A stretch of 64,000 bases of DNA from Terebella lapidaria (Eukaryota; Annelida; Polychaeta; Terebellida; Terebellidae), in assembly GCA_949152475.1 (NCBI GenBank), contig OX424564.1, positions 23,372,165-23,436,164 on the forward strand. The letters run 5' to 3'. How positions within the stretch are numbered: position 1 is the stretch's first letter; each line of letters starts with the position of its first letter. Of the stretch, positions 1-64,000 are shown piece by piece. Made by a program: the position numbers and the translations under genes. The notes under the pieces were generated by a model, which saw only the letters and a list, made by a program, of their open reading frames with translations, had not been told where the DNA came from and ran no database searches.

Positions 1-29
1 TGATCTACTGAAGAGGCCTTGCCGATAGA

Positions 30-1370
30 TCCTAGTTTCTTTCAGCGGCCCTCTAATGGGTAAAACCTACCTACTAGGGACATTCATAGAAATAAAATAC
101 AATAACAATCGCTTCTCCTTCTTTTCTCTTCGGAGAAACTCCTCGCCGTCTCAAGGGTGTGATGAATATATGTTGTGGCTTCCTGAGCTGTCACACGTTA
201 ACCAAACACACGGAGTTGAGGCAAAATTACATGGGCTTCATTCTCCACGTTGATTGGTTTCATTAGCATGAAATTTGTTGCAGCAATTTGGAGATATTCT
301 GCTCAAATGAATCCGGTAAAAGTAAGCGTGAGGAAATGCAATGAGAGACATGTGTATCGTCATAGCAGTGCTGAACTGGGCTCCAGTGTGAGGCACCGGC
401 GAATTTAAATGAAGCTGGAGTCGTTATCTGGTGTGAAGATTCTCTCACTACGTTCATCCCATTCAGAATAATTGAAATAACACAGATACCACAGGCCATC
501 TCATGAATCACAGAGAAGGGATTAAATATCAGTTTGAAAGGCGTAAATAAATTGAAAAAATCCTTATAAAAACTAACGGAAAACTCTTTTATAATATTTG
601 TTGCGATCTGTTTGTTGCAACCAACACTTTTACAGCAAACACTGCCGTGAGATAGCAGCACCAGAGCCGCTTGTAGTGTCATGTCATTTTAACGTATTTG
701 AATATGTCGTCCATTTTGTCTTTGTTTTGAAATGTTGTTGTGGCTGTTTGAAATGGTGTCATTGAACGCTATGCTTTGAATGACAGTAGCATAATGAACC
801 ATTTTTTTACACTATACCGACATGAGCTCGAAATCTCGTCGATAGCTGATCAGTTGTGCATCAATCTGGGTTTCACAAACCTGAATATTCGTCATGTCAA
901 AAAGTGACACACATCACGTTATCGAAATCTATCCGGGAGAATGAAAACTGACTATGCAAAACTGCAAGAAAGGGTTCACGATCTCAAATGACCTCATTTA
1001 TATTGAAGTTCGACAACACATGATGAGTATTACTAAACATCATTGTGTCACATATCAGCCATGGTTAAACGAGTCTCAGACATTACAAGCTCACTTTCCA
1101 TAATGCCATGCGATGTTACCGTTTCACAATATGGCGTGATTTGGTGTAATCGGGCATGACATTTACTTCCTATGACATTATGTTACCATTTCACTTCACT
1201 CAACACACTGATTCGCTGTCCAGTATATTCCTGCAGAAATAGACACATTGCATTGTGGTTGTGTAGTCTTCCTTACACACTGGATGTGAACTTATTGTGA
1301 TTATTAAAGGATACACCGACCACCGGGAAGGGTTAGTACGTTACACCATAAAAGGAAATATGACATTCAA
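30..1370. repeat. Paralogous segment A, copy 1 (5' part)
   Basis: This stretch reads as a diverged copy of 18035-19095. The clearest stretch is about 1020-1250 against 18740-18960, both running through 'atgccatgcgatgttaccg' and 'gtaatcgggcatgacattta', with small indels elsewhere. The copy may extend left of the window. It contains no gene I can support; a minus-strand reading frame at 263-682 (139 codons) matches no family I know and the paralogous copy does not keep it open. It is either an old segmental duplication or two copies of a low-copy dispersed repeat. Confidence 0.7.
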
Positions 1371-3085
1371 TCATATTCGAGAACACCGTCAACTCAGTAG
1401 CCTTTTGGCTTGTGATTAAATCAAAAATTCAACTTCATCTATCAGTGAAACACGCTTTTTGGCCATAATTTTGTTATGGATAATCGTATCAAATTGAAAT
1501 TTTGTGTGTCTTAATCATACTTACTATATCAGGTATATCGTCGTCTGTCGTTGTCGTCTGCCTACATTTTTATCTTTGAAGTTTACAGTTTGAAGAAAAA
1601 TTCCTAAAAAATATTCTGAAAGGGAGATATTTTTTAGTTTTTTTATTTTCGCAATTATTTCAGAATAGCGGCCATTTTTGATGAAAAATAGCCAATTTTG
1701 GACCTTGGCGGTCGTTTTATCAAAATTGGTTCAGTAACTTGTTTTCTTATTGATGCATAACATTTCTTGCATGTGCCCCTGTGACGTGTATAAGTTTCAC
1801 TAACTTTGACATTTGACCTCATTTTCAAGGTCACAGGACAAGATGGCTGATATCTCGCTTCAAGGTCACAGGACAAGATGGCTAATAGCTCGCTTCTTAT
1901 CAACTTTTTTGACCTTTGACCTTATTTTCAAGATCAGAGCACAAAATGGCTAATATCTCGATTTTTTATCGACTTATGGCCTGGGATCAATTGTGGACAT
2001 ATAGGGAATGATATATGCTGGATATTGTCATGATCATGAATTTGACCTTTGAACTCATTTTCAAGGTCAGAGAGCCAAAATGTTTAATATCTTGCTTATT
2101 ATCACACTTTATAAACTAAAATGCTACAGGACACCAAAAGGTGTGATAACCTTTTCTGTATCACCCTACTTCAAATTATTCTGTATCACTCGCTGAGCCA
2201 CATCGGGCCGAAACTACTTTTTTTACGTGAAGATCGTTATTACGTAAAAGAACAATATGAAGTCATATATCTGGAAACGATCTTAGTAACCGAAAGTCAC
2301 CAAGCCGACTTGAGGTTTTTCGGACATCACAGCAAGCATATTCATGAATATTATAAAATTAATATTATTATATTAATGATCATTCACAATTTTCGTATGA
2401 TCTACGACAATATCTAGATTTATGTCTGTACAGTTGTGATAAATTAAAACCACGCTCGTGTGTTTTCCGCAAAAAGATATCGGTCTCGTTTGGTCTGGCG
2501 GATGAACACAGAATACACTCGTCCTTCGGACTCGTACATCCTGAATTCATCCGCCAGACCAAACTCGACCGATATCTTTTTGCGGAAAACACACTCGCAT
2601 GGTTTTATATATTTATCGACTTTACAGCTTAGGAATCAATTGTGCACATATAGGGAATGATGTATGCAGAATCTTTTGATGACCTTTAATTTGACCTTCG
2701 ACCTTATTTTCAAGGTCATAGAACAAAATTGCTATTTTATCTTACTTGCTATTGAATTTACAGCTTAGTAATCAATTGTGGACATATGGGGAATGGTATA
2801 CATGTTTGATGGATATTCTCATGACGTTGGATTTGACCAGTGATCTTATTAACAAGGTCACGGGACAAAATGGATAATATCCAAAATATAAAACATTTAT
2901 CGTCCGGTAACCTGTCTTAGCCTTTGGGCTAATCTTTACATTTGTTATAGGCATCATCAAAACTTAGCGGTATTAGTGGTAATAGATTGATACTTACATC
3001 TTAGCTTTTGGGCTAAGTTTTATATTCGTTTTTGGCATCGTCAAAATAAAGTGGTATTGGTGGTAATAGATTGATACTTACATTC
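1371..3085. repeat. Repeat-rich insert inside segment A (TGACCT/AGGTCA repeats)
   Basis: This block is absent from the paralogous segment at about 19.09 kb, so it looks inserted. It holds several degenerate units of the dispersed repeat that also forms the array at 34.5-36.06 kb, here in reverse orientation, with phrases such as 'tcattttcaaggtcacagg' and 'aaaatggctaatatctcg' near 1800-2110 and 2640-2890. Nuclear-receptor-like half sites (TGACCT/AGGTCA) recur, including a perfect DR1 at 1910-1922. A 163-bp hairpin lies at 2445-2607. No coding sequence is supported. Confidence 0.6.
2445..2607. repeat. Perfect-style hairpin / fold-back element
   Basis: Two arms of about 63 bp are near-exact reverse complements: left arm from 'taaaacc' at 2445 to about 2509, right arm from about 2545 to 'ggtttta' at 2607. 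Both contain 'tttccgcaaaaagatatcgg' or its complement. The centre holds a second small hairpin, 'tccttcgga'. The same reading frame opens on both strands because of the symmetry, so these ORFs are not genes. It resembles a short non-autonomous fold-back transposon; I see no clear target duplication. Confidence 0.75.
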
Positions 3086-3290
3086 AATCAAATGTAAAAC
3101 ATCGGTTTATTGTGATCAATACCCCTTTTTGTATGATTTTTGCAATAACTTTGTTCCTGTAAAGAAAAGATGTGGAGACACAGGTTGTCACTGCTTTTTA
3201 TTTCACGACATTGTTTTTGTGTACATGTATCAAATGTAATGTATTCTTTTTGTCATGGCAATGAGTGGAGTGACGGAAGTGATTCGCCGA
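3080..3290. repeat. Paralogous segment A, copy 1 (3' part, beyond the insert)
   Basis: Similarity to the second copy resumes here. 'ggttgtcactgctttttatt' followed by 'tcacg' at about 3185 matches 19183-19205, and 'ttgtcatggcaatgagt' matches 'tttgccaagacaatgagt' at 19264. The two parts of copy 1 are therefore separated by about 1.7 kb that copy 2 lacks. No gene is visible. Confidence 0.55.
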
Positions 3291-4112
3291 CAAATTGTAT
3301 GAAGAAGAGATCTATTTGATTACTCAGAGATGACTGGTGGTGACGAAGCAGCTAATCACCCCAAAGTCCCTATTGTTTACAGAAAGGACATAAAACTTGA
3401 GTTAACAGAGAGAAAGACGATGCAGAAGTGAAGGAACTAAGTCTCAAATAGCGCAAGGAGAAGCAAGCCTTTAGATTGAAACTGTTGGAAGACGCATCTG
3501 GCAAAAACATTTGCCAAAAAAACATTGCCAAAAACAGATCTGAATGATCCATGTGGTCCAGAAAGATGGCACCATTGAAAGAAATTATGACATGAAAGAA
3601 CACGGACTAAAGTCAAGGTGTGGTTTATCAGATGTCACTCCCACTGAACAATTTGTTGAAACTCGCCTCCTTGGTACTCCCTGAGTATAAGGAAGATTAT
3701 GAACACAGCTTTCTGACATGCCTACGTTCACAGAATCAGCGGTTTTAAAAGCTGTTCTCGACAACCATTGTGTACACTGAGTGTTGCTACGACAAGATGA
3801 ATGCGATTAATTCATGTTCGTCAGGATCGTGAGCTCGCGATTTTCTAATAAAAGTGCTTCTATCAATCGCATTCTACCCCATGGAAGAATAATACCATCC
3901 ACACGAATGTATCTGTATGCCGACACTTGTGTCGTACCTGTCACCAAGAACTCTTCGCAGTTATCCTCGCCTCACAATCCCGTGGGCGGATATACAACTA
4001 AGAGACAAGCGCGTCCAATCATTTGGGTTCAACAATGAAGTTTCTTTGAGACTTGCGATATCTACTGTAAATGTCAAACATGTGAATAGAACCTTCTTCC
4101 ACTACAGCGTTC
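3291..4112. other. Intergenic, nothing recognised
   Basis: I see no gene, RNA or repeat I can name here. The reading frames at 3814-4135 are short, overlap each other, and run into the minisatellite that follows. Confidence 0.4.
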
Positions 4113-4590
4113 CTCATGTTCCTCCACCACAGTGATCAACATACGTAACATGTTCCTCCTCCACAGTGATCAACATACATAACCATGATAACATGTTCCT
4201 CCTCCACAATGATCAACATACATAACCATGATAACATATTCCTCCTCCACAGTGATCAACATACATAACCATGATAACATGTTCCTCATCCTCAGTGATC
4301 AACATATATACATAACCATGATAACATGTTCCTCATCCTCAGTGATCAACATATATACATAACCATGATAACATGTTCCTCATCCTCAGTGATCAACATA
4401 TATACATAACCATGATAACATGTTCCTCATCCTCAGTGATCAACATACATAACCATGATAACATGTTCCTCCTCCACGGTGATCAACATACATAACCATG
4501 ATAACATGTTCCTCCTCCACAGTGATCAACATACATAACCATGATAAGATGTTCCTCCTCCACAGTGATCAACATACATAACATGCCCCT
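4113..4590. repeat. Minisatellite, 43-49-bp unit, about 11 copies
   Basis: A unit reading roughly 'gttcctcctccacagtgatc' + 'aacatacataaccatgataacat' (43 bp) is repeated head to tail about eleven times. A subset in the middle (about 4275-4440) has 'cctcatcctc' and an extra 'tatata', giving a 49-bp unit. Units touch without unique spacers and are direct repeats, which is a VNTR-like satellite. The 4591-5146 stretch after it holds nothing I recognise. Confidence 0.9.
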
Positions 4591-5146
4591 ATAGGGACCG
4601 CCAGGAAAGGTGCATACATTTTATTTGTCTCAAGAACATTGTAACTTCCAGGCACTTCACCAAACGGTCTTTTGCTTTTGCGTGTAAATATGATGTGTGT
4701 CAGTATTATACACCGTTCTCAATGTCTTACATAATGTATGACAGGGTGCACATGTGTAAAAGAAGTATTCCCGGGTGCAATCTTAACAAGCCACAATGGG
4801 ATCTGGTATACATCTTCCCTGCATTCCGCTGTGCCTTCTGTGTCATTTATGGAGCGATATACGGTATATTTTTCAAACTATGGTGAATCTTCCAAAGTCT
4901 GTTTGCGTCACGTGACAGTTTTTTTCCGGAGGCTGTAGCAACGAGTCGAGTTATGACACAAAGTTTCTTGAGCTAGTATCCATAACAATTGTGGTAGGAT
5001 CTAAACCTTGGGGACTGTATGTAATGGCCACCGTCTATCAGAATGGAAGGTTCCATGCCTTGGACGGTGCCTAGTGGATCTTACACTTTTGTTACTTGTA
5101 GTATCGCATCATTGTCTCCAGTGCGTTCCTGATAAACGTAAAATAG

Positions 5147-6528
5147 TGTAACGGTTTTGGGGCGTACCCAAAGGTTTCCCCTAGGTAATTCTGTTAGTGT
5201 TTTGTGATATTATGGTTAAATAACCGTTTATTAGGGTGTATATGTGTTTAAAGGTTCATACGGTTCCGTATTGTTAATGTTTTAAAGGTTTTCCGTCTCG
5301 GAACTTAGTAATTTATGATGTTGGTAAAGCCGGAGACGGATCCGGAGACGGAGACGGAACCGGAGACGGAGCCGGAACAATGGAGTACAAAAACGTAATG
5401 ACGTTATTTCCGGAAGGTCATGTGATCAGCCTCGTTTTCGGTTTAAAAGGTGACGTGTCAGCCACTGATTGGTTCTAGAGTGTTTTTAGAAATCCGGAAA
5501 ATATCAGTGTTTTGGCGGACTATGACGTCACAATAGGTTGGTCACGTGACGTGGGTCTCAGGTCTATAAAAGCCCCCGCTTCACAGCGGACGGCGGAGTT
5601 GGTGTCCTGACGTCGACCTGTGCAGACCCCTTCTCCCATAGCAGAGTACTCCCTTGTTCCGGATAGAGTCATCCAGATGATAGCAGTTAAGTCTTCCGAC
5701 TGTGAACTTGGAAAATAAACATGAAAACTTCAACCGAGTTGTTTTTCCGTGTTCGTTAGGGAACTGGAATTTATAATAAAGTTAGTTCACCGGAAAAGAA
5801 AGTAATACGGAGTAAAGGGAGATAAGACTACAGTCGGTTAAGACCAAGTTGTAAAGACGTCTTAGGGTGATCCAAGAACCCAGATCACCGAGGAAGGAGA
5901 CGGAGACGGAGGTGGAATTCGACGGAGCAACTACGGAGGCGGTATCGGACGGAGCAGTTGCAGAGACGGGAACGACGAAGCAGTTGCAGAGGCGGTACCG
6001 GACGACTGAGTTGCAGAGGCAGTACCTGACGGAGCGGTTGCGGTAACCGGAAGTGGGAACACTTCCGAGATACTCCATTTCAGGTGCAGTCGCAGGTTGC
6101 GGTGAGGCGGAGCCAACCGGAGCAGATTGCAGTGCGGCGGAACCTGGCAGAGCGGTTGCAGTATTCGGAAACGGCAACGTTCCCGGATTCTTTATTCCAG
6201 GCGCAGTCGCAGTTTGCAGTAAGACGGAAAACGACGGAGCTGTTGCAGTAAAGCGGTTTCCCGACGGAGCAGTTGCAGTACCCGGAGACGGAAACGCCTC
6301 CGGATCCTTGCTTTACAGGTGCAGTTGCAGATTAGCAGTCGGACAACGGTTAAGAGGTCCATTCCAGACCACGCTACCAACCTTAGAGACTTCTAGCCGG
6401 AGTTCAACCGTACAGCAGTAGCAGTTTCCCGGAGTTTTACCGTTTCAGCTCCGGTTAAACAACAACTCACCCACCTCCCTAGAAAACCGGTTCATCAAGA
6501 CGTCACAGAAGGGTGCAAACCCGTTACA
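5147..6528 (+). repeat. Element 1, 5' LTR
   Basis: 1382 bp, matching 16257-17638 at a constant offset of 11,110. It begins TGTAACGG and ends CCGTTACA, a perfect 8-bp terminal inverted repeat with canonical TG...CA ends. The promoter lies at 5468-5572. The downstream half (about 5900-6440) is made of degenerate 30-45-bp phrases containing 'gcagttgcag' and 'ggagacgga'. Small reading frames in it are repeated exactly in the 3' LTR and are not genes. Confidence 0.95.
5468..5572 (+). promoter_or_regulatory. Element 1 LTR promoter (ATTGG, CRE, E-box, TATA)
   Basis: In order: inverted CCAAT box ATTGG (5468-5472), CRE-type TGACGTCA (5523-5530), palindromic E-box TCACGTGA (5542-5549) and TATAAAAG (5565-5572). 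Transcription should begin about 25-30 bp beyond the TATA box. The same set is in the 3' LTR at 16578-16682. The same motifs recur in both internal promoters. These are motif matches; binding is not shown. Confidence 0.65.
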
Positions 6529-6534
6529 ACTTTT

Positions 6535-6552
6535 TGGTGGCAGCGGTGGGAT
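6535..6552 (+). other. Primer binding site, tRNA-Leu type
   Basis: TGGTGGCAGCGGTGGGAT starts 6 bp after the LTR end. It is complementary to the 3' end (including CCA) of metazoan tRNA-Leu of the AAG/TAG class, whose T-arm/acceptor reads ATCCCACCGCTGCCA plus CCA. An 18-nt match at the expected place is strong evidence for minus-strand priming by tRNA-Leu. Confidence 0.85.
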
Positions 6553-6562
6553 CATCTGCAGT

Positions 6563-7849
6563 ATGACTACTAGACGGGGCAAATTGGCGGAACAGCAGCT
6601 GAAGGCAGCCGTGTCGGACACGGAGCAGCCTGTAGGAGCAGTAGGAGCTGAGCCGTTGCAGATGCCGGTTGCGGAAAAGGAAGCGGTTCGTCCTGCCGAG
6701 CGGAAGCTGTTGCAGCCGGAAATGCAGAAAGCAGTTGCAGACGAGCCCCTCCGGGTTCCTCAAGGAGAACAGCCTGCAGAGCAGTTAGCAGAGGCGGAAG
6801 TTAACTTTCCGGACCAGGCTGGCGATCGGGAACCGGATGCGGACCCGGAAGGCGGAGAGAATTTAGTCGACAACCTGACCAGATTATTGGCGACCCAAAT
6901 GGAGGTGTTTCAGCAGCACCTGGCAGTAACCGGAAAGCAGCAGCAGGCAGAAGCAGTACAACAGCCAGCACCAAGGGCAGGAGTAGCCAGATTAATGACA
7001 TACGACGGAACTGATCCGTGGCCGGAATATGAGGCTCACCTCCTTGAATACGCTCGGTACTACCGTTGGACAGCAGAGGAAAAGGCGCTGAACTTATGTG
7101 TCAGTTTGAGGGGTAACGCCCGCAGCATACTACTGGATCTGTCCGCGGAGCAGAGACGCAGCTTTGATACGGTTGTGGCGGCATTAAAACAGCAGTTTTG
7201 TCCGGGGGAGAAAACATTTGTTTTCCAGGCAGAATTGCAGACACGGAAATTGCAGCCGGAGGAGGAGCTGTCCGAGCTGGCCAGAGACATACGGAGCAAG
7301 ACGCGGCTAGCTTACCCAAAAGCAGATCCGGCAACAACAGAAGTGCTCATGAAGATGCATTTCTGCAACAGCCTGACTAACCGAGATATGCGGTTGTCGG
7401 TATTGAAAAGCCACCCGGAAACGCTGTCGCAGGCCCTGGCTTTCGCTACCGAGTATGAGAGTATCATGAAAACGGACAACAGCAGACCAGCGGAGCGACA
7501 CCGGACGAGGCAGCTGAACACGGAGCCGGAGTGGAGCCAGCAGGTGAACGAATTGCGGAAGCAAGCCGAGCAGACTCAGCAGCAGATGGCGGATCTGATG
7601 ACTCAGGTCAAGGAAGCGGTTAGCCGGCAGCAGCAGCAGCGCAGTTCCCGAGCGGATTTAGAATGTTTCAACTGTGGCCGGAAAGGGCATTTTGCCCGAG
7701 ACTGTAGGCAGCCGAAGCAGCAGCAGCAGCGGCGTCAACCACAACAGCAGCAGTCGCCGCGACAACAGCAGCAGCAGCAGCAGCCGCAGCAGCAGCAGCA
7801 GCAACAATTGCAGCAGCCACGACAGCAGCAGCAGCAGCCGGAAAACTAG
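6563..7849 (+). CDS. gag: Gag polyprotein of Gypsy element 1
   Basis: A 428-residue structural protein that should form the cytoplasmic particle and package the RNA. Residues about 140-310 look like the retrotransposon Gag capsid region, with the 'WPEYEAHLLEYARYY' stretch followed by a helical segment. A CCHC zinc knuckle is at C368, C371, H376, C381 (CFNCGRKGHFARDC). The C-terminus is a polyglutamine tract coded by CAG/CAA repeats. The start is the first ATG after the primer site. The ORF ends TAG at 7847-7849, just after GGAAAAC (7840-7846); pol continues in the -1 frame. The knuckle and position make the call firm; capsid boundaries are approximate. Confidence 0.92.
   Translation: MTTRRGKLAEQQLKAAVSDTEQPVGAVGAEPLQMPVAEKEAVRPAERKLLQPEMQKAVADEPLRVPQGEQPAEQLAEAEVNFPDQAGDREPDADPEGGENLVDNLTRLLATQMEVFQQHLAVTGKQQQAEAVQQPAPRAGVARLMTYDGTDPWPEYEAHLLEYARYYRWTAEEKALNLCVSLRGNARSILLDLSAEQRRSFDTVVAALKQQFCPGEKTFVFQAELQTRKLQPEEELSELARDIRSKTRLAYPKADPATTEVLMKMHFCNSLTNRDMRLSVLKSHPETLSQALAFATEYESIMKTDNSRPAERHRTRQLNTEPEWSQQVNELRKQAEQTQQQMADLMTQVKEAVSRQQQQRSSRADLECFNCGRKGHFARDCRQPKQQQQRRQPQQQQSPRQQQQQQQPQQQQQQQLQQPRQQQQQPEN
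7840..7846 (+). promoter_or_regulatory. Candidate -1 ribosomal frameshift heptamer, gag-pol
   Basis: GGAAAAC sits directly before the gag stop, read as GAA AAC in gag. The -1 frame (GGA AAA) is open upstream through the CAG tract and continues into pol. The same heptamer in the same register occurs at the gag end of element 2. It does not meet the classic X-XXY-YYZ rule in its first three bases, so this is a proposal. Confidence 0.45.
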
Positions 7850-7911
7850 AGCGGGTCGCGGAAAAGGGGAAATCCGGGACCCGGAAGAGAGGACACCCCC
7901 ATAACCGGCAG

Positions 7912-10900
7912 GTGGTTCACGGACCCGGTCCCAGGGGCGAGGTGGGCATGTGTGTGACAGCCAGAGTATGCGGAGAGCCAGTAACGCTGATAATCGACAC
8001 CGGCAGCACTGTCACAATGCTCAACCTACAAACCTGGGAACGGATCCGGAAACCCGGAATGAAGCTGAAGCGGTCGCCGATTCGTCTTTCAATGGTTGAC
8101 GGAAGTAACATACGGACACATGGCCGGAAAGAACTCCCACTCAACATCGCAGGAGTAGCTGAGACCGTGACGTTCGAGATTGCAGACTGTGAAGACGAAG
8201 GAATACTGGGGATGGATTTCATCCGTTCCCAAGTATCCGGCATAAACTTCGACCGGATGACCATGCAGATGGGCAGCCAGGAGGTGTTCCTCACCATGTT
8301 CGAGCAGACCAGGGAGCCGTTTCCGATCAACGCTGTAGCAGATTACCAAATTCCGCCGGAAACGGAACAGCTGATTATAGGACAAGCAGAGAGTGTCCGT
8401 GAAGCAGAAGGAGTACTAGAAATGCCGCAGGAGCCTACGGAGAAAAGACCTTGGCTGATCGGGAGAACTTTATCCCGGATAAAGCAAGGAACAGTCCCGG
8501 TTCGAGTGATCAACGTGATGGCAGAGCCGGTAATCATCAAGAAAGGAGCGCAGTTGGCGACGATGACCACCTTAGCAGCCGGTTGCAGTGTTGTGCCGTT
8601 GGCGGAGCGGAGCCGGAAGGTGCAGATTTCCACGGAGTCGGAGGCCGGGCGGAATTGGAGCGGGTACGAGAAGCTGCGGCAGTTAGCAGAGCAGACCCAG
8701 GATGCAGTGCCGAGTCATTTCCGCGAGAGAGTAACCGACCTCCTATTTCGGAATAAGCCGACCTTCAGTAATGATGCCGGAGAACTGGGGCAGACCAACG
8801 AGGTACAACATCAGATAAACACGGGCAGTCACCGGCCGATTAAGCAGCCAACCAGACGAATTCCGCCAGACAAGAGGGAGCTGGTGAGCAGTCTGATTCA
8901 GGAGATGAAAGACAAGAACGTCATTGAAGAAAGTAGCAGTCCGTGGGCTTCACCGATTGTCCTCGTGAAGAAAAAGGATGGGACCACCCGGTTCTGCGTC
9001 GATTACCGGCGGTTAAATGCAGTCACGGAGAAAGATGCTTATCCGTTGCCGAGAATAGACGACACCATAGCAGCCTGTGCAGACGCTAAATGGTTCTCCA
9101 CTCTCGACCTGACCAGTGGCTACTGGCAGGTCGGGATGGATGAAGACGCCCGGAAAAAGTCGGCCTTCTGTGTTCCTGGCGGCCTTTACCAGTTCAAAGT
9201 AATGAGTTTCGGCTTGTGCAATGCTCCGGGTACGTTCGAGCGGTTGATGGAGAAGGTGCTAGGCGGTTTGTCCTGGAAGACCTGCCTCATATATCTGGAC
9301 GACATCATAGTCTACAGTGAGACCCTGGAGGATCACATCCGTGATCTTCAGGAGGTGTTCAGCAAGCTGAGAGAGGCAGACCTAAAAGTCAAACCGTCAA
9401 AATGCAAGTTCTTCCAGCCGGAGGTGTCTTTCCTAGGTCACATAGTCGGCAGAGACGGTATCCGCACCGACCCGGCAAAAACGGAGGCAGTACGGAAGTG
9501 GCGGACACCCACCAACCTGACGGAGCTGCGCAGTTTTCTGGGACTTTGCTCCTATTACCGGAAGTTCGTGCCGAAGTTCTCCGAGATTGCAGCGCCGCTG
9601 AATCACTTGACGGAAAAAGGGGTGCCGTTCCGGTGGCAGACGGAGCAAGAGCAGGCATTTGCAGAGCTGAAGAACCGCCTAGTATCGGCACCGATACTCG
9701 GGTACCCAAGGGAGCAAGGCCGATATATCCTGGACACGGACGCCAGTGACACCGGGCTGGGAGCAGTACTGTCACAGAAGCAGGGCAACCAGGAGCGGGT
9801 GATAACCTACTTGAGCCGCAGCCTAACCAAAGAAGAACGGAGATACTGTGTCACCCGGAAGGAGCTCCTGGCGGTTGTGTTTGCGGTACAGAAGAATAAG
9901 CAGTACTTGCTGGGACGACACTTCCTTCTTCGCACGGATCATGGCAGTCTTACCTGGCTTATGAATTTCAAGGAGCCCCAGGGGCAGGTAGCCCGGTGGA
10001 TTGAGCTCCTGAGTGAGTTTCATTTCGACATTGAACATCGTCCGGGGCGAATCCATAATAATGCGGATGCCTTGTCCAGATCCCCATGCAGCCAATGCGG
10101 AAAAATCGACTGGAAACAAGCCAAGATAGACGCCTGGAACTACGGAGAAAGAATCCGGCAGACACGAAGTGAAGAAACTCCTCAGCTCAAGCCAAGGAAG
10201 GGGGGACGCCGGAAGCGGTCAAGGGGATCGGGCGGAGAAGCAGAACTGACGGAGGAAGCAGTCCCAAGAAAGGCAGTTGCAGTAACGGAGAAAGCAGCGT
10301 CCCGGAAGCCGGTTGCGGTTGCGGTGACGGAGAAAGCAGCGTCCCGGAAGCCGGTTGCGGTTGCGGTGACGGAGAAAGCAGCGTCCCGGAAGCCGGTTGC
10401 GGTTGCGGTGACGGAGAAAGCAGCGTCCCGGAAGCCGGTTGCGGTTGCGGTGACGGAAAAAGCAGTGTTCCGGAAGCCGATTGCGGTTGCGGTGACGGAG
10501 AAGGCAGTTCCAGGAAAAGCGGATGCGGTTGCAGAGCAGATTAGGCTGGCGGAGAATGCGGACCAGGATACTGTGCTGGGGCAGAAATATCGACCAGATG
10601 ATTTGCGGAGAATGCAGCAAGCAGAACCATGGTACTCACTGGTGACGTCGCTGATCGACGGGAGCGGTACAGCTGGCAGTGCAGACTTTTCCAGCATGAG
10701 CAGCGAGGAGAAAGTGCTGTACGGGATGCGGAAGACCTTGCTGAAAGTCGACGGAGTAGTCTACCGGAAATGGAAAACGGCAGAAGGAACCAGCCGAATG
10801 CAGTTAATAACCCCGAAGGAGCTGAGACAGGAGATTTTCCGTCTGGCCCACCAGAGCCGGACGGGAGGACACCTCGGATGCAGAAGGATGGCGGCTAGCA

Positions 10901-11997
10901 TTCGGAGGCGGTATTTCTGGCCGGCTATGATGCGGGACATAAAGCGGTGGGTGCTGAGCTGTGACGAATGTGCGTCAAGAAGTATGCAGAACCTGAAACG
11001 ATCTCCGATGCAGAAATACCGGGTTGGAGCGCCCATGGAGAGGGTGGCAATGGACGTGATGGGTCCGTTGCCTAAATCCACCCGGGGGAACCGGTACATC
11101 TTAGTAATCGGTGATTACTTCACCAAGTGGGTAGAGGCTTACCCGATGCCGAATCAGGAAGCGGTGACGGTTGCGGACATATTCGTCAACCAGTTTGCAG
11201 CGCGGTACGGTATCCCGATGGAGATACACACCGACCAAGGCAGAAATTTCGAGTCCGACTTGCTGAGAAATGTTTGCAGAATCCTGGGGATTCACAAGAC
11301 ACGGACAACCGCTTTCCGACCTCAGTCGGACGGTTTCATCGAGCGATTCAACCGGACGCTGCAGCAGATCTTGAGCCTGTACGTAAGCGAGCGGCAGACC
11401 AACTGGGATCAGCTAGTTCCGTTGGCAATGGCAGCTTACCGGAGTACCCCGCAGGAGACAACCGGGCAGAGTCCCAACTTGCTGATGCTGGGCAGAGAAG
11501 TCAACACTCCGGTAGAGTTACTGATTGGCAGACCGCCGGGAGAATCAACGGCAGAAGTAACAGAGTATGGCAGTCAGCTCCGGGAGCGACTAGAGGCGGT
11601 ATACAAGGCGGTTCGAGCGAAATCTGGCAGAGAAATGGAACGGCAGAAGAAGCTGTACGACCGGAGGAAGGTCAACAATCAGTTCCAGCCAGGAGACCGA
11701 GTGTGGATGGCGGTCAAAACACGGAAGAAGGGCAAAGCTCCCAAGTTGCAGAGGAAGTGGAGCGGTCCAAAGCTAGTGCTGAGCAGATTTACCGACGTGA
11801 CCTACGAGATTGCAGAGAGTGAAACTCGACAGAAGGTGGTTCACTTCGATTTGCTGAAACCGTATAATGGCGTCAAGCATCCGAGATGGATGAAGCGAAG
11901 AATGGCGGATTCCTGGAGGCAGACGGAGCCGCCGAAGCAGAGTAGTGTTCCGGAGACGGAACCGACGGTCTCTGAGTCGGATACGGACTCGGAGTAA
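7912..11997 (+). CDS. pol: Pol polyprotein of Gypsy element 1 (protease, RT, RNase H, integrase)
   Basis: 1361 codons are counted from a GTG at 7912. No ATG is needed, because the frame is open upstream to gag and pol is probably made by -1 frameshift. Retropepsin DTG is at 29-31. The RT active site YLDD is at 461-464. RNase H 'LDTDAS' has acidic residues at 608 and 610. A 14-residue repeat (TEKAASRKPVAVAV type) fills about 782-873. The integrase H2C2 finger starts near H980. The integrase core has D1048, D1108 and E1144, an exact DDX35E. The C-terminal domain reads 'WSGPKLVLSRF...HFDLLKPY'; no chromodomain is visible. Every catalytic residue is present, so the element could be active. Confidence 0.96.
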   Translation: MVHGPGPRGEVGMCVTARVCGEPVTLIIDTGSTVTMLNLQTWERIRKPGMKLKRSPIRLSMVDGSNIRTHGRKELPLNIAGVAETVTFEIADCEDEGILGMDFIRSQVSGINFDRMTMQMGSQEVFLTMFEQTREPFPINAVADYQIPPETEQLIIGQAESVREAEGVLEMPQEPTEKRPWLIGRTLSRIKQGTVPVRVINVMAEPVIIKKGAQLATMTTLAAGCSVVPLAERSRKVQISTESEAGRNWSGYEKLRQLAEQTQDAVPSHFRERVTDLLFRNKPTFSNDAGELGQTNEVQHQINTGSHRPIKQPTRRIPPDKRELVSSLIQEMKDKNVIEESSSPWASPIVLVKKKDGTTRFCVDYRRLNAVTEKDAYPLPRIDDTIAACADAKWFSTLDLTSGYWQVGMDEDARKKSAFCVPGGLYQFKVMSFGLCNAPGTFERLMEKVLGGLSWKTCLIYLDDIIVYSETLEDHIRDLQEVFSKLREADLKVKPSKCKFFQPEVSFLGHIVGRDGIRTDPAKTEAVRKWRTPTNLTELRSFLGLCSYYRKFVPKFSEIAAPLNHLTEKGVPFRWQTEQEQAFAELKNRLVSAPILGYPREQGRYILDTDASDTGLGAVLSQKQGNQERVITYLSRSLTKEERRYCVTRKELLAVVFAVQKNKQYLLGRHFLLRTDHGSLTWLMNFKEPQGQVARWIELLSEFHFDIEHRPGRIHNNADALSRSPCSQCGKIDWKQAKIDAWNYGERIRQTRSEETPQLKPRKGGRRKRSRGSGGEAELTEEAVPRKAVAVTEKAASRKPVAVAVTEKAASRKPVAVAVTEKAASRKPVAVAVTEKAASRKPVAVAVTEKAVFRKPIAVAVTEKAVPGKADAVAEQIRLAENADQDTVLGQKYRPDDLRRMQQAEPWYSLVTSLIDGSGTAGSADFSSMSSEEKVLYGMRKTLLKVDGVVYRKWKTAEGTSRMQLITPKELRQEIFRLAHQSRTGGHLGCRRMAASIRRRYFWPAMMRDIKRWVLSCDECASRSMQNLKRSPMQKYRVGAPMERVAMDVMGPLPKSTRGNRYILVIGDYFTKWVEAYPMPNQEAVTVADIFVNQFAARYGIPMEIHTDQGRNFESDLLRNVCRILGIHKTRTTAFRPQSDGFIERFNRTLQQILSLYVSERQTNWDQLVPLAMAAYRSTPQETTGQSPNLLMLGREVNTPVELLIGRPPGESTAEVTEYGSQLRERLEAVYKAVRAKSGREMERQKKLYDRRKVNNQFQPGDRVWMAVKTRKKGKAPKLQRKWSGPKLVLSRFTDVTYEIAESETRQKVVHFDLLKPYNGVKHPRWMKRRMADSWRQTEPPKQSSVPETEPTVSESDTDSE
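10255..10530 (+). repeat. In-frame 42-bp tandem repeats in pol
   Basis: About five to six copies of a 42-bp unit encode TEKAASRKPVAVAV-like 14-mers between RNase H and the integrase zinc finger. The middle copies are almost identical, so expansion is recent. This position is normally a short tether in Gypsy pol. The DNA words (ccggaagccggttgcgg, ggttgcggttgcgg) resemble those in the LTR leader. Confidence 0.9.
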
Positions 11998-13049
11998 AGC
12001 CGCAGAGGACGCAGAAATATTAGAAGACGGAGTGAGCTGTAGAGCAGGAGAAGGAGATAGCTGAGACCCTGGTAAAACGTTGAGTTCCGGCAGAGAGCGA
12101 CCGCAAGAAGTCGAAGCAGTGAGCAAGTGCTGGTTCCGGAAACAGGGCGGAGAAAGGAAGCAGAGCGGAAAGCGGTGCAGAGACCGGATAGAGACATCCT
12201 TGAGGTTCTGACTGGTTTGAGCGCATAGTCAACCAGTCCAGGGTAGCGGCCAGGGGTCCAGAAGAACCTGGGTTAGCGGTCTAGTATCTCCAGAGAAGCA
12301 GCTACACGTCTTCCGTATTCAGAGAATTAAGACGGAAAAGTTTTCCGGCTGTAGACATCCAACCGGAGTTTCCACTTAGCAGAGACAGCAAACCGGCTGC
12401 AGATCGACAGAAGCGGTGAAACATCATTCCAGATAGGAAGGGCCCTCCTTCTGGACAAGAATGTATGCAGTTTCCAGTGTCGACAAGCAGTAATACCAGT
12501 GAGCAGATATGCAGTTGACGAAGCAGTACAGATGGCGGAAACGCCCAACTTGCAGTCTAGATGTTCGTCTGAGAGGCAGATTCAACTGGCTGAGACTCTT
12601 TTCAACCCTCCTGATGGCAGAGATACTTCAAAATTGCAGATACTTCGCTCGGAGAAGCAGTTGAAAGGGAGCCGGAAAAACCCGGAGAAGCCGGTTGAGC
12701 CGGAGACGGACACCTCTCGGTTAACGGTTGAGTTTTTGCATAATTGTGACGTCACTCCTGAGGCAGCCAATCAGCATGGAGCTTTTCAAATCACGTGAGC
12801 AGAAAGGGTATATAAGGGCCTTGAAATCGGGCTCTGACAGCAGTTGGAGAGCAGACCTCGAGCTGTGCACATCGCAGACAAAGTTTGGCGGAATCGAATC
12901 AAGTCCAGCATTTTCCGGTAGCAACAGATTTTGCAGTGAAAAACGACTAAGTGTTTCCCGGAAGACCACCAGTCCGGAGAAGCGGTGCAGAAGCGGTGCA
13001 GTAAAAGCAGTGCAGTAGATCGACAATTTCAGTTTCCCGGCCTTCCGGA
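11998..13049 (+). other. Non-coding spacer between pol and zinc-finger ORF 1
   Basis: About 1 kb with no long ATG-initiated frame that resembles a protein. It is rich in the element's words (ccggag, gcagag, cggaaa). Its last third holds the first internal promoter (12747-12816), followed by a leader of about 200 nt up to the ATG at 13050. Confidence 0.6.
12747..12816 (+). promoter_or_regulatory. Internal promoter P2 of element 1
   Basis: TGACGTCA (12747-12754), CCAAT (12767-12771), TCACGTGA (12791-12798) and TATATAAG (12809-12816), in that order within 70 bp. CCAAT to TCACGTGA is 19 bp, as in P3 (14004-14054). TCACGTGA to TATA is 10 bp. The ATG of zinc-finger ORF 1 lies 233 bp after the TATA box. 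Such a compact motif set between pol and an extra ORF supports a subgenomic transcript, although no expression data are available. Confidence 0.65.
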
Positions 13050-13814
13050 ATGGCCTACTCGGCGTTCCTTGATAGACAAGATCGCGGCCGGAGCAGAGAC
13101 TGGGCAACCCCGCAGCCACTGGATTATAGCCGGCTGTGTAAGCGGTGTGACCGGATGTTTGAGAGTGCGAGGGACCGGAGACGGCATGTGTGCCCAGCCC
13201 AAAGATTTCATTGCTGTTTGTGTGCCTTCTATGGCAACCGGGCGAACGACCTTAGGAGGCATCTCCGGGAGATGCACGGGTGGAAGTACCCTTCCGGGAA
13301 CCGTCCTCCTCAGGACGAGGCCACCCTCCACCATGTGGGAACCTTTGATTCGGCCTGGCGGGGAACAGCAACGCAGTCCCGGCATAGGCGCTTCCGGCGA
13401 TTCTGCACCCGGTCACCAAGGGAGAATACAGTTCCGGAAACTTATGCGGACCAGCTTCCGTTTGGCCCTGACTGGGATGCCGGAGCAGCCGCCCCCATCG
13501 GACAACCGGAGCAGTTAGATCTCCCGGAATGGGTTCCGGATCCACAGGGCTGTCTCCGGGCCGCCGACGACGCTCCTCCGGAAAGCTGGGATCAGGAGAT
13601 GGAGCTAATTGCAGAGGCGGTCAGAGCAGTTATGCCGGATCAAGCAGACGATTGGGAGAAACCCGAAGAGGAAGATCAGCCGGTGGAAGACTGGGAGGCA
13701 GAGATCCGGGTGTGGGAATATAGACCACCTTCTCCCACTTCGGAGCCGGAGACGGATGAGTCGGAGTATGAGACGGCAGATGAGGACTCCTGGACGGAAG
13801 CGAAGGCAGTGTGA
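13050..13814 (+). CDS. Accessory C2H2 zinc-finger protein 1 of element 1 (putative transactivator)
   Basis: 254 residues from an ATG in a good initiation context (ggaATGg). Two fingers lie at about residues 31-75: CKRCDRMFESARDRRRH followed by C (C2HC-like), then CCLCAFYGNRANDLRRH followed by REMH. The remainder is acidic and proline-rich, ending in a stretch loaded with E and D (for example 'EPETDESEYETADEDSW'), which looks like an acidic activation region. It lies between pol and the 3' LTR with its own promoter and is not a known Gypsy protein class to me. A DNA-binding activator of the element's promoters is the natural hypothesis; RNA binding is possible. Confidence 0.8.
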   Translation: MAYSAFLDRQDRGRSRDWATPQPLDYSRLCKRCDRMFESARDRRRHVCPAQRFHCCLCAFYGNRANDLRRHLREMHGWKYPSGNRPPQDEATLHHVGTFDSAWRGTATQSRHRRFRRFCTRSPRENTVPETYADQLPFGPDWDAGAAAPIGQPEQLDLPEWVPDPQGCLRAADDAPPESWDQEMELIAEAVRAVMPDQADDWEKPEEEDQPVEDWEAEIRVWEYRPPSPTSEPETDESEYETADEDSWTEAKAV

Positions 13815-13912
13815 AAGTAGACGGAGGCGGTTGGCAGTATAGCGGTTGACGGAGGCGGTTGGCAGTTTGGCGGAGACGGAAGAAGCGGTGGCAGTTAGCA
13901 GCAACAACACGG

Positions 13913-13953
<41 letters not shown>
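13913..13953 (+). other. Internal 41-nt poly(A) tract
   Basis: An uninterrupted run of 41 A lies about 100 bp after the stop of zinc-finger ORF 1 and 50 bp before the CCAAT box of the next promoter. It resembles the tail of a processed mRNA frozen into the element. An alternative is simple slippage expansion of an A-rich spot. No AATAAA signal is visible just upstream. Confidence 0.85.
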
Positions 13954-13956
<3 letters not shown>

Positions 13957-14003
13957 TATTTATCCAAGAAGACCACCAGGAGGAGTTGCAGTTTGCTGAG
14001 CAG

Positions 14004-14054
14004 CCAATCATCAAGCAGATAAGCCAGTCACGTGACTTCCAGAGACTATAAAAG
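14004..14054 (+). promoter_or_regulatory. Internal promoter P3 of element 1
   Basis: CCAAT (14004-14008), TCACGTGA (14028-14035) and TATAAAAG (14047-14054). The CCAAT to E-box spacing (19 bp) equals that in P2 and the E-box to TATA spacing is 11 bp against 10 bp. The ATG of zinc-finger ORF 2 is 77 bp after the TATA box. P2 and P3 look like two copies of one promoter cassette. Confidence 0.65.
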
Positions 14055-14131
14055 GGGCAGTTAGCTGTTACCGGATGCAGAAGGCAGTTTGCTGTAGCTG
14101 AGTCAACATCGATACAAAGCAGAGAATCAGA

Positions 14132-15991
14132 ATGCCGAAAGTAAAGACAACACCCCGCAAGCCCCGCCCTCACCGGTGTGGAGACTGCAACCTAGAGTTC
14201 AAGAGCAAGCACACGTTGCTCCGGCATGTCACGGAGCAGCACACAAGTGAAGTCACCGTCTTCGCCTGTCCGCAGTGTGACCATTGGAGCAGACGGAAAG
14301 AGGGAACACAGAAGCATCTGCAGTCCCGGCACGCAATGGACGCAAACCCGATTCGACTGAGGGTGGGCAGAGAGCAGTTTGAGGAGAAAAGCCTCCGGTC
14401 CAAGATGACCCCACGGAAAAGCAAGAAGCCGGTAACACGGCTTGACCAGTTGTCGGATACGGAGTCGGAATCGGGAGGTTCGGTTTCGTCCCGGACCCGG
14501 TACCGTTCCGGTACCCAGTCGGTGGCCACACTAGCAGCCGACGTTTCGTCCACGGAGGCGGAGAGCAGTTCGGAAGAGGAAGCGGAGCTGAAAATCATGG
14601 CAAGTGAAGACGAGTTGCAGGAACCAGGAGAACCGAAGCCGGTTAAGCCGCCTGTGACCCGGAGTTCTTCCCGGAACACCTCCCGGAAAAACAGCCCTGA
14701 CCCATCTCGAGGTACCGGAGCAGATCGAGACCGCGGAAAGAAGCGGAGTCGCAGCCGTTCGCCGGATAAATCCGGACGCCATCAACGCCGAGAATATAGG
14801 AAGGAGAGCCCGGAGCGAGCCAAGGACCGAGGCGGAGAACGTGGTCGAGAGGAGAAACGACACACCCCACCCAAGTCTTCCGGAGGCAGCGTCAAGGGAA
14901 AAGGCAAGGGGGTGTATGACTACAAGTTCCGGCTGTTGGAGGAAGGTTCCAGCGGAGCAACGGCAGAAGTGGGAGTGGCGGACATTGCGGAAATGCAGAG
15001 CCGAGACGATGAGGAAGACCTTTTCCGGAGTCCACCTCCGAGAACAACTAGCAGTGGCAGAGCAGTGAGCAGTGTGATTGTCCGGCCCGGAGGCGGAGCA
15101 GAAATCAGATCCAGCGGCCGAGCCGATAGCAGAGCAGATAGCCGAGCCGATAGCAGAGCAGATAGAGCAGATAGCAGAGCAGATAGCCGAGCGGACAGCA
15201 GACCCATTGGCAGATCAGGAGGCAGACCGGAGACCAAAACGGAAGGCGGAACCCGGAGCAGAGCTGGCAGTGAGACGGAGACCCGAGGATCCACGGAGCG
15301 AACTTTGCCGGCAACCATTCAAGCAGTAGCCGGAAGCAGAACCAGTTCAGCGGCTAGGGATGACGGAATGGAGTCTTCCGCGTCTGAACGAAGCCATGCG
15401 GACGTGCAGAGAGCCCGGAGGAGTATCCTGGTAGACCAAGCCAGAGCTACACCCGGAATCCTGTCTCCGGTGGAGACCCGGCCTCGACAGTCTTCCAGTG
15501 AGCGGTCCGGAAGGAGCCAAGTCCGAGCACCAACCCAGAGTCCACCCTACACATTCTACCCGTTTGGCGGTCCTTCAACTCAACCGTGTCCGTCACATTG
15601 TTTCCCGGTGAATATTGGGGGACGGAGCGCTTCCGTCTTTGCGCCCGCAGTCCCGGAGCACGCCAGATACTATGCAGTACGTTGGGGACCGGAGCAGTGG
15701 GGGCCAGCCGAGATGAGAGACTCCGGCGTCTACGTGGAGATCATGGAGCAGAGAGAGTCACCGTTTGGTCTCGTCCCGACCCGTCAGATCGTCCGGATTC
15801 CAGATTGGTCCATCCGAGACGAACGCCTCAGGAATGGGTTCTACGTCCCGCCCCAGTGGAGCCTCCATGATCCGGATCTTCTCCCGGTTGATGCCAGAGG
15901 GACAAGCTTCGGACGACCGTTGGTACCACAGACCTTTCCACCGCGTCCGCCGTCGGGGAGCAGTTCGCGCCGTGATACTGGTGGGCAGTAG
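14132..15991 (+). CDS. Accessory C2H2 zinc-finger/SR-rich protein 2 of element 1
   Basis: 619 residues from ATG 14132. The N-terminus has two C2H2 fingers: CGDCNLEFKSKHTLLRH then TEQH, and CPQCDHWSRRKEGTQKH then QSRH (about residues 12-62). Next come acidic/serine stretches, an SR-like basic region (about 205-245, 'KKRSRSRSPDKSGRHQRR'), which could be a nuclear signal or splicing-factor-like domain, and SRAD repeats near 335-360. The C-terminal 140 residues are proline/tryptophan-rich and resemble nothing I know. ORFs 1 and 2 share the two-finger N-terminal plan and promoter layout, so they may be duplicates with diverged tails. Role unknown; nuclear regulation of element transcription or RNA processing is inferred. 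Confidence 0.8.
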   Translation: MPKVKTTPRKPRPHRCGDCNLEFKSKHTLLRHVTEQHTSEVTVFACPQCDHWSRRKEGTQKHLQSRHAMDANPIRLRVGREQFEEKSLRSKMTPRKSKKPVTRLDQLSDTESESGGSVSSRTRYRSGTQSVATLAADVSSTEAESSSEEEAELKIMASEDELQEPGEPKPVKPPVTRSSSRNTSRKNSPDPSRGTGADRDRGKKRSRSRSPDKSGRHQRREYRKESPERAKDRGGERGREEKRHTPPKSSGGSVKGKGKGVYDYKFRLLEEGSSGATAEVGVADIAEMQSRDDEEDLFRSPPPRTTSSGRAVSSVIVRPGGGAEIRSSGRADSRADSRADSRADRADSRADSRADSRPIGRSGGRPETKTEGGTRSRAGSETETRGSTERTLPATIQAVAGSRTSSAARDDGMESSASERSHADVQRARRSILVDQARATPGILSPVETRPRQSSSERSGRSQVRAPTQSPPYTFYPFGGPSTQPCPSHCFPVNIGGRSASVFAPAVPEHARYYAVRWGPEQWGPAEMRDSGVYVEIMEQRESPFGLVPTRQIVRIPDWSIRDERLRNGFYVPPQWSLHDPDLLPVDARGTSFGRPLVPQTFPPRPPSGSSSRRDTGGQ

Positions 15992-16243
15992 TCGTCGCAA
16001 GTCGTCGCAAGTCAAGTCGGCGCAAGGAGAAGAAAGAAGAACCGTTTCCCGGATTCTAGTATAATTAAGAGTTAAAAAGTGGGAAACGGAACAAGCAAGA
16101 TATCCGGGTACAGTGACGGTAAACTAGTTAAGAGATACCAGTACCCGGATCACGGAGACAAGTTGTGTTTGATTTTACGGACAGTTTAACGGTTGACAAT
16201 TTGTATATATGTGATATTGTTCTGTTCGGGACGAACAGAGTCT

Positions 16244-16256
16244 AAGGAAGGGGGAG
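16244..16256 (+). other. Polypurine tract of element 1
   Basis: AAGGAAGGGGGAG abuts the 3' LTR start (TGTAACGG at 16257), the expected place for the plus-strand primer. Confidence 0.85.
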
Positions 16257-17638
16257 TGTAACGGTTTTGGGGCGTACCCAAAGGTTTCCCCTAGGTAATT
16301 CTGTTAGTGTTTTGTGATATTATGGTTAAATAACCGTTTATTAGGGTGTATATGTGTTTAAAGGTTCATACGGTTCCGTATTGTTAATGTTTTAAAGGTT
16401 TTCCGTCTCGGAACTTAGTAATTTATGATGTTGGTAAAGCCGGAGACGGATCCGGAGACGGAGACGGAACCGGAGACGGAGCCGGAACAATGGAGTACAA
16501 AAACGTAATGACGTTATTTCCGGAAGGTCATGTGATCAGCCTCGTTTTCGGTTTAAAAGGTGACGTGTCAGCCACTGATTGGTTCTAGAGTGTTTTTAGA
16601 AATCCGGAAAATATCAGTGTTTTGGCGGACTATGACGTCACAATAGGTTGGTCACGTGACGTGGGTCTCAGGTCTATAAAAGCCCCCGCTTCACAGCGGA
16701 CGGCGGAGTTGGTGTCCTGACGTCGACCTGTGCAGACCCCTTCTCCCATAGCAGAGTACTCCCTTGTTCCGGATAGAGTCATCCAGATGATAGCAGTTAA
16801 GTCTTCCGACTGTGAACTTGGAAAATAAACATGAAAACTTCAACCGAGTTGTTTTTCCGTGTTCGTTAGGGAACTGGAATTTATAATAAAGTTAGTTCAC
16901 CGGAAAAGAAAGTAATACGGAGTAAAGGGAGATAAGACTACAGTCGGTTAAGACCAAGTTGTAAAGACGTCTTAGGGTGATCCAAGAACCCAGATCACCG
17001 AGGAAGGAGACGGAGACGGAGGTGGAATTCGACGGAGCAACTACGGAGGCGGTATCGGACGGAGCAGTTGCAGAGACGGGAACGACGAAGCAGTTGCAGA
17101 GGCGGTACCGGACGACTGAGTTGCAGAGGCAGTACCTGACGGAGCGGTTGCGGTAACCGGAAGTGGGAACACTTCCGAGATACTCCATTTCAGGTGCAGT
17201 CGCAGGTTGCGGTGAGGCGGAGCCAACCGGAGCAGATTGCAGTGCGGCGGAACCTGGCAGAGCGGTTGCAGTATTCGGAAACGGCAACGTTCCCGGATTC
17301 TTTATTCCAGGCGCAGTCGCAGTTTGCAGTAAGACGGAAAACGACGGAGCTGTTGCAGTAAAGCGGTTTCCCGACGGAGCAGTTGCAGTACCCGGAGACG
17401 GAAACGCCTCCGGATCCTTGCTTTACAGGTGCAGTTGCAGATTAGCAGTCGGACAACGGTTAAGAGGTCCATTCCAGACCACGCTACCAACCTTAGAGAC
17501 TTCTAGCCGGAGTTCAACCGTACAGCAGTAGCAGTTTCCCGGAGTTTTACCGTTTCAGCTCCGGTTAAACAACAACTCACCCACCTCCCTAGAAAACCGG
17601 TTCATCAAGACGTCACAGAAGGGTGCAAACCCGTTACA
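16257..17638 (+). repeat. Element 1, 3' LTR
   Basis: 1382 bp. I found no difference from the 5' LTR on reading, and all reading frames in it are exact repeats of those in the 5' LTR. It carries the promoter motifs at TGACGTCA 16633-16640, TCACGTGA 16652-16659 and TATAAAAG 16675-16682. Confidence 0.95.
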
Positions 17639-18034
17639 ATATAGCTTGCTACCGCTTTACATCCACGTTTTTCACGTTTGGTGCAGACAGTGGGGCTACA
17701 ATAAGTACTTTGCATTCAAAGTTTTTTTTTGATATCTGATATCTTAGTGCATGTCGGTAACGGCATACCGAAGACCGACAAAGGCGTTACAGGCTCCCAC
17801 TTCAGTCGTGACAATGGTTTGATTTTCAAACGAGTCTTCCCTGGGAACAGAAATATCACGCCAAGAGTCTACTTTCAATAGAAATCTTTCAAAGCCAATA
17901 ACCTGGTCGCGGACCCATTCTCCCAATAAGCTTCACAACGAGCCCGACGGACCGATATATTACAATGAAGAGAAGAGCTAACAGTCTTGTCCTGGGTGAG
18001 TGATATTCTGAACAAAAAACTGTACTGATGGTAT

Positions 18035-19290
18035 TGTAGTTTCTTTTAGCCGCCTCCTTAATGAGTAAAATCTACCCACGAGGGACACTCACACAAATAA
18101 AATACAACAACAAATTGCTTTCTTCTTTTTTTCTTCCTCGTTGTCTCAAGGGTGTAATAAATACACGTTGTAGCATCCAGAGATTTCATAAGTTAACCAA
18201 AGATATGGAGAATTTGCACGGACTCCATTCGCCACGTTGATTGGTTTCATGAGCATAGAATTTATTGCAGCAAAGTTGTGACATTCTGCTTATATGAGTC
18301 CGGTACAAGTAAGTGTAAGGGAATGCAATGGAACACACGTGTTTCGTCTTAGCAGTCCAATGTGGGGCAGCCTCGATTGAAAATGAATCAGGAGTCATTA
18401 TCTGGTGTGAGGACCCTCTCATTACGTTCACCCCATTCAAAATAAAAGTAATAATTCCAATACCCCAGATTAAGTCTTTCAGATTGGTAATTCCCTATGA
18501 TTTGAATGACAGTAATATAATGAACCATTTTTTATATGCTCTCTCGTTGATTGTGATCAGTTGTACATCAATCTGAGTGTCACAGACTGAATCGTCGTCA
18601 ATGCGAAATGTGACACTCGCCACGTTATCAAAATTAATGGCATACAGAGCAGGCCATTATGTTGTACGGAGAATGAAAATGGGCTATGCAAAGCTGCAAG
18701 AGGGGGTTCAAATGACCTCATTTATAGTGAGGTTCCACAACATGTGATGAATATTACTAAAATCATTGTGGCACATATCAGCCATAATTGAAGAAGTCTC
18801 GGACATTACAAGCTTAATTTCCAAAATGCCATGCGATGTTACCGTTTCACAATATAGCGTGATTTGGTGTAATCGGGCATGACATTTACTTCCTATGGCA
18901 TTATGTTACCATTTCTCGCTTCACTCAACACACTGATTCGCTGTCCAGTATATTCCTGCAGAAAATGGAATTTTTACAATGCATTGTGGTTATGTAGTCT
19001 TCCTTACACACTGGATTTAAGGGTATTGTGAATGTTAAAGGATACACCGGGAAGGGTTGGTACGTTTACACCATAAAAGGAATACGACATTCAATCAAAT
19101 GTGGAACATTAGTTCATTGTTATGAATATCAGTTTCTTGTATGCTTATGGCGAATTCGTTCCTGGAAAGATTGTACACGCTGGTTGTCACTGCTTTTTAT
19201 TTCACGGGATTGTTTTTTTTATTTCATGTATAAGTGATATACGGTATACTCTCCTTCGAGTCATTTTGCCAAGACAATGAGTATTATGTC
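18035..19290. repeat. Paralogous segment A, copy 2 (uninterrupted)
   Basis: The continuous counterpart of 30-1370 plus 3080-3290. Matching landmarks include 'ttcctgcag' followed by the 'cattgtggtt' and 'gtagtcttccttacacac' stretches near 18955-19010. No gene is supported. The preceding 17639-18034 is unremarkable non-coding sequence. Confidence 0.65.
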
Positions 19291-19437
19291 TTCGGTGCAT
19301 TTTGGTGCGAGTATTTTTGTAATAACGCTCATATGGTTGTATCTCATTATAAACAAAGAATGTGAACTTAACAGCAGATTTCATATTGTGCTGATGGCAA
19401 ACCTGAATACGGCAATTTCTATTCCATGGAGACAATT

Positions 19438-19800
19438 TTCGCAGGATATGTGATATTTCTGGATGATGCAACATTTCAATCAACCACGCTTCAAGAAAGT
19501 CAGACTCGTGGCCGATCTTATTACGGAGTACGGGAGGATATCTCATCTGACACTTGCCGTGTTTTCTGCTATTAGCATGTCAGATCTTGTGAGAAATATA
19601 GCGGTGAGTAGTTCCTGCAATATCAATCATCATGCTGGAAAATATCACTGCAATTCTGAATTATATTGAACCTAAACTGTGTCACTAAACAAGCTTCCAC
19701 TATTGAATTCTCTTATCTGGAGCGTATACAGCTGTAGCAAACTACTCTTCAAACACTGTTCCATATGGAAATTCGTGAATGTTGCTGTACAAAATAAAGA
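19438..19800. repeat. Dispersed repeat B, copy 1
   Basis: Begins near 'gatatgtgatatttctggat' and ends near 'tacaaaataaa'. Diverged copies lie at 20640-21000 and 34088-34445 in the same orientation. All three contain 'tcaatcatcatg' and a 'gtgtcactaaacaagc'-like stretch. It is non-coding, about 360 bp, with no terminal structure I can define. Confidence 0.65.
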
Positions 19801-20639
19801 GAGTAGACAAATAAACCAGTTTTTTGGTGTCATTTCTATAAAATAATAGACAATCGGATTAAGAACATCAAACTGTATATTTGTAGTTGTTGTAATATAA
19901 ACTTAATATGCATTTTGCCTTTCTGGAAAAAGGTGCATGCCAAGCTGACATTATTTCTTCACTAGGACAAGCATAACAATGTGGTAAATTTACAACTCCT
20001 GTCTGTAAACTGCCATGTCTTGAACATTTCGATTGTTATAGTAGTGCACCCGTGCATACGCGGGGCTGCCACGATCACAAATCATACTATCCGCCGAATC
20101 TAGTTTCAGAGGATGTAATTATTCGTCAGGGAATTTGCTTTTCAATTTCGAATGCAATATAATCATGTTGAAAATCCCCTGTCCGGAGACGGCAACTAAG
20201 ATCGCGCACTCGCTGATGATGAAACCTATAATCATAGTCCGTGCTAGCATGCATGATGTCTTTCAAGAATGCAGACAGACTGTCCCTCGATGACCAGGTG
20301 TGTATGGCATATAGCCGCCGGCCGAGTTGGCCGTCAGGCTTCATTTAACTATGTAACTTTATCATACTGTATCCATTGGAAGGAATGAAAAACGTGTTTT
20401 GCTTTGTAACACGGGTATGATGTGTATAATCGATGCATCTTTCCGATTCCATGTCTTTTGACAATGAAAACCAAGGTCACTCCCAGTCCAGCGTTCACGT
20501 TTTGTTTCTATAAACCCCGGCAGACCACCGCCACAAAAATAACTTTTATATGCGATTGTATTTCATTGTACGCAGTGAATATGTGAACCTTACAGCAGAC
20601 TCTAAACCTAAAAAGGGCCATTTCTAATCAGTGGAGACA

Positions 20640-21000
20640 ATTTTCGCAGGATATGTGATATTTCTGGATGATGCAACATTTCAATCAAGCACGCTTGGAA
20701 AATGTCAGGCTCGTGGGCTGACATTATTACGGATAACGGGAAGAGATCTCATCTGAATCTTGTCGTGTTTTCTATTATTAACATGTCAAATCTTGTGAGG
20801 AAATAGGGGGTGAACAGTTTGTGCAATATCAATCATCATGCTGGGAAATATCACTGCAATTCTGAATTATCTTGACCTAAACTGTGTCAATGAACAAGCC
20901 TCCATTATTATATTATTTTGTCTGAAGCATATGGAGAACTGTAGCGAAAACACTCTACACAAAACTGTCGGGTATGGACATTCTTAAACGTTGCAGGCAA
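20640..21000. repeat. Dispersed repeat B, copy 2
   Basis: Second copy of the repeat at 19438-19800. The 5' boundary shares 'gagacaattttcgcaggata' with copy 1, so the similarity starts slightly before the interval given. Between the copies, 19801-20639 holds nothing I recognise; a 72-codon minus frame at 20126-20344 has protein-like composition but no splice or family support. Confidence 0.6.
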
Positions 21001-21179
21001 TGGGGTTAATCACAAATTTGACTGAGTGAGTCAACTTCGTTGTTAGCTTAATATGTATTTTGTCTTGAAGAAACAAAGATGCTTGCCATGACTTGACTTT
21101 TTTTCTAACTAGCCTGTACAATGTCAGTGACATTGAGTCAAGCACGCAACTGTCTCGGAACAGTTTATAATCAAACACC

Positions 21180-21312
21180 TGTCTCGGGACAGGTGATAAT
21201 GTCCTTGACGCTTTCGGCGTCTCGCGACATTATAACATTGCCCACAAATCTTATTGTGCGAAATACATCTATACATTATTCCTTGAATCATAACACATGT
21301 TTGCATACATGA
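21180..21312. repeat. Hairpin repeat C, copy 1
   Basis: Contains 'ctcgggacaggtgataatg', then a centre 'gacgctttcggcgtc', then 'ttattgtgcgaaatac' and 'tatacattattcctt'. The same order of phrases is found at 45680-45796. The centre is palindromic. It is probably a short fold-back transposon. Interval 21313-21710 is unremarkable. Confidence 0.65.
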
Positions 21313-21710
21313 TTCCCTTAAATTATAAAGACAGTCTGAACCCCGAGAGAGGATCGAAAAAGTATCACTCAATTGACCGTCGTATGTTTGCACCATCAGG
21401 CCCCCACTGACACGTAAAAGTTTTCAGTGAGCACTGGTCGATTGATTCAGTTGCACCCCATCACCATTATCATTCTATAAACCCTTGACGAACGCATTTT
21501 GCATTGGAACCTGGGTATCATGTGCGATTAGGTCTTAAGCGGTGAGTGCAGCATGGTAATGATATGATGACCGAACATATCTTATATTACACAAACACAT
21601 CAGCACACGCAATGTTCATGTAGTTTGCTTTTCACTGGTGTCTGAAATGAAAAATTAGGTATATATCCCAACGGGACAAACAGTCTATATCAGGGAAAAT
21701 TAGGCCACGA

Positions 21711-21935
21711 CTGTTTTTTTTTATACACCAACATCGCGTTTCTGACGACTTTCTTTAAATAAAAATATATACATATTTTTTGTGGATAAAAGCAGAAAAT
21801 GGAATAATTTCGGGGGGAAATTATTTTTTTTTATACACCAACATCGCGTTTCTGACGACTTTCTTTAAAAAAAAAATATATACATATTTTTTGTGGATAA
21901 AAGCAGAAAATGGAATAATTTCGGGGGGAAAATTT
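21711..21935. repeat. Tandem duplication, 110-bp unit, two copies
   Basis: The unit starts 'ttatacaccaacatcgcgtt' (first at 21721, again at 21831) and runs through 'gtggataaaagcagaaaatg' and 'aatttcgggggga'. The two copies differ only in homopolymer lengths. Non-coding. Confidence 0.9.
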
Positions 21936-22189
21936 TTTTTCGCCGACCCGTCGGAAAAAAACGCATAGCACCAAGGGTGCTGTAGCTTACCGGCAGATCA
22001 TGCTAATTGAGTATTGATTTTCCAAAATATTATTTGTTACACTGATCTTCAACTGTGTTGTCAAGACATGTTCGTAAATGTTGCCAAACACACATTTTCT
22101 GTATCGACTGTAATGAGGAAACAAGTTACATCTTGAAAGGTTTTCTTCGTTAATGACTGATATTCACGAGACTGATATTCACGGGGGGA

Positions 22190-24120
22190 ATTTCCAAGGT
22201 CATTTAAGGTCAAATTAAAGGTCACTAGTCAAACCGCAACATATGATTTCCCATTTGAATGTCCCAATACGCAGGTGACGTCACAGCAGAGGAACACACC
22301 ATGAATAATCTCATCACAAGTCTGGATAATATAAACTCATGGATGAAACAAAATCGCCCTAAGATGAACAATGCTAAAGCTGAATTTATTATTTTCGGCA
22401 GCAGTAGACTGGTACCCACAGCCACAACAGCATCTATTCCTATTGCTGAATCAGTTGTAAGAAAATCAGAGTGTGTCAGGTTGTAGGGAGTCTTGTTCGA
22501 TCAGTGTCTCACCTTCAAACAACACATTGCCGAAAAAGTCCGCATAGCAGCTCTGTCAATGTATAATTCCAGGAAACTCCGCCAGTATTTGGATCGACCT
22601 ACTTGCCTTAAACTCGCAAATGCCTTAGTATTTTCTCACATGGATTACTGCAATAGCCTCTTCGTTAACCTCCCGAAAAGTACCTTAGCTCCTCTTCAAA
22701 GGATCCAAAACCTCACCGCTAAGATCATTCTAAACTGGTCAAGATATGACAGCTCTACTGCAGCTCTCAAAGAGTTACATATTCTACCTGTTGTTGTTCG
22801 AGCCGAGTACAAAATGTTAATTCTGGTATTCAAATGCCTTCATGGGTTAGCCCCCAAATATTTGTCCTCACTCCTAATCAGCCATGTCCCCAGCCGTGCC
22901 ACAAGACGTTCAGCCAGAATCTTCACGTTCCACGCACCAAAAACTCCACATTTGCTGACCGTTCATTCAGTGTAGCTGGACCTCGCCTCTTGAATGCCCT
23001 TCCAGACAACCTCAGATCACTTACCAATATCGTTACATTCAAGTTAAATCTTAAAACCCACCTCTATCGCAAAACATTTGACAATTAACTCATGAATTAC
23101 CTTGCTTCCCTGTAAAGCGCCAAAGAATGCACTCTGCAGTTTTGAGCGCTATACTAAGTCACATAAACTTAAACTTAAACTATCTTTAAGCGTTCTAGGA
23201 GTTCACTCCGCACAGCCCAAATTACGAAGAAAATATTGAGTGAAGTTTTGTTAAAGGCCAAAAAACTTTATGGCCAAAAAAAAAAATTGTTTTGCTGGAA
23301 ATCACTCAGTACGAATAGTACCTCGATTTGGGACAATTTTTTTGGTCGACCCGTCAAAAAATTTAAATGGCCACCACACGCACACCGTCTTTTCAAAGGG
23401 AACAAAACTTATAAACTTCACAATGGTACATAAGGAGAATCTTATGCATGATTTTGAGGAAAACTGTCTGAGTAGATTTAGAGAAAATGGCCACCAAAGA
23501 CAAAAATCCTCGTTTTTTCGACAAAAAAGGTCGTTATGACCTTCCAATGTCATTGAAGGTCAAATTCAAGGTCACCACTAAAAGCCGCAGCATATGATTT
23601 CTCTTTTGAATGTGCCAAAACTTAGGCTTTATCTTGAAGTGTTCTATGAGTTTACTCCGCACAGCTCCTTTTATGACGGAAAACTTGGGTCCAAAAAGTC
23701 CAAAAATTATTTCAATGACCAAAAAAATAATTTTTTTTTTGGCTGGAAATGGCTCAAAACGAATTGTTACTCGATTTTGGACAATTTTTTTTTCGTCGAC
23801 CCGTCAAAAAATCAAAATGGCCGCCACACGCAGACCGGCAATTCAAGAGGAATGTTTTAAAACAAAAATCTCAAAATTGATCACACAGTTTTTGAGAAAA
23901 TGGCCACCTAAGTCCAAAATTGGCAATTTTTCGTCAAAAATGGCCGCATTGGCAAAAACGATTCATTAAAAAAAATGTTAGAACAAAACGTCTTTAGATA
24001 CTGGCCCAAGGTATGTTCTGACAAATTTATGGGGAAATTCATCATGTCAAAATAACTACAGACCCGGACGGACGACAGACGGACGACCACGACACTAGCT
24101 TATTGGCCCAAATGGACCGG
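22190..24120. repeat. Dispersed repeat D ('aaaatggccgcc' family), two units, one split by a LINE
   Basis: Two units of the same repeat lie in tandem: 22190-22257 plus 23172-23530, and 23535-24120. Shared phrases are 'gcatatgattt', 'cttttgaatgtgcc', 'actccgcacagc', 'atggccgccacacg' and long A/T runs. The end near 24060 is rich in 'gacggacgac' followed by a 'ttggcccaaatggaccggt' stretch. Related copies are at 36060-36480, 39960-40200 and 41500-41830. Short ORFs in it arise from low-complexity sequence. Confidence 0.65.
22259..23170 (+). pseudogene. 5'-truncated CR1/L2-like LINE reverse transcriptase fragment
   Basis: The C-terminal end of a non-LTR reverse transcriptase. It starts at the YADD region, read here as QYAGDV so one catalytic Asp is lost, then 'INSWMKQNRPKMNNAKAEF', a TAG at 22484-22486, 'GVLFDQCLTFKQHIAEKV', 'FSHMDYCNSLFVNLPKS', 'LQRIQNLTAKII' and 'HGLAPKYLSSLL'. 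A frameshift near 22950 moves the reading to the frame ending 23088 ('FSVAGPRLLNALPDNLRS', 'LKTHLYRKTF'). The 3' end has the usual 'taaagcgcc...gagcgctata' stretch and an 'aaactt' microsatellite tail. It is dead: truncated, one stop, one frameshift, one catalytic substitution. Confidence 0.9.
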
Positions 24121-25629
24121 TAAGCTAAAAAATATAATGAAAACATACCGTCACATATGCACTTGCATTACGCATATCTACCAATGCCTACACCAATGAG
24201 GATACGATGCCCGAAAAGGCTGGAATTTGGCTATTTCGGTCGATCACCCACCGAGCCTCGGAAGACCATCGGGCAACAATCGGACATCGCAGAGACGCCG
24301 GTGGAGGCATCGGAAGAAAATAACGCAGAGTTGTTTTCATGCGGCGACTGATGGAAAAAAATGACATCGGTAGTGAATCGCTAGCACGCCTGCCGGTGAC
24401 CGACCAGAGCTCGTTCAGATGCCCACCAGGACCTGTTGCCGAGGGAATCAACTAAATATGGGTAGCTCATCAAACGATCACCACAGCGTATACTGCCGGG
24501 CGCTGATGAATGTCCGGAAGGTGCCCGGATAATTGGCCGATTTGTACATATCACCGAGCAGGTATCAGTGGGGTATTATGCAGCTCCGGTAGAACATCGT
24601 TGGTTGGTCAGTCTGTTTTCAAATTCTTGAAATTTGAGCGGACATGGTGAAAGCGCACGATCATACATGTAGGTGAATACAGCGGTCACCGGTGGACATT
24701 GTCTGGTGGTTTCATGCCCACTCAAATGATATGGTAACTATCATTGGCGGCCGGAGCATCGGTAAATACCACCAATGACCCCATGTCGGTCGGCGACCTG
24801 TGCAAATGTGACACAGGCATGATCGACTCCATTCAATCGTCAGATTGCTTGCCATTCCGTTGAGGACCCAATTATCATTATGCATCTCGAGTCAACAATC
24901 AATCAGACTATGTATTCGCACATCAGCAGTATTTTAGGTTGTCTTCACATCAAGGCAGAAAGATTAGGGTAATCAATCATTTTAATGCAGTCGTATATGA
25001 AATAATGTGCTTATACATGTACATGTACTTTCAAATAGCAATGCGACAGTATAATGCAGTAATTAAATTGAAACATTGACACCTTCCTATGTTCTGGCTG
25101 ATAAGTTCTGAATAAACCATCCGCGTGTTCAAGTGTTAATATTGGCCAGAAGATGTTCATGTACCTGATACACCATTACGGTAATTGATCTTCCCTCAAT
25201 AATCGATTGCTCTCTTCAGTATATGTGGGGATGTACGTGTATTCACCATGTTAAAGACACGCTTTCCTGTGGTAACCGTGTTTCTACTTGTACGGCACAT
25301 GTATACGACGTTTTCCACGTATGGAATATCTGCTGCTTGCAAGGGTACTCAGGTAAGGATTGAATGCAAGCGAACTAATATTGACTCGATATCTTACGTC
25401 TAGATTCGCAACAAGAGAATACTAGCTTTCATATCATAAAAATATTGATATATTTATGTAAGACTGGAATGGACCCGCAATGTTTGTATGTCCACCTGAG
25501 GCACAATAAACGCCCCCCCCCCCACCCCTCAAAAACAGACGTTTTGTGGTACGGTATAGATCTTGATCATCTATGCAAATCTACTAGTTTTTCATGATGT
25601 CTCAAGACAAATAGTATACAGTTCTCACA
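24121..25629. other. Intergenic upstream of the GPCR, nothing recognised
   Basis: No gene or known repeat is visible. The part from 24157 to about 24850 is more GC-rich than its surroundings. A C-run lies at 25511-25523. A promoter for the GPCR could lie in the last few hundred bases, but I see no convincing TATA box. Confidence 0.4.
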
Positions 25630-26760
25630 ATGCTTGTTTTATGCCTTCATTGTGTAGTTCGTAACCGTCGTTCATCGCCAACATTTGCGACAATGTCAAC
25701 AACGATCGTCAGCAGCTCCGCCCCGGAAGTTTTGACGTCCAGTAATGACATCACACGTCCTTACAGCACCATAGAGACGGCGATTCTAGCGTTCGTGATC
25801 ACTCTTCTCTCGGCGCTCACACTGGCCGGCAACACCCTCGTCATCTTAGCCTTTACCAAGGACAGAAAGCTCCGCTCCTTCGGGAACTATTTCATCTTGA
25901 ATCTCTCGGCGACAGACTTCCTAGTTGGGATTTTCATTCCTTTCTACGCGCCTTACGCGCTCCTAGGTCACTGGCCGTTTGGACGTTCATTTTGTGAGAC
26001 CTTCATTATCGTCGACTACATGGTGACGCTAGCCAGCTCATGGAACATCGCTGCGATCAGTGTGGATCGCTTCGTGAGCGTCCAATGGCCGATCGCCTAC
26101 CGCTTGAAGCGGAAATTTCGCCTGGCCATCGCCCTCATGTCGATCCCATGGATCGGTGGCTTCTTGACCTTCGCTCCAGCCATCATGGCCTGGGACAACA
26201 TGGCGGGAGTCGTCAGTGTACCAGACGGTCACTGCTGGATTCCATTCTACAACCATGTTCCCTACCTTCTCTTTGGGACGGCGATGGAATTTATCCTGCC
26301 TTTCGTGGTGGTCTCCACTGCCAACTTGATGATCTACGTCAATATCCGCAGGAGAGCAAAGAATTCGACCCCTAGCGGTGAAACTGGTGATGCAATGAGA
26401 GCGTCCCTATCACGTGATAAGAAGACTGCACGCTCATTGGCTATCCTTGTGGGCTTATACTTCATCACCTGGGGACCCTATGAGGTTTGTGCCATGTTGA
26501 ATCCGCTGTGTGACTTCTGTGTGCCCGATCAAGTTTTTGAGATTACTTTCTGGATGTTGTGGACCAATTCGACAATCAACCCGATGCTCTATCCACTACT
26601 GCAGGCCAAGTTCAGGATTGCTTTCAGGCGGATTCTTTGCAGGGGACGCAGAGGGGCGGAAGTATACCCGTTAGGGTCCACGTGGAATGGTACTGGTGAT
26701 GTCAGCATGGCCAGGGCTAATGGAAGACAAGAGGTCGCACAAATCTCTACACTCGCCTGA
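25630..26760 (+). CDS. Aminergic rhodopsin-class GPCR, histamine H3/muscarinic-like, single exon
   Basis: A 376-residue seven-transmembrane receptor for a small biogenic amine at the plasma membrane. TM1 has 'LAGNTLVILA' and TM2 'LNLSATDFLVGIFIPF'. Cys122 is followed seven residues on by Asp129 (3.32, the amine anchor). DRF is at 146-148, Trp281 in 'TWGPY', and NPMLY at 317-321. The closest pattern I recall is H3/H4 ('DFLVG', 'VPDGHC' in loop 2, 'FWMLWTNSTINP'). The third loop is short (about 25 residues) and the tail is short and basic. The start could be the later ATG at 25693 (residue 22), which leaves a more typical N-terminus. The ligand (histamine, acetylcholine or another amine) cannot be read from sequence. 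Part of this gene is duplicated downstream. Confidence 0.9.
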   Translation: MLVLCLHCVVRNRRSSPTFATMSTTIVSSSAPEVLTSSNDITRPYSTIETAILAFVITLLSALTLAGNTLVILAFTKDRKLRSFGNYFILNLSATDFLVGIFIPFYAPYALLGHWPFGRSFCETFIIVDYMVTLASSWNIAAISVDRFVSVQWPIAYRLKRKFRLAIALMSIPWIGGFLTFAPAIMAWDNMAGVVSVPDGHCWIPFYNHVPYLLFGTAMEFILPFVVVSTANLMIYVNIRRRAKNSTPSGETGDAMRASLSRDKKTARSLAILVGLYFITWGPYEVCAMLNPLCDFCVPDQVFEITFWMLWTNSTINPMLYPLLQAKFRIAFRRILCRGRRGAEVYPLGSTWNGTGDVSMARANGRQEVAQISTLA

Positions 26761-29047
26761 AGAGACTGCTGTAAAGAAGTCAACTTGATTAAATTTTTCT
26801 GCTCAGAATAGTGGCATGGAACCCCCGATGCGAATTATAGCTGAAGGTATGTTATACAAGTAGGCCTATGTGTAGACCTACATATACGTTTTTGTCCTTG
26901 GTCCAACGATGCTGATAAGAGAGTGATATACCAGTCACTTGATATCCCCGAGCATATAATAAGTTGACATCGTACTCTATTAGTGGTAACATTGAGACCG
27001 ATATGGTGATGTGTTTTTTGTGTTACGCTCGATATTTTATGCTCGAAAAGATATACTTGTACAACTTTGGATACAGACACCTTTATTCATATATCAAGAG
27101 GCATTGCAATTACACGACTATTTGCTTATGTTCATCATTCGGTTACAGAACTTGTAACTGATTATTCGTGCAATATACAACTTTCCACTCCAAATATATT
27201 TGTTGAATCTTGTTCCAATTAAGTTGGTCAGTTTTATAGTTTGCGTTGTCAGGTTTCGATTTGTCCTTGTGTGATCGAGTGTTTACATATCACGCTTGAA
27301 TAACTGTTTATAACTCCTATGTTAATACATGACAGATTAGTTAGTTTTGATAGATGTGAAAACTCTTGAGTATTCATTAGTATTGCTCATTACTCATTAC
27401 AAGGGACCGAATACTCGGATACACAATTCTGCACAAGTAGTGCTTCTATCATTCACCACAACAAATGCATTCCCATGATCATTCTGATTGCTTTCACCAG
27501 TGCACATACAATTTACAAAACACGCATACGGTCACAATTGTCCACATCTATTCTATGCTAAATTCCGGAACAGATTGTATACAAATGCTATGACAATTTT
27601 GCCAGATTTCCTTGATTTATGTGAAGGAGATACATTTATTTTCTGTGTATGAAGTGTCATAAATTTCTGTCAAATTATATTGCTGAATGCATCCAAGTCC
27701 GTAGTAATGCTGTGTATGTAGAGTTATTATGTGTCCTACCGTTTTTCTGGTTCATTAGTTTTTTTGAAAGTTATGAACGAAGTGACTAATAAGCCCTGTG
27801 AGGCTGTGCGTATCATGATCATTTGTTTGTATTACACTTGTATGTTTTGCTGTGTGCTATGGTCACTGTAATAAAAGAAAATATACCATATCTCCAAAAG
27901 AAAACATCCAAGATTTTAGGAGAGAACTCACGTTGCGTTTCACTAACATTACTAGTCAATTGCCGTGCAGTCTAACATTTCGCCAGTGTATTTTTTTTTC
28001 CGATAAACACTCGAAAACGAACATATTATGTAAATAATGTTTCTCAGACATAACTTAAGATCTTTTTGATCAATTTTATGCGAATTCATTACATGCAAAT
28101 TGCTATTATTGTCCCCAGTATGCATTATATGTGAATGGAGATTTCACGAACCATTATGTGCAATCAATTCACATGTGGTACATGTACATGTATGTCATTT
28201 GCATTTTTGTCAAAGAGATGGAATATTAGCTCATATCATTCGCTGAGTAAACCTGCATATTATTTGAAACATTCCTAATTATTTTGCAAATATTTGATAT
28301 GTTTCATTTTGTTCGCGAATATGAACAAATGTTGACACTATATGTGCCCAGTGTAGGAGTTGTAGATATCACTAAAACTCTTCTCAATTATCCTTGCTTT
28401 ATAATTCCGTCGACGAATGTACTACAGAGAAATCAAGCGTTTACAACCCTTTGAGTTCTCGACGATGAAGCGTTTTTAAGACTCTTATTATCTACTCTAA
28501 ATGTCAAGCGGATAAATACAACCTTCTTCTACTGCAGTGACCAACATAATACATGCATGTGGAACTAACGCCCTGGGGAACATCAGCAAAGACGTATACA
28601 GGAAAAATGGCTGGATGGTACTGGGCCTCAAGGACATAATATTTTGAGGTTGTAACATCCAGACATCATGAATGATGTGCGTACAGAAATACATTGCTGG
28701 TTCGAAAGTTTTGAGATGTCGCCCGTTATTAGTAGTGATTGCAAGCTCCTTGATTGTGATCAGCTGTTCACTTTGCACGACACTTTGTTCCACGGAATAC
28801 GAAAATATTGATTGAAAAATTCCGACATCGGAATAAAATCTATGTGCAAGATGTTCCGGGTATACCACCGACAAAAATTAACCCCTTCCACTAAGAACAA
28901 ACTCGGATGTGTATTTGATATTTCCGGGAAACATCCTAAAAACATCTCACCAATGTTAATCGTACAGACTGGCTTTGTTCCGACCGAGACAAGTTACATT
29001 GGATTTATTTGGTGTCTCCACTTCCATGACGTTGGTGATAGAACAAC
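26006..29047. repeat. Tandem segmental duplication, unit 1 (3042 bp)
   Basis: This unit starts inside the GPCR (TM3) and ends 2.3 kb after its stop; it is followed directly by an apparently identical copy at 29048-32089 (constant offset 3042). At the junction, bases 29048 and 32090 share a single T, so there is at most 1 bp of microhomology. Beyond the GPCR stop (26761-29047) no gene is recognised. Perfect identity means either a very recent duplication or an assembly artefact. Confidence 0.95.
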
Positions 29048-29802
29048 TTATCGTCGACTACATGGTGACGCTAGCCAGCTCATGGAACATCGCTGCGATC
29101 AGTGTGGATCGCTTCGTGAGCGTCCAATGGCCGATCGCCTACCGCTTGAAGCGGAAATTTCGCCTGGCCATCGCCCTCATGTCGATCCCATGGATCGGTG
29201 GCTTCTTGACCTTCGCTCCAGCCATCATGGCCTGGGACAACATGGCGGGAGTCGTCAGTGTACCAGACGGTCACTGCTGGATTCCATTCTACAACCATGT
29301 TCCCTACCTTCTCTTTGGGACGGCGATGGAATTTATCCTGCCTTTCGTGGTGGTCTCCACTGCCAACTTGATGATCTACGTCAATATCCGCAGGAGAGCA
29401 AAGAATTCGACCCCTAGCGGTGAAACTGGTGATGCAATGAGAGCGTCCCTATCACGTGATAAGAAGACTGCACGCTCATTGGCTATCCTTGTGGGCTTAT
29501 ACTTCATCACCTGGGGACCCTATGAGGTTTGTGCCATGTTGAATCCGCTGTGTGACTTCTGTGTGCCCGATCAAGTTTTTGAGATTACTTTCTGGATGTT
29601 GTGGACCAATTCGACAATCAACCCGATGCTCTATCCACTACTGCAGGCCAAGTTCAGGATTGCTTTCAGGCGGATTCTTTGCAGGGGACGCAGAGGGGCG
29701 GAAGTATACCCGTTAGGGTCCACGTGGAATGGTACTGGTGATGTCAGCATGGCCAGGGCTAATGGAAGACAAGAGGTCGCACAAATCTCTACACTCGCCT
29801 GA
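29026..29802 (+). pseudogene. Truncated GPCR copy with new N-terminus
   Basis: The duplicated unit begins within TM3, so this copy lacks the N-terminus, TM1, TM2 and the disulphide Cys. The frame stays open across the junction: an ATG at 29026 in the former 3' flank gives MTLVIEQL and then joins at IVDYMVTLASS, producing a 258-residue frame. The open frame extends further upstream but begins only with non-ATG codons. It keeps the amine-binding Asp, DRF and NPMLY. A receptor without TM1-TM2 should not fold as a normal GPCR. No promoter moved with it. Confidence 0.85.
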
Positions 29803-32089
29803 AGAGACTGCTGTAAAGAAGTCAACTTGATTAAATTTTTCTGCTCAGAATAGTGGCATGGAACCCCCGATGCGAATTATAGCTGAAGGTATGTTATACA
29901 AGTAGGCCTATGTGTAGACCTACATATACGTTTTTGTCCTTGGTCCAACGATGCTGATAAGAGAGTGATATACCAGTCACTTGATATCCCCGAGCATATA
30001 ATAAGTTGACATCGTACTCTATTAGTGGTAACATTGAGACCGATATGGTGATGTGTTTTTTGTGTTACGCTCGATATTTTATGCTCGAAAAGATATACTT
30101 GTACAACTTTGGATACAGACACCTTTATTCATATATCAAGAGGCATTGCAATTACACGACTATTTGCTTATGTTCATCATTCGGTTACAGAACTTGTAAC
30201 TGATTATTCGTGCAATATACAACTTTCCACTCCAAATATATTTGTTGAATCTTGTTCCAATTAAGTTGGTCAGTTTTATAGTTTGCGTTGTCAGGTTTCG
30301 ATTTGTCCTTGTGTGATCGAGTGTTTACATATCACGCTTGAATAACTGTTTATAACTCCTATGTTAATACATGACAGATTAGTTAGTTTTGATAGATGTG
30401 AAAACTCTTGAGTATTCATTAGTATTGCTCATTACTCATTACAAGGGACCGAATACTCGGATACACAATTCTGCACAAGTAGTGCTTCTATCATTCACCA
30501 CAACAAATGCATTCCCATGATCATTCTGATTGCTTTCACCAGTGCACATACAATTTACAAAACACGCATACGGTCACAATTGTCCACATCTATTCTATGC
30601 TAAATTCCGGAACAGATTGTATACAAATGCTATGACAATTTTGCCAGATTTCCTTGATTTATGTGAAGGAGATACATTTATTTTCTGTGTATGAAGTGTC
30701 ATAAATTTCTGTCAAATTATATTGCTGAATGCATCCAAGTCCGTAGTAATGCTGTGTATGTAGAGTTATTATGTGTCCTACCGTTTTTCTGGTTCATTAG
30801 TTTTTTTGAAAGTTATGAACGAAGTGACTAATAAGCCCTGTGAGGCTGTGCGTATCATGATCATTTGTTTGTATTACACTTGTATGTTTTGCTGTGTGCT
30901 ATGGTCACTGTAATAAAAGAAAATATACCATATCTCCAAAAGAAAACATCCAAGATTTTAGGAGAGAACTCACGTTGCGTTTCACTAACATTACTAGTCA
31001 ATTGCCGTGCAGTCTAACATTTCGCCAGTGTATTTTTTTTTCCGATAAACACTCGAAAACGAACATATTATGTAAATAATGTTTCTCAGACATAACTTAA
31101 GATCTTTTTGATCAATTTTATGCGAATTCATTACATGCAAATTGCTATTATTGTCCCCAGTATGCATTATATGTGAATGGAGATTTCACGAACCATTATG
31201 TGCAATCAATTCACATGTGGTACATGTACATGTATGTCATTTGCATTTTTGTCAAAGAGATGGAATATTAGCTCATATCATTCGCTGAGTAAACCTGCAT
31301 ATTATTTGAAACATTCCTAATTATTTTGCAAATATTTGATATGTTTCATTTTGTTCGCGAATATGAACAAATGTTGACACTATATGTGCCCAGTGTAGGA
31401 GTTGTAGATATCACTAAAACTCTTCTCAATTATCCTTGCTTTATAATTCCGTCGACGAATGTACTACAGAGAAATCAAGCGTTTACAACCCTTTGAGTTC
31501 TCGACGATGAAGCGTTTTTAAGACTCTTATTATCTACTCTAAATGTCAAGCGGATAAATACAACCTTCTTCTACTGCAGTGACCAACATAATACATGCAT
31601 GTGGAACTAACGCCCTGGGGAACATCAGCAAAGACGTATACAGGAAAAATGGCTGGATGGTACTGGGCCTCAAGGACATAATATTTTGAGGTTGTAACAT
31701 CCAGACATCATGAATGATGTGCGTACAGAAATACATTGCTGGTTCGAAAGTTTTGAGATGTCGCCCGTTATTAGTAGTGATTGCAAGCTCCTTGATTGTG
31801 ATCAGCTGTTCACTTTGCACGACACTTTGTTCCACGGAATACGAAAATATTGATTGAAAAATTCCGACATCGGAATAAAATCTATGTGCAAGATGTTCCG
31901 GGTATACCACCGACAAAAATTAACCCCTTCCACTAAGAACAAACTCGGATGTGTATTTGATATTTCCGGGAAACATCCTAAAAACATCTCACCAATGTTA
32001 ATCGTACAGACTGGCTTTGTTCCGACCGAGACAAGTTACATTGGATTTATTTGGTGTCTCCACTTCCATGACGTTGGTGATAGAACAAC
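29048..32089. repeat. Tandem segmental duplication, unit 2 (3042 bp)
   Basis: Copy of 26006-29047. All reading frames inside recur with the same sequence and length. Original flanking sequence resumes at about 32090 ('taaccatgtcgcagtgg'). Confidence 0.95.
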
Positions 32090-32586
32090 TAACCATGTCG
32101 CAGTGGGAAGGTGGATGCTCTTTGGAAGACCGATGTCGTATCAATTTGCATCTCATGGACGGGTGGACTACGGTATTGAGACCGTTTCACAGTCGATTGA
32201 ACACATTGCTCCATCTGTTCTTTGACTAATGTCATGACACTTAGATTGATGTCACAGAGTGCAACGGTATTCTCTCAGAATATTTTATGTATATTAGTTT
32301 TATTCCACATTTTGCCTCACGATGCACTCAATACTAGTCACGTGTACCTTTCTGGCCTAATAATCGGACATGTAAAACAAGTGTGTCTACATCCCCCCCC
32401 CCATGATCACCCAGAACCAACTTTTTACTTATTTTTATACACCTTTGAACGTTACTTTAGGTATATTTCCGGATATGTTCCATGCAAAAATGGTTTTCCT
32501 TGCTCTTTTCAGAATGGCCGGAATCGGAAATTCCAATATCATGTTTTCGAGCTATAACTCAGCTTCTCGAGACATGAATTTGGTGT

Positions 32587-33163
32587 CTATACTCTGATTT
32601 TTCTAACTTGTTTACACCGGTTTTCAACGATATTTATGCGATGCTGAACGTTATCGTTCTATAACTTGGCATACTTCACCTAGGAGTCAAACGGCAACTT
32701 CCTACCAAATTTCATACTTCTATCGCAAAAATTTAAGAAGTTGGCAATCTACCCCAATGTTAAATTTCAGCACAAAACGGGATTTCGAGAATCTGAGCAT
32801 ATTCGATGATTTGATCCTGTCTCTGTCCATCAGGATTCGAAGTATTATTGTAATTTTGGACCAGAAGACACATTGGGTGTATTCTACACAAACATATTGA
32901 TTTCGTAAGATTGCACCGCTAGAAAACAAATGCACAAAATGCACAAAAGTTTTTGCGGACCCTTAAATTCAATAATAGAGCTAAATTTAACATTGGGGTA
33001 GATTACAAACTTTCTCAATTTTCGAGATAGAAATCTGAAATTCAGTAGAAAATTGCCGTTTGACTCCCAGGTGAAGTATGCCAAGTTATAGAACGATACC
33101 ATTTAGCTCCACAAAAATATCAGCGAAAAACAGTGTAAACGAGTTAGAAAAATCAGAGTATAG
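32587..33163. repeat. Fold-back element with about 200-bp inverted arms
   Basis: The left arm starts 'ctatactctgatttttctaa' (32587) and the right arm ends with its complement 'ttagaaaaatcagagtatag' (33163). Inside, 'ctataacttggcatacttca' near 32660 pairs with 'tgaagtatgccaagttatag' near 33072, and 'ctaccccaatgttaaattt' pairs with 'aaatttaacattggggtag'. The loop is about 200 bp and non-coding. Flanks are GT-rich on both sides without a clear target duplication. It is a MITE-like non-autonomous element. Confidence 0.8.
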
Positions 33164-34087
33164 TGTGTCCCTAGTATTTATCATGGTTATGTCACGGTCT
33201 TAGCATCGTAATCCATTGAGTGTTTCGCCTGGGTGAGTAGTTTGCAGTTCTTCCGCTGGTTCCGTAGATGGTCGCCGACTTTGCTTGATTTTACTCGATT
33301 TTCAAACATCGAAGTGTACTGAAATCTCGTCTGTCTGTTCAGAAGGAAAACTTGTTTCATTCAATGTTTCATTAAATGTTTCATTGTACAGCTACAGTCC
33401 GGTATACAACCTCGATACATGTAACTTCTGCTAGGAAAACGTGACAGATATTACCTTTCAAATTAAACATCATAGTACTGTTACTGAAAATTGAATACAG
33501 ACACTTCTCCAACAACAACATGTGCTGCTGCCTGCCCCTGTCTTAGAATATCTAAGAATGTGCTAAAAGATGGTATATACCGGTCCTTGTAATGCATTAA
33601 ACTGTATGGAGTATAACATCCTATCGAAAGGAAATACTTATAACAAAAATTATATTATTTCAAATTTGAAATAATTAAAAACAAAGAGTTGCTCACATAT
33701 ATGTGGCGCAGACAAGACATTGCTAATGTTTTTGTTCAATCTGACCTCGACTGCAGAGTTAGGGTGTCTTTAAGGAAACTCGGTTTTTATCAAATGTATA
33801 TTCCGAGCTCTGCAGACCCACAACATTTAGGTCAACACGATGGAACAATCGCGATATATACAAGCCACCAACCATCCCACTTACACACATCTGTGGTTGT
33901 GAGGTCCATGCACATGGAGACTACACGTTGGCGAGGATGTCTTTGTTGTATCTTGATCCGATTTCAATTTTTAATAACGTTTTTATGATTGTTTTTCATT
34001 TTAAAACGTGAACTTTACAGAAGACTAGTTTGTGCTAATGGGAAAGGCAAAGAAAAGAGCATTTTCTATAATCCGAGATGACAATTC
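33164..34087. other. Intergenic, nothing recognised
   Basis: No gene or repeat that I can name. The 99-codon plus frame at 33689-33988 starts at a non-ATG codon and has no family resemblance. Confidence 0.4.
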
Positions 34088-34445
34088 TCGGATGACATGT
34101 GATATTTCTGGATGATTCAAGATTTCACTCAAGCAGGCAGGGAGAATGTCAGACTCGTGGGCTGGGAAAGCTGATCTTTTTTATGAATTATGAGAGAGAT
34201 CGTATCTGAATGTTTTCTATTATTAACATTTCAAATGTTGTGTGAAATACAGCAGTGAATAGAATGTGTAATACCAATCATCATGTCTTGAAAGCCAGCA
34301 CCATTTCAGAATTAAGGTGTGCCAGAAATGTGTCACTAAACAAGCCTGCGTTATATTCTCCTGTCTGAAACATAACAGTACACAATTGTTCCTCCCGGTT
34401 CTGGTAATGTATGGGAGTTCTTGAGTGTCGCAGTACAAAATAAAA
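34088..34445. repeat. Dispersed repeat B, copy 3
   Basis: Third copy of the repeat described at 19438-19800, in the same orientation. It shares 'tgtgatatttctggatgat', 'agactcgtgggctg' and the 'cagtacaaaataaa' end. Non-coding. Confidence 0.65.
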
Positions 34446-36060
34446 ATTAGCCCAAGGGCTAGGACAAGTTACCGGACAAAATATGTTTTGAATTTTAGAT
34501 ATTAGCCATTTTGTAACGTGATCTTGAAAATAAATTCACTGGTCGAATGCAACATCATGAGAATATCCAGCAAACATGTATATCATTTCCCATATGTCCA
34601 CAATTGCTTGCTAAGCTGTAAATTCAATAACAAGTAAAAAAAAAAATTAGGCCAAGGGCCAAAAATAGGCTACCGGACAATATATGTTTAATATTTTAGA
34701 TGTTAGCCAGGTCACGAGAATATTCAGCATATATAATATTAAGCATATATCATGTCCACAGTTGATTGCTAAGCTGTAAATTCAATAATCAGAGAGATAT
34801 TAGCAATTTTGTCCTGTGGACTTGAAAATGAAGGCAAAGGTCAAATTTAAGGTCATCAGAATATTTGGCATATAACATTTCCTATGTGTCCTTCATTGAT
34901 TCCCACACTATGAAGTCAATAAGTTAGATATTAGCCATTTCGTCCTGTCACCGTGAAAATCAGGTCAAAGGAAACTTGAAAATAAGGTCATTGGTCAAGT
35001 CGAGGTCATGAGAATGTTCAGCATATATCATTTGGAGTTTGAACACAATTGATTACTGAGCTGTAAAGTTGATAATAAGTGAAATATTAGCCATTTTGTG
35101 ATCTGACCTTGAAAATCAGGTCAAAAATCAAGTTGAAGACCATGAGAATATTCAGCATACATGTATATCATTTCCTGTTCGCAGTTGATTCTTAAGCTGT
35201 AAAGTCGATAACAAGCATTTTGTTCTCTGACATGGAAAATGAGGTTAAATGTCAAATTCAAGGTCACCAATATATCCAGAATATATCATTCACTATATGT
35301 TCACTGTCGAATCCTAAGCTGTAAAGTCGATAATAAGCGAGATAGTCATTTTGTGCTCTGACCTTGAAAATAAGTTCAAGGTCAAATTCAAGGTCATCAA
35401 AATATCCAGTGTATATCATTTTCTATATGTCCACAATCGGTTCCCAAGCCATAAAGTCAATAGATGAGCAAGATATTAGCCATTTTATCCTTCGACTTTG
35501 AGAATGAGGTCAAGGGTCGAATTCAAGGTCATGGCAATATTCAGCATATATCGTTTTCTATATGTTCACAATTGATTCATAAGCTGTAAAATCGATAATA
35601 AGGGAGATATTAGTCACTTTGTCCTGTGCCCTTGAAATTTAGGTAAAAGGTCAATTTGAAGGTCATGAGAATAATCTGTATATATAATTTCCTATATGTT
35701 CATAACTGATTCCTAAGCTGTGAAGTCGATTAGAAGCGGGATATTAGCCATTTTTTAACATTTCCTATATGTTCACAATTGATTCCTAAGCTGTAAAGTC
35801 GATAATAAGCGAGATATTAGCCATTTTGTGCTCTTGACCTTGAAAATGAGGTCAGAGGTCAAATTCGATGTCACGATGATATTCATCATATATCATTTCT
35901 TATATGTCCACAATTGATTCCTAAGCTGTAAAATCGATAATAGGTGAGATATTAGCCATTTTGTCCTGTCATGAGAATATTAAGCATATATCATTTCCTA
36001 TATGTCCACAATTGATTCCTAGGCTCTAATCTCAATATTATGTGAGATATTAGGCATAAT
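34446..36060. repeat. Degenerate tandem array of AGGTCA-containing units (about 120-150 bp)
   Basis: About a dozen diverged units, each with 'gatattagccattttgt', 'gaccttgaaaat', 'aggtcaa', 'attcaaggtcat', 'catatatcatttcctatatg', 'cacaattgattcctaagctg' and 'taaagtcgataataagc'. Most units carry two or three AGGTCA half sites; 35849-35861 is a perfect DR1 and several units carry TCAAGGTCA. Reverse-oriented relatives are at 1.8-2.1 kb and 2.6-2.9 kb. Non-coding. Confidence 0.85.
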
Positions 36061-36480
36061 GTGTCCCATTATAAAGCATAGGAGAATTTGACATGGGAAA
36101 GTCCCATTTGGGCCGAGTTTGGGCCAAAATGGCCCGCCCACTTCGAGCGATTCAAGCGCAACGAAATTTATAGACATCATAGGAGTACATATGAGGAGTG
36201 TTATGTATAAAAAAAAAAGTTACTGAACAGATTTTGAGAAAATGGACGCCAAAATCCAAAATCAGGCATTTTATTGTCGAAAACGGCCGCCATTTGAAAA
36301 AAAATGCGAAAATCAAAAAACAAAAAAAATACCTCTTCTTGAAAAATTTTTAGGCATTTTTGTGCAAAATTTCGGAAAAAAAATCGCCCATAAACAAAAA
36401 AGATAAAAATGTGGACGACGACGACGACACGACGGCCGCAACGCCATGCCAATCGGACATGATAGGTTTGGTAACCTAAA
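36061..36480. repeat. Dispersed repeat D copy
   Basis: Contains 'ttttgagaaaatggacgccaa', 'acggccgccatttg', 'cgacgacgacgacac' and the terminal 'ggtttggtaacctaaaa'. Low-complexity minus-strand frames here are not genes. The following 36481-38271 holds no gene I can support. Confidence 0.55.
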
Positions 36481-38271
36481 AATGTAGATCAACAAGTCAG
36501 CTTCGACATTGATATTATCTCCAGGGAAAAAAAAAACCCGAAACGTTATGATAACTACTTTTGACCTGCTTCGTTATTGTCATTCTTTCGGTATCTCATC
36601 ATCAACATGAGTTCACACAACTGGAGCGAGAACGAACGAATATGAGATACTAACTTGAGTGAACGTGTTGTACATTTTATGAACGAGTTAATTGTTCGGG
36701 TTCATGGACGGTAACGACAATTTATTCACAATTTATATCCTAAGATTCGTGATTCAGAATCTATCCATGACTCGGACCTGGTTATTTAGTTTCCAAACAT
36801 CTGATGCTAACTCATTCCACACATAACTATCAGACTCCATACATTCCAAGAATAAAGACCAAGGGAGGGGTTGAATGAAACCTGATTAATATTGTCTAGT
36901 GGAAAATACTTATGTGCAAGATGATACCATTGTCTGTATAAATTATAAAGTAACAGGACACGGTATGAAATTGGCTGAATTACTGAAGGAATGTTGTCGT
37001 TTATCAGTGTTATCACAAAGTAATGAATGTAACGAAGCTCGTACCCTAAAGATCAGACAGCTTAATACGTCATCGGAGTTATTACGTCATTGTTGTGTGA
37101 GGAGTATCCCAGGAGAGCGATCTATAGACAATGTCGCCTCCTGACAGACGCACGGTCGTACAACAAGGGGGTATTGTTTGTCACAACTAGTGTATATTCT
37201 AGGCGAGACAAATGCGATTTGGTCACGATTGTCAGGTTTCTCGTCATTTATAAACATTGTGTCTATAACATGCGTCCACTCAATGGATAAACAGTGACGG
37301 CCACTGGAACCTAATTACCATATTGGCGCACAGAGAGGTTCATGCGCCGATAAGCGGAAATTCACATATTGGAATACGTTCTGAAAAAAAAAACTATTGA
37401 TTTATAGGGACATGCACCTACATGTATATCCAGTATAATGTATACTCACTGAGTATGTTTGATGCTTTTGTATGGTAAAATATAAAGTATAATGAATGAT
37501 TCGAAATGACGAGTCCAATATATGTCAGCTTGCAGTTCGAAAATGATATCTGGGAACGATTATCTCAAGTTAGTGTTATAAAAATGTAAAACCCTTACGC
37601 AACAGTGATACAAACACGAAACACACAAAGGAGCACAATGGAAATAAGTGCTTGCACTTTTTTGTGTTATCTTGATTTTTATGTATTATTGTACCTTTGT
37701 ACATTTTTACATATTTAATCAATCAAAAAAAATACACAAAGCTCACTATTATACACAGACATGTGATCATGTAAATTCATACAATTGAGTACACATTCAA
37801 AACGTTGGGGGCGTTGTTACTATTCCAAAATACTATTGACGTCAAACGTGGCGGTAAAATATTGTGCCATTCATGATTTATGGTATACACTGCTCAACAT
37901 ATTGTATGGCTTTTCAACATTTTCACAACACAAGAGAACGTGAAATTTACACGTGAAATCTCCAATCTCTCCTGAATATGACAATGCCGTACAGTATGCT
38001 AGCTGATACTGCAACTCGCAGTTTTCCGCCACAAAGTGAAGTACTTATTCAGATTCTGGATGACTTAAAGCTATTACACATTTGCAGATCATGATATTCA
38101 ATAGCATGGGGTGTATTGTATTTTTGTCTACAATGTGTAATCGAAACACACTCATGACATTTCATTAGTATTGTTCCATGTTAAAGCAGCTGCCTTCGAA
38201 TCCAGTCAATATTTTTTGAAAACTATTTTTCATATTAAACATGCTAAACTAACTGAATGAAACATACTCAC

Positions 38272-38418
38272 ATCAAAATGTAATGAAAATAACCAGTCCT
38301 CAGGGAAATTTTGCTCATTTGAACAATCGGTTCTCGCGTAAATACAGCAACTGTATCCATCACACACAGATGTAAAGCATAGAAGTGCGAGATAGACTGA
38401 CAATTCCACACACATCAT
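38272..38418 (-). CDS. Possible first exon of a secreted protein (signal peptide)
   Basis: On the minus strand an ATG at 38418 opens 49 codons. The start MMCVELSVYLALLCFTSVCDG is a convincing signal peptide, followed by a cysteine-rich stretch (SCCIYARTDCSNEQNFPEDW). The exon would end at 38272 before a near-ideal donor, GAT|GTGAGT. A TATATAG lies about 35-45 bp upstream of the ATG (38451-38460), giving a plausible core promoter with a very short leader. I could not find the next exon, so this is a candidate only. Without splicing the frame would stop 13 codons later. Confidence 0.35.
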
Positions 38419-38460
38419 GGTATATCACTGATTATTTTCTCACAACTACACTATATATGC

Positions 38461-41400
38461 ACATACGAACTGGAAAATGTACTCGATGTGGACTCTTAGG
38501 CGCGAATTGAGCATTTGTTTACATTCAGGTTTGATGGATACACTTCGTTGGTTTATTTACAAAACCGGTACAAAATGGGCACTAAAACAGCTGAAAAGAC
38601 AACTCAGACGGACTGTAATCGTCGAAATCATTGAGCACACCTTTTCTTATATTGCATTAGATGTGTTTAACAAAAAATTGGTTTTGAAAAAAATATTGCA
38701 TACATTCGAAGGCAGCAGCTTCAAAAATCTAACCAGATCGGAAACAGAACAAGGTACTGTTACTATTTATTCCTGGGATAGCTCCGCTATAGGAAACTAA
38801 AAACAATATCGGTCCAAAATAGCAACATTATTGGACACTAACTATGTTGTCACCCTTGTAGGCAACAGAAACCATTCAAAACCATTAACTCTCGCACATG
38901 TTTGTGAAAAAAACACAACCTCGTGGTCAGATAGCTTACAACAGAGAAAAAATCACACATCTTCAGGTTTGACCACCCACAGTTCATGGAATTTTTGCTA
39001 TACATGTACATGTATACTAAAACTACAAGCAGTTGAACGGGATGCATATTGTGTAGAACTAACATCCCGTAGGGACCATCGCAATTATGGGGGATTGATG
39101 GCAGATCTGGACTTTGAGCTGACCATTTCTGAGGCCTGGTGTCGCTCACATGTTGAACCTAAACTTTTGGTGGGTAGTGTACATGTAGTGGGCATTGAGT
39201 AAAAATTATTTACGAAGTTTGTTTATATTCGAGTTTGAATACTTTCGGTGTTCACGATGAGGTGTATTTACAAACCACAATTTCGTACGTGTAAATATGA
39301 CTGAGGAATGAACTAGTATAAAATTTGTTCATTTGACATTATTTCCGCTAAGGTAGGCCTTATTTGCGGAAAATATTTCACATTTCACCGGGGAATCGCT
39401 TTCACTGATTGTTCATTATATAACTGGGTTATAAACAGTTAATTGTTGGTATTCGTTGAGAAAAATTCGACACATTTGGTCACTGGTCCGTAGCATCTGT
39501 TTGTTTTATTTTATTTTTATGACGTGAAAATGACAACCGTGTCAGATGTACCTGTTTCAATTCATGTGCTACATGCTTGATGGATTTCAGGGAAAGCTCT
39601 TCGAATTCGCGCTATGCGAGTCGAGCGCTAAGGTAAAAAGATTTAATTGGTTTTCCATTTCTTTTTCGACTACCCTTATGCGTTTTCTCCGATTGCTATA
39701 GTCGTGGGAAATAAGTTGTTTGAACAATTCACTGTGACATATTATCCGAGGTTTGCTGGGACAGGCTTGACAGGTATGTTTGTCAGCAGCATTGTTGAAC
39801 AGATACACACCCCTACGCAAACACGCGTGACGACCTTGAGTTTCCGCTGTTACAACTCCCATACAACTCCCGCAAGGGCATACCAGGTTAGCAGTTTTAT
39901 TTTGACATCATTCATTAAGTTTCTGTCAAACTTTCTGGCCGCCGATTCAAGAACAACGTTACAAAGGTACACGGGGGGAATGTTTTGAAATAATAATCTC
40001 TAAAACGATCGGAACGTTTTTCAGAAAATGGCCACCAAAGTTAAAAATTGGCCGTTTTATTCCGCAAAAGATGGAAGTCAATTCAATTAAAGAAGAAATG
40101 CGAAAATAATAATAAAAAAAATAACTGAACAATATCTCCTTTTCCAACAATAATCTACGACAATAGATTACCGGACCATATATGACCCGTAAATTAAAAA
40201 CCATCTAGGCTGAGGAACCTGTTTTTAACCCTGCATAGCTGTAAATTAGAACTGTTCAACACACTAATGACGTCACACAACTGATAAAAAATGAAGACTC
40301 ACTAATATATGTATGCAGGATATCCGTGTAGACTTGACTTTCTGATCACCTGAGATCCAAATTGTCACGAAATATAAATTTAAATCAATATTGAATCATG
40401 ACACAAATTAGTGCGTTTGATGCGACCCGCTTTCTCTTTCCGGACAGAGACCCATGTGTTCAAGCACACTTGTTAAATACCAGACAGTCAGATATTCTGT
40501 TCTTTTTAGCAGCACCACAGGGGCGTATCTAAAAATCTCAGAAGGGGGAGGGGGGGGGGGGGGCAACAGAAATAAATTGAGTTGATGGTTCGAACGAAGC
40601 AAGTCCCAAGCGGCGGGGGTCTGGGGCCCACTCAAGGGCCTCAGAAGCCAAACGTTTTTTGGCGTTTGCTGGTGCATTCTAGCCCTATTTTGGGTACACG
40701 TTACCCTTGACAACTCAACAGTTATGGCTACCGGTCATAATAACTCAACTCATAATAACTACTAACTCAACAGTTACTACAAGTACAACCAGTTTTGCAA
40801 TTAAATATTTCTAGACTAGTATGCATTCAGTTGTAATTTGACATTAACCATAAAATATGCATTTGAAAATTCAACATTTTTTTCATAGATGAATGATCAA
40901 AGGGCGAGCATAAATTATATGTGAAATTCTTTCAACATAAGTCAGAGAATACAATATGTTGTTCCTTATGTATACAGACACTGACATGCATATTAATTTT
41001 CAATTACTTGACAATAATGGTGGCACTCCTTTTTAGTAAAACATAACATACACGTATATGGTCCACTATAAACATGTTAAAACGTACTTTTGTATTTTCC
41101 GCCAAATTGAGTATCCGAAATACATGAAACTCCGTTTCTGTTTTTGCTAATTAAAAATTAGGTACGCGTATTTAATATTCAATACGTGTAAAAATTCTGA
41201 AAGTTATTTCACATCACTTTTATCGCAAGGTCATTGGTACAATATGGCATATTCTGTACTTTCTTTTTTTTCCATATTAGATAATGCGTTGTGTCAGTGT
41301 CCATGTTTGTTATTGAACGTCTACTGGTGCTACACGATGCAGCAGGGAAGGTTCAATTAACAGTTAGGTACAAGTACATTGTACTTTGATAAAAATTACA

Positions 41401-42496
41401 TGAACATACTTATGTTCAATGTATTGTGGTTTCTGATTGGTTGCTGTGAGTGAAGGTCAGGTGACCTGCATACTTAGGTATGATAACATAGGGAGTTGAG
41501 AGTAAGTTATGCGATTTGGGACATTTTTTTTGCCGAATCGTCGAAGATTCAAAATGGCTGCCACACACAGACCGGCGATTCAAGGGCAACCAAACTCATA
41601 CACATCACAGAAGTTATCTTTTGAAACAAAATTTGGAATCTGTCTGAACAGTTTTTGATAAAATGGCCGTCAAAGTCCTAGAGTGGCCGTTTCTCGTCGA
41701 ATATGGCCGCCATTCTGAAAAACAAGTGAAAATAAAACTAAAAACACCTCCCTATTGAAATATTTACAGGTATTTTTGCGCAAGCTTAAGAGATTAAGGT
41801 TACGGTCCGTCTGGACGGCTAGACGGAAGGACGACTGTACGGACGAATGTGATATTCTCGCCTCGTTGTGTGTTTTCAAGAACTTTTCAAGGACTTCAAG
41901 AACCCGGGTGAGCCTTGTCCGTTGTTCATATGACAGATTGTGGTAATTAACGCACAATATATGGGCTTCTGCCATGAGCTATCTTGAGACGACTTTCTGG
42001 TGTATTTCAGTCAATTCAGAGGGCTGATGCTTGTCACACTCAGGTTGTTCACGAAGGATGCAATAAGAGTCAAGTTCTGTCGTGGGATGAGCGTGGTATT
42101 CAATCATCACACAACTTGGCTCGATCTCACATAAATACCGACAAGTAATGCGAGAGAGGAAGTGACGTTTCTGCATGAGTTGGCCTGAGGTTACAGAGCA
42201 ATGTTCCTGAGAAACAGAGTATTGTTCAGGTGCGGTATCAAACGGAGGTCGGATAAGTTTCTGAGCTGAAAAAAAAAAATACATATATAAAGTATACATA
42301 TAGCAAAAGAAATACAGAAAAGTATACATATCGCAAAACATGAACTAACACAAGGCCACATACTGTAGGCCTTTATTGACAAAATGTCAAGATATTCAAA
42401 AGAAGGAAACAACTTCACCTGCACGGGTGTATTTTTGAAGTGCCATTCCAAGTTTCGGTTCTGAATGGGAAAGAGAAAGACAATAAGGTATTATCG
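38461..42496. other. Intergenic with scattered repeats
   Basis: No supported gene. Repeat D relatives lie at 39960-40200 and 41500-41830 ('aatggccaccaaagtt', 'atggccgccattctg', 'ctagacggaaggacgac'). A G-run element end ('ggggcgtatctaaaaatctc' followed by 'gaagggggaggggggg') is at 40519-40563. The plus frames at 38477-38800 and 38831-39202 and the pair at 39587-39988 resemble no family. Confidence 0.45.
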
Positions 42497-42502
42497 CTGT
42501 CA

Positions 42503-43005
42503 TACGGAGCCGCTGAAAGGACATGGAAGAAATATTTGTTGACATATCGTTACTGCGTTCCCTCGCAATATTATTGCGTTCCCTCGCAATAATATTGTGT
42601 TCCCTCGCAATAGTATTGCGTTCCACCGAGATCTTATTGCGTTCACTCGCGTTCCCTCGCGATCTTATTGTGTTCCTTCGCGATCTTATTGTGTTCTCTC
42701 ACAATCTGGATCGCATTCCCATGCGATATTATCACACTCCTCGCGATCTTACTTATCGCGTTCCCTCGCATTGTGCTGACGTCAATGACTTCTGAGGTTT
42801 TTCTACAAGATCGCGAGGGAACGCGATCCAGATTGCGAGGGAACGCGATCCGGATTGCGAGGGAACGCAATAAGATCGCGAGGGAACGCGATCCGGATTG
42901 CGAGGGAACGCAATAAGATCGCGAGGGAACGCGTTCCGGATTGTGAGGGAACGCAATAACAATGTGCTAAAAATATTTCTTCCATGTCCTCCCAGAGGCT
43001 CCGTA
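42503..43005. mobile_element. 503-bp MITE with 9-bp TIRs and 6-bp target duplication
   Basis: Starts TACGGAGCC and ends GGCTCCGTA; the arms stay complementary for about 35 bp ('ggacatggaagaaatattt'). It is flanked by CTGTCA on both sides (42497-42502 and 43006-43011), a clean target-site duplication. The interior is an inverted array of 15-25-bp phrases such as 'gttccctcgcgatcttattg' on the left and 'gatcgcgagggaacgc' on the right. No transposase. It sits inside the last exon of the glycosyltransferase gene and is transcribed with it. Confidence 0.9.
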
Positions 43006-46000
43006 CTGTCACGTTGCCCCAGTGGTAGACAACTTACAATACATAAGTCCTTCAAACACCGACCTCTCAAGTCAACCTGGATCCAGGTATGCGTAAGAAA
43101 TTCTTTAACTTCCAAAACTTCATAAGCGGAAAATTTCAGTCCATCGATCTGCTGCCAAATTGGGTCTGTTTGCATTTCGTAGAATCTGAAAAGGTTCGCG
43201 TGTGTTAACAACAGAACAGCATTGAAGTGTTACCTAACCATCCTCCTAAGCACACAATTGGGTTCACGACCCGTTTTGTCGAGTATCACAGTAGGGCGTT
43301 TTGCCATGTCGAATATCATGGCAAGTTGTCATGTTATGAAAATCTCTAAAATTATAACGACAAGATGTCATACTGCGAAGTTTTATGAAAATACATCTCA
43401 TCGTGAAAAAACATATAACGATGAGCCGTCTTACTCAGTAAATATGTAAATTAGTAAATATGAAGACAAGACGTCTTAACATTGAAAAATAACGATATGC
43501 ATGGTGACATACAATTATACAGTTTTAACACATCAAAACGTCTTCTGGTGATTTTCATTAAAAGAGGTGTTCATATTATATACTTCACGGTAAGACGTAT
43601 TGTTGTGGAAATTTTCATGGTGGCATGTCTTGTCAAGATGATTTTCTTACTTTTCGTAACATGACAGCTTGCCATGATATTTATCATGACAAGGGAACTT
43701 ACTGTGACAATCAACATGGCATGTCGTGATGTGGTTAAGTGGATGATCGATTGGAACGTACATGAAATGTTTATGAAACACATACTACATATTTAATGAT
43801 ACATCAGTTTTGTGTGAAATAAAACGTGGTGAATGGAAGGTGCCACAAACTACATGTAACATACAAGTCGTATTTATCTGTCAAGCTGGTGGTATCGTTC
43901 ATTGTAAACAGTCTGTCCCGTTTGTGTTCGATTAAGGTGCACTTCCCTACATCCAACGGTGGTCTATGTATGAAGATTTCCTTCTGATGAAACCTGGAGT
44001 ACAAAATCTTGACCCGTCAGAATATTCACAGTTTCAATGCGGTGGGAATTATGAAAACTATTTTCAAGATCTGGAAACTATTGACTGGTTGCCCTATGAA
44101 TAGGAAATATAAGTACAGGTACATTCATATTATCACATATAAATACAAATTCACACATCAGAGAAAAAATACCTGTTTTTCAAATTGTCGTCCTCGGCAC
44201 CCCAGCCAAAGAACAAGTTGGTAAAGCCATTAACTGACTCAAAGACATCGGGCCGAACCAGTACACCAGACCCAAACAATTCGGGATAATTCCTGGCAAG
44301 CGAGCAATTATGTTATGCATTTGAGAATGAAATATGCGAGAATTATGTCTAAAGTATTTCTCTTGAAGATATAAATTTAACTATTGTGTTATTGATGAAT
44401 GATAAGTACGTCTCTAAATTGACAGGGCATATACCTGTTATCTTGTGTGATACTAGCTCGAAATGAGAAAAGAAATGTATGAAAACATTAGGTCAGTTAT
44501 TCTAACATGGTGACGTCAGAGGGCTCTTAGCATTTCAGTCATTTCAAAAGGTGTTATATCAGTTGATATAGGGCTGGACAGTGAGATTTGAAAGGTTGCG
44601 TTATTTTACGTGATTTCGTCATTCTGGAGACAAACATCTTTCCCGCCAAATTTTCTGCCGAATTTGGAAAATTCTAATTGTTCGATTCTGCATAACATTA
44701 TTATAAATTATCGGAAATACACCAGACTTTCAGATACAATGATTGACATCTTTCCGTCGGTATAGAGTCAGTAAATAATAATCGTGCATCATTATATCCT
44801 GTTCATTGAGGGGTCGGAATACCGTATGTTAGTGGTCATCGTCACGATTACCAAGACCGCAGAAAAGGGTGTGTTGCTCCAAGTATATATGTCTGGTGAA
44901 TCTGATTCTGGGGTTTTGGGAAATATAGATGGTGTTGCACATATACAGTACAAAATAAGTATTAGCAGCACATGACAACCTGTGTTTTAAATACATTTGT
45001 AGTTAAAAACAACACTCCAAAACACTTTCTTGAGGGGCAGCATTTTGAAGGTAATAATTTGAACATACACGTATTCCAATATTGCCAGCGACTTACTCAG
45101 AATATCTTTATTGACCTAAAGAAAGAATCCGAAAAATATGACGAATTATATTTCCGTGGGGTGCAGGTGAAATCACAGAAAATCAGGAAAAATGACCACG
45201 TGGCAATGTTTATCTCCAAAATGAATGTATGACGTCATGAAAACGTCATTTAGGACGTAAATGAAACGAGACTGTCCAGCCCTATACGGCCCTAGGGCCT
45301 ATATCAGATTTCGTTTCCAGGAGCAACGGCTTACAAAAACGTCATGACCCCAACAAACGTGTGTAGCCATGGTAAGGTTTATTTCCTAACAATCATTTAC
45401 CATGTTAGAATAGAAATAATGTATAGATTTGTCGTAATGGGGTGCCTGCTGATGCCATGTGCTTTTTGGGCTATGAAACAGTCTATATTGCCCAAAAAGT
45501 ACAAAAAATGTCATGTCCATTGTCTGTATTATGCGAAAACAAACATGACAAAATTTTAATGCAACATTATTACGTTTTTGTATTATATGGCACAGTAGAC
45601 TGTTCCTATGGTTTATCTATACCCGAATTACATGGTGGCGATCCTGGTGGCAAACAGGAACCTCATTGTCTGCAAAATAAACTTCTCGGGACAGGTGATA
45701 TAGCCCTCGACGCCTTCGGCGTCTCGGGACCATATCACTTTGCCCTCGAAGTTTATTGTGCGACAATTACTCCAAATCTATACATTATTCCTTAAGTACA
45801 ACCTCTTGATGATATCAATAGAAAACGTGACATCAAAAACTTGATGTCACGTACATCAACACTGCCCAGCACCGTTTTTCCCGAGTGATACCCAACTGAT
45901 GAAACTTACGTGTAATTGAACCTATCGCTGTAGGCAGCCCAGTGAATCGGCTGGTCCCCACACATCACCATGTTGTCATCCCTCTCTATGAAAGTATCAA

Positions 46001-49000
46001 CATCGTGAAACAAGACACAGTCGGCCTCGAACATCTTCTTGACTTCCAGATAGCAAGCGTTCATGATGGCGGCTTTGTTGAACATATATGGCAGATTCTG
46101 TGGACGAGTATCGAAGGTGGATCGCTGATTTTGATTTGATTTTTTTTTCAATAAATAATACATGAAATGTCAAGTACAATATGATTTCTTGAGAAATCTC
46201 CATTGTGGTCCTAAATTAACAATATTTACACTGTATGATTCGGTCAGTTCATATTCGATCTATCACTGGATGATGTCTTTCTTTTTTTTTTAGAAATTAC
46301 ATTAACAAAGATAACGTAATAAATAAGGAAACCTGTTCGACGACGAAGATGCGGTATTCTAGCTGCTGTTTCTGTAGTATAGGATGCATGTGTGCCAGAA
46401 AGGCTCTAAGGTGAGTTTCACGGTCTCTGGATGGTACGATGACCGCCACTCGTCTCCTCGCAACACAGTCAGGCGGCGACCATTGACCTCCGACTTTGAC
46501 CCTGGGTAGAAGAGCCTCCAGCTCTCGCCATGACGTCTTAGTCAGGCGATCTTTGTCCACTTCGATATGACCGTCTGTGTGAATGAAATTGGATGTGACG
46601 TTCATTTTTTTCCCGATAGAATATATTTGAGACTTGTTTGAAGAATGAACAAACTAACGACAAAATGATTCAGGACAAAAGCATAAGTTTGTACAGTAGA
46701 ACTCCAGTAATGTGGTCACCCTTCGGACCAATGATATTGGCCACATTATAGGAGTGGCCACATTATAGGAATCTGATAGACGAACTTTCTACCAGCTATG
46801 ATGTTTGGCTGATGTCAAGTCAAGCGAAGACCAAATATATTATACATTTTGTACATGTGTATGTGAAAAAACCATATTGTTTTCATATAAATAGCATTTT
46901 GTTTAACAAAGTTATATCATATATGTCATAAGGCAAATGCAAACGCAAACACATGTTTCAAAATTCGAGATACATGTACACTGTACATCAAAATGTCTTC
47001 AGACACGCAGTAATGTCGGTAGGCACTAAAAGGTACTTCTGAAGAATAATGCAATTTTTGCTATCACTTCCCTTCATAACTTTTGCTTGAATGATAGATT
47101 CTTGTAGCCATGTCCATAGATTTGAAGATTTAGTCTAAACAATATGATTGATTGAATGGTATCTAACAGAAATATTGGGGTTATTCGTGCCTTTGTTCCA
47201 ATGATGAAACTGATATCTGTGGAAATATCTTGGTTGACAAATCTACTTGTGTGTGCTTGTCATTGTTTATGTTAGTCAAGAGAAGGGAGGTGTGAAGAAG
47301 TGACCTGATGACACCCAGACAGGCAGTCGGCCTGCTGCTCATGCGTAATGTAAATGTTCAACTGACCTCATCGGTGAATGATGACATGCAGACGGATGGA
47401 CGGACCATGGCTGGCTGGCTGGCTAAAGGCTAATGTTCAACTGACCGTATCAGTGATCGCGGGCTGGCTGACCGCTTCAGTGATCGCAGGGGGGAGGAGG
47501 GGGGGGGGGGGGACAGGCAATCGGCCGTCTGCTCAAGTGTATTGTAAATGTTGAGCTGACCTCATCTGTGAATGATGACATGCAGACGGATGGACGGACC
47601 TCGGCTGGCTGGCTGGCTAGAGGCTAATGTTCAACTGACCGCATCAATGATCGCGGGCTGGCTGGCTGGCTGACCGCTTCAGTGATTGCAGGGAGGGGGG
47701 GGGGGGGGGGGGCAGGTGTTGCTTGCTGGCCGTATTTTGTGATTTTATGGGCAATTGGGACCAGATATACTGACCGCATTGTGGATAAGGGGAGTGACCA
47801 CATTACAGGAGTACCCTCAACATGAAAATGCCTATGCTGGCGTTCGGGACCGATGCATCTGACCACAATGCATGGGTTGACCACATTTACAAATGCGCCA
47901 TTTTTGTTTCCAAATTCAACATTCAAAGTGACCCTCTCAGACCTATCAGTACCATTTGATACTATATCATCACAGCGGAATTGAGGCCTGATACTTTTCA
48001 ATAATGTTTAAAAACTACCAAGTTTTCATCACCATAAAAAATGTTTTCGTCACGGGTGAAAGACTTTTGTTGTGTTTTGGTCACGTTTGATTGGGTTTTT
48101 GTTCTGGGTTGAAATGTGATTTCGTTGTGGTTGAAATGTTTCCATGGCGCTTGATCTACGTCACTGTTGAAAGGGATTTCGTTGTAGTTAGAAGTTTCCG
48201 TCATGATTTAAAAAAATTTTGTCACTCAAAAAATATTTAGAGCTGAGCTCTTGAAAAACATATTATGTCACCGCATCAATTAACCATTATAAATAAACCA
48301 TCGTAGTGACACCCATCCACAGCATCGCCAAATTATCAAGCCACGGAAACATTTTTGCTGCAGCTAAAACTATTTTCGCCCCAGGTAAATTACTTTCGCT
48401 GCAGCTAAAATTATTTTAGCTCCAGCTAAAACATTGTCGCTGCAGCTAAAGCCATTTTCGCCCTAGCTAAACTATTTTCGCTCCAGCTGAAATGAAAAAT
48501 AGTTTTAGCTGAATCGAAAATATTTTTAGCTGCAGCGAAAATATTTCCGCTGCTTGATAATTTGGAATTAATTTTCATTGAGATAAAAAAATATATATGT
48601 GGCACAAATAAGCCGCCGTAGTAAACGTGTGAGGATATACAAAACTAATCCCGGCGCAAGACTTTTGCGAATGTCGCATTGCAGTTATGTCCCTTACCTA
48701 GATGCGACGGTACACAAGGACATAAATTCCTGTTTTGTGTGTCTGATACACACGTCTCTGTTCGACAGATTTTGAACATCCAGCAGTTGTACTCCTGTAT
48801 TGTCGGGGTTTTACTGTTGTAGCTGTATTTTGATAGGCGTCTATTCAATTCTTGCAACATGTTTTTCTGCCGTTGTTTTGGTCTGCGTTTGGCGCGACTC
48901 AACGTGAGCCAGTATCCTCTCCATATCTTTGTGTGATCTTCTCCAATGACAACACAACCATCAGGTTCAACCGCCCGGTTCTGCATACAGCTATGAATTG

Positions 49001-49205
49001 ACTCATGTGATCTCACGTTAGCCACTGAGTTATCATCACTGCGGTTGATTTCGGTAGAAATATTTTTCAATGATTCACTTTGAGTTTTTACATTGGAAGC
49101 ATTGTGTGTATTAGACCACTCGATTATCCGAAAACTTAAGGACAAAACGAAACAAGTCAGGACCATCCATTTCAAATTTGTAACAAAAAGTTTCCAGACC
49201 GACAT
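42753..49205 (-). CDS. Beta-1,4-galactosyltransferase-family enzyme (GT7; probable beta-1,4-GalNAc-transferase), six exons
   Basis: A type II Golgi enzyme that adds Gal or GalNAc to terminal GlcNAc. Exons on the minus strand: 49205-48698, 46574-46333, 46097-45910, 44292-44173, 43993-43865, 43185-42753. All introns are GT-AG and phases agree, giving about 539 residues; the 188-nt third exon matches vertebrate B4GALT. Exon 1 has a signal anchor (WMVLTCFVLSLSF) and ends at 'CPCVPSHL'. Exon 2 has 'GGQWSPPDC' and 'VAVIVPSRDRETHL'; exon 3 the metal site 'LFHDVDTF'; exon 4 'FGWGAEDDN'; exon 5 'HRPPLDVGK'. Leu precedes FG in exon 4 where B4GALT1 has Tyr289, favouring UDP-GalNAc. The C-terminus is coded by an inserted MITE. 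Confidence 0.85.
44567..45286. mobile_element. 720-bp MITE/DNA transposon remnant in intron 4
   Basis: TATAGGGCTGGACAGT at 44567-44582 is exactly complementary to ACTGTCCAGCCCTATA at 45271-45286. The outer TATA on both sides may be the target duplication, leaving GGGCTGGACAGT as the TIR. It lies between glycosyltransferase exons 45910-46097 and 44173-44292. Two short plus frames inside (44784-44975 and 44972-45232) do not resemble a transposase. Confidence 0.8.
45680..45796. repeat. Hairpin repeat C, copy 2
   Basis: Arms of about 40 bp: 'aaataaacttctcgggacag' plus 'gtgatatagccctcgacgcc' on the left, complementary to the stretch ending 'ccctcgaagtttattgtg' on the right, with 'gacgccttcggcgtc' at the centre. 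Same family as 21180-21312, including the shared 'tatacattattcctta' tail. It lies in an intron of the glycosyltransferase gene. Confidence 0.75.
47321..47714. repeat. Two-copy tandem repeat with poly-G tracts
   Basis: Unit 1 (about 47321-47511) and unit 2 (about 47512-47714) both run 'acaggcaRtcgg', 'gcagacggatggacggacc', 'ctggctggctggct', 'gctgaccgcttcagtgat', then a run of 13 or more G. The G runs could form quadruplexes. Within the units, GGCT is itself repeated. Confidence 0.85.
48328..48565. repeat. Fold-back element made of 'gctgcagctaaaat' phrases
   Basis: Termini CCAAATTATCAAGC (48328-48341) and GCTTGATAATTTGG (48552-48565) are exactly complementary. The interior is about eight variations on 'ttttcgctgcagctaaaa', flipping orientation near 48490. 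238 bp, non-coding, inside intron 1 of the glycosyltransferase gene. Confidence 0.85.
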
Positions 49206-50331
49206 GATAGTGATGTGACACTTGAAATTTCCAATATGCTGTTTCTGCTATGTCTGTTCCACTAAAAACGCGGAAGTACAACAGCACGTAAAAACGCAAA
49301 TAGATGTTCACTCAGATATGTATACCTTTAACCGAAATGCGAAGAAAACTGGCTCTGTTTCGCTCCCTCCAAACACAGGCCCATACCGACCTAACGACGG
49401 TATGGTTGACCCCTTTTCTGTGAACCGTACACCTCCGACAATTATTGCCGGGCATTAGTTATCCCGTCTGACAAACAACTGAAGCCATAACTCAACCCAT
49501 ACTCGTAGGGTAAATTTGACCTGGGCATCACTATATTTCAAGCAAATATCTGTACCTGATTCGTTGCCAGATGAGAATATGTGGCCCAGATCGCCCCCGC
49601 CGCCCCCCTCCCCCCCGGCCCCACCTCCCCCGTGCTTTTGTCGCCTCTCACCACACACAGACCCATAGCAATTTTGCAGTGATAGGAGTGATAGGAGTTA
49701 TTATTGATAGGAGTGATAGGAGTTGTATTTTTTTTCCAAATACAAAACGACTTAAAAGAAAAAAAAAACCTTGTCCATGCGCGCGGACGTTTGACAGGTT
49801 TTATTGCTCTGGAAACTCTGATTAGATTGGAAACAGCGTCGCGCTGGTCTTGTAAGTTTAAAAACAAGGCCGTTTCTTGTATCAGTGAGATCAGTGAGAA
49901 AAACTCATTTATTTTTCGGAGTAATCTTGACTTGTTCATAATTGACAATTTTTTGTGCAGTAATAATGTTATTTGCGTGTATATAATGTTATTTATGCAT
50001 TAATAAACTTTATTTTCGCGTAAGTAACGTTTCTTCTGCATGAAAAAAGGGTTTTTCTTTACATAGAAATAACAGTATTTACGCAGAAATAAAGTTATTT
50101 ACCTCCAACGACCAAGGGAAAGATAAAAGCACGTGTAGGCAGTATTTGGTTAGTATCTCACACACAGCAGAAGTGAATAAGGTCATTTCCACGTAAATAA
50201 CGTTATTTCCACGTAAATAATGTTTTTTTTACGAATAAAACAGTTTTTTCCGCGTAAGAGATGGTATTTCCACGTAAATTATGTTGATTATGTGTCAGTC
50301 AAGATTACTTCGAGAAATAGATAAGTTTTTT
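49206..50331. other. Upstream of the glycosyltransferase gene; phrase repeats
   Basis: The glycosyltransferase promoter should lie here, but I see no clear TATA box. A pyrimidine-rich run is at 49591-49640. From 49960 to 50290 a phrase of about 30-35 bp (variants of 'acgttatttccacgtaaata') is reiterated about ten times. No gene is supported. Confidence 0.5.
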
Positions 50332-50763
50332 TACAGTGTCACTTAATTCATAGTTCCCATGATACATAAGCCCCGCCCACTTCCATATTTACTACCCAAT
50401 CAAAAGACGTCAAAAAACGCGCCAAAACGTAAAAGTCCCACAAACAAAACCGGCGTGTTCAACAGCCCAATCTCTTGAATGAAGTGGGATGATAGTGTAC
50501 TTCTGACGCACTCACGGCCAAGTAAAGCCAAATAAGTTAAATTTTTAAGCTTACAATATATTCTCCATCCCCTTATGAGTATAGACGTGTGAAATATGGT
50601 GTAATATTTTACAAAACGAATGTGTAAACAGAAGCAAGCAAAAGTTACATTATTCCCGACTTGCTCAAGCAAAAGCACATGGTATGTTTGTGGGACTTTT
50701 CCTGCGGTTGCCAAGGGGGCGTGGCCTGTTGGGATGTCGTCGGAACTATGAATAGCCACTGTA
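50332..50763. mobile_element. 432-bp MITE, Tc1/mariner-like ends
   Basis: Begins TACAGTG (50332) and ends CACTGTA (50763). The arms remain complementary with gaps: 'attcatagttcc' against 'ggaactatgaat', and 'aaaagtcccacaaac' near 50430 against 'gtttgtgggactttt' near 50687. TA flanks with CAGT-type TIRs fit the Tc1/mariner superfamily. No transposase. Confidence 0.7.
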
Positions 50764-50970
50764 GTGAAACGCTAGGTACACCTTTAGCGGATAGGGGCTG
50801 TAAGTCATGTGCCGCAGTGTGATTCTGGTGGCTTGTACTTCGGGTTAAGGGGGCGCCATAACGAGATGATACGCCCCCTAGGCAGAAACCCGGGATCGGG
50901 GAAATCCTCTACTCTTTTTGATAAATCCCAATGGGATCTTCATTTATTGATTGGTTGATTTATTTATTTT

Positions 50971-50999
50971 ACCGTATATTATAGACTATAATATACGGT
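50971..50999. repeat. Perfect 29-bp palindrome
   Basis: ACCGTATATTATAG, a central A, then its exact complement CTATAATATACGGT. It is close to the SINE-like sequence at 51.1-51.4 kb and could be a retroposon 3' end or a young microsatellite hairpin. Confidence 0.85.
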
Positions 51000-51199
51000 G
51001 AAATAAGTGCTGATTCCATGTACAACTGCTCATAAGCACTGAACAATGATATATTAATAATATACAGATATATCACGGCTATGAGATGACTAGAAATTTA
51101 CAAAGAGTTGACTAGAAAATAATGGAATGTTTGTGAATGGATACTGGATAGGTTAGTTGGAATATTCCACCTGGAACAGGTGGGTCTTAAGGGCCCGTT

Positions 51200-51377
51200 T
51201 GAAAGAGTTCAGTTCAGTTATGTTTTAGGTGCCAGATACCATAGACAGTCTCTGTTTTAACCGCCGGTTGGGCTGCACTGGCGCGTGAGGTTTTCAGGCA
51301 CAAGTGGCGCTGAGAGACTCGAACCCACGACCTGTAGATCATGGGCCGAGCGCTCCGCCACTGCACCATTCCGCCCC
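51200..51377 (-). mobile_element. tRNA-derived SINE head
   Basis: On the minus strand the sequence from about 51377 reads like a tRNA. Box A is TGGTGCAGTGG (complement of 51358-51368) and box B GGTTCGAGTCT (complement of 51315-51325), 32 nt apart, which is normal for pol III promoters. The acceptor stem does not pair well and the sequence continues without a break into about 100 bp of unrelated body, so this is a tRNA-related SINE rather than a working tRNA. A 'cttaagggcccgtttgaaag' tail-like stretch is nearby at 51187-51206. Confidence 0.65.
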
Positions 51378-52159
51378 CTATTCTGTAGCAAACAAACATA
51401 CACCTTTGTGTTACCTGAGTAATTTGAGTTTCGAATGGAGTTCTACTCATAACAAACAAAAGGTGTATGTATGTTTGCCACCGACCGGAAATCACACCAT
51501 GACATCACGTGACTTACAGGCCTTATTGTTTGTGTGGGGAATACCGTTAATGCTCAGCGGTTGGAAACTCTGTACTCAGAGTGAGATGTTGTTGCGATTT
51601 TGACCACATTTAGAAAATAACAAGAGCCACTGAATTCTCCCTACGGCTTGTGGTTGTGTTCAAAGAACCTTCTGTAGTGTTTACGAATAGAGACGTTAAT
51701 TATACGACTGGCAATTTCTTTTGTCCAGTGCATTTTCACTGCGGATGACATAGAACATCTGGATCAGAATAGTTATTGACTTTTTCTTGAATATGACAAA
51801 TGGAGCGGCCTTATAGTCATGTATCGAATCTACACACAATTTTTCAACGACGTCCATAGAACTATGACCTGAATAAAATATATATACCAGTAGTCGGCTG
51901 ATTGGCATGAATGCTAACTGAACGCTCTCATGCATTTTTGTAGTATCAAATCACCGATATATTAAATTGACATTGGGAGAAGGTTATAGGTTTTGACGTA
52001 CATTTCTGACCGAACGGAGACGACACATAATGCAATTGTTTTATCCAACAAATGCCCATTTCTCATCAATTTCATTGCGAGCTCCTGATGGAGATCGTTA
52101 GAATTTGTTTTCATTACAATGCTTTCTATACGATGCTTTCCAGCCTATTCGCACATGTA

Positions 52160-52372
52160 CAAGTCAGCCACCGCATGATAATGATAATTACATGATAATT
52201 ACGCGATAACAGAGCATTATTTCATGATAATATCGCGTCATTGCGCGATAAATTGTACTGTCATTACCTTTTTTCACCCCATACATGCCATTGGAATTTT
52301 TTTTTTTCCAGACAACATAAAATTATCACAAAATAACGCGGTATTATGGCGTAATAACGCGATAAAAACGTG
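52160..52372. repeat. Phrase-repeat array ('gataattacgcgataa')
   Basis: Variants of 'atgataattacgcgataa' occur on the left (52178-52250) and 'aataacgcggtattatgg' or 'gtaataacgcgataaaa' on the right (52330-52367), separated by a short unique centre. Non-coding and of the same style as the arrays at 48.3 and 50 kb. The 50764-51199, 51380-52159 and 52373-52907 stretches hold no gene I can support. Confidence 0.6.
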
Positions 52373-52907
52373 TGTGTGCTTGCTACAAAATTGGCGGAAA
52401 TCAGCCACCGTAGCATTGGCTATCAAAAGCTCTCCACAATATTTCAGCTTTTCAAACGAGCTAAAATGCTGGTGTGTGATGGTGATTTTAAGTTTAAATG
52501 GCTTGCCACAAAACACAGGTATGGTTTTTTTTTCTCATTGCACTATCTTTACCTGGAAAAGAAACAACAATGATTCGGTACATAAAGTTGACATGTGTGA
52601 AGCGTTTCAGTGTAGTATAAGAGCCACAGATAAGAACCAATCTCTGGTTCGAATGAGCAGAAAGCAAACGAATTTTGTGAGTTTTTTTCTTAAAATAAAA
52701 ATGTTTTTGGGGCTGGAAGATCGTTAACACACTTACCAAGGACATTGAATACATTAATTTTGAACTTCTGACTTCACCGAGTCACTGGAATCACAGAGCG
52801 TTTTATTACGACACTTCGCCTCTGGCCCGATACTTCAGATACAGATAAATTGTTACATTTTGCTGTGAGGATGGTTCCGCTTAGTGCATTCTCACCCTAC
52901 AACATAT

Positions 52908-52953
52908 CTTAAGGCGGTGACCGACCTAGTTCTTTTGTCTAGGGGTCAGGTCA
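52908..52953. repeat. 46-bp inverted partner of the element 2 right flank
   Basis: From 'cttaaggcggtga' to 'ggggtcaggtca', the reverse complement of 61389-61434 (one mismatch seen) and of its duplicate at 62371-62416. It lies 1.2 kb upstream of the 5' LTR remnant. The rest of 52954-54177 has no recognised feature apart from repeated 'gtcaccga' words. Confidence 0.85.
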
Positions 52954-54177
52954 AGTTATTGTCACCGACTTGTGCTCAGATTTTTTGGAAGGAAGATCAA
53001 CACATAGTAAGAAAAATGCAATTTCTGCAACACAACGCATATATATAATAACTGATGGGGATGATACGATGTCCGAGATACTACTTCAAATTTATGTACT
53101 TCACAAATATTTGTAGGGGCTGAAATTCCCCAGAAATAAGGTTTCTTCCCTCAATATTTACCCCAATTTTGACACGGTGATCACGTTTATGGTCATTTTC
53201 GATAAATTCTGCACATTGTATTCCGATAATTTGTACTTGTGGAAGTTAAGATAATCATCTCATGTTTCATATATCCTGCGCATACGCACCAATATATTGT
53301 AAATTTTCACTTATTCCTAAATTACTACACACGCTTGTCGTGTCACCGATTTGAGTCAAGCGTCACCGACTTAAGATATTATCTTTTCAGAAAAGGACTG
53401 GTATCTCTCCATGAAAAACGCAAAAAAACATTAGGGTATCAAGGGTATGCATTGCAACATCATAATGCAAATGTTTGTCTTCATATTTGGAAAATGAGCA
53501 AAATTTACATGTATATATATATACACACTCATAATACGTGGACATGCCTAATTTATTTCCATAGTCCCATCGTTTGTTCATTCAGGAATCATGGCAGGAA
53601 AACAAAGTTGTACCTGTCCAATCAAAAGGTGTGCACGTACAAACAGCGAAGATAGCAATGCGACAATGACGCATCGACGGGGTCCGACTCCGCTACAGAC
53701 TCGGCTACTTAATCGGGGAATAATTTGGAAATAAGAGTGTCTTATGGAGAGAGTGTTTCGGGCAGCGATGAACCACCTGCATGCACGAAATTCATTGCAA
53801 TTAACACTTTTGCCACGGTTGCTGGTTACGACCGTTTTTCTGATAATTTGTTACATAGTTCGGCGACCCCACGATAAAGAGGTATACCCCAATTACTAGA
53901 GTGTCACCGAATGTCTTATAAATCTGCCCACACTGCAGCATCATAACCGTGGTGTCACTACTCGCGCACACCACGTCATAACGCTACAATAGTATTGAAA
54001 AAGATTTTCTAGGCAAGGATACTATGTCATTCAAGCTATTCAATGAGTATCTGTCGTCCGTGTCATCCCGCGATACATTTCAACACAGTGATGACGCTTT
54101 GATGTGTCGTAGCGCGCTGGCTTAGGTTCATGTCTTATTTTCCCCTACTGCTGGTGTTAGGAAACAGGTTATAAACA

Positions 54178-54755
54178 CGCAGCCACCCTGGCTATATAAG
54201 GGAGAGCGGACGGCCGCTCTGAGAGCACTGCAACAGCGACATCGACCGTAGGGAGATCGTCACTGCCACAGCCAAGGGACTCGACGAACTCCGTGCAGAC
54301 GACTCCTTCTTCAGGGCCTTAGAGTCAACCGGGATTAGACCAACTACCTGGAGAAACCATTCGACTAAACGGGACGGGAAACTTCAACGGGAAGGGACAG
54401 AGAGACGCCGCCGGCTAAGAACTCTTTTTAGTTGTGCCCTCGTGCACTATTTATTTTTGAAATGTGATCATACAGTGCTCCATGTCTGAACTTCATATCT
54501 GTACGTCACGTGGGTGACCAGCCATACAATTGTAAGTTGATTTGATGTATATAAATCTTCAATTTATTTGCATCTGAGTTGCTTCTTGCCTAAGTGAAGC
54601 CGGTGAGCTACTGAGTGATGATACACCAACGTTGGGGAACGCCAGATTAGTGACGGCTCTCGAATCACAACGAGCGGGAGTTACAAAAGTCTATACGATC
54701 AGAGAAACCAGGTTTTTTGGGCCACACCGAAAACAAGTCCTTACTAAACGTCACA
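54178..54755 (+). repeat. Element 2, 5' LTR remnant (U3 missing)
   Basis: 578 bp matching 60808-61386; one base is missing in the T run near 54430. Homology starts at CGCAGCC, only 15 bp before the TATATAAG (54193-54200), so almost all of U3 with its motif array is absent. The end is ACGTCACA, followed by the primer site. Confidence 0.9.
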
Positions 54756-54758
54756 ACT

Positions 54759-54776
54759 TGGCGCACGTGACCAGGA
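54759..54776 (+). other. Primer binding site, TGGCG type
   Basis: TGGCGCACGTGACCAGGA begins 3 bp after the LTR. TGGCG implies a tRNA with a G discriminator before CCA. The sequence partly resembles tRNA-Arg-type sites (TGGCGACCGTGACA), but the match is imperfect, so tRNA identity is uncertain. Confidence 0.5.
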
Positions 54777-54819
54777 TCCCCGAGGGTCTACTGCCAGGGA
54801 ACGAACCTCAGCATCACTC

Positions 54820-55575
54820 ATGTCCGGAGAGAACAACGAAACTGCCCCAGGAAAGACAGGAGGTGAAGAGGAAGACTCTTCGCGGACGGCCTCACTCGCG
54901 GAAGAGGAAGACGACGGTTCGCGGAAGTCGACGTTCGCGGAAGGGGACGACGACCGTTCGCGGAAGTCAACATTCGCGGAAGGGGACGACGACCGTTCGC
55001 GGAAGTCAACGTTCGCGGAAGGGGACGACGACCGTTCGCGGAAGTCAGTGTTCGCGGAGGACGACCGTTCGCGGAAGAGCAGCTTCACAACCGGGGAAGG
55101 ACGTAGTGAGAAGCAACCAGGGAGGTCGAGACCTTCCATGGGCCAGTCGACGAGTCAACAGAGACCCCGGAGCCAGACACCCGACAACCGTTTTCTTTTC
55201 ATACACGACTCTGGGTGGCAGCACGATCGAGACAGGGAGAGGTCAACCTACCTTGAGAGCGTTAGGAGGGGCCCCGAGTTCCGACGAGTGCTGGGACCGG
55301 AGTACGTCAATCTGGACGGGGAGGACGGCGAAATCTGGGCGAGGAGGGATCGGCTACAGATATCCATCAAGCCGAGGGCCGCCACTGCTGAGAACAAGGG
55401 ACCAAGCGCTAGGCCGGGACCAGATGACTGTTGGTACTGTGGGAAGCCGGGTCATCGGAAGTACCATTGTCCAGATCGGCCGCCACCTCGGACCAAGGAG
55501 GAGCGCTTGAGTCGACTAATCGAGGAGATTGGTGAGCGGAACAGTTTGACAGACGAGGAGTTGGAAAACCAGTAG
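54820..55575 (+). CDS. gag: Gag-like nucleocapsid protein of element 2 (no capsid domain)
   Basis: 251 residues from ATG 54820. Residues about 20-85 are tandem repeats of STFAEGDDDRSRK type, coded by GTTCGCGGAAG-containing DNA. A CCHC zinc knuckle is present near residue 205 (CWYCGKPGHRKYHC). There is no region like the capsid domain of element 1, and the protein is much shorter than the 428 residues there, so particle formation is doubtful. The ORF ends GAA AAC CAG TAG; GGAAAAC is at 55563-55569 and the pol frame is -1. A longer overlapping frame at 54632-55510 is a shadow produced by the repeats. Confidence 0.85.
   Translation: MSGENNETAPGKTGGEEEDSSRTASLAEEEDDGSRKSTFAEGDDDRSRKSTFAEGDDDRSRKSTFAEGDDDRSRKSVFAEDDRSRKSSFTTGEGRSEKQPGRSRPSMGQSTSQQRPRSQTPDNRFLFIHDSGWQHDRDRERSTYLESVRRGPEFRRVLGPEYVNLDGEDGEIWARRDRLQISIKPRAATAENKGPSARPGPDDCWYCGKPGHRKYHCPDRPPPRTKEERLSRLIEEIGERNSLTDEELENQ
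55563..55569 (+). promoter_or_regulatory. Candidate -1 frameshift heptamer of element 2
   Basis: GGAAAAC two codons before the gag stop, in the same register as in element 1 (7840-7846). The -1 frame continues through GGA AAA CCA GTA into pol. Its presence in two otherwise diverged elements supports a role. Confidence 0.45.
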
Positions 55576-55598
55576 GGCTCATACCAGCCCCCAACCGT

Positions 55599-58500
55599 AT
55601 GGGCCATTGGCAGGTGTGCGCACGGCTTCACAGGCGAGAGGCACGACGAAGACGCGAAGAACACATTGCCAGGGGGGAATTTTTAGTTTCACAGATTTTT
55701 AATAGGTTTTTCCGGTGTGCATCCGAAGTAACTGGATGGGCGCAGGAGGAGCTCGAGGATCGAATTCTCGACTATTTGGAGGGCAAGCCTGTCAACACAG
55801 ACGGGAGTGCCAATGTACAACAAACCGATGGAGCCGTGGAGCGTCTGGGGACCCGCGGAGACATCAACGAGGTTTCTGCTAGCAGCAAGGAAGACCAGCA
55901 AGTCACAACCTTGAGGCTAGAGGCTGCGAAACAGCAGGGACCCCCCCATTCAACTGAACCACAAGCGGCCGTGAAAGAGGAGACGGAGGGCCGGTGGAGC
56001 GGAATGACCAAGGGGCCAGCGCAGCAGCTATTGCTGGTGGACGACTCATTACTTATCCGGAGCGGCGGTTCCGAGGGGAGTGATTCCCTTAAGACTGACA
56101 GAGAGGACCAGGGTGGTGCATCACTGTGGGTGGACGACTCAGTACTTATCCAGGGCGGCTTCCCTGAGGAGAGTGGCAGCTCTCTTAAGATTGACAGAAA
56201 TGGCCAGGTGGTGTCGCTGTCAGCCGGTGCCCAAGGCACATTGGCGTGGTATGCGGCGTGCCACGTTATGGGGAAGGCGACTCGTATGTTGGTGGACACG
56301 GGTGCCTTTTCCACCGTTCTGGACGAGTGTCTCTTCGACCAAATGGATAACGAACATAAAGCAATGATAAGGCAGACGAGAATAAGGTTATGGGCAGCAA
56401 CCGGAGACTACTTACAGGTTCAAGGAGAGATGACAGTTCAACTTCTACTGGGCACACGACTCGTGTCGGCAGATGTACTGGTAGCCAAACTAGGGATCCC
56501 GGGAGTGTTGGGGCTTGATGTACTTCAACAGATTGGGGGACAGCTGGATCTGCGTAAGGGCGAGTGGCAGGTGGGCGACACTACCGTAGTGATGAGCTCG
56601 GGCCACGAGGACGCCGTCTACACACTGGTGACGGAGGAGACGGTCGTCTTGCCACCCTTTTCAGAGATGATGGTGGACCTCAAGCTGACAGGAAGTGAGG
56701 GAGGAGTTCCGAAGGCCGGCCTCGTGCAGTCCGCAAGAGAGCCGTTGGAGGACGACCCCCTCGTAGTGGGACGAGCCCTGGTACGACCCCGAGGACGCCT
56801 GGTACCGGTGGTACTTCTGAACGCCGGCGCTGGAGTTTGCACTGTGCTGATGGGGACCATCCTAGCCGAGCTTCACGGAATAGAGGCCGTGATCGACCTA
56901 GGATTTCGTCCCGATGGCGGGAAAACAACCCAGAACGAACCTAAAAGGGAACAGTGGTACCGGGAGGAGAGCGGGAGGGAGCATGAGCCCCTTACACCAA
57001 ACTCCACCAAGTGGCCGAACCGGACGCCTGAGCAGCCCGAAACCAGAGTGCACGCCATGCATGCAGAACCGTCGACGAAGACACCAGAGTGCCCGGAGCA
57101 TTTAGAACCGCTCCTGGAGGGAATGCATCCGGACTTGACGGAAAAGGAGGTGGAGGTCGTCAGCGATCTCCTTCGACGCCACCAGCAGGTCTTCATGGGA
57201 CCAGATGGGAGGTTGGGCCGGACGTCCCTGGCGAAACACGTCATCGACACGGGAGATCACCCCCCGATCAAGCAGCCACTGAGGAGAGCCCCGTACTACC
57301 AACAGGAGCTGATCGAGGACGAGGTCGACAAGATGTTGAAAGCTGACGTTGTGGAGCCAAGCGACAGTCCATGGTCGTCCCCCATCGTGCTAGTGAAAAA
57401 GAAGGATGGTGCACTGAGATTTTGCGTCGACTACCGCCGTCTAAATGATGTCACCCGGAAGGATGCGTACCCCCTGCCTCGAGTCGACGAGAGTTTTGAT
57501 ACCTTGTCAGGAGGACGATATTTTTCGATGCTAGACTTGGCTAGTGGTTACTGGCAGGTCGAGATGGACGACAGGGACAAGGAGAAGACGGCGTTCACTA
57601 CCCGTAGTGGACTCTATCAATTTAAAGTGATGCCGTTTGGATTGGCGACGGCCTCGGCTACTTTTGAACGTCTAATGGAGCTGGCGCTGAGGGGACTCCA
57701 ATGGAAGCGTTGTCTAATTTATTTGGACGATGTCGTCTGTCTTGGAAAGACTTTCCAAGAAGCCGTGGACAACCTCGAGGACGTGTTCCGGAGACTGCAG
57801 GCTGCCGGGCTGAAGCTGAAACCCGCCAAGTGTGAGCTGTTTCGACAACAGGTCAACTTCCTGGGCCATGTCGTGTCCGACCAAGGCATCCAGTGTGACC
57901 CTGCCAAAGTCGAAGCTGTGACGAATATGGTTCCTCCAACCACCTTGACAGAACTAAGGAGCTTCCTTGGGTTCGTGGGGTACTACCGCAGATTCATCCC
58001 TGACTTTGCCACCCGAGCGGGGCCCCTCAACCACCTGTTAAAGAAGGAAGTTAACTACCATTGGAGCGAGGCTCATCAGCAGGCGTTCGAGGCGTTGTGT
58101 CAACCCCTGACCGAGCACCCCCTGCTGGTGTACCCTGACATGGACCTTGAATTTATTTTAGATACTGATGCTAGCGGCTACGGAGTGGGAGGCGTCTTAT
58201 CCCAAGTGCAGGACGGACGAGAGCGGGTGATCGCCTATGCTTCCAGAACCCTGAGGGACACCCAGCAGAATTACTGCACCACCAAGCGGGAGCTCCTGGC
58301 CGTCGTCAGTATGATACACCATTTCAGACATTTCTTGTGGGGGAGAGCGTTCTTACTACGAACCGACCACGCCTCTCTCAAGTGGCTGCTGAACTTCCGG
58401 GATGCGGAGGGAATGATTGCTAGATGGGCAGCTCGCATCGCCAGCTACGCCTTCAGGTGTGAGGTCCGACCGGGAGTACAACACGGGAATGCAGACGGGA

Positions 58501-58682
58501 TGTCCAGATGCCGACAATGCCGGAGACCAGATTGTCCCGCCCCTCGCCACACCACAAGACCCGAAGGAGAAGAGGAGGCCTGTCCGACTCAGGAGGAGTG
58601 TCCCCTACCCCTGGAGGACCTCTCTGATGAGGATTTGCTTCCTCCGATAAGCAAAGAAGGATGGAGCCCAGGAGGACCTTAA
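55599..58682 (+). CDS. pol: Pol of element 2: protease, RT, RNase H; integrase lost
   Basis: 1027 residues from ATG 55599; upstream it is open to gag in the -1 frame. Protease DTG begins at D233 (LVDTGAFSTVLDE). RT has 'SPWSSPIVLVKKKDGALRFC' and YLDD at 708-711. RNase H 'LDTDASGYGVGG' has acids near 855 and 857 and ends 'QHGNADGMSR'. The ORF stops with TAA at 58680-58682. The same frame reopens to give 'SHRLERVAMDILEPGS' (about 58850-58900), the start of an integrase core like 'PMERVAMDVMGPLP' of element 1, and then leaves the homology. The H2C2 finger and the other catalytic residues are absent. Confidence 0.92.
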   Translation: MGHWQVCARLHRREARRRREEHIARGEFLVSQIFNRFFRCASEVTGWAQEELEDRILDYLEGKPVNTDGSANVQQTDGAVERLGTRGDINEVSASSKEDQQVTTLRLEAAKQQGPPHSTEPQAAVKEETEGRWSGMTKGPAQQLLLVDDSLLIRSGGSEGSDSLKTDREDQGGASLWVDDSVLIQGGFPEESGSSLKIDRNGQVVSLSAGAQGTLAWYAACHVMGKATRMLVDTGAFSTVLDECLFDQMDNEHKAMIRQTRIRLWAATGDYLQVQGEMTVQLLLGTRLVSADVLVAKLGIPGVLGLDVLQQIGGQLDLRKGEWQVGDTTVVMSSGHEDAVYTLVTEETVVLPPFSEMMVDLKLTGSEGGVPKAGLVQSAREPLEDDPLVVGRALVRPRGRLVPVVLLNAGAGVCTVLMGTILAELHGIEAVIDLGFRPDGGKTTQNEPKREQWYREESGREHEPLTPNSTKWPNRTPEQPETRVHAMHAEPSTKTPECPEHLEPLLEGMHPDLTEKEVEVVSDLLRRHQQVFMGPDGRLGRTSLAKHVIDTGDHPPIKQPLRRAPYYQQELIEDEVDKMLKADVVEPSDSPWSSPIVLVKKKDGALRFCVDYRRLNDVTRKDAYPLPRVDESFDTLSGGRYFSMLDLASGYWQVEMDDRDKEKTAFTTRSGLYQFKVMPFGLATASATFERLMELALRGLQWKRCLIYLDDVVCLGKTFQEAVDNLEDVFRRLQAAGLKLKPAKCELFRQQVNFLGHVVSDQGIQCDPAKVEAVTNMVPPTTLTELRSFLGFVGYYRRFIPDFATRAGPLNHLLKKEVNYHWSEAHQQAFEALCQPLTEHPLLVYPDMDLEFILDTDASGYGVGGVLSQVQDGRERVIAYASRTLRDTQQNYCTTKRELLAVVSMIHHFRHFLWGRAFLLRTDHASLKWLLNFRDAEGMIARWAARIASYAFRCEVRPGVQHGNADGMSRCRQCRRPDCPAPRHTTRPEGEEEACPTQEECPLPLEDLSDEDLLPPISKEGWSPGGP

Positions 58683-59048
58683 GTCAACATCGTATGGGAG
58701 GTCCCTGTTGAGCCCTTGATGGAAGATCACTATTGCGGAGATGGAGTCGGGATATTCCAGATCTGGGAGGTGCGCCGCCAGGAGGACCCGAGGACGACTG
58801 CAGAGCCGACCGAGGAGTCCCTGCCTGAAGACCGGAGCCCCCCACGACCGGTGAGCCATCGGCTAGAAAGGGTGGCGATGGATATTCTGGAGCCCGGGAG
58901 CATCGACAATTTAAAAAGGTGTTGGTTTACCCCTGAAACCGACGCCTGGATACCCAACCCGGACGATGTGACCCCAGTCCGGACCCCCAGTGATGACGAG
59001 TGGAAAACAGCGGGAATGCAGTCCAAACGATGTAAACGACGACGGGAG
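58683..59048 (+). pseudogene. Integrase remnant of element 2
   Basis: In the pol frame after the TAA. The only recognisable integrase piece is the RLERVAMDILEP stretch with the first catalytic Asp. About 180 bp separate it from RNase H, where element 1 has over 1 kb including the zinc-binding domain. The downstream part does not contain HTDQG or the catalytic Glu, so most of the domain has been deleted. Confidence 0.75.
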
Positions 59049-59166
59049 CGTTCGCGGAAGAACCGTTCGCGGAAGCAGCATTCGCGGAAGCACCGTTCGC
59101 GGAAGTACCGTTCGCGGAAGCACGTTCGCGGAAGCAGCGTTCGCGGAAGAACCGTTCGCGGAAGCA
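59049..59166 (+). repeat. 15-bp GTTCGCGGAAG array upstream of the internal TATA
   Basis: Eight near-perfect 15-bp units (gttcgcggaagNNcc type), ending about 66 bp before TATATAAG (59233-59240). The same word forms arrays in U3 (60573-60752) and in gag (about 54889-55077). It translates as RSRKx in one frame and FAEEP in another. Confidence 0.9.
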
Positions 59167-59232
59167 AGCGAAAAACGTCATTTCATTCCACTACAATGCA
59201 TTTTCCCACAGATCCCTGGTCCGCGCCTTTTC

Positions 59233-59240
59233 TATATAAG
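59233..59240 (+). promoter_or_regulatory. Internal TATA box of element 2
   Basis: TATATAAG, the same octamer as the LTR TATA boxes (54193-54200, 60823-60830). It lies 34 bp before the ATG of the zinc-finger gene at 59275, so a transcript would have a leader of only a few bases. Confidence 0.6.
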
Positions 59241-59274
59241 CAGGCTGGCCTACAAACCCGTCATCACTTCAACC

Positions 59275-60369
59275 ATGAACACACCAACTGTGCAGATTAT
59301 TGAGACACCAGTGTTTGCAGACGAAGATTTCGGAGATGTTCCAGACTTCGACTTGGCCGACTTCCTGCCACTCGAGGTCGACGAAATGAACAACAATAAC
59401 GGCAAAAGCAAGACTGACAGGAAGCGGGAACGCTCGAGGAGCCGGGAGCGTCACGAGGAGCCCCGAGGAGGTCGACGGTCCCCTGTCAGAAAGCTGTCGG
59501 TAGAGCGAGGATGACGCTGGTGCAGCCCCTGTCGGATCCACGTGACGGCGTCCAACTTTAGTCGGCACGTGGCGACGAAACACACGTCACAGGAGGGGCG
59601 GCATCTCTGCAAGACATGCAGTCAGCGGTTCGTCCGCAGGGCCGACCGAGACCGGCACGAGATCTCCCATGCCAACGGCAATACCCTCAAGCCAGGACGG
59701 AGGAGGACGACGACCGACACGCCTGTGTCCGACCCCCGAGATGGTCTGTCTACTGTGTCTGCCCCTGAGCTGAAGACTGTCAGCTTTGCGGCCAGCGGGA
59801 CGACCAGCTCCACGCCGTCATGCCCCCGAGAGGATGCCCCCAAGTCAGCGGACGCCTCAGACCCCGAGGACAGCCCGCCGAACAGCAAGGAGGAACCCGA
59901 GTCTCAGCAGGAGCGGAGAGAGGCGGAATCCCCGGAGGCCCCCAACCCCGAGGACGACGGACCCCCCGTTCCCAGAGACTCAGCCCCTACCTACAAGCCC
60001 CTAGACCTGAGTTGGTACCTCAAGCCAGTTCCGGAGGAGGAGGACCAACTGCGACCGTACGTGGAGGGCCTGGGCAGAGCGGTCACTGCCGGAGAGAAGG
60101 CCCTGGAGGACCTGGCGTCCACGATAGCCATGGGACGACGCCACCTCACCCAAGCGGAGGCTCGGCTCCAATCCAAGGAGGAGCAGAGACAGCTCGAGGC
60201 CGAGGTGCTACAGCTGCGAGGGGAGGCCTCTCAACAAGAGAAGAGCCACCGGAAGGAGCTGCGAGCCCATGTCCGAGAGACCAAGCTGCTCCGGGAACAG
60301 CTCCGAGCATACACAGACACTCGGGACAGGCTGGCGGAGACGTCCGAAAGCGAGGTGGATCGCCAGTGA
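59275..60369 (+). pseudogene. Zinc-finger accessory gene of element 2, interrupted by one TGA
   Basis: ATG 59275 opens 79 codons: an acidic start (FADEDFGDVPDFDLADF), then an SR/RE-rich basic region, to TGA at 59512-59514. The same frame continues without break to 60369. Directly after the TGA is a C2H2 finger (CSPCRIHVTASNFSRH, then VATKH), then a second (CKTCSQRFVRRADRDRH, EISH), an acidic proline-rich linker and a C-terminal alpha-helical/coiled-coil stretch of about 100 residues. The frame identity on both sides argues for one gene with a single nonsense change, possibly CGA to TGA. Stop-codon readthrough is a less likely alternative. The two-finger plan parallels the accessory proteins of element 1. 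Confidence 0.75.
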
Positions 60370-60475
60370 AGTAGAGGGAGAGAGCCCTGTAAACAACAGA
60401 CAGGCAGGAAAAGACGAAGAAGGAGGAAGAAGAGAAGAGAAGAGAGAGAAAGGATCAACGGGGACGTTGATCTCC

Positions 60476-60489
60476 AGAAAGGGTGGAGT
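60476..60489 (+). other. Polypurine tract of element 2
   Basis: AGAAAGGGTGGAGT immediately before the TGTAAC that opens the 3' LTR. Confidence 0.7.
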
Positions 60490-61386
60490 TGTAACAAAAT
60501 ACATGCAACTGCCGCGCTAAAAACGTTCGTTAGGAACGGTCACGTGACCTTCAAAGTCCACTTGCGAAGACACCGTTCGTGGAAGAACCGTTCGTGGAAG
60601 CACGATTGCGGAAGCATCATCAGCGGAAGCATCGTTCGCGGAAGAACCGTTCGCGGAAGCACGATTGCGGAAGCATCATCAGCGGAAGCATCAGTTGCGG
60701 AAGCGCCGTTCGCGGAAGAGGAGCCTTCGCGGAAGAACCGTTCGCGGACGCAGTCTTCACCACGTGGAGAAGAGTGCGGAAGATACGTTCGTGGACGAAG
60801 ATGCGCGCGCAGCCACCCTGGCTATATAAGGGAGAGCGGACGGCCGCTCTGAGAGCACTGCAACAGCGACATCGACCGTAGGGAGATCGTCACTGCCACA
60901 GCCAAGGGACTCGACGAACTCCGTGCAGACGACTCCTTCTTCAGGGCCTTAGAGTCAACCGGGATTAGACCGACTACCTGGAGAAACCATTCGACTAAAC
61001 GGGACGGGAAACTTCAACGGGAAGGGACAGAGAGACGCCGCCGGCTAAGAACTCTTTTTCAGTTGTGCCCTCGTGCACTATTTATTTTTGAAATGTGATC
61101 ATACAGTGCTCCATGTCTGAACTTCATATCTGTACGTCACGTAGGTGACCAGCCATACAATTGTAAGTTGATTTGATGTATATAAATCTTCAATTTATTT
61201 GCATCTGAGTTGCTTCTTGCCTAAGTGAAGCCGGTGAGCTACTGAGTGATGATACACCAGCGTTGGGGAACGCCAGATTAGTGACGGCTCTCGAATCACA
61301 ACGAGCGGGAGTTACAAAAGTCTATACGATCAGAGAAACCAGGTTTTTTGGGCCACACCGAAAACAAGTCCTTACTAAACGTCACA
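60490..61386 (+). repeat. Element 2, 3' LTR (complete)
   Basis: 897 bp, starting TGTAAC and ending GTCACA. U3 contains CACGTG at 60541-60546 and 60761-60766, the 15-bp GTTCGCGGAAG array (60573-60752) and TATATAAG at 60823-60830. The part from 60808 matches the 5' remnant. Confidence 0.85.
60573..60752 (+). repeat. GTTCGCGGAAG array in U3
   Basis: About eleven 15-bp units, some as gttcgtggaag or attgcggaag, end about 70 bp before the LTR TATA box. The spacing is almost the same as for the internal array and TATA. GCGGAAG also resembles an ETS core (GGAA), so a host factor is an alternative binder. Confidence 0.9.
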
Positions 61387-61763
61387 CATGACCTGACCCC
61401 TAGACAAAAGAACTAGGTCAGTCACCGCCTTAAGGATTGATTGCATGTGATCGTCATGAACCTGGCAGTGACCAGCTGTCCATTCACTTATAATGTAAAT
61501 ATAAAGGTAACAAATTCATGAATTTACACACTTCCAATCAACGTGAAACTTTGCCTTTCTGATTGTTAGTCATCAAGGATTACTAACCGAGACTCTGTTT
61601 CTTACTAAGCAATGTTAAATTTGTTAAATTCATCGTTTTCATATGTCATTTTCCGACCTATTTCTCGGTCTACAAAATACACTCACAACAGGGCGAGCGA
61701 AAGGATTATGCTGTGCAGCAAATAGCTAGTGAAGCCAGTAAAACTCACAGGTGATATGCACTC
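60782..61763. repeat. 982-bp tandem duplication, unit 1
   Basis: Starts in U3 at 'gatacgttcgtggacgaag', includes the rest of the 3' LTR and 377 bp of right flank, and ends 'gatatgcactc'. An apparently identical copy follows at once. The flank part is non-coding. Confidence 0.95.
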
Positions 61764-62745
61764 GATACGTTCGTGGACGAAGATGCGCGCGCAGCCACCC
61801 TGGCTATATAAGGGAGAGCGGACGGCCGCTCTGAGAGCACTGCAACAGCGACATCGACCGTAGGGAGATCGTCACTGCCACAGCCAAGGGACTCGACGAA
61901 CTCCGTGCAGACGACTCCTTCTTCAGGGCCTTAGAGTCAACCGGGATTAGACCGACTACCTGGAGAAACCATTCGACTAAACGGGACGGGAAACTTCAAC
62001 GGGAAGGGACAGAGAGACGCCGCCGGCTAAGAACTCTTTTTCAGTTGTGCCCTCGTGCACTATTTATTTTTGAAATGTGATCATACAGTGCTCCATGTCT
62101 GAACTTCATATCTGTACGTCACGTAGGTGACCAGCCATACAATTGTAAGTTGATTTGATGTATATAAATCTTCAATTTATTTGCATCTGAGTTGCTTCTT
62201 GCCTAAGTGAAGCCGGTGAGCTACTGAGTGATGATACACCAGCGTTGGGGAACGCCAGATTAGTGACGGCTCTCGAATCACAACGAGCGGGAGTTACAAA
62301 AGTCTATACGATCAGAGAAACCAGGTTTTTTGGGCCACACCGAAAACAAGTCCTTACTAAACGTCACACATGACCTGACCCCTAGACAAAAGAACTAGGT
62401 CAGTCACCGCCTTAAGGATTGATTGCATGTGATCGTCATGAACCTGGCAGTGACCAGCTGTCCATTCACTTATAATGTAAATATAAAGGTAACAAATTCA
62501 TGAATTTACACACTTCCAATCAACGTGAAACTTTGCCTTTCTGATTGTTAGTCATCAAGGATTACTAACCGAGACTCTGTTTCTTACTAAGCAATGTTAA
62601 ATTTGTTAAATTCATCGTTTTCATATGTCATTTTCCGACCTATTTCTCGGTCTACAAAATACACTCACAACAGGGCGAGCGAAAGGATTATGCTGTGCAG
62701 CAAATAGCTAGTGAAGCCAGTAAAACTCACAGGTGATATGCACTC
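61764..62745. repeat. 982-bp tandem duplication, unit 2
   Basis: Copy of 60782-61763, so the window has a third partial LTR (61764-62368) with TATATAAG at 61805-61812. Unique sequence resumes at 'ggtgcaccgaggtg'. Confidence 0.95.
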
Positions 62746-64000
62746 GGGTGCACCGAGGTGTTTGGGATTATGAATGTTCAGCTTATTGTATTCATCTCAC
62801 AAAAAGTATAGCCCTAGATATTCTCATTATTTTGACGACAACAAGGAATAAACAGCCAGTGCTTGTCAAGCAGAACACTCGAATCTTCGTTTTGGTGAAA
62901 CGTATAAAATAATTTATCTAATCATCAAATTGCACAGCTTTCGTGATATCATTTATGAAACCATGTCTCGGTTCATCATCCATGAGTATATGTGTGTGTG
63001 CTTGCCAAGTTTTAGGTCAGGGGATTGTATTGTTTTGGCGATTTTGTTACCTTTACTTTCACATTATAAGTCAATGGAAAAGTGCCTCAGTGCAGTCACC
63101 GGTAAGTTATGTGCAATCACACCTTAAGATATGTTGCAGGGTGTTCTGAGAGCCCCTACGTCATGCTTATGACATTGCAGCTATATTCGAATCACGCACG
63201 ATATTCAGTCACGAAATCGAGTTAAATCAAACCAAATTAATAGAACGGGTTGCGATTTACCGCATTTAAATAAGTGAAGAATCAACCTAGATATTCACCA
63301 CAAAAATCTTGACTTCAAGCTTATTGACAATAGGTAGATTTAATGTAGTTGCGGGATCACCACAAGTTGTATTTTTGGTTTCTTTTGTTTAAATGTGTTT
63401 ACTGTTATACCTACTACGTCAATAAATTTACAATGATGCTGATGACAAACTGAATTTTGATCATCATATCTCGGAAAAGTGGCAAAACGCTGCCCGTCAG
63501 GCGAGGGCATGATATCGGCTAAGTCGCGTGTTGAATGACCAGACAAAATGTTGTTATATAACTCCTTCTTAAATTTTTCACGTATTCTAACAATATAAGA
63601 CATTTTTGTAACAACTCAATGTCATGAATGTAAAAAAAATCAGGAAAAGGCCTCAAGATCTATGATATTGAATTTCTCATATGAAATATGTTATCAAGTT
63701 GTGAACAAGTCATATTATGTGTGAACAGAAATGGGATATAACTGAGCTGTGTAAAAAAATAAATAAAGTGGCTTACTCCCCACTATTTTGAATAACATGA
63801 TACACGTCATGTTGAGATCAGAAAATGATAATATGTCTGCCGAAGTTCAATAATGTTAAACACTGGGAAATATAATCAGCTTTAGGGAGATAAATCTATA
63901 CATCTCATGCAAGGAGCACGTGTACTGTATGGTGCCTTTATGATATGAGTGCCTTATGATATGGGCAGATCGCCGTTATGAAACTGGCTTGAAAGCATCA
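62746..64000. other. Intergenic to window end, nothing recognised
   Basis: AT-rich sequence without a supported gene. A minus frame at 63340-63603 (87 codons) has no family resemblance. At 63123-63145 'ccttaagatatgttgcagggtg' matches the reverse complement of 52890-52911, a sequence that adjoins the 46-bp inverted repeat. Confidence 0.4.

Follow-up and report, generated by a model that had tools for sequence, protein, structure and literature searches.

A Ty3/Gypsy retrotransposon of Terebella lapidaria with two conserved zinc-finger genes after pol, each behind a candidate LTR-like promoter

Animal LTR retrotransposons are generally held to depend on host factors for their transcription. Among retroviruses, foamy viruses have their tas gene downstream of the core genes, under the control of an internal promoter, and Tas is not known to be a C2H2 protein. 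According to two reports, Tas of the foamy viruses (Spumaretrovirinae) is a virus-coded transactivator of both the LTR promoter and the internal promoter (PMC8670036, PMC4929722). Accessory genes downstream of pol have already been described for Gypsy elements. Maize Grande gene23 and TRP28 of the plant element Retand are Ty3/Gypsy accessory ORFs located between pol and the 3' LTR, the product of gene23 being nuclear and made from its own promoter, and TRP28 being a predicted DNA binder (PMC7264820, PMC11963269). For Drosophila elements of the MDG1 group (412, Stalker2), sORF1 is reported to have a low dN/dS, a nuclear product and a predicted helix-turn-helix (PMC11952523). The element reported here differs from each of these systems. 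Foamy viruses are vertebrate retroviruses with env, whereas our element has two additional genes, and scanning of its ORFs revealed no recognisable env among those covered; moreover, Tas transactivates both of its promoters, whereas the likeness of our element is confined to its genes and predicted promoter modules. Grande and Retand are plant elements whose ORFs are mostly antisense, whereas the two genes studied here are in sense orientation, encode zinc fingers and have putative LTR-like promoters. Like our finger genes, sORF1 belongs to animal Gypsy elements and encodes an accessory protein whose dN/dS is low, but it is placed upstream of gag, comprises about 110 aa and is expressed either from the full-length RNA or from a short transcript of 1.5 kb, whereas our genes follow pol.

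Within the window, meaning the whole stretch of 64,000 nucleotides that was analysed (contig OX424564.1, positions 23,372,165 to 23,436,164), the element E1 at 5147-17638 is a Ty3/Gypsy retrotransposon with open gag and pol followed by two sense finger ORFs, ORF3 and ORF4 (Table 1). E1 is flanked by a 100% direct repeat (5145-6529 and 16255-17639), in which the TGTAACGG...CCGTTACA ends delimit two LTRs of 1,382 bp each; judged by these identical LTRs, the insertion is young or recently active. The limits and the intact gag and pol described in an earlier note on this DNA were borne out by the LTR ends, the open frames and the Pfam hits. Membership in Ty3/Gypsy (Metaviridae) is indicated by the Pfam domain order protease-RT-RNase H-integrase in pol and by TG...CA LTR ends combined with a polypurine tract and a primer-binding site, which we take to be tRNA-Leu-like. 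The solved structure closest to pol is that of Ty3. Where a target-site duplication of 4-6 bp is expected, the window copy alone has ATAG before E1 and ATAT after it. Pfam gave no hit for a chromodomain at the integrase C-terminus (pol, E <= 0.01), so that E1 is not classed as a chromovirus, and scans of the two long post-pol ORFs returned weak finger hits only, with no env recognised. Neither AATAAA nor ATTAAA occurs in E1 between pol and the 3' LTR.

Table 1. Features of the two elements and of the candidate promoter modules (positions refer to the window).
Feature	Position	Strand	Basis or remark
E1 5' LTR, TGTAACGG...CCGTTACA	5147..6528	+	no difference from 3' LTR
LTR promoter module (predicted): TCACGTGA (5542), TATAAAAG (5565)	5542..5572	+	
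E1 primer-binding site TGGTGGCAGCGGTGGGA	6535..6551	+	constant in 17/17 copies with 5' LTR found (20 looked at)
E1 gag, 428 aa, CCHC knuckle	6563..7849	+	open, Pfam hit
E1 pol: protease, RT, RNase H, integrase	7912..11997	+	open, Pfam hits
ORF3 promoter module (predicted): CAGCCAATCA (12764), TCACGTGA (12791), TATATAAG (12809)	12764..12816	+	20/20 copies, plus L079, L080
ORF3 predicted transcript start region	12841..12868	+	match to LTR stretch
ORF3, 254 aa; atypical and regular C2H2 finger, acidic C-terminus	13050..13814	+	ORF reading, phmmer, selection
A-tract of 41 after ORF3	13913..13953	+	length of main run 17-50 across 20 fetched copies
ORF4 promoter module (predicted): CAGCCAATCA (14001), TCACGTGA (14028), TATAAAAG (14047)	14001..14054	+	20/20 copies, plus L079, L080
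ORF4, 619 aa; pair of C2H2 fingers, then RS-rich middle and conserved C-terminal region without assigned fold	14132..15991	+	
E1 polypurine tract AAGGAAGGGGGAG	16244..16256	+	constant in 14/15 copies where read
E1 3' LTR	16257..17638	+	direct repeat
E2 5' LTR, about 579 bp	54178..54755	+	99.3% to the other two
E2 gag-like ORF	54820..55575	+	no Pfam hit; gag from position and CCHC-like motif seen by eye
E2 pol, most of integrase missing	55599..58682	+	
TATATAAG, 42 nt upstream of E2 accessory ATG (59275)	59233..59240	+	unchanged in 7/7 fetched copies
E2 accessory gene, stop between RS part and fingers	59275..60369	+	364-365 aa, open in 7/7 fetched copies
E2 3' LTR	60808..61386	+	

The protein encoded by ORF4 contains the pattern C-X2-4-C-X11-13-H-X3-5-H twice, with matching homology, as regular C2H2 fingers starting at residues 16 and 46 and followed by the RS-rich stretch. 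In ORF3, only the second finger, from residue 55, fits this pattern; the preceding C-X2-C unit lacks the usual second ligand pair, and ORF3 is therefore assigned one regular and one atypical finger. Of the paired N-terminal fingers that had been ascribed to both ORFs, both are regular in ORF4 and one is regular in ORF3. The description of one protein with an acidic C-terminus and another rich in SR fits ORF3 and ORF4, respectively. Pfam scores the fingers of both ORFs below its curated thresholds, with E 0.0023 and 0.0012. In phmmer searches of PDB sequences, CTCF fingers were the best match to ORF4 residues 1-80 (E 1.5e-17) and to the ORF3 fingers (E 3.2e-6, over both units), making them the nearest solved fingers by sequence, but the match is chiefly to the finger scaffold and each E1 protein has at most two fingers. 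Two fingers confer little DNA specificity, which counts against a DNA-regulator model. For the ORF4 fingers, AlphaFold2 run without relatives produced no finger fold (mean pLDDT 63.7), and its model of the ORF4 C-terminal region had a mean pLDDT of 45.6; both models were too poor to be used as structure-search queries. Against 5.8 billion proteins, no relative at E<=0.001 was found for whole ORF4 (7993 candidates scored) or for its residues 450-619 (317 candidates). The pol control recovered 3035 relatives among 7980 scored candidates, so that the accessory proteins are either lineage-specific or too diverged for word-based search. In viral contigs, no relative was confirmed for ORF3, ORF4 or pol, nor with an alignment of pol as the query, and tblastn of pol against phages gave one short match in one record.

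Matches in the genome number at least 165 for ORF3 (with 149 of 701 candidates scored; among the matches listed, 17 are partial) and at least 71 for ORF4 (71 of 3398 scored; full length among the matches listed). In all 20 copies located via ORF3, ORF4 lies before the LTR and pol adjoins ORF3, and these neighbourhoods, together with the match counts, rule out that the finger genes are confined to one copy. Among five copies located via pol, three carry both finger genes and two, L083 and L084, have deletions in which, over the stretch read, parts of the finger genes and both internal promoter modules are missing. Accordingly, not every copy carries both genes, and the ORF3 and ORF4 proteins are not needed in cis; one of the two deletion copies has an LTR start identical to that of the window copy. 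Across copies, dN/dS was 0.257 for ORF3 (21 sequences) and 0.140 for ORF4 (17 sequences), falling to 0.011 for the ORF4 fingers alone and to 0.052 for its strongly conserved C-terminal region. A deep split within ORF3 gave a dS of 1.36, a dN of 0.28 and a dN/dS of 0.21. Shifted-frame controls reached 1.3-3.0, ruling out chance ORFs. By these ratios, ORF3 and ORF4 are under purifying selection, and with many copies and a location between pol and the LTR they qualify as accessory ORFs (aORFs), two copies having deletions. The earlier proposal that a chance capture is unlikely is thus supported, and of the refuting outcomes it named, neither occurrence in a single copy nor a lack of purifying selection was found.

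In 22 of 22 copies checked, each finger ORF is preceded by the palindrome TCACGTGA and then a TATA box, resembling the LTR promoter, and at both genes the distance from the start of CAGCCAATCA to the E-box is exactly 27 nt (20/20 copies, also L079 and L080). Going by this arrangement, ORF3 and ORF4 appear to be served by separate promoters, each similar to that of the LTR. For the LTR stretch from +31 to +58, the top internal match is at ORF3 TATA+32 (21/28; runner-up 16), and the two stretches are at nearly equal distance from their own TATA boxes. Transcript starts suggested earlier, near 12840 and 14080, fit in position the TATA boxes at 12809 and 14047, as matched by sequence. An ATG at 14075 is right at the predicted start of the ORF4 transcript; were transcription to begin slightly earlier, this ATG would lie ahead of that of ORF4. 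TATAWAAG occurs twice in the E1 internal region, a count equalled by 1 of 1000 dinucleotide shuffles; the composite of E-box and TATA, defined after the pattern was seen, likewise occurs twice, and none of 1000 shuffles contained any. The proximal promoters, whose boundaries were set after the motifs were seen, have fewer variable sites (25/487) than other noncoding sequence of the region (94/837; Fisher p 1.4e-4). For the promoter motifs alone, 1 of 52 sites is variable, and 806 of 10000 random blocks were equally low, so that conservation at the motif level is weak when taken by itself.

The second element of the window, E2, is a broken copy from another RT lineage than E1, and the RT comparison ruled out that both belong to the same one. 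Intact copies of its family elsewhere encode one accessory protein with acidic, RS and finger parts and have their own TATA box; the gene has a dN/dS of 0.18. The earlier note had seen E1's plan repeated at 54178-61386, where a finger gene does follow pol, but there is one ORF instead of two and the copy is broken. The single element lineage that it proposed had to be abandoned because the RT tree does not unite the three Gypsy families with finger genes in one clade. The third family has a finger pair related to the pairs of ORF3 and ORF4 (0/1000 ligand-fixed shuffles reach either score), and no TATA match was found in L078 of this family. Compared directly, the ORF3 and ORF4 fingers match weakly, with 33 of 1000 ligand-fixed shuffles equally good; the fingers alone therefore do not prove paralogy, and the link comes from the third family together with the promoter layout common to both genes. 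ORF3 and ORF4 may have arisen by duplication of one ancestral finger gene together with its promoter.

The best explanation, in our assessment, for the observed anatomy, copy number, position and selection of the finger genes, and for their conserved promoter modules, is that they encode nuclear regulators made from internal promoters and acting in a Tas-like manner on the element's promoters; we give this reading a probability of roughly 0.5. E1 would then be a complex Ty3/Gypsy retrotransposon, whose LTR would drive a gag-pol mRNA and whose internal RNA polymerase II promoters would give rise to two shorter mRNAs, starting near 12840 and 14077. The short mRNAs, which probably end at the 3' LTR poly(A) signals and would form a nested set, would encode ORF3, with its acidic, activator-like tail, and ORF4, with its RS-rich middle. 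Both proteins would enter the nucleus, where their targets, reached in trans, would be E1's own promoters. Transcription from the modules, nuclear location, DNA binding and feedback, including its sign, are what we infer from sequence. As the E-box palindrome and TATA box are common to all three promoters, the output of the element could be switched as one circuit; as host bHLH proteins bind E-boxes, host factors alone could also explain the shared module.

C2H2 pairs are able to bind RNA, and the finger proteins might instead export, protect or package element RNA or keep genomic RNA unspliced, as a Rev-like or SR-protein-like activity. The RS-rich regions of ORF4 and the E2 protein would suit such a role, but ORF3 lacks an RS part and ends in an acidic tail, and the shared promoter module suggests a regulated timing that RNA binding would not need; we regard this as unlikely, yet worth keeping in mind. 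Slightly less likely still is a role in chromatin, by anti-silencing or insertion-site choice, through CTCF-like fingers and conserved C-terminal regions. The insertions are young, CTCF fingers are the best solved relatives of both pairs and the low dN/dS of the ORF4 C-terminal region (0.052) would fit, but the DNA-contacting residues of CTCF are not kept in the alignments. It is improbable that the ORFs are conserved but expressed via a spliced or re-initiating mRNA, with the TATA boxes irrelevant. Acceptor-like sites do occur upstream of the finger genes, the E2 gene is preceded in 6 of 7 fetched copies by a run of pyrimidines with CAG at its end, and L078 of the third family lacks a TATA match. 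In E1, however, acceptor scores are modest, and a consensus-based splice-site scan gave no decisive site; in E2, one of seven copies has lost the CAG whereas all seven retain the TATA box, and composite promoter modules were missing from 1000 of 1000 shuffles. That the ORFs are functionless passenger fragments of host genes, as the commonness of C2H2 fingers in animal genomes, an A-tract after ORF3 like that behind a captured mRNA and the loss of gene parts in some copies might suggest, is scarcely credible, being contradicted by the selection tests, with many copies in several subfamilies and low dN/dS at large dS.

New here are the putative LTR-like E-box/TATA modules before each finger gene; judged by title and start of abstract, searches of open-access PMC listed no report of sense C2H2 genes with their own promoters in animal Gypsy elements. 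More tentatively, this animal Gypsy lineage may have arrived at a self-contained transcription circuit without any contribution from retroviruses. A finger gene whose promoter derived from the LTR would have undergone duplication, yielding one acidic activator and one regulator of RS type, and both would control LTRs and their own promoters in trans, also serving deletion copies; finger genes would then be widespread, old and shared or exchanged among the Gypsy families of the host. With well over a hundred copies that closely resemble one another, the proposal is testable in the host by ordinary RNA-seq and binding assays. If true, this Gypsy family, abundant and recently active in an animal, would be a non-retroviral counterpart of the complex retroviruses, and might reveal the ways in which LTR elements acquire regulatory genes or escape silencing.

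The genome searched for copies comprises 762 Mb in 438 contigs. Within E1, the Ty3/Gypsy element whose coordinates the earlier note had given exactly, we identified a tRNA-Leu-like primer site, a gag that contains a CCHC knuckle, a pol encoding protease, RT, RNase H and integrase, and a polypurine tract. Pol is followed by 1.05 kb without a long ORF, the accessory gene ORF3, 0.3 kb, the second accessory gene ORF4 and the 3' LTR. Despite the identical LTRs, no clear target-site duplication flanks the window copy (ATAG before, ATAT after; 5137-5146 and 17639-17648). A tandem repeat in pol is translated into a protein repeat. The pol proteins P0006 and P0008-P0012, encoded on contigs from the sources ena and lgn, are 58-65% identical to that of E1 and form a 100/100 clade with it.

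Features of the elements and of neighbouring loci, in window positions
Feature	Position	Remarks
E1	5147-17638	two 1,382-bp LTRs, zero differences between them
TATAWAAG	5565	LTR
42-nt tandem repeat	10231-10566	E1 pol, between RNase H and integrase; 14-residue protein repeat
TATAWAAG	12809	upstream of ORF3
ORF3	13050-13814	254 aa
41-A run	13913-13953	between ORF3 and ORF4 promoter
TATAWAAG	14047	upstream of ORF4
ORF4	14132-15991	619 aa
Rhodopsin-type GPCR ORFs	25630-26760, 28975-29802	shared identical bases lie 3,042 bp apart
E2	54178-61386	
15-nt tandem repeats	59034-59180, 60544-60719	either side of E2 accessory gene
E2 accessory gene	59275-60369	
Duplicated E2 3' end	60808-62368	LTR + flank, 982-bp period

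The earlier note had described two ORFs with paired N-terminal C2H2 fingers. This holds for ORF4, which begins with two regular fingers and is RS-rich in its middle; ORF3 has the proposed acidic C-terminal end, but only its second unit fits C-X2-4-C-X11-13-H-X3-5-H/C, the first being atypical. Pfam finger scores stayed under the curated cut-offs for both proteins. Among PDB sequences, CTCF fingers were the best match for ORF4 residues 1-80 (E 1.5e-17) and for the ORF3 fingers (E 3.2e-6), a likeness that mostly reflects the finger scaffold. For the C-terminal region of ORF4, AlphaFold2 alone gave a pLDDT of 45.6, and no fold was assigned.

Both genes extend well beyond one copy. The host genome holds at least 165 ORF3 matches (149 of 701 candidates scored), where one copy may supply two matches, and at least 71 ORF4 matches (71 of 3398 candidates scored), four of them with a stop; the listed ORF3 matches include two with an in-frame stop and 17 partial ones. 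We fetched 20 copies from the ORF3 list over its identity range, so that the presence of ORF3, though not of pol or ORF4, was given by selection. The order pol end, ORF3, ORF4 was found in all 20, and the 3' LTR in 17, the other three stretches stopping short of it. ORF3 is open throughout, with a small deletion inside the fingers of one copy (L048), and ORF4 is full length in 15/20; the exceptions are one cut by the stretch end, one without a start, and three truncated, stopped or frameshifted. In L040, ORF4 is truncated at residue 222 and fused to an LTR without the usual polypurine tract. Fifteen copies have a 5' LTR and a comparable part of the 3' LTR, and in 13 of these the pair differs by at most two bases in 559-621 (one with a 36-base gap); the remaining two show 6 differences in 558 and, with a partial 5' LTR, 22 differences. 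In three of the 20 copies no 5' LTR was found within the fetched stretch.

E1-like pols also occur among the matches listed in a search with the pol query P0031 (40 of 14224 candidates scored), and five such copies were read after pol, two chosen as unusual pol matches (L079, L080) and three without a listed adjacent ORF3 (L082-L084). L079 and L080 carry both genes, ORF4 being read to the stretch end; in L080 the second ORF4 finger lacks a cysteine. L082 has ORF3 and the beginning of ORF4. In L083, ORF3 is partial and ORF4 is present as rearranged fragments, alongside a piece of LTR; L084 gives no ORF3 match and has ORF4 only from residue 311, with 136 LTR bases equal to the window's. Deletion copies of E1 thus exist, at least one of them perhaps young, which excludes that all E1 copies carry both genes; they fit accessory proteins that are either trans-acting or dispensable.

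Purifying selection across copies, on which the earlier proposal depended, is borne out by pairwise Nei-Gojobori sums over 21 ORF3 and 17 ORF4 sequences (four cut or broken ones excluded): dN/dS was 0.257 for ORF3 (segments from 0.11, in the fingers, to 0.30) and 0.140 for ORF4, values from pairs that are not independent (shared ancestry, possible mosaics) and from picking by protein match, which is biased to intact frames. In shifted frames of this DNA the ratio rose to 1.82 and 1.29 in ORF3 and to 1.90 and 3.05 in ORF4. Within ORF4, the ratio was 0.011 in the fingers, 0.25 in the RS-rich part, 0.37 in the middle and 0.052 in the C-terminal region. ORF3 matches the window's at 197/219 residues in L079 and 141/230 in L080, the latter with dS 1.36, dN 0.28 and a ratio of 0.21. 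Across the subfamilies (L031-L050, L079, L080), ORF3 diverged far more than ORF4 (in L080, 61% versus about 96%), and its acidic part shows recurrent indels.

Each accessory gene is preceded by a putative promoter resembling that of the LTR. Two TATAWAAG in the 9.7-kb internal region were reached by only 1/1000 dinucleotide shuffles, and the E-box palindrome TCACGTGA lies 18-23 bp (start to start) ahead of all three; no shuffle in 1000 held this composite, a pattern defined post hoc. In both internal modules, CAGCCAATCA stands 27 nt ahead of TCACGTGA (20/20 copies, plus L079 and L080), and it is absent at the corresponding LTR place. For the 28 nt starting at LTR TATA+31, the best-matching internal site is 12841, ORF3 TATA+32 (21/28; runner-up 16). 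When the region upstream of ORF3 was aligned locally with that upstream of ORF4 and with the LTR promoter, both scores exceeded 500/500 shuffles; ORF4 upstream against the LTR promoter was weaker, 4/500 shuffles being equally good. The predicted leaders of 212 nt (from 12838) and 56 nt (from 14076) contain no ATG, but there is one at 14075, a base upstream of the assumed ORF4 transcript start. Proximal promoter DNA, with boundaries drawn after the motifs were seen, varies at 25/487 sites versus 94/837 in other noncoding DNA (Fisher p 1.4e-4); the motifs (1/52 sites variable) were matched by 806/10000 random blocks, so that motif-level conservation taken alone is only suggestive. Because the LTRs contain AATAAA/ATTAAA signals and gag has one, with none from the pol end to the 3' LTR, the transcripts would be nested. 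At the A-run between ORF3 and the ORF4 promoter, the main run measures 17-50 across the 20 copies fetched; it may have originated as the tail of a formerly captured mRNA.

Finger genes also follow pol in other families. Three matches to P0031 span almost the entire query, one with stops, and are taken as one family, X. Its downstream region, read in one of the three (L078), holds a 343-aa ORF with two C2H2 fingers first, then an S-, R- and P-rich part; L078 has no TATA match. With cysteines and histidines fixed in the shuffles, the X finger pair scored above 1000/1000 against both ORF3 (z 7.9) and ORF4 (z 3.9), and the finger genes of E1 and X are therefore probably related by sequence. Against E2, 12/1000 shuffles were equally good, and for the E2 pair 41/1000 against ORF3 and 62/1000 against ORF4. 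E1, E2 and X do not form one clade in a 48-row RT tree, with finger genes looked for in these three rows; gain, loss or exchange of such genes could each give this pattern.

E2 had been regarded as a diverged element of the same plan. It does have a finger gene, intact elsewhere, but belongs to another Gypsy lineage (RT 53% identical to E1, on a separate long branch of unsure exact placement), and the window copy is broken, with most of integrase missing and a stop that cuts the fingers off from the RS part. Its finger part has at least 140 genomic matches (140 of 1398 candidates scored), without stops among those listed. In 7/7 fetched copies the gene is open (364-365 aa) and encodes an acidic start, an RS stretch, the finger pair and a long C-terminal part; the TATA match TATATAAG lies 42 nt ahead of its ATG in all seven and in the window. 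Two of the seven cover the integrase region, L072 with a long match to E1 integrase (E 5e-82) and L071 with a weaker, partial one. Between its two subfamilies dN/dS was 0.18 (shifted frames 1.56 and 1.59); for the finger segment taken by itself, the ratio within the older group was 0.67, based on few changes. The tandem duplication of the E2 3' end creates a third LTR copy, and matches to the 15-nt repeats surround the accessory gene in L071 and L072 as well. The two GPCR ORFs, with at least 300 identical bases in common, are a recent tandem duplication.

The shared cis elements could merely draw the same host factors to the LTR and internal promoters. The best-supported reading is that E1 encodes selected accessory proteins, which would be made from internal LTR-like promoters and act in trans as nuclear regulators of the element; feedback on its own promoters would be a further step, putative in both existence and sign. 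The closest working model, by analogy, is foamy-virus Tas, which is reported to act on both the LTR and an internal promoter (PMC8670036, PMC4929722). Accessory genes after pol are a kind already known, with Ty3/Gypsy precedents described for plant Grande gene23 and Retand TRP28 (PMC7264820, PMC11963269) and for sORF1 of Drosophila MDG1 elements (PMC11952523). An animal Gypsy with two sense zinc-finger genes behind LTR-like promoters did not turn up in searches of the open-access PMC literature. Relative to known accessory genes, what would be new here is the combination of sense orientation, zinc fingers, two genes per element and LTR-like promoters, in an animal Gypsy.
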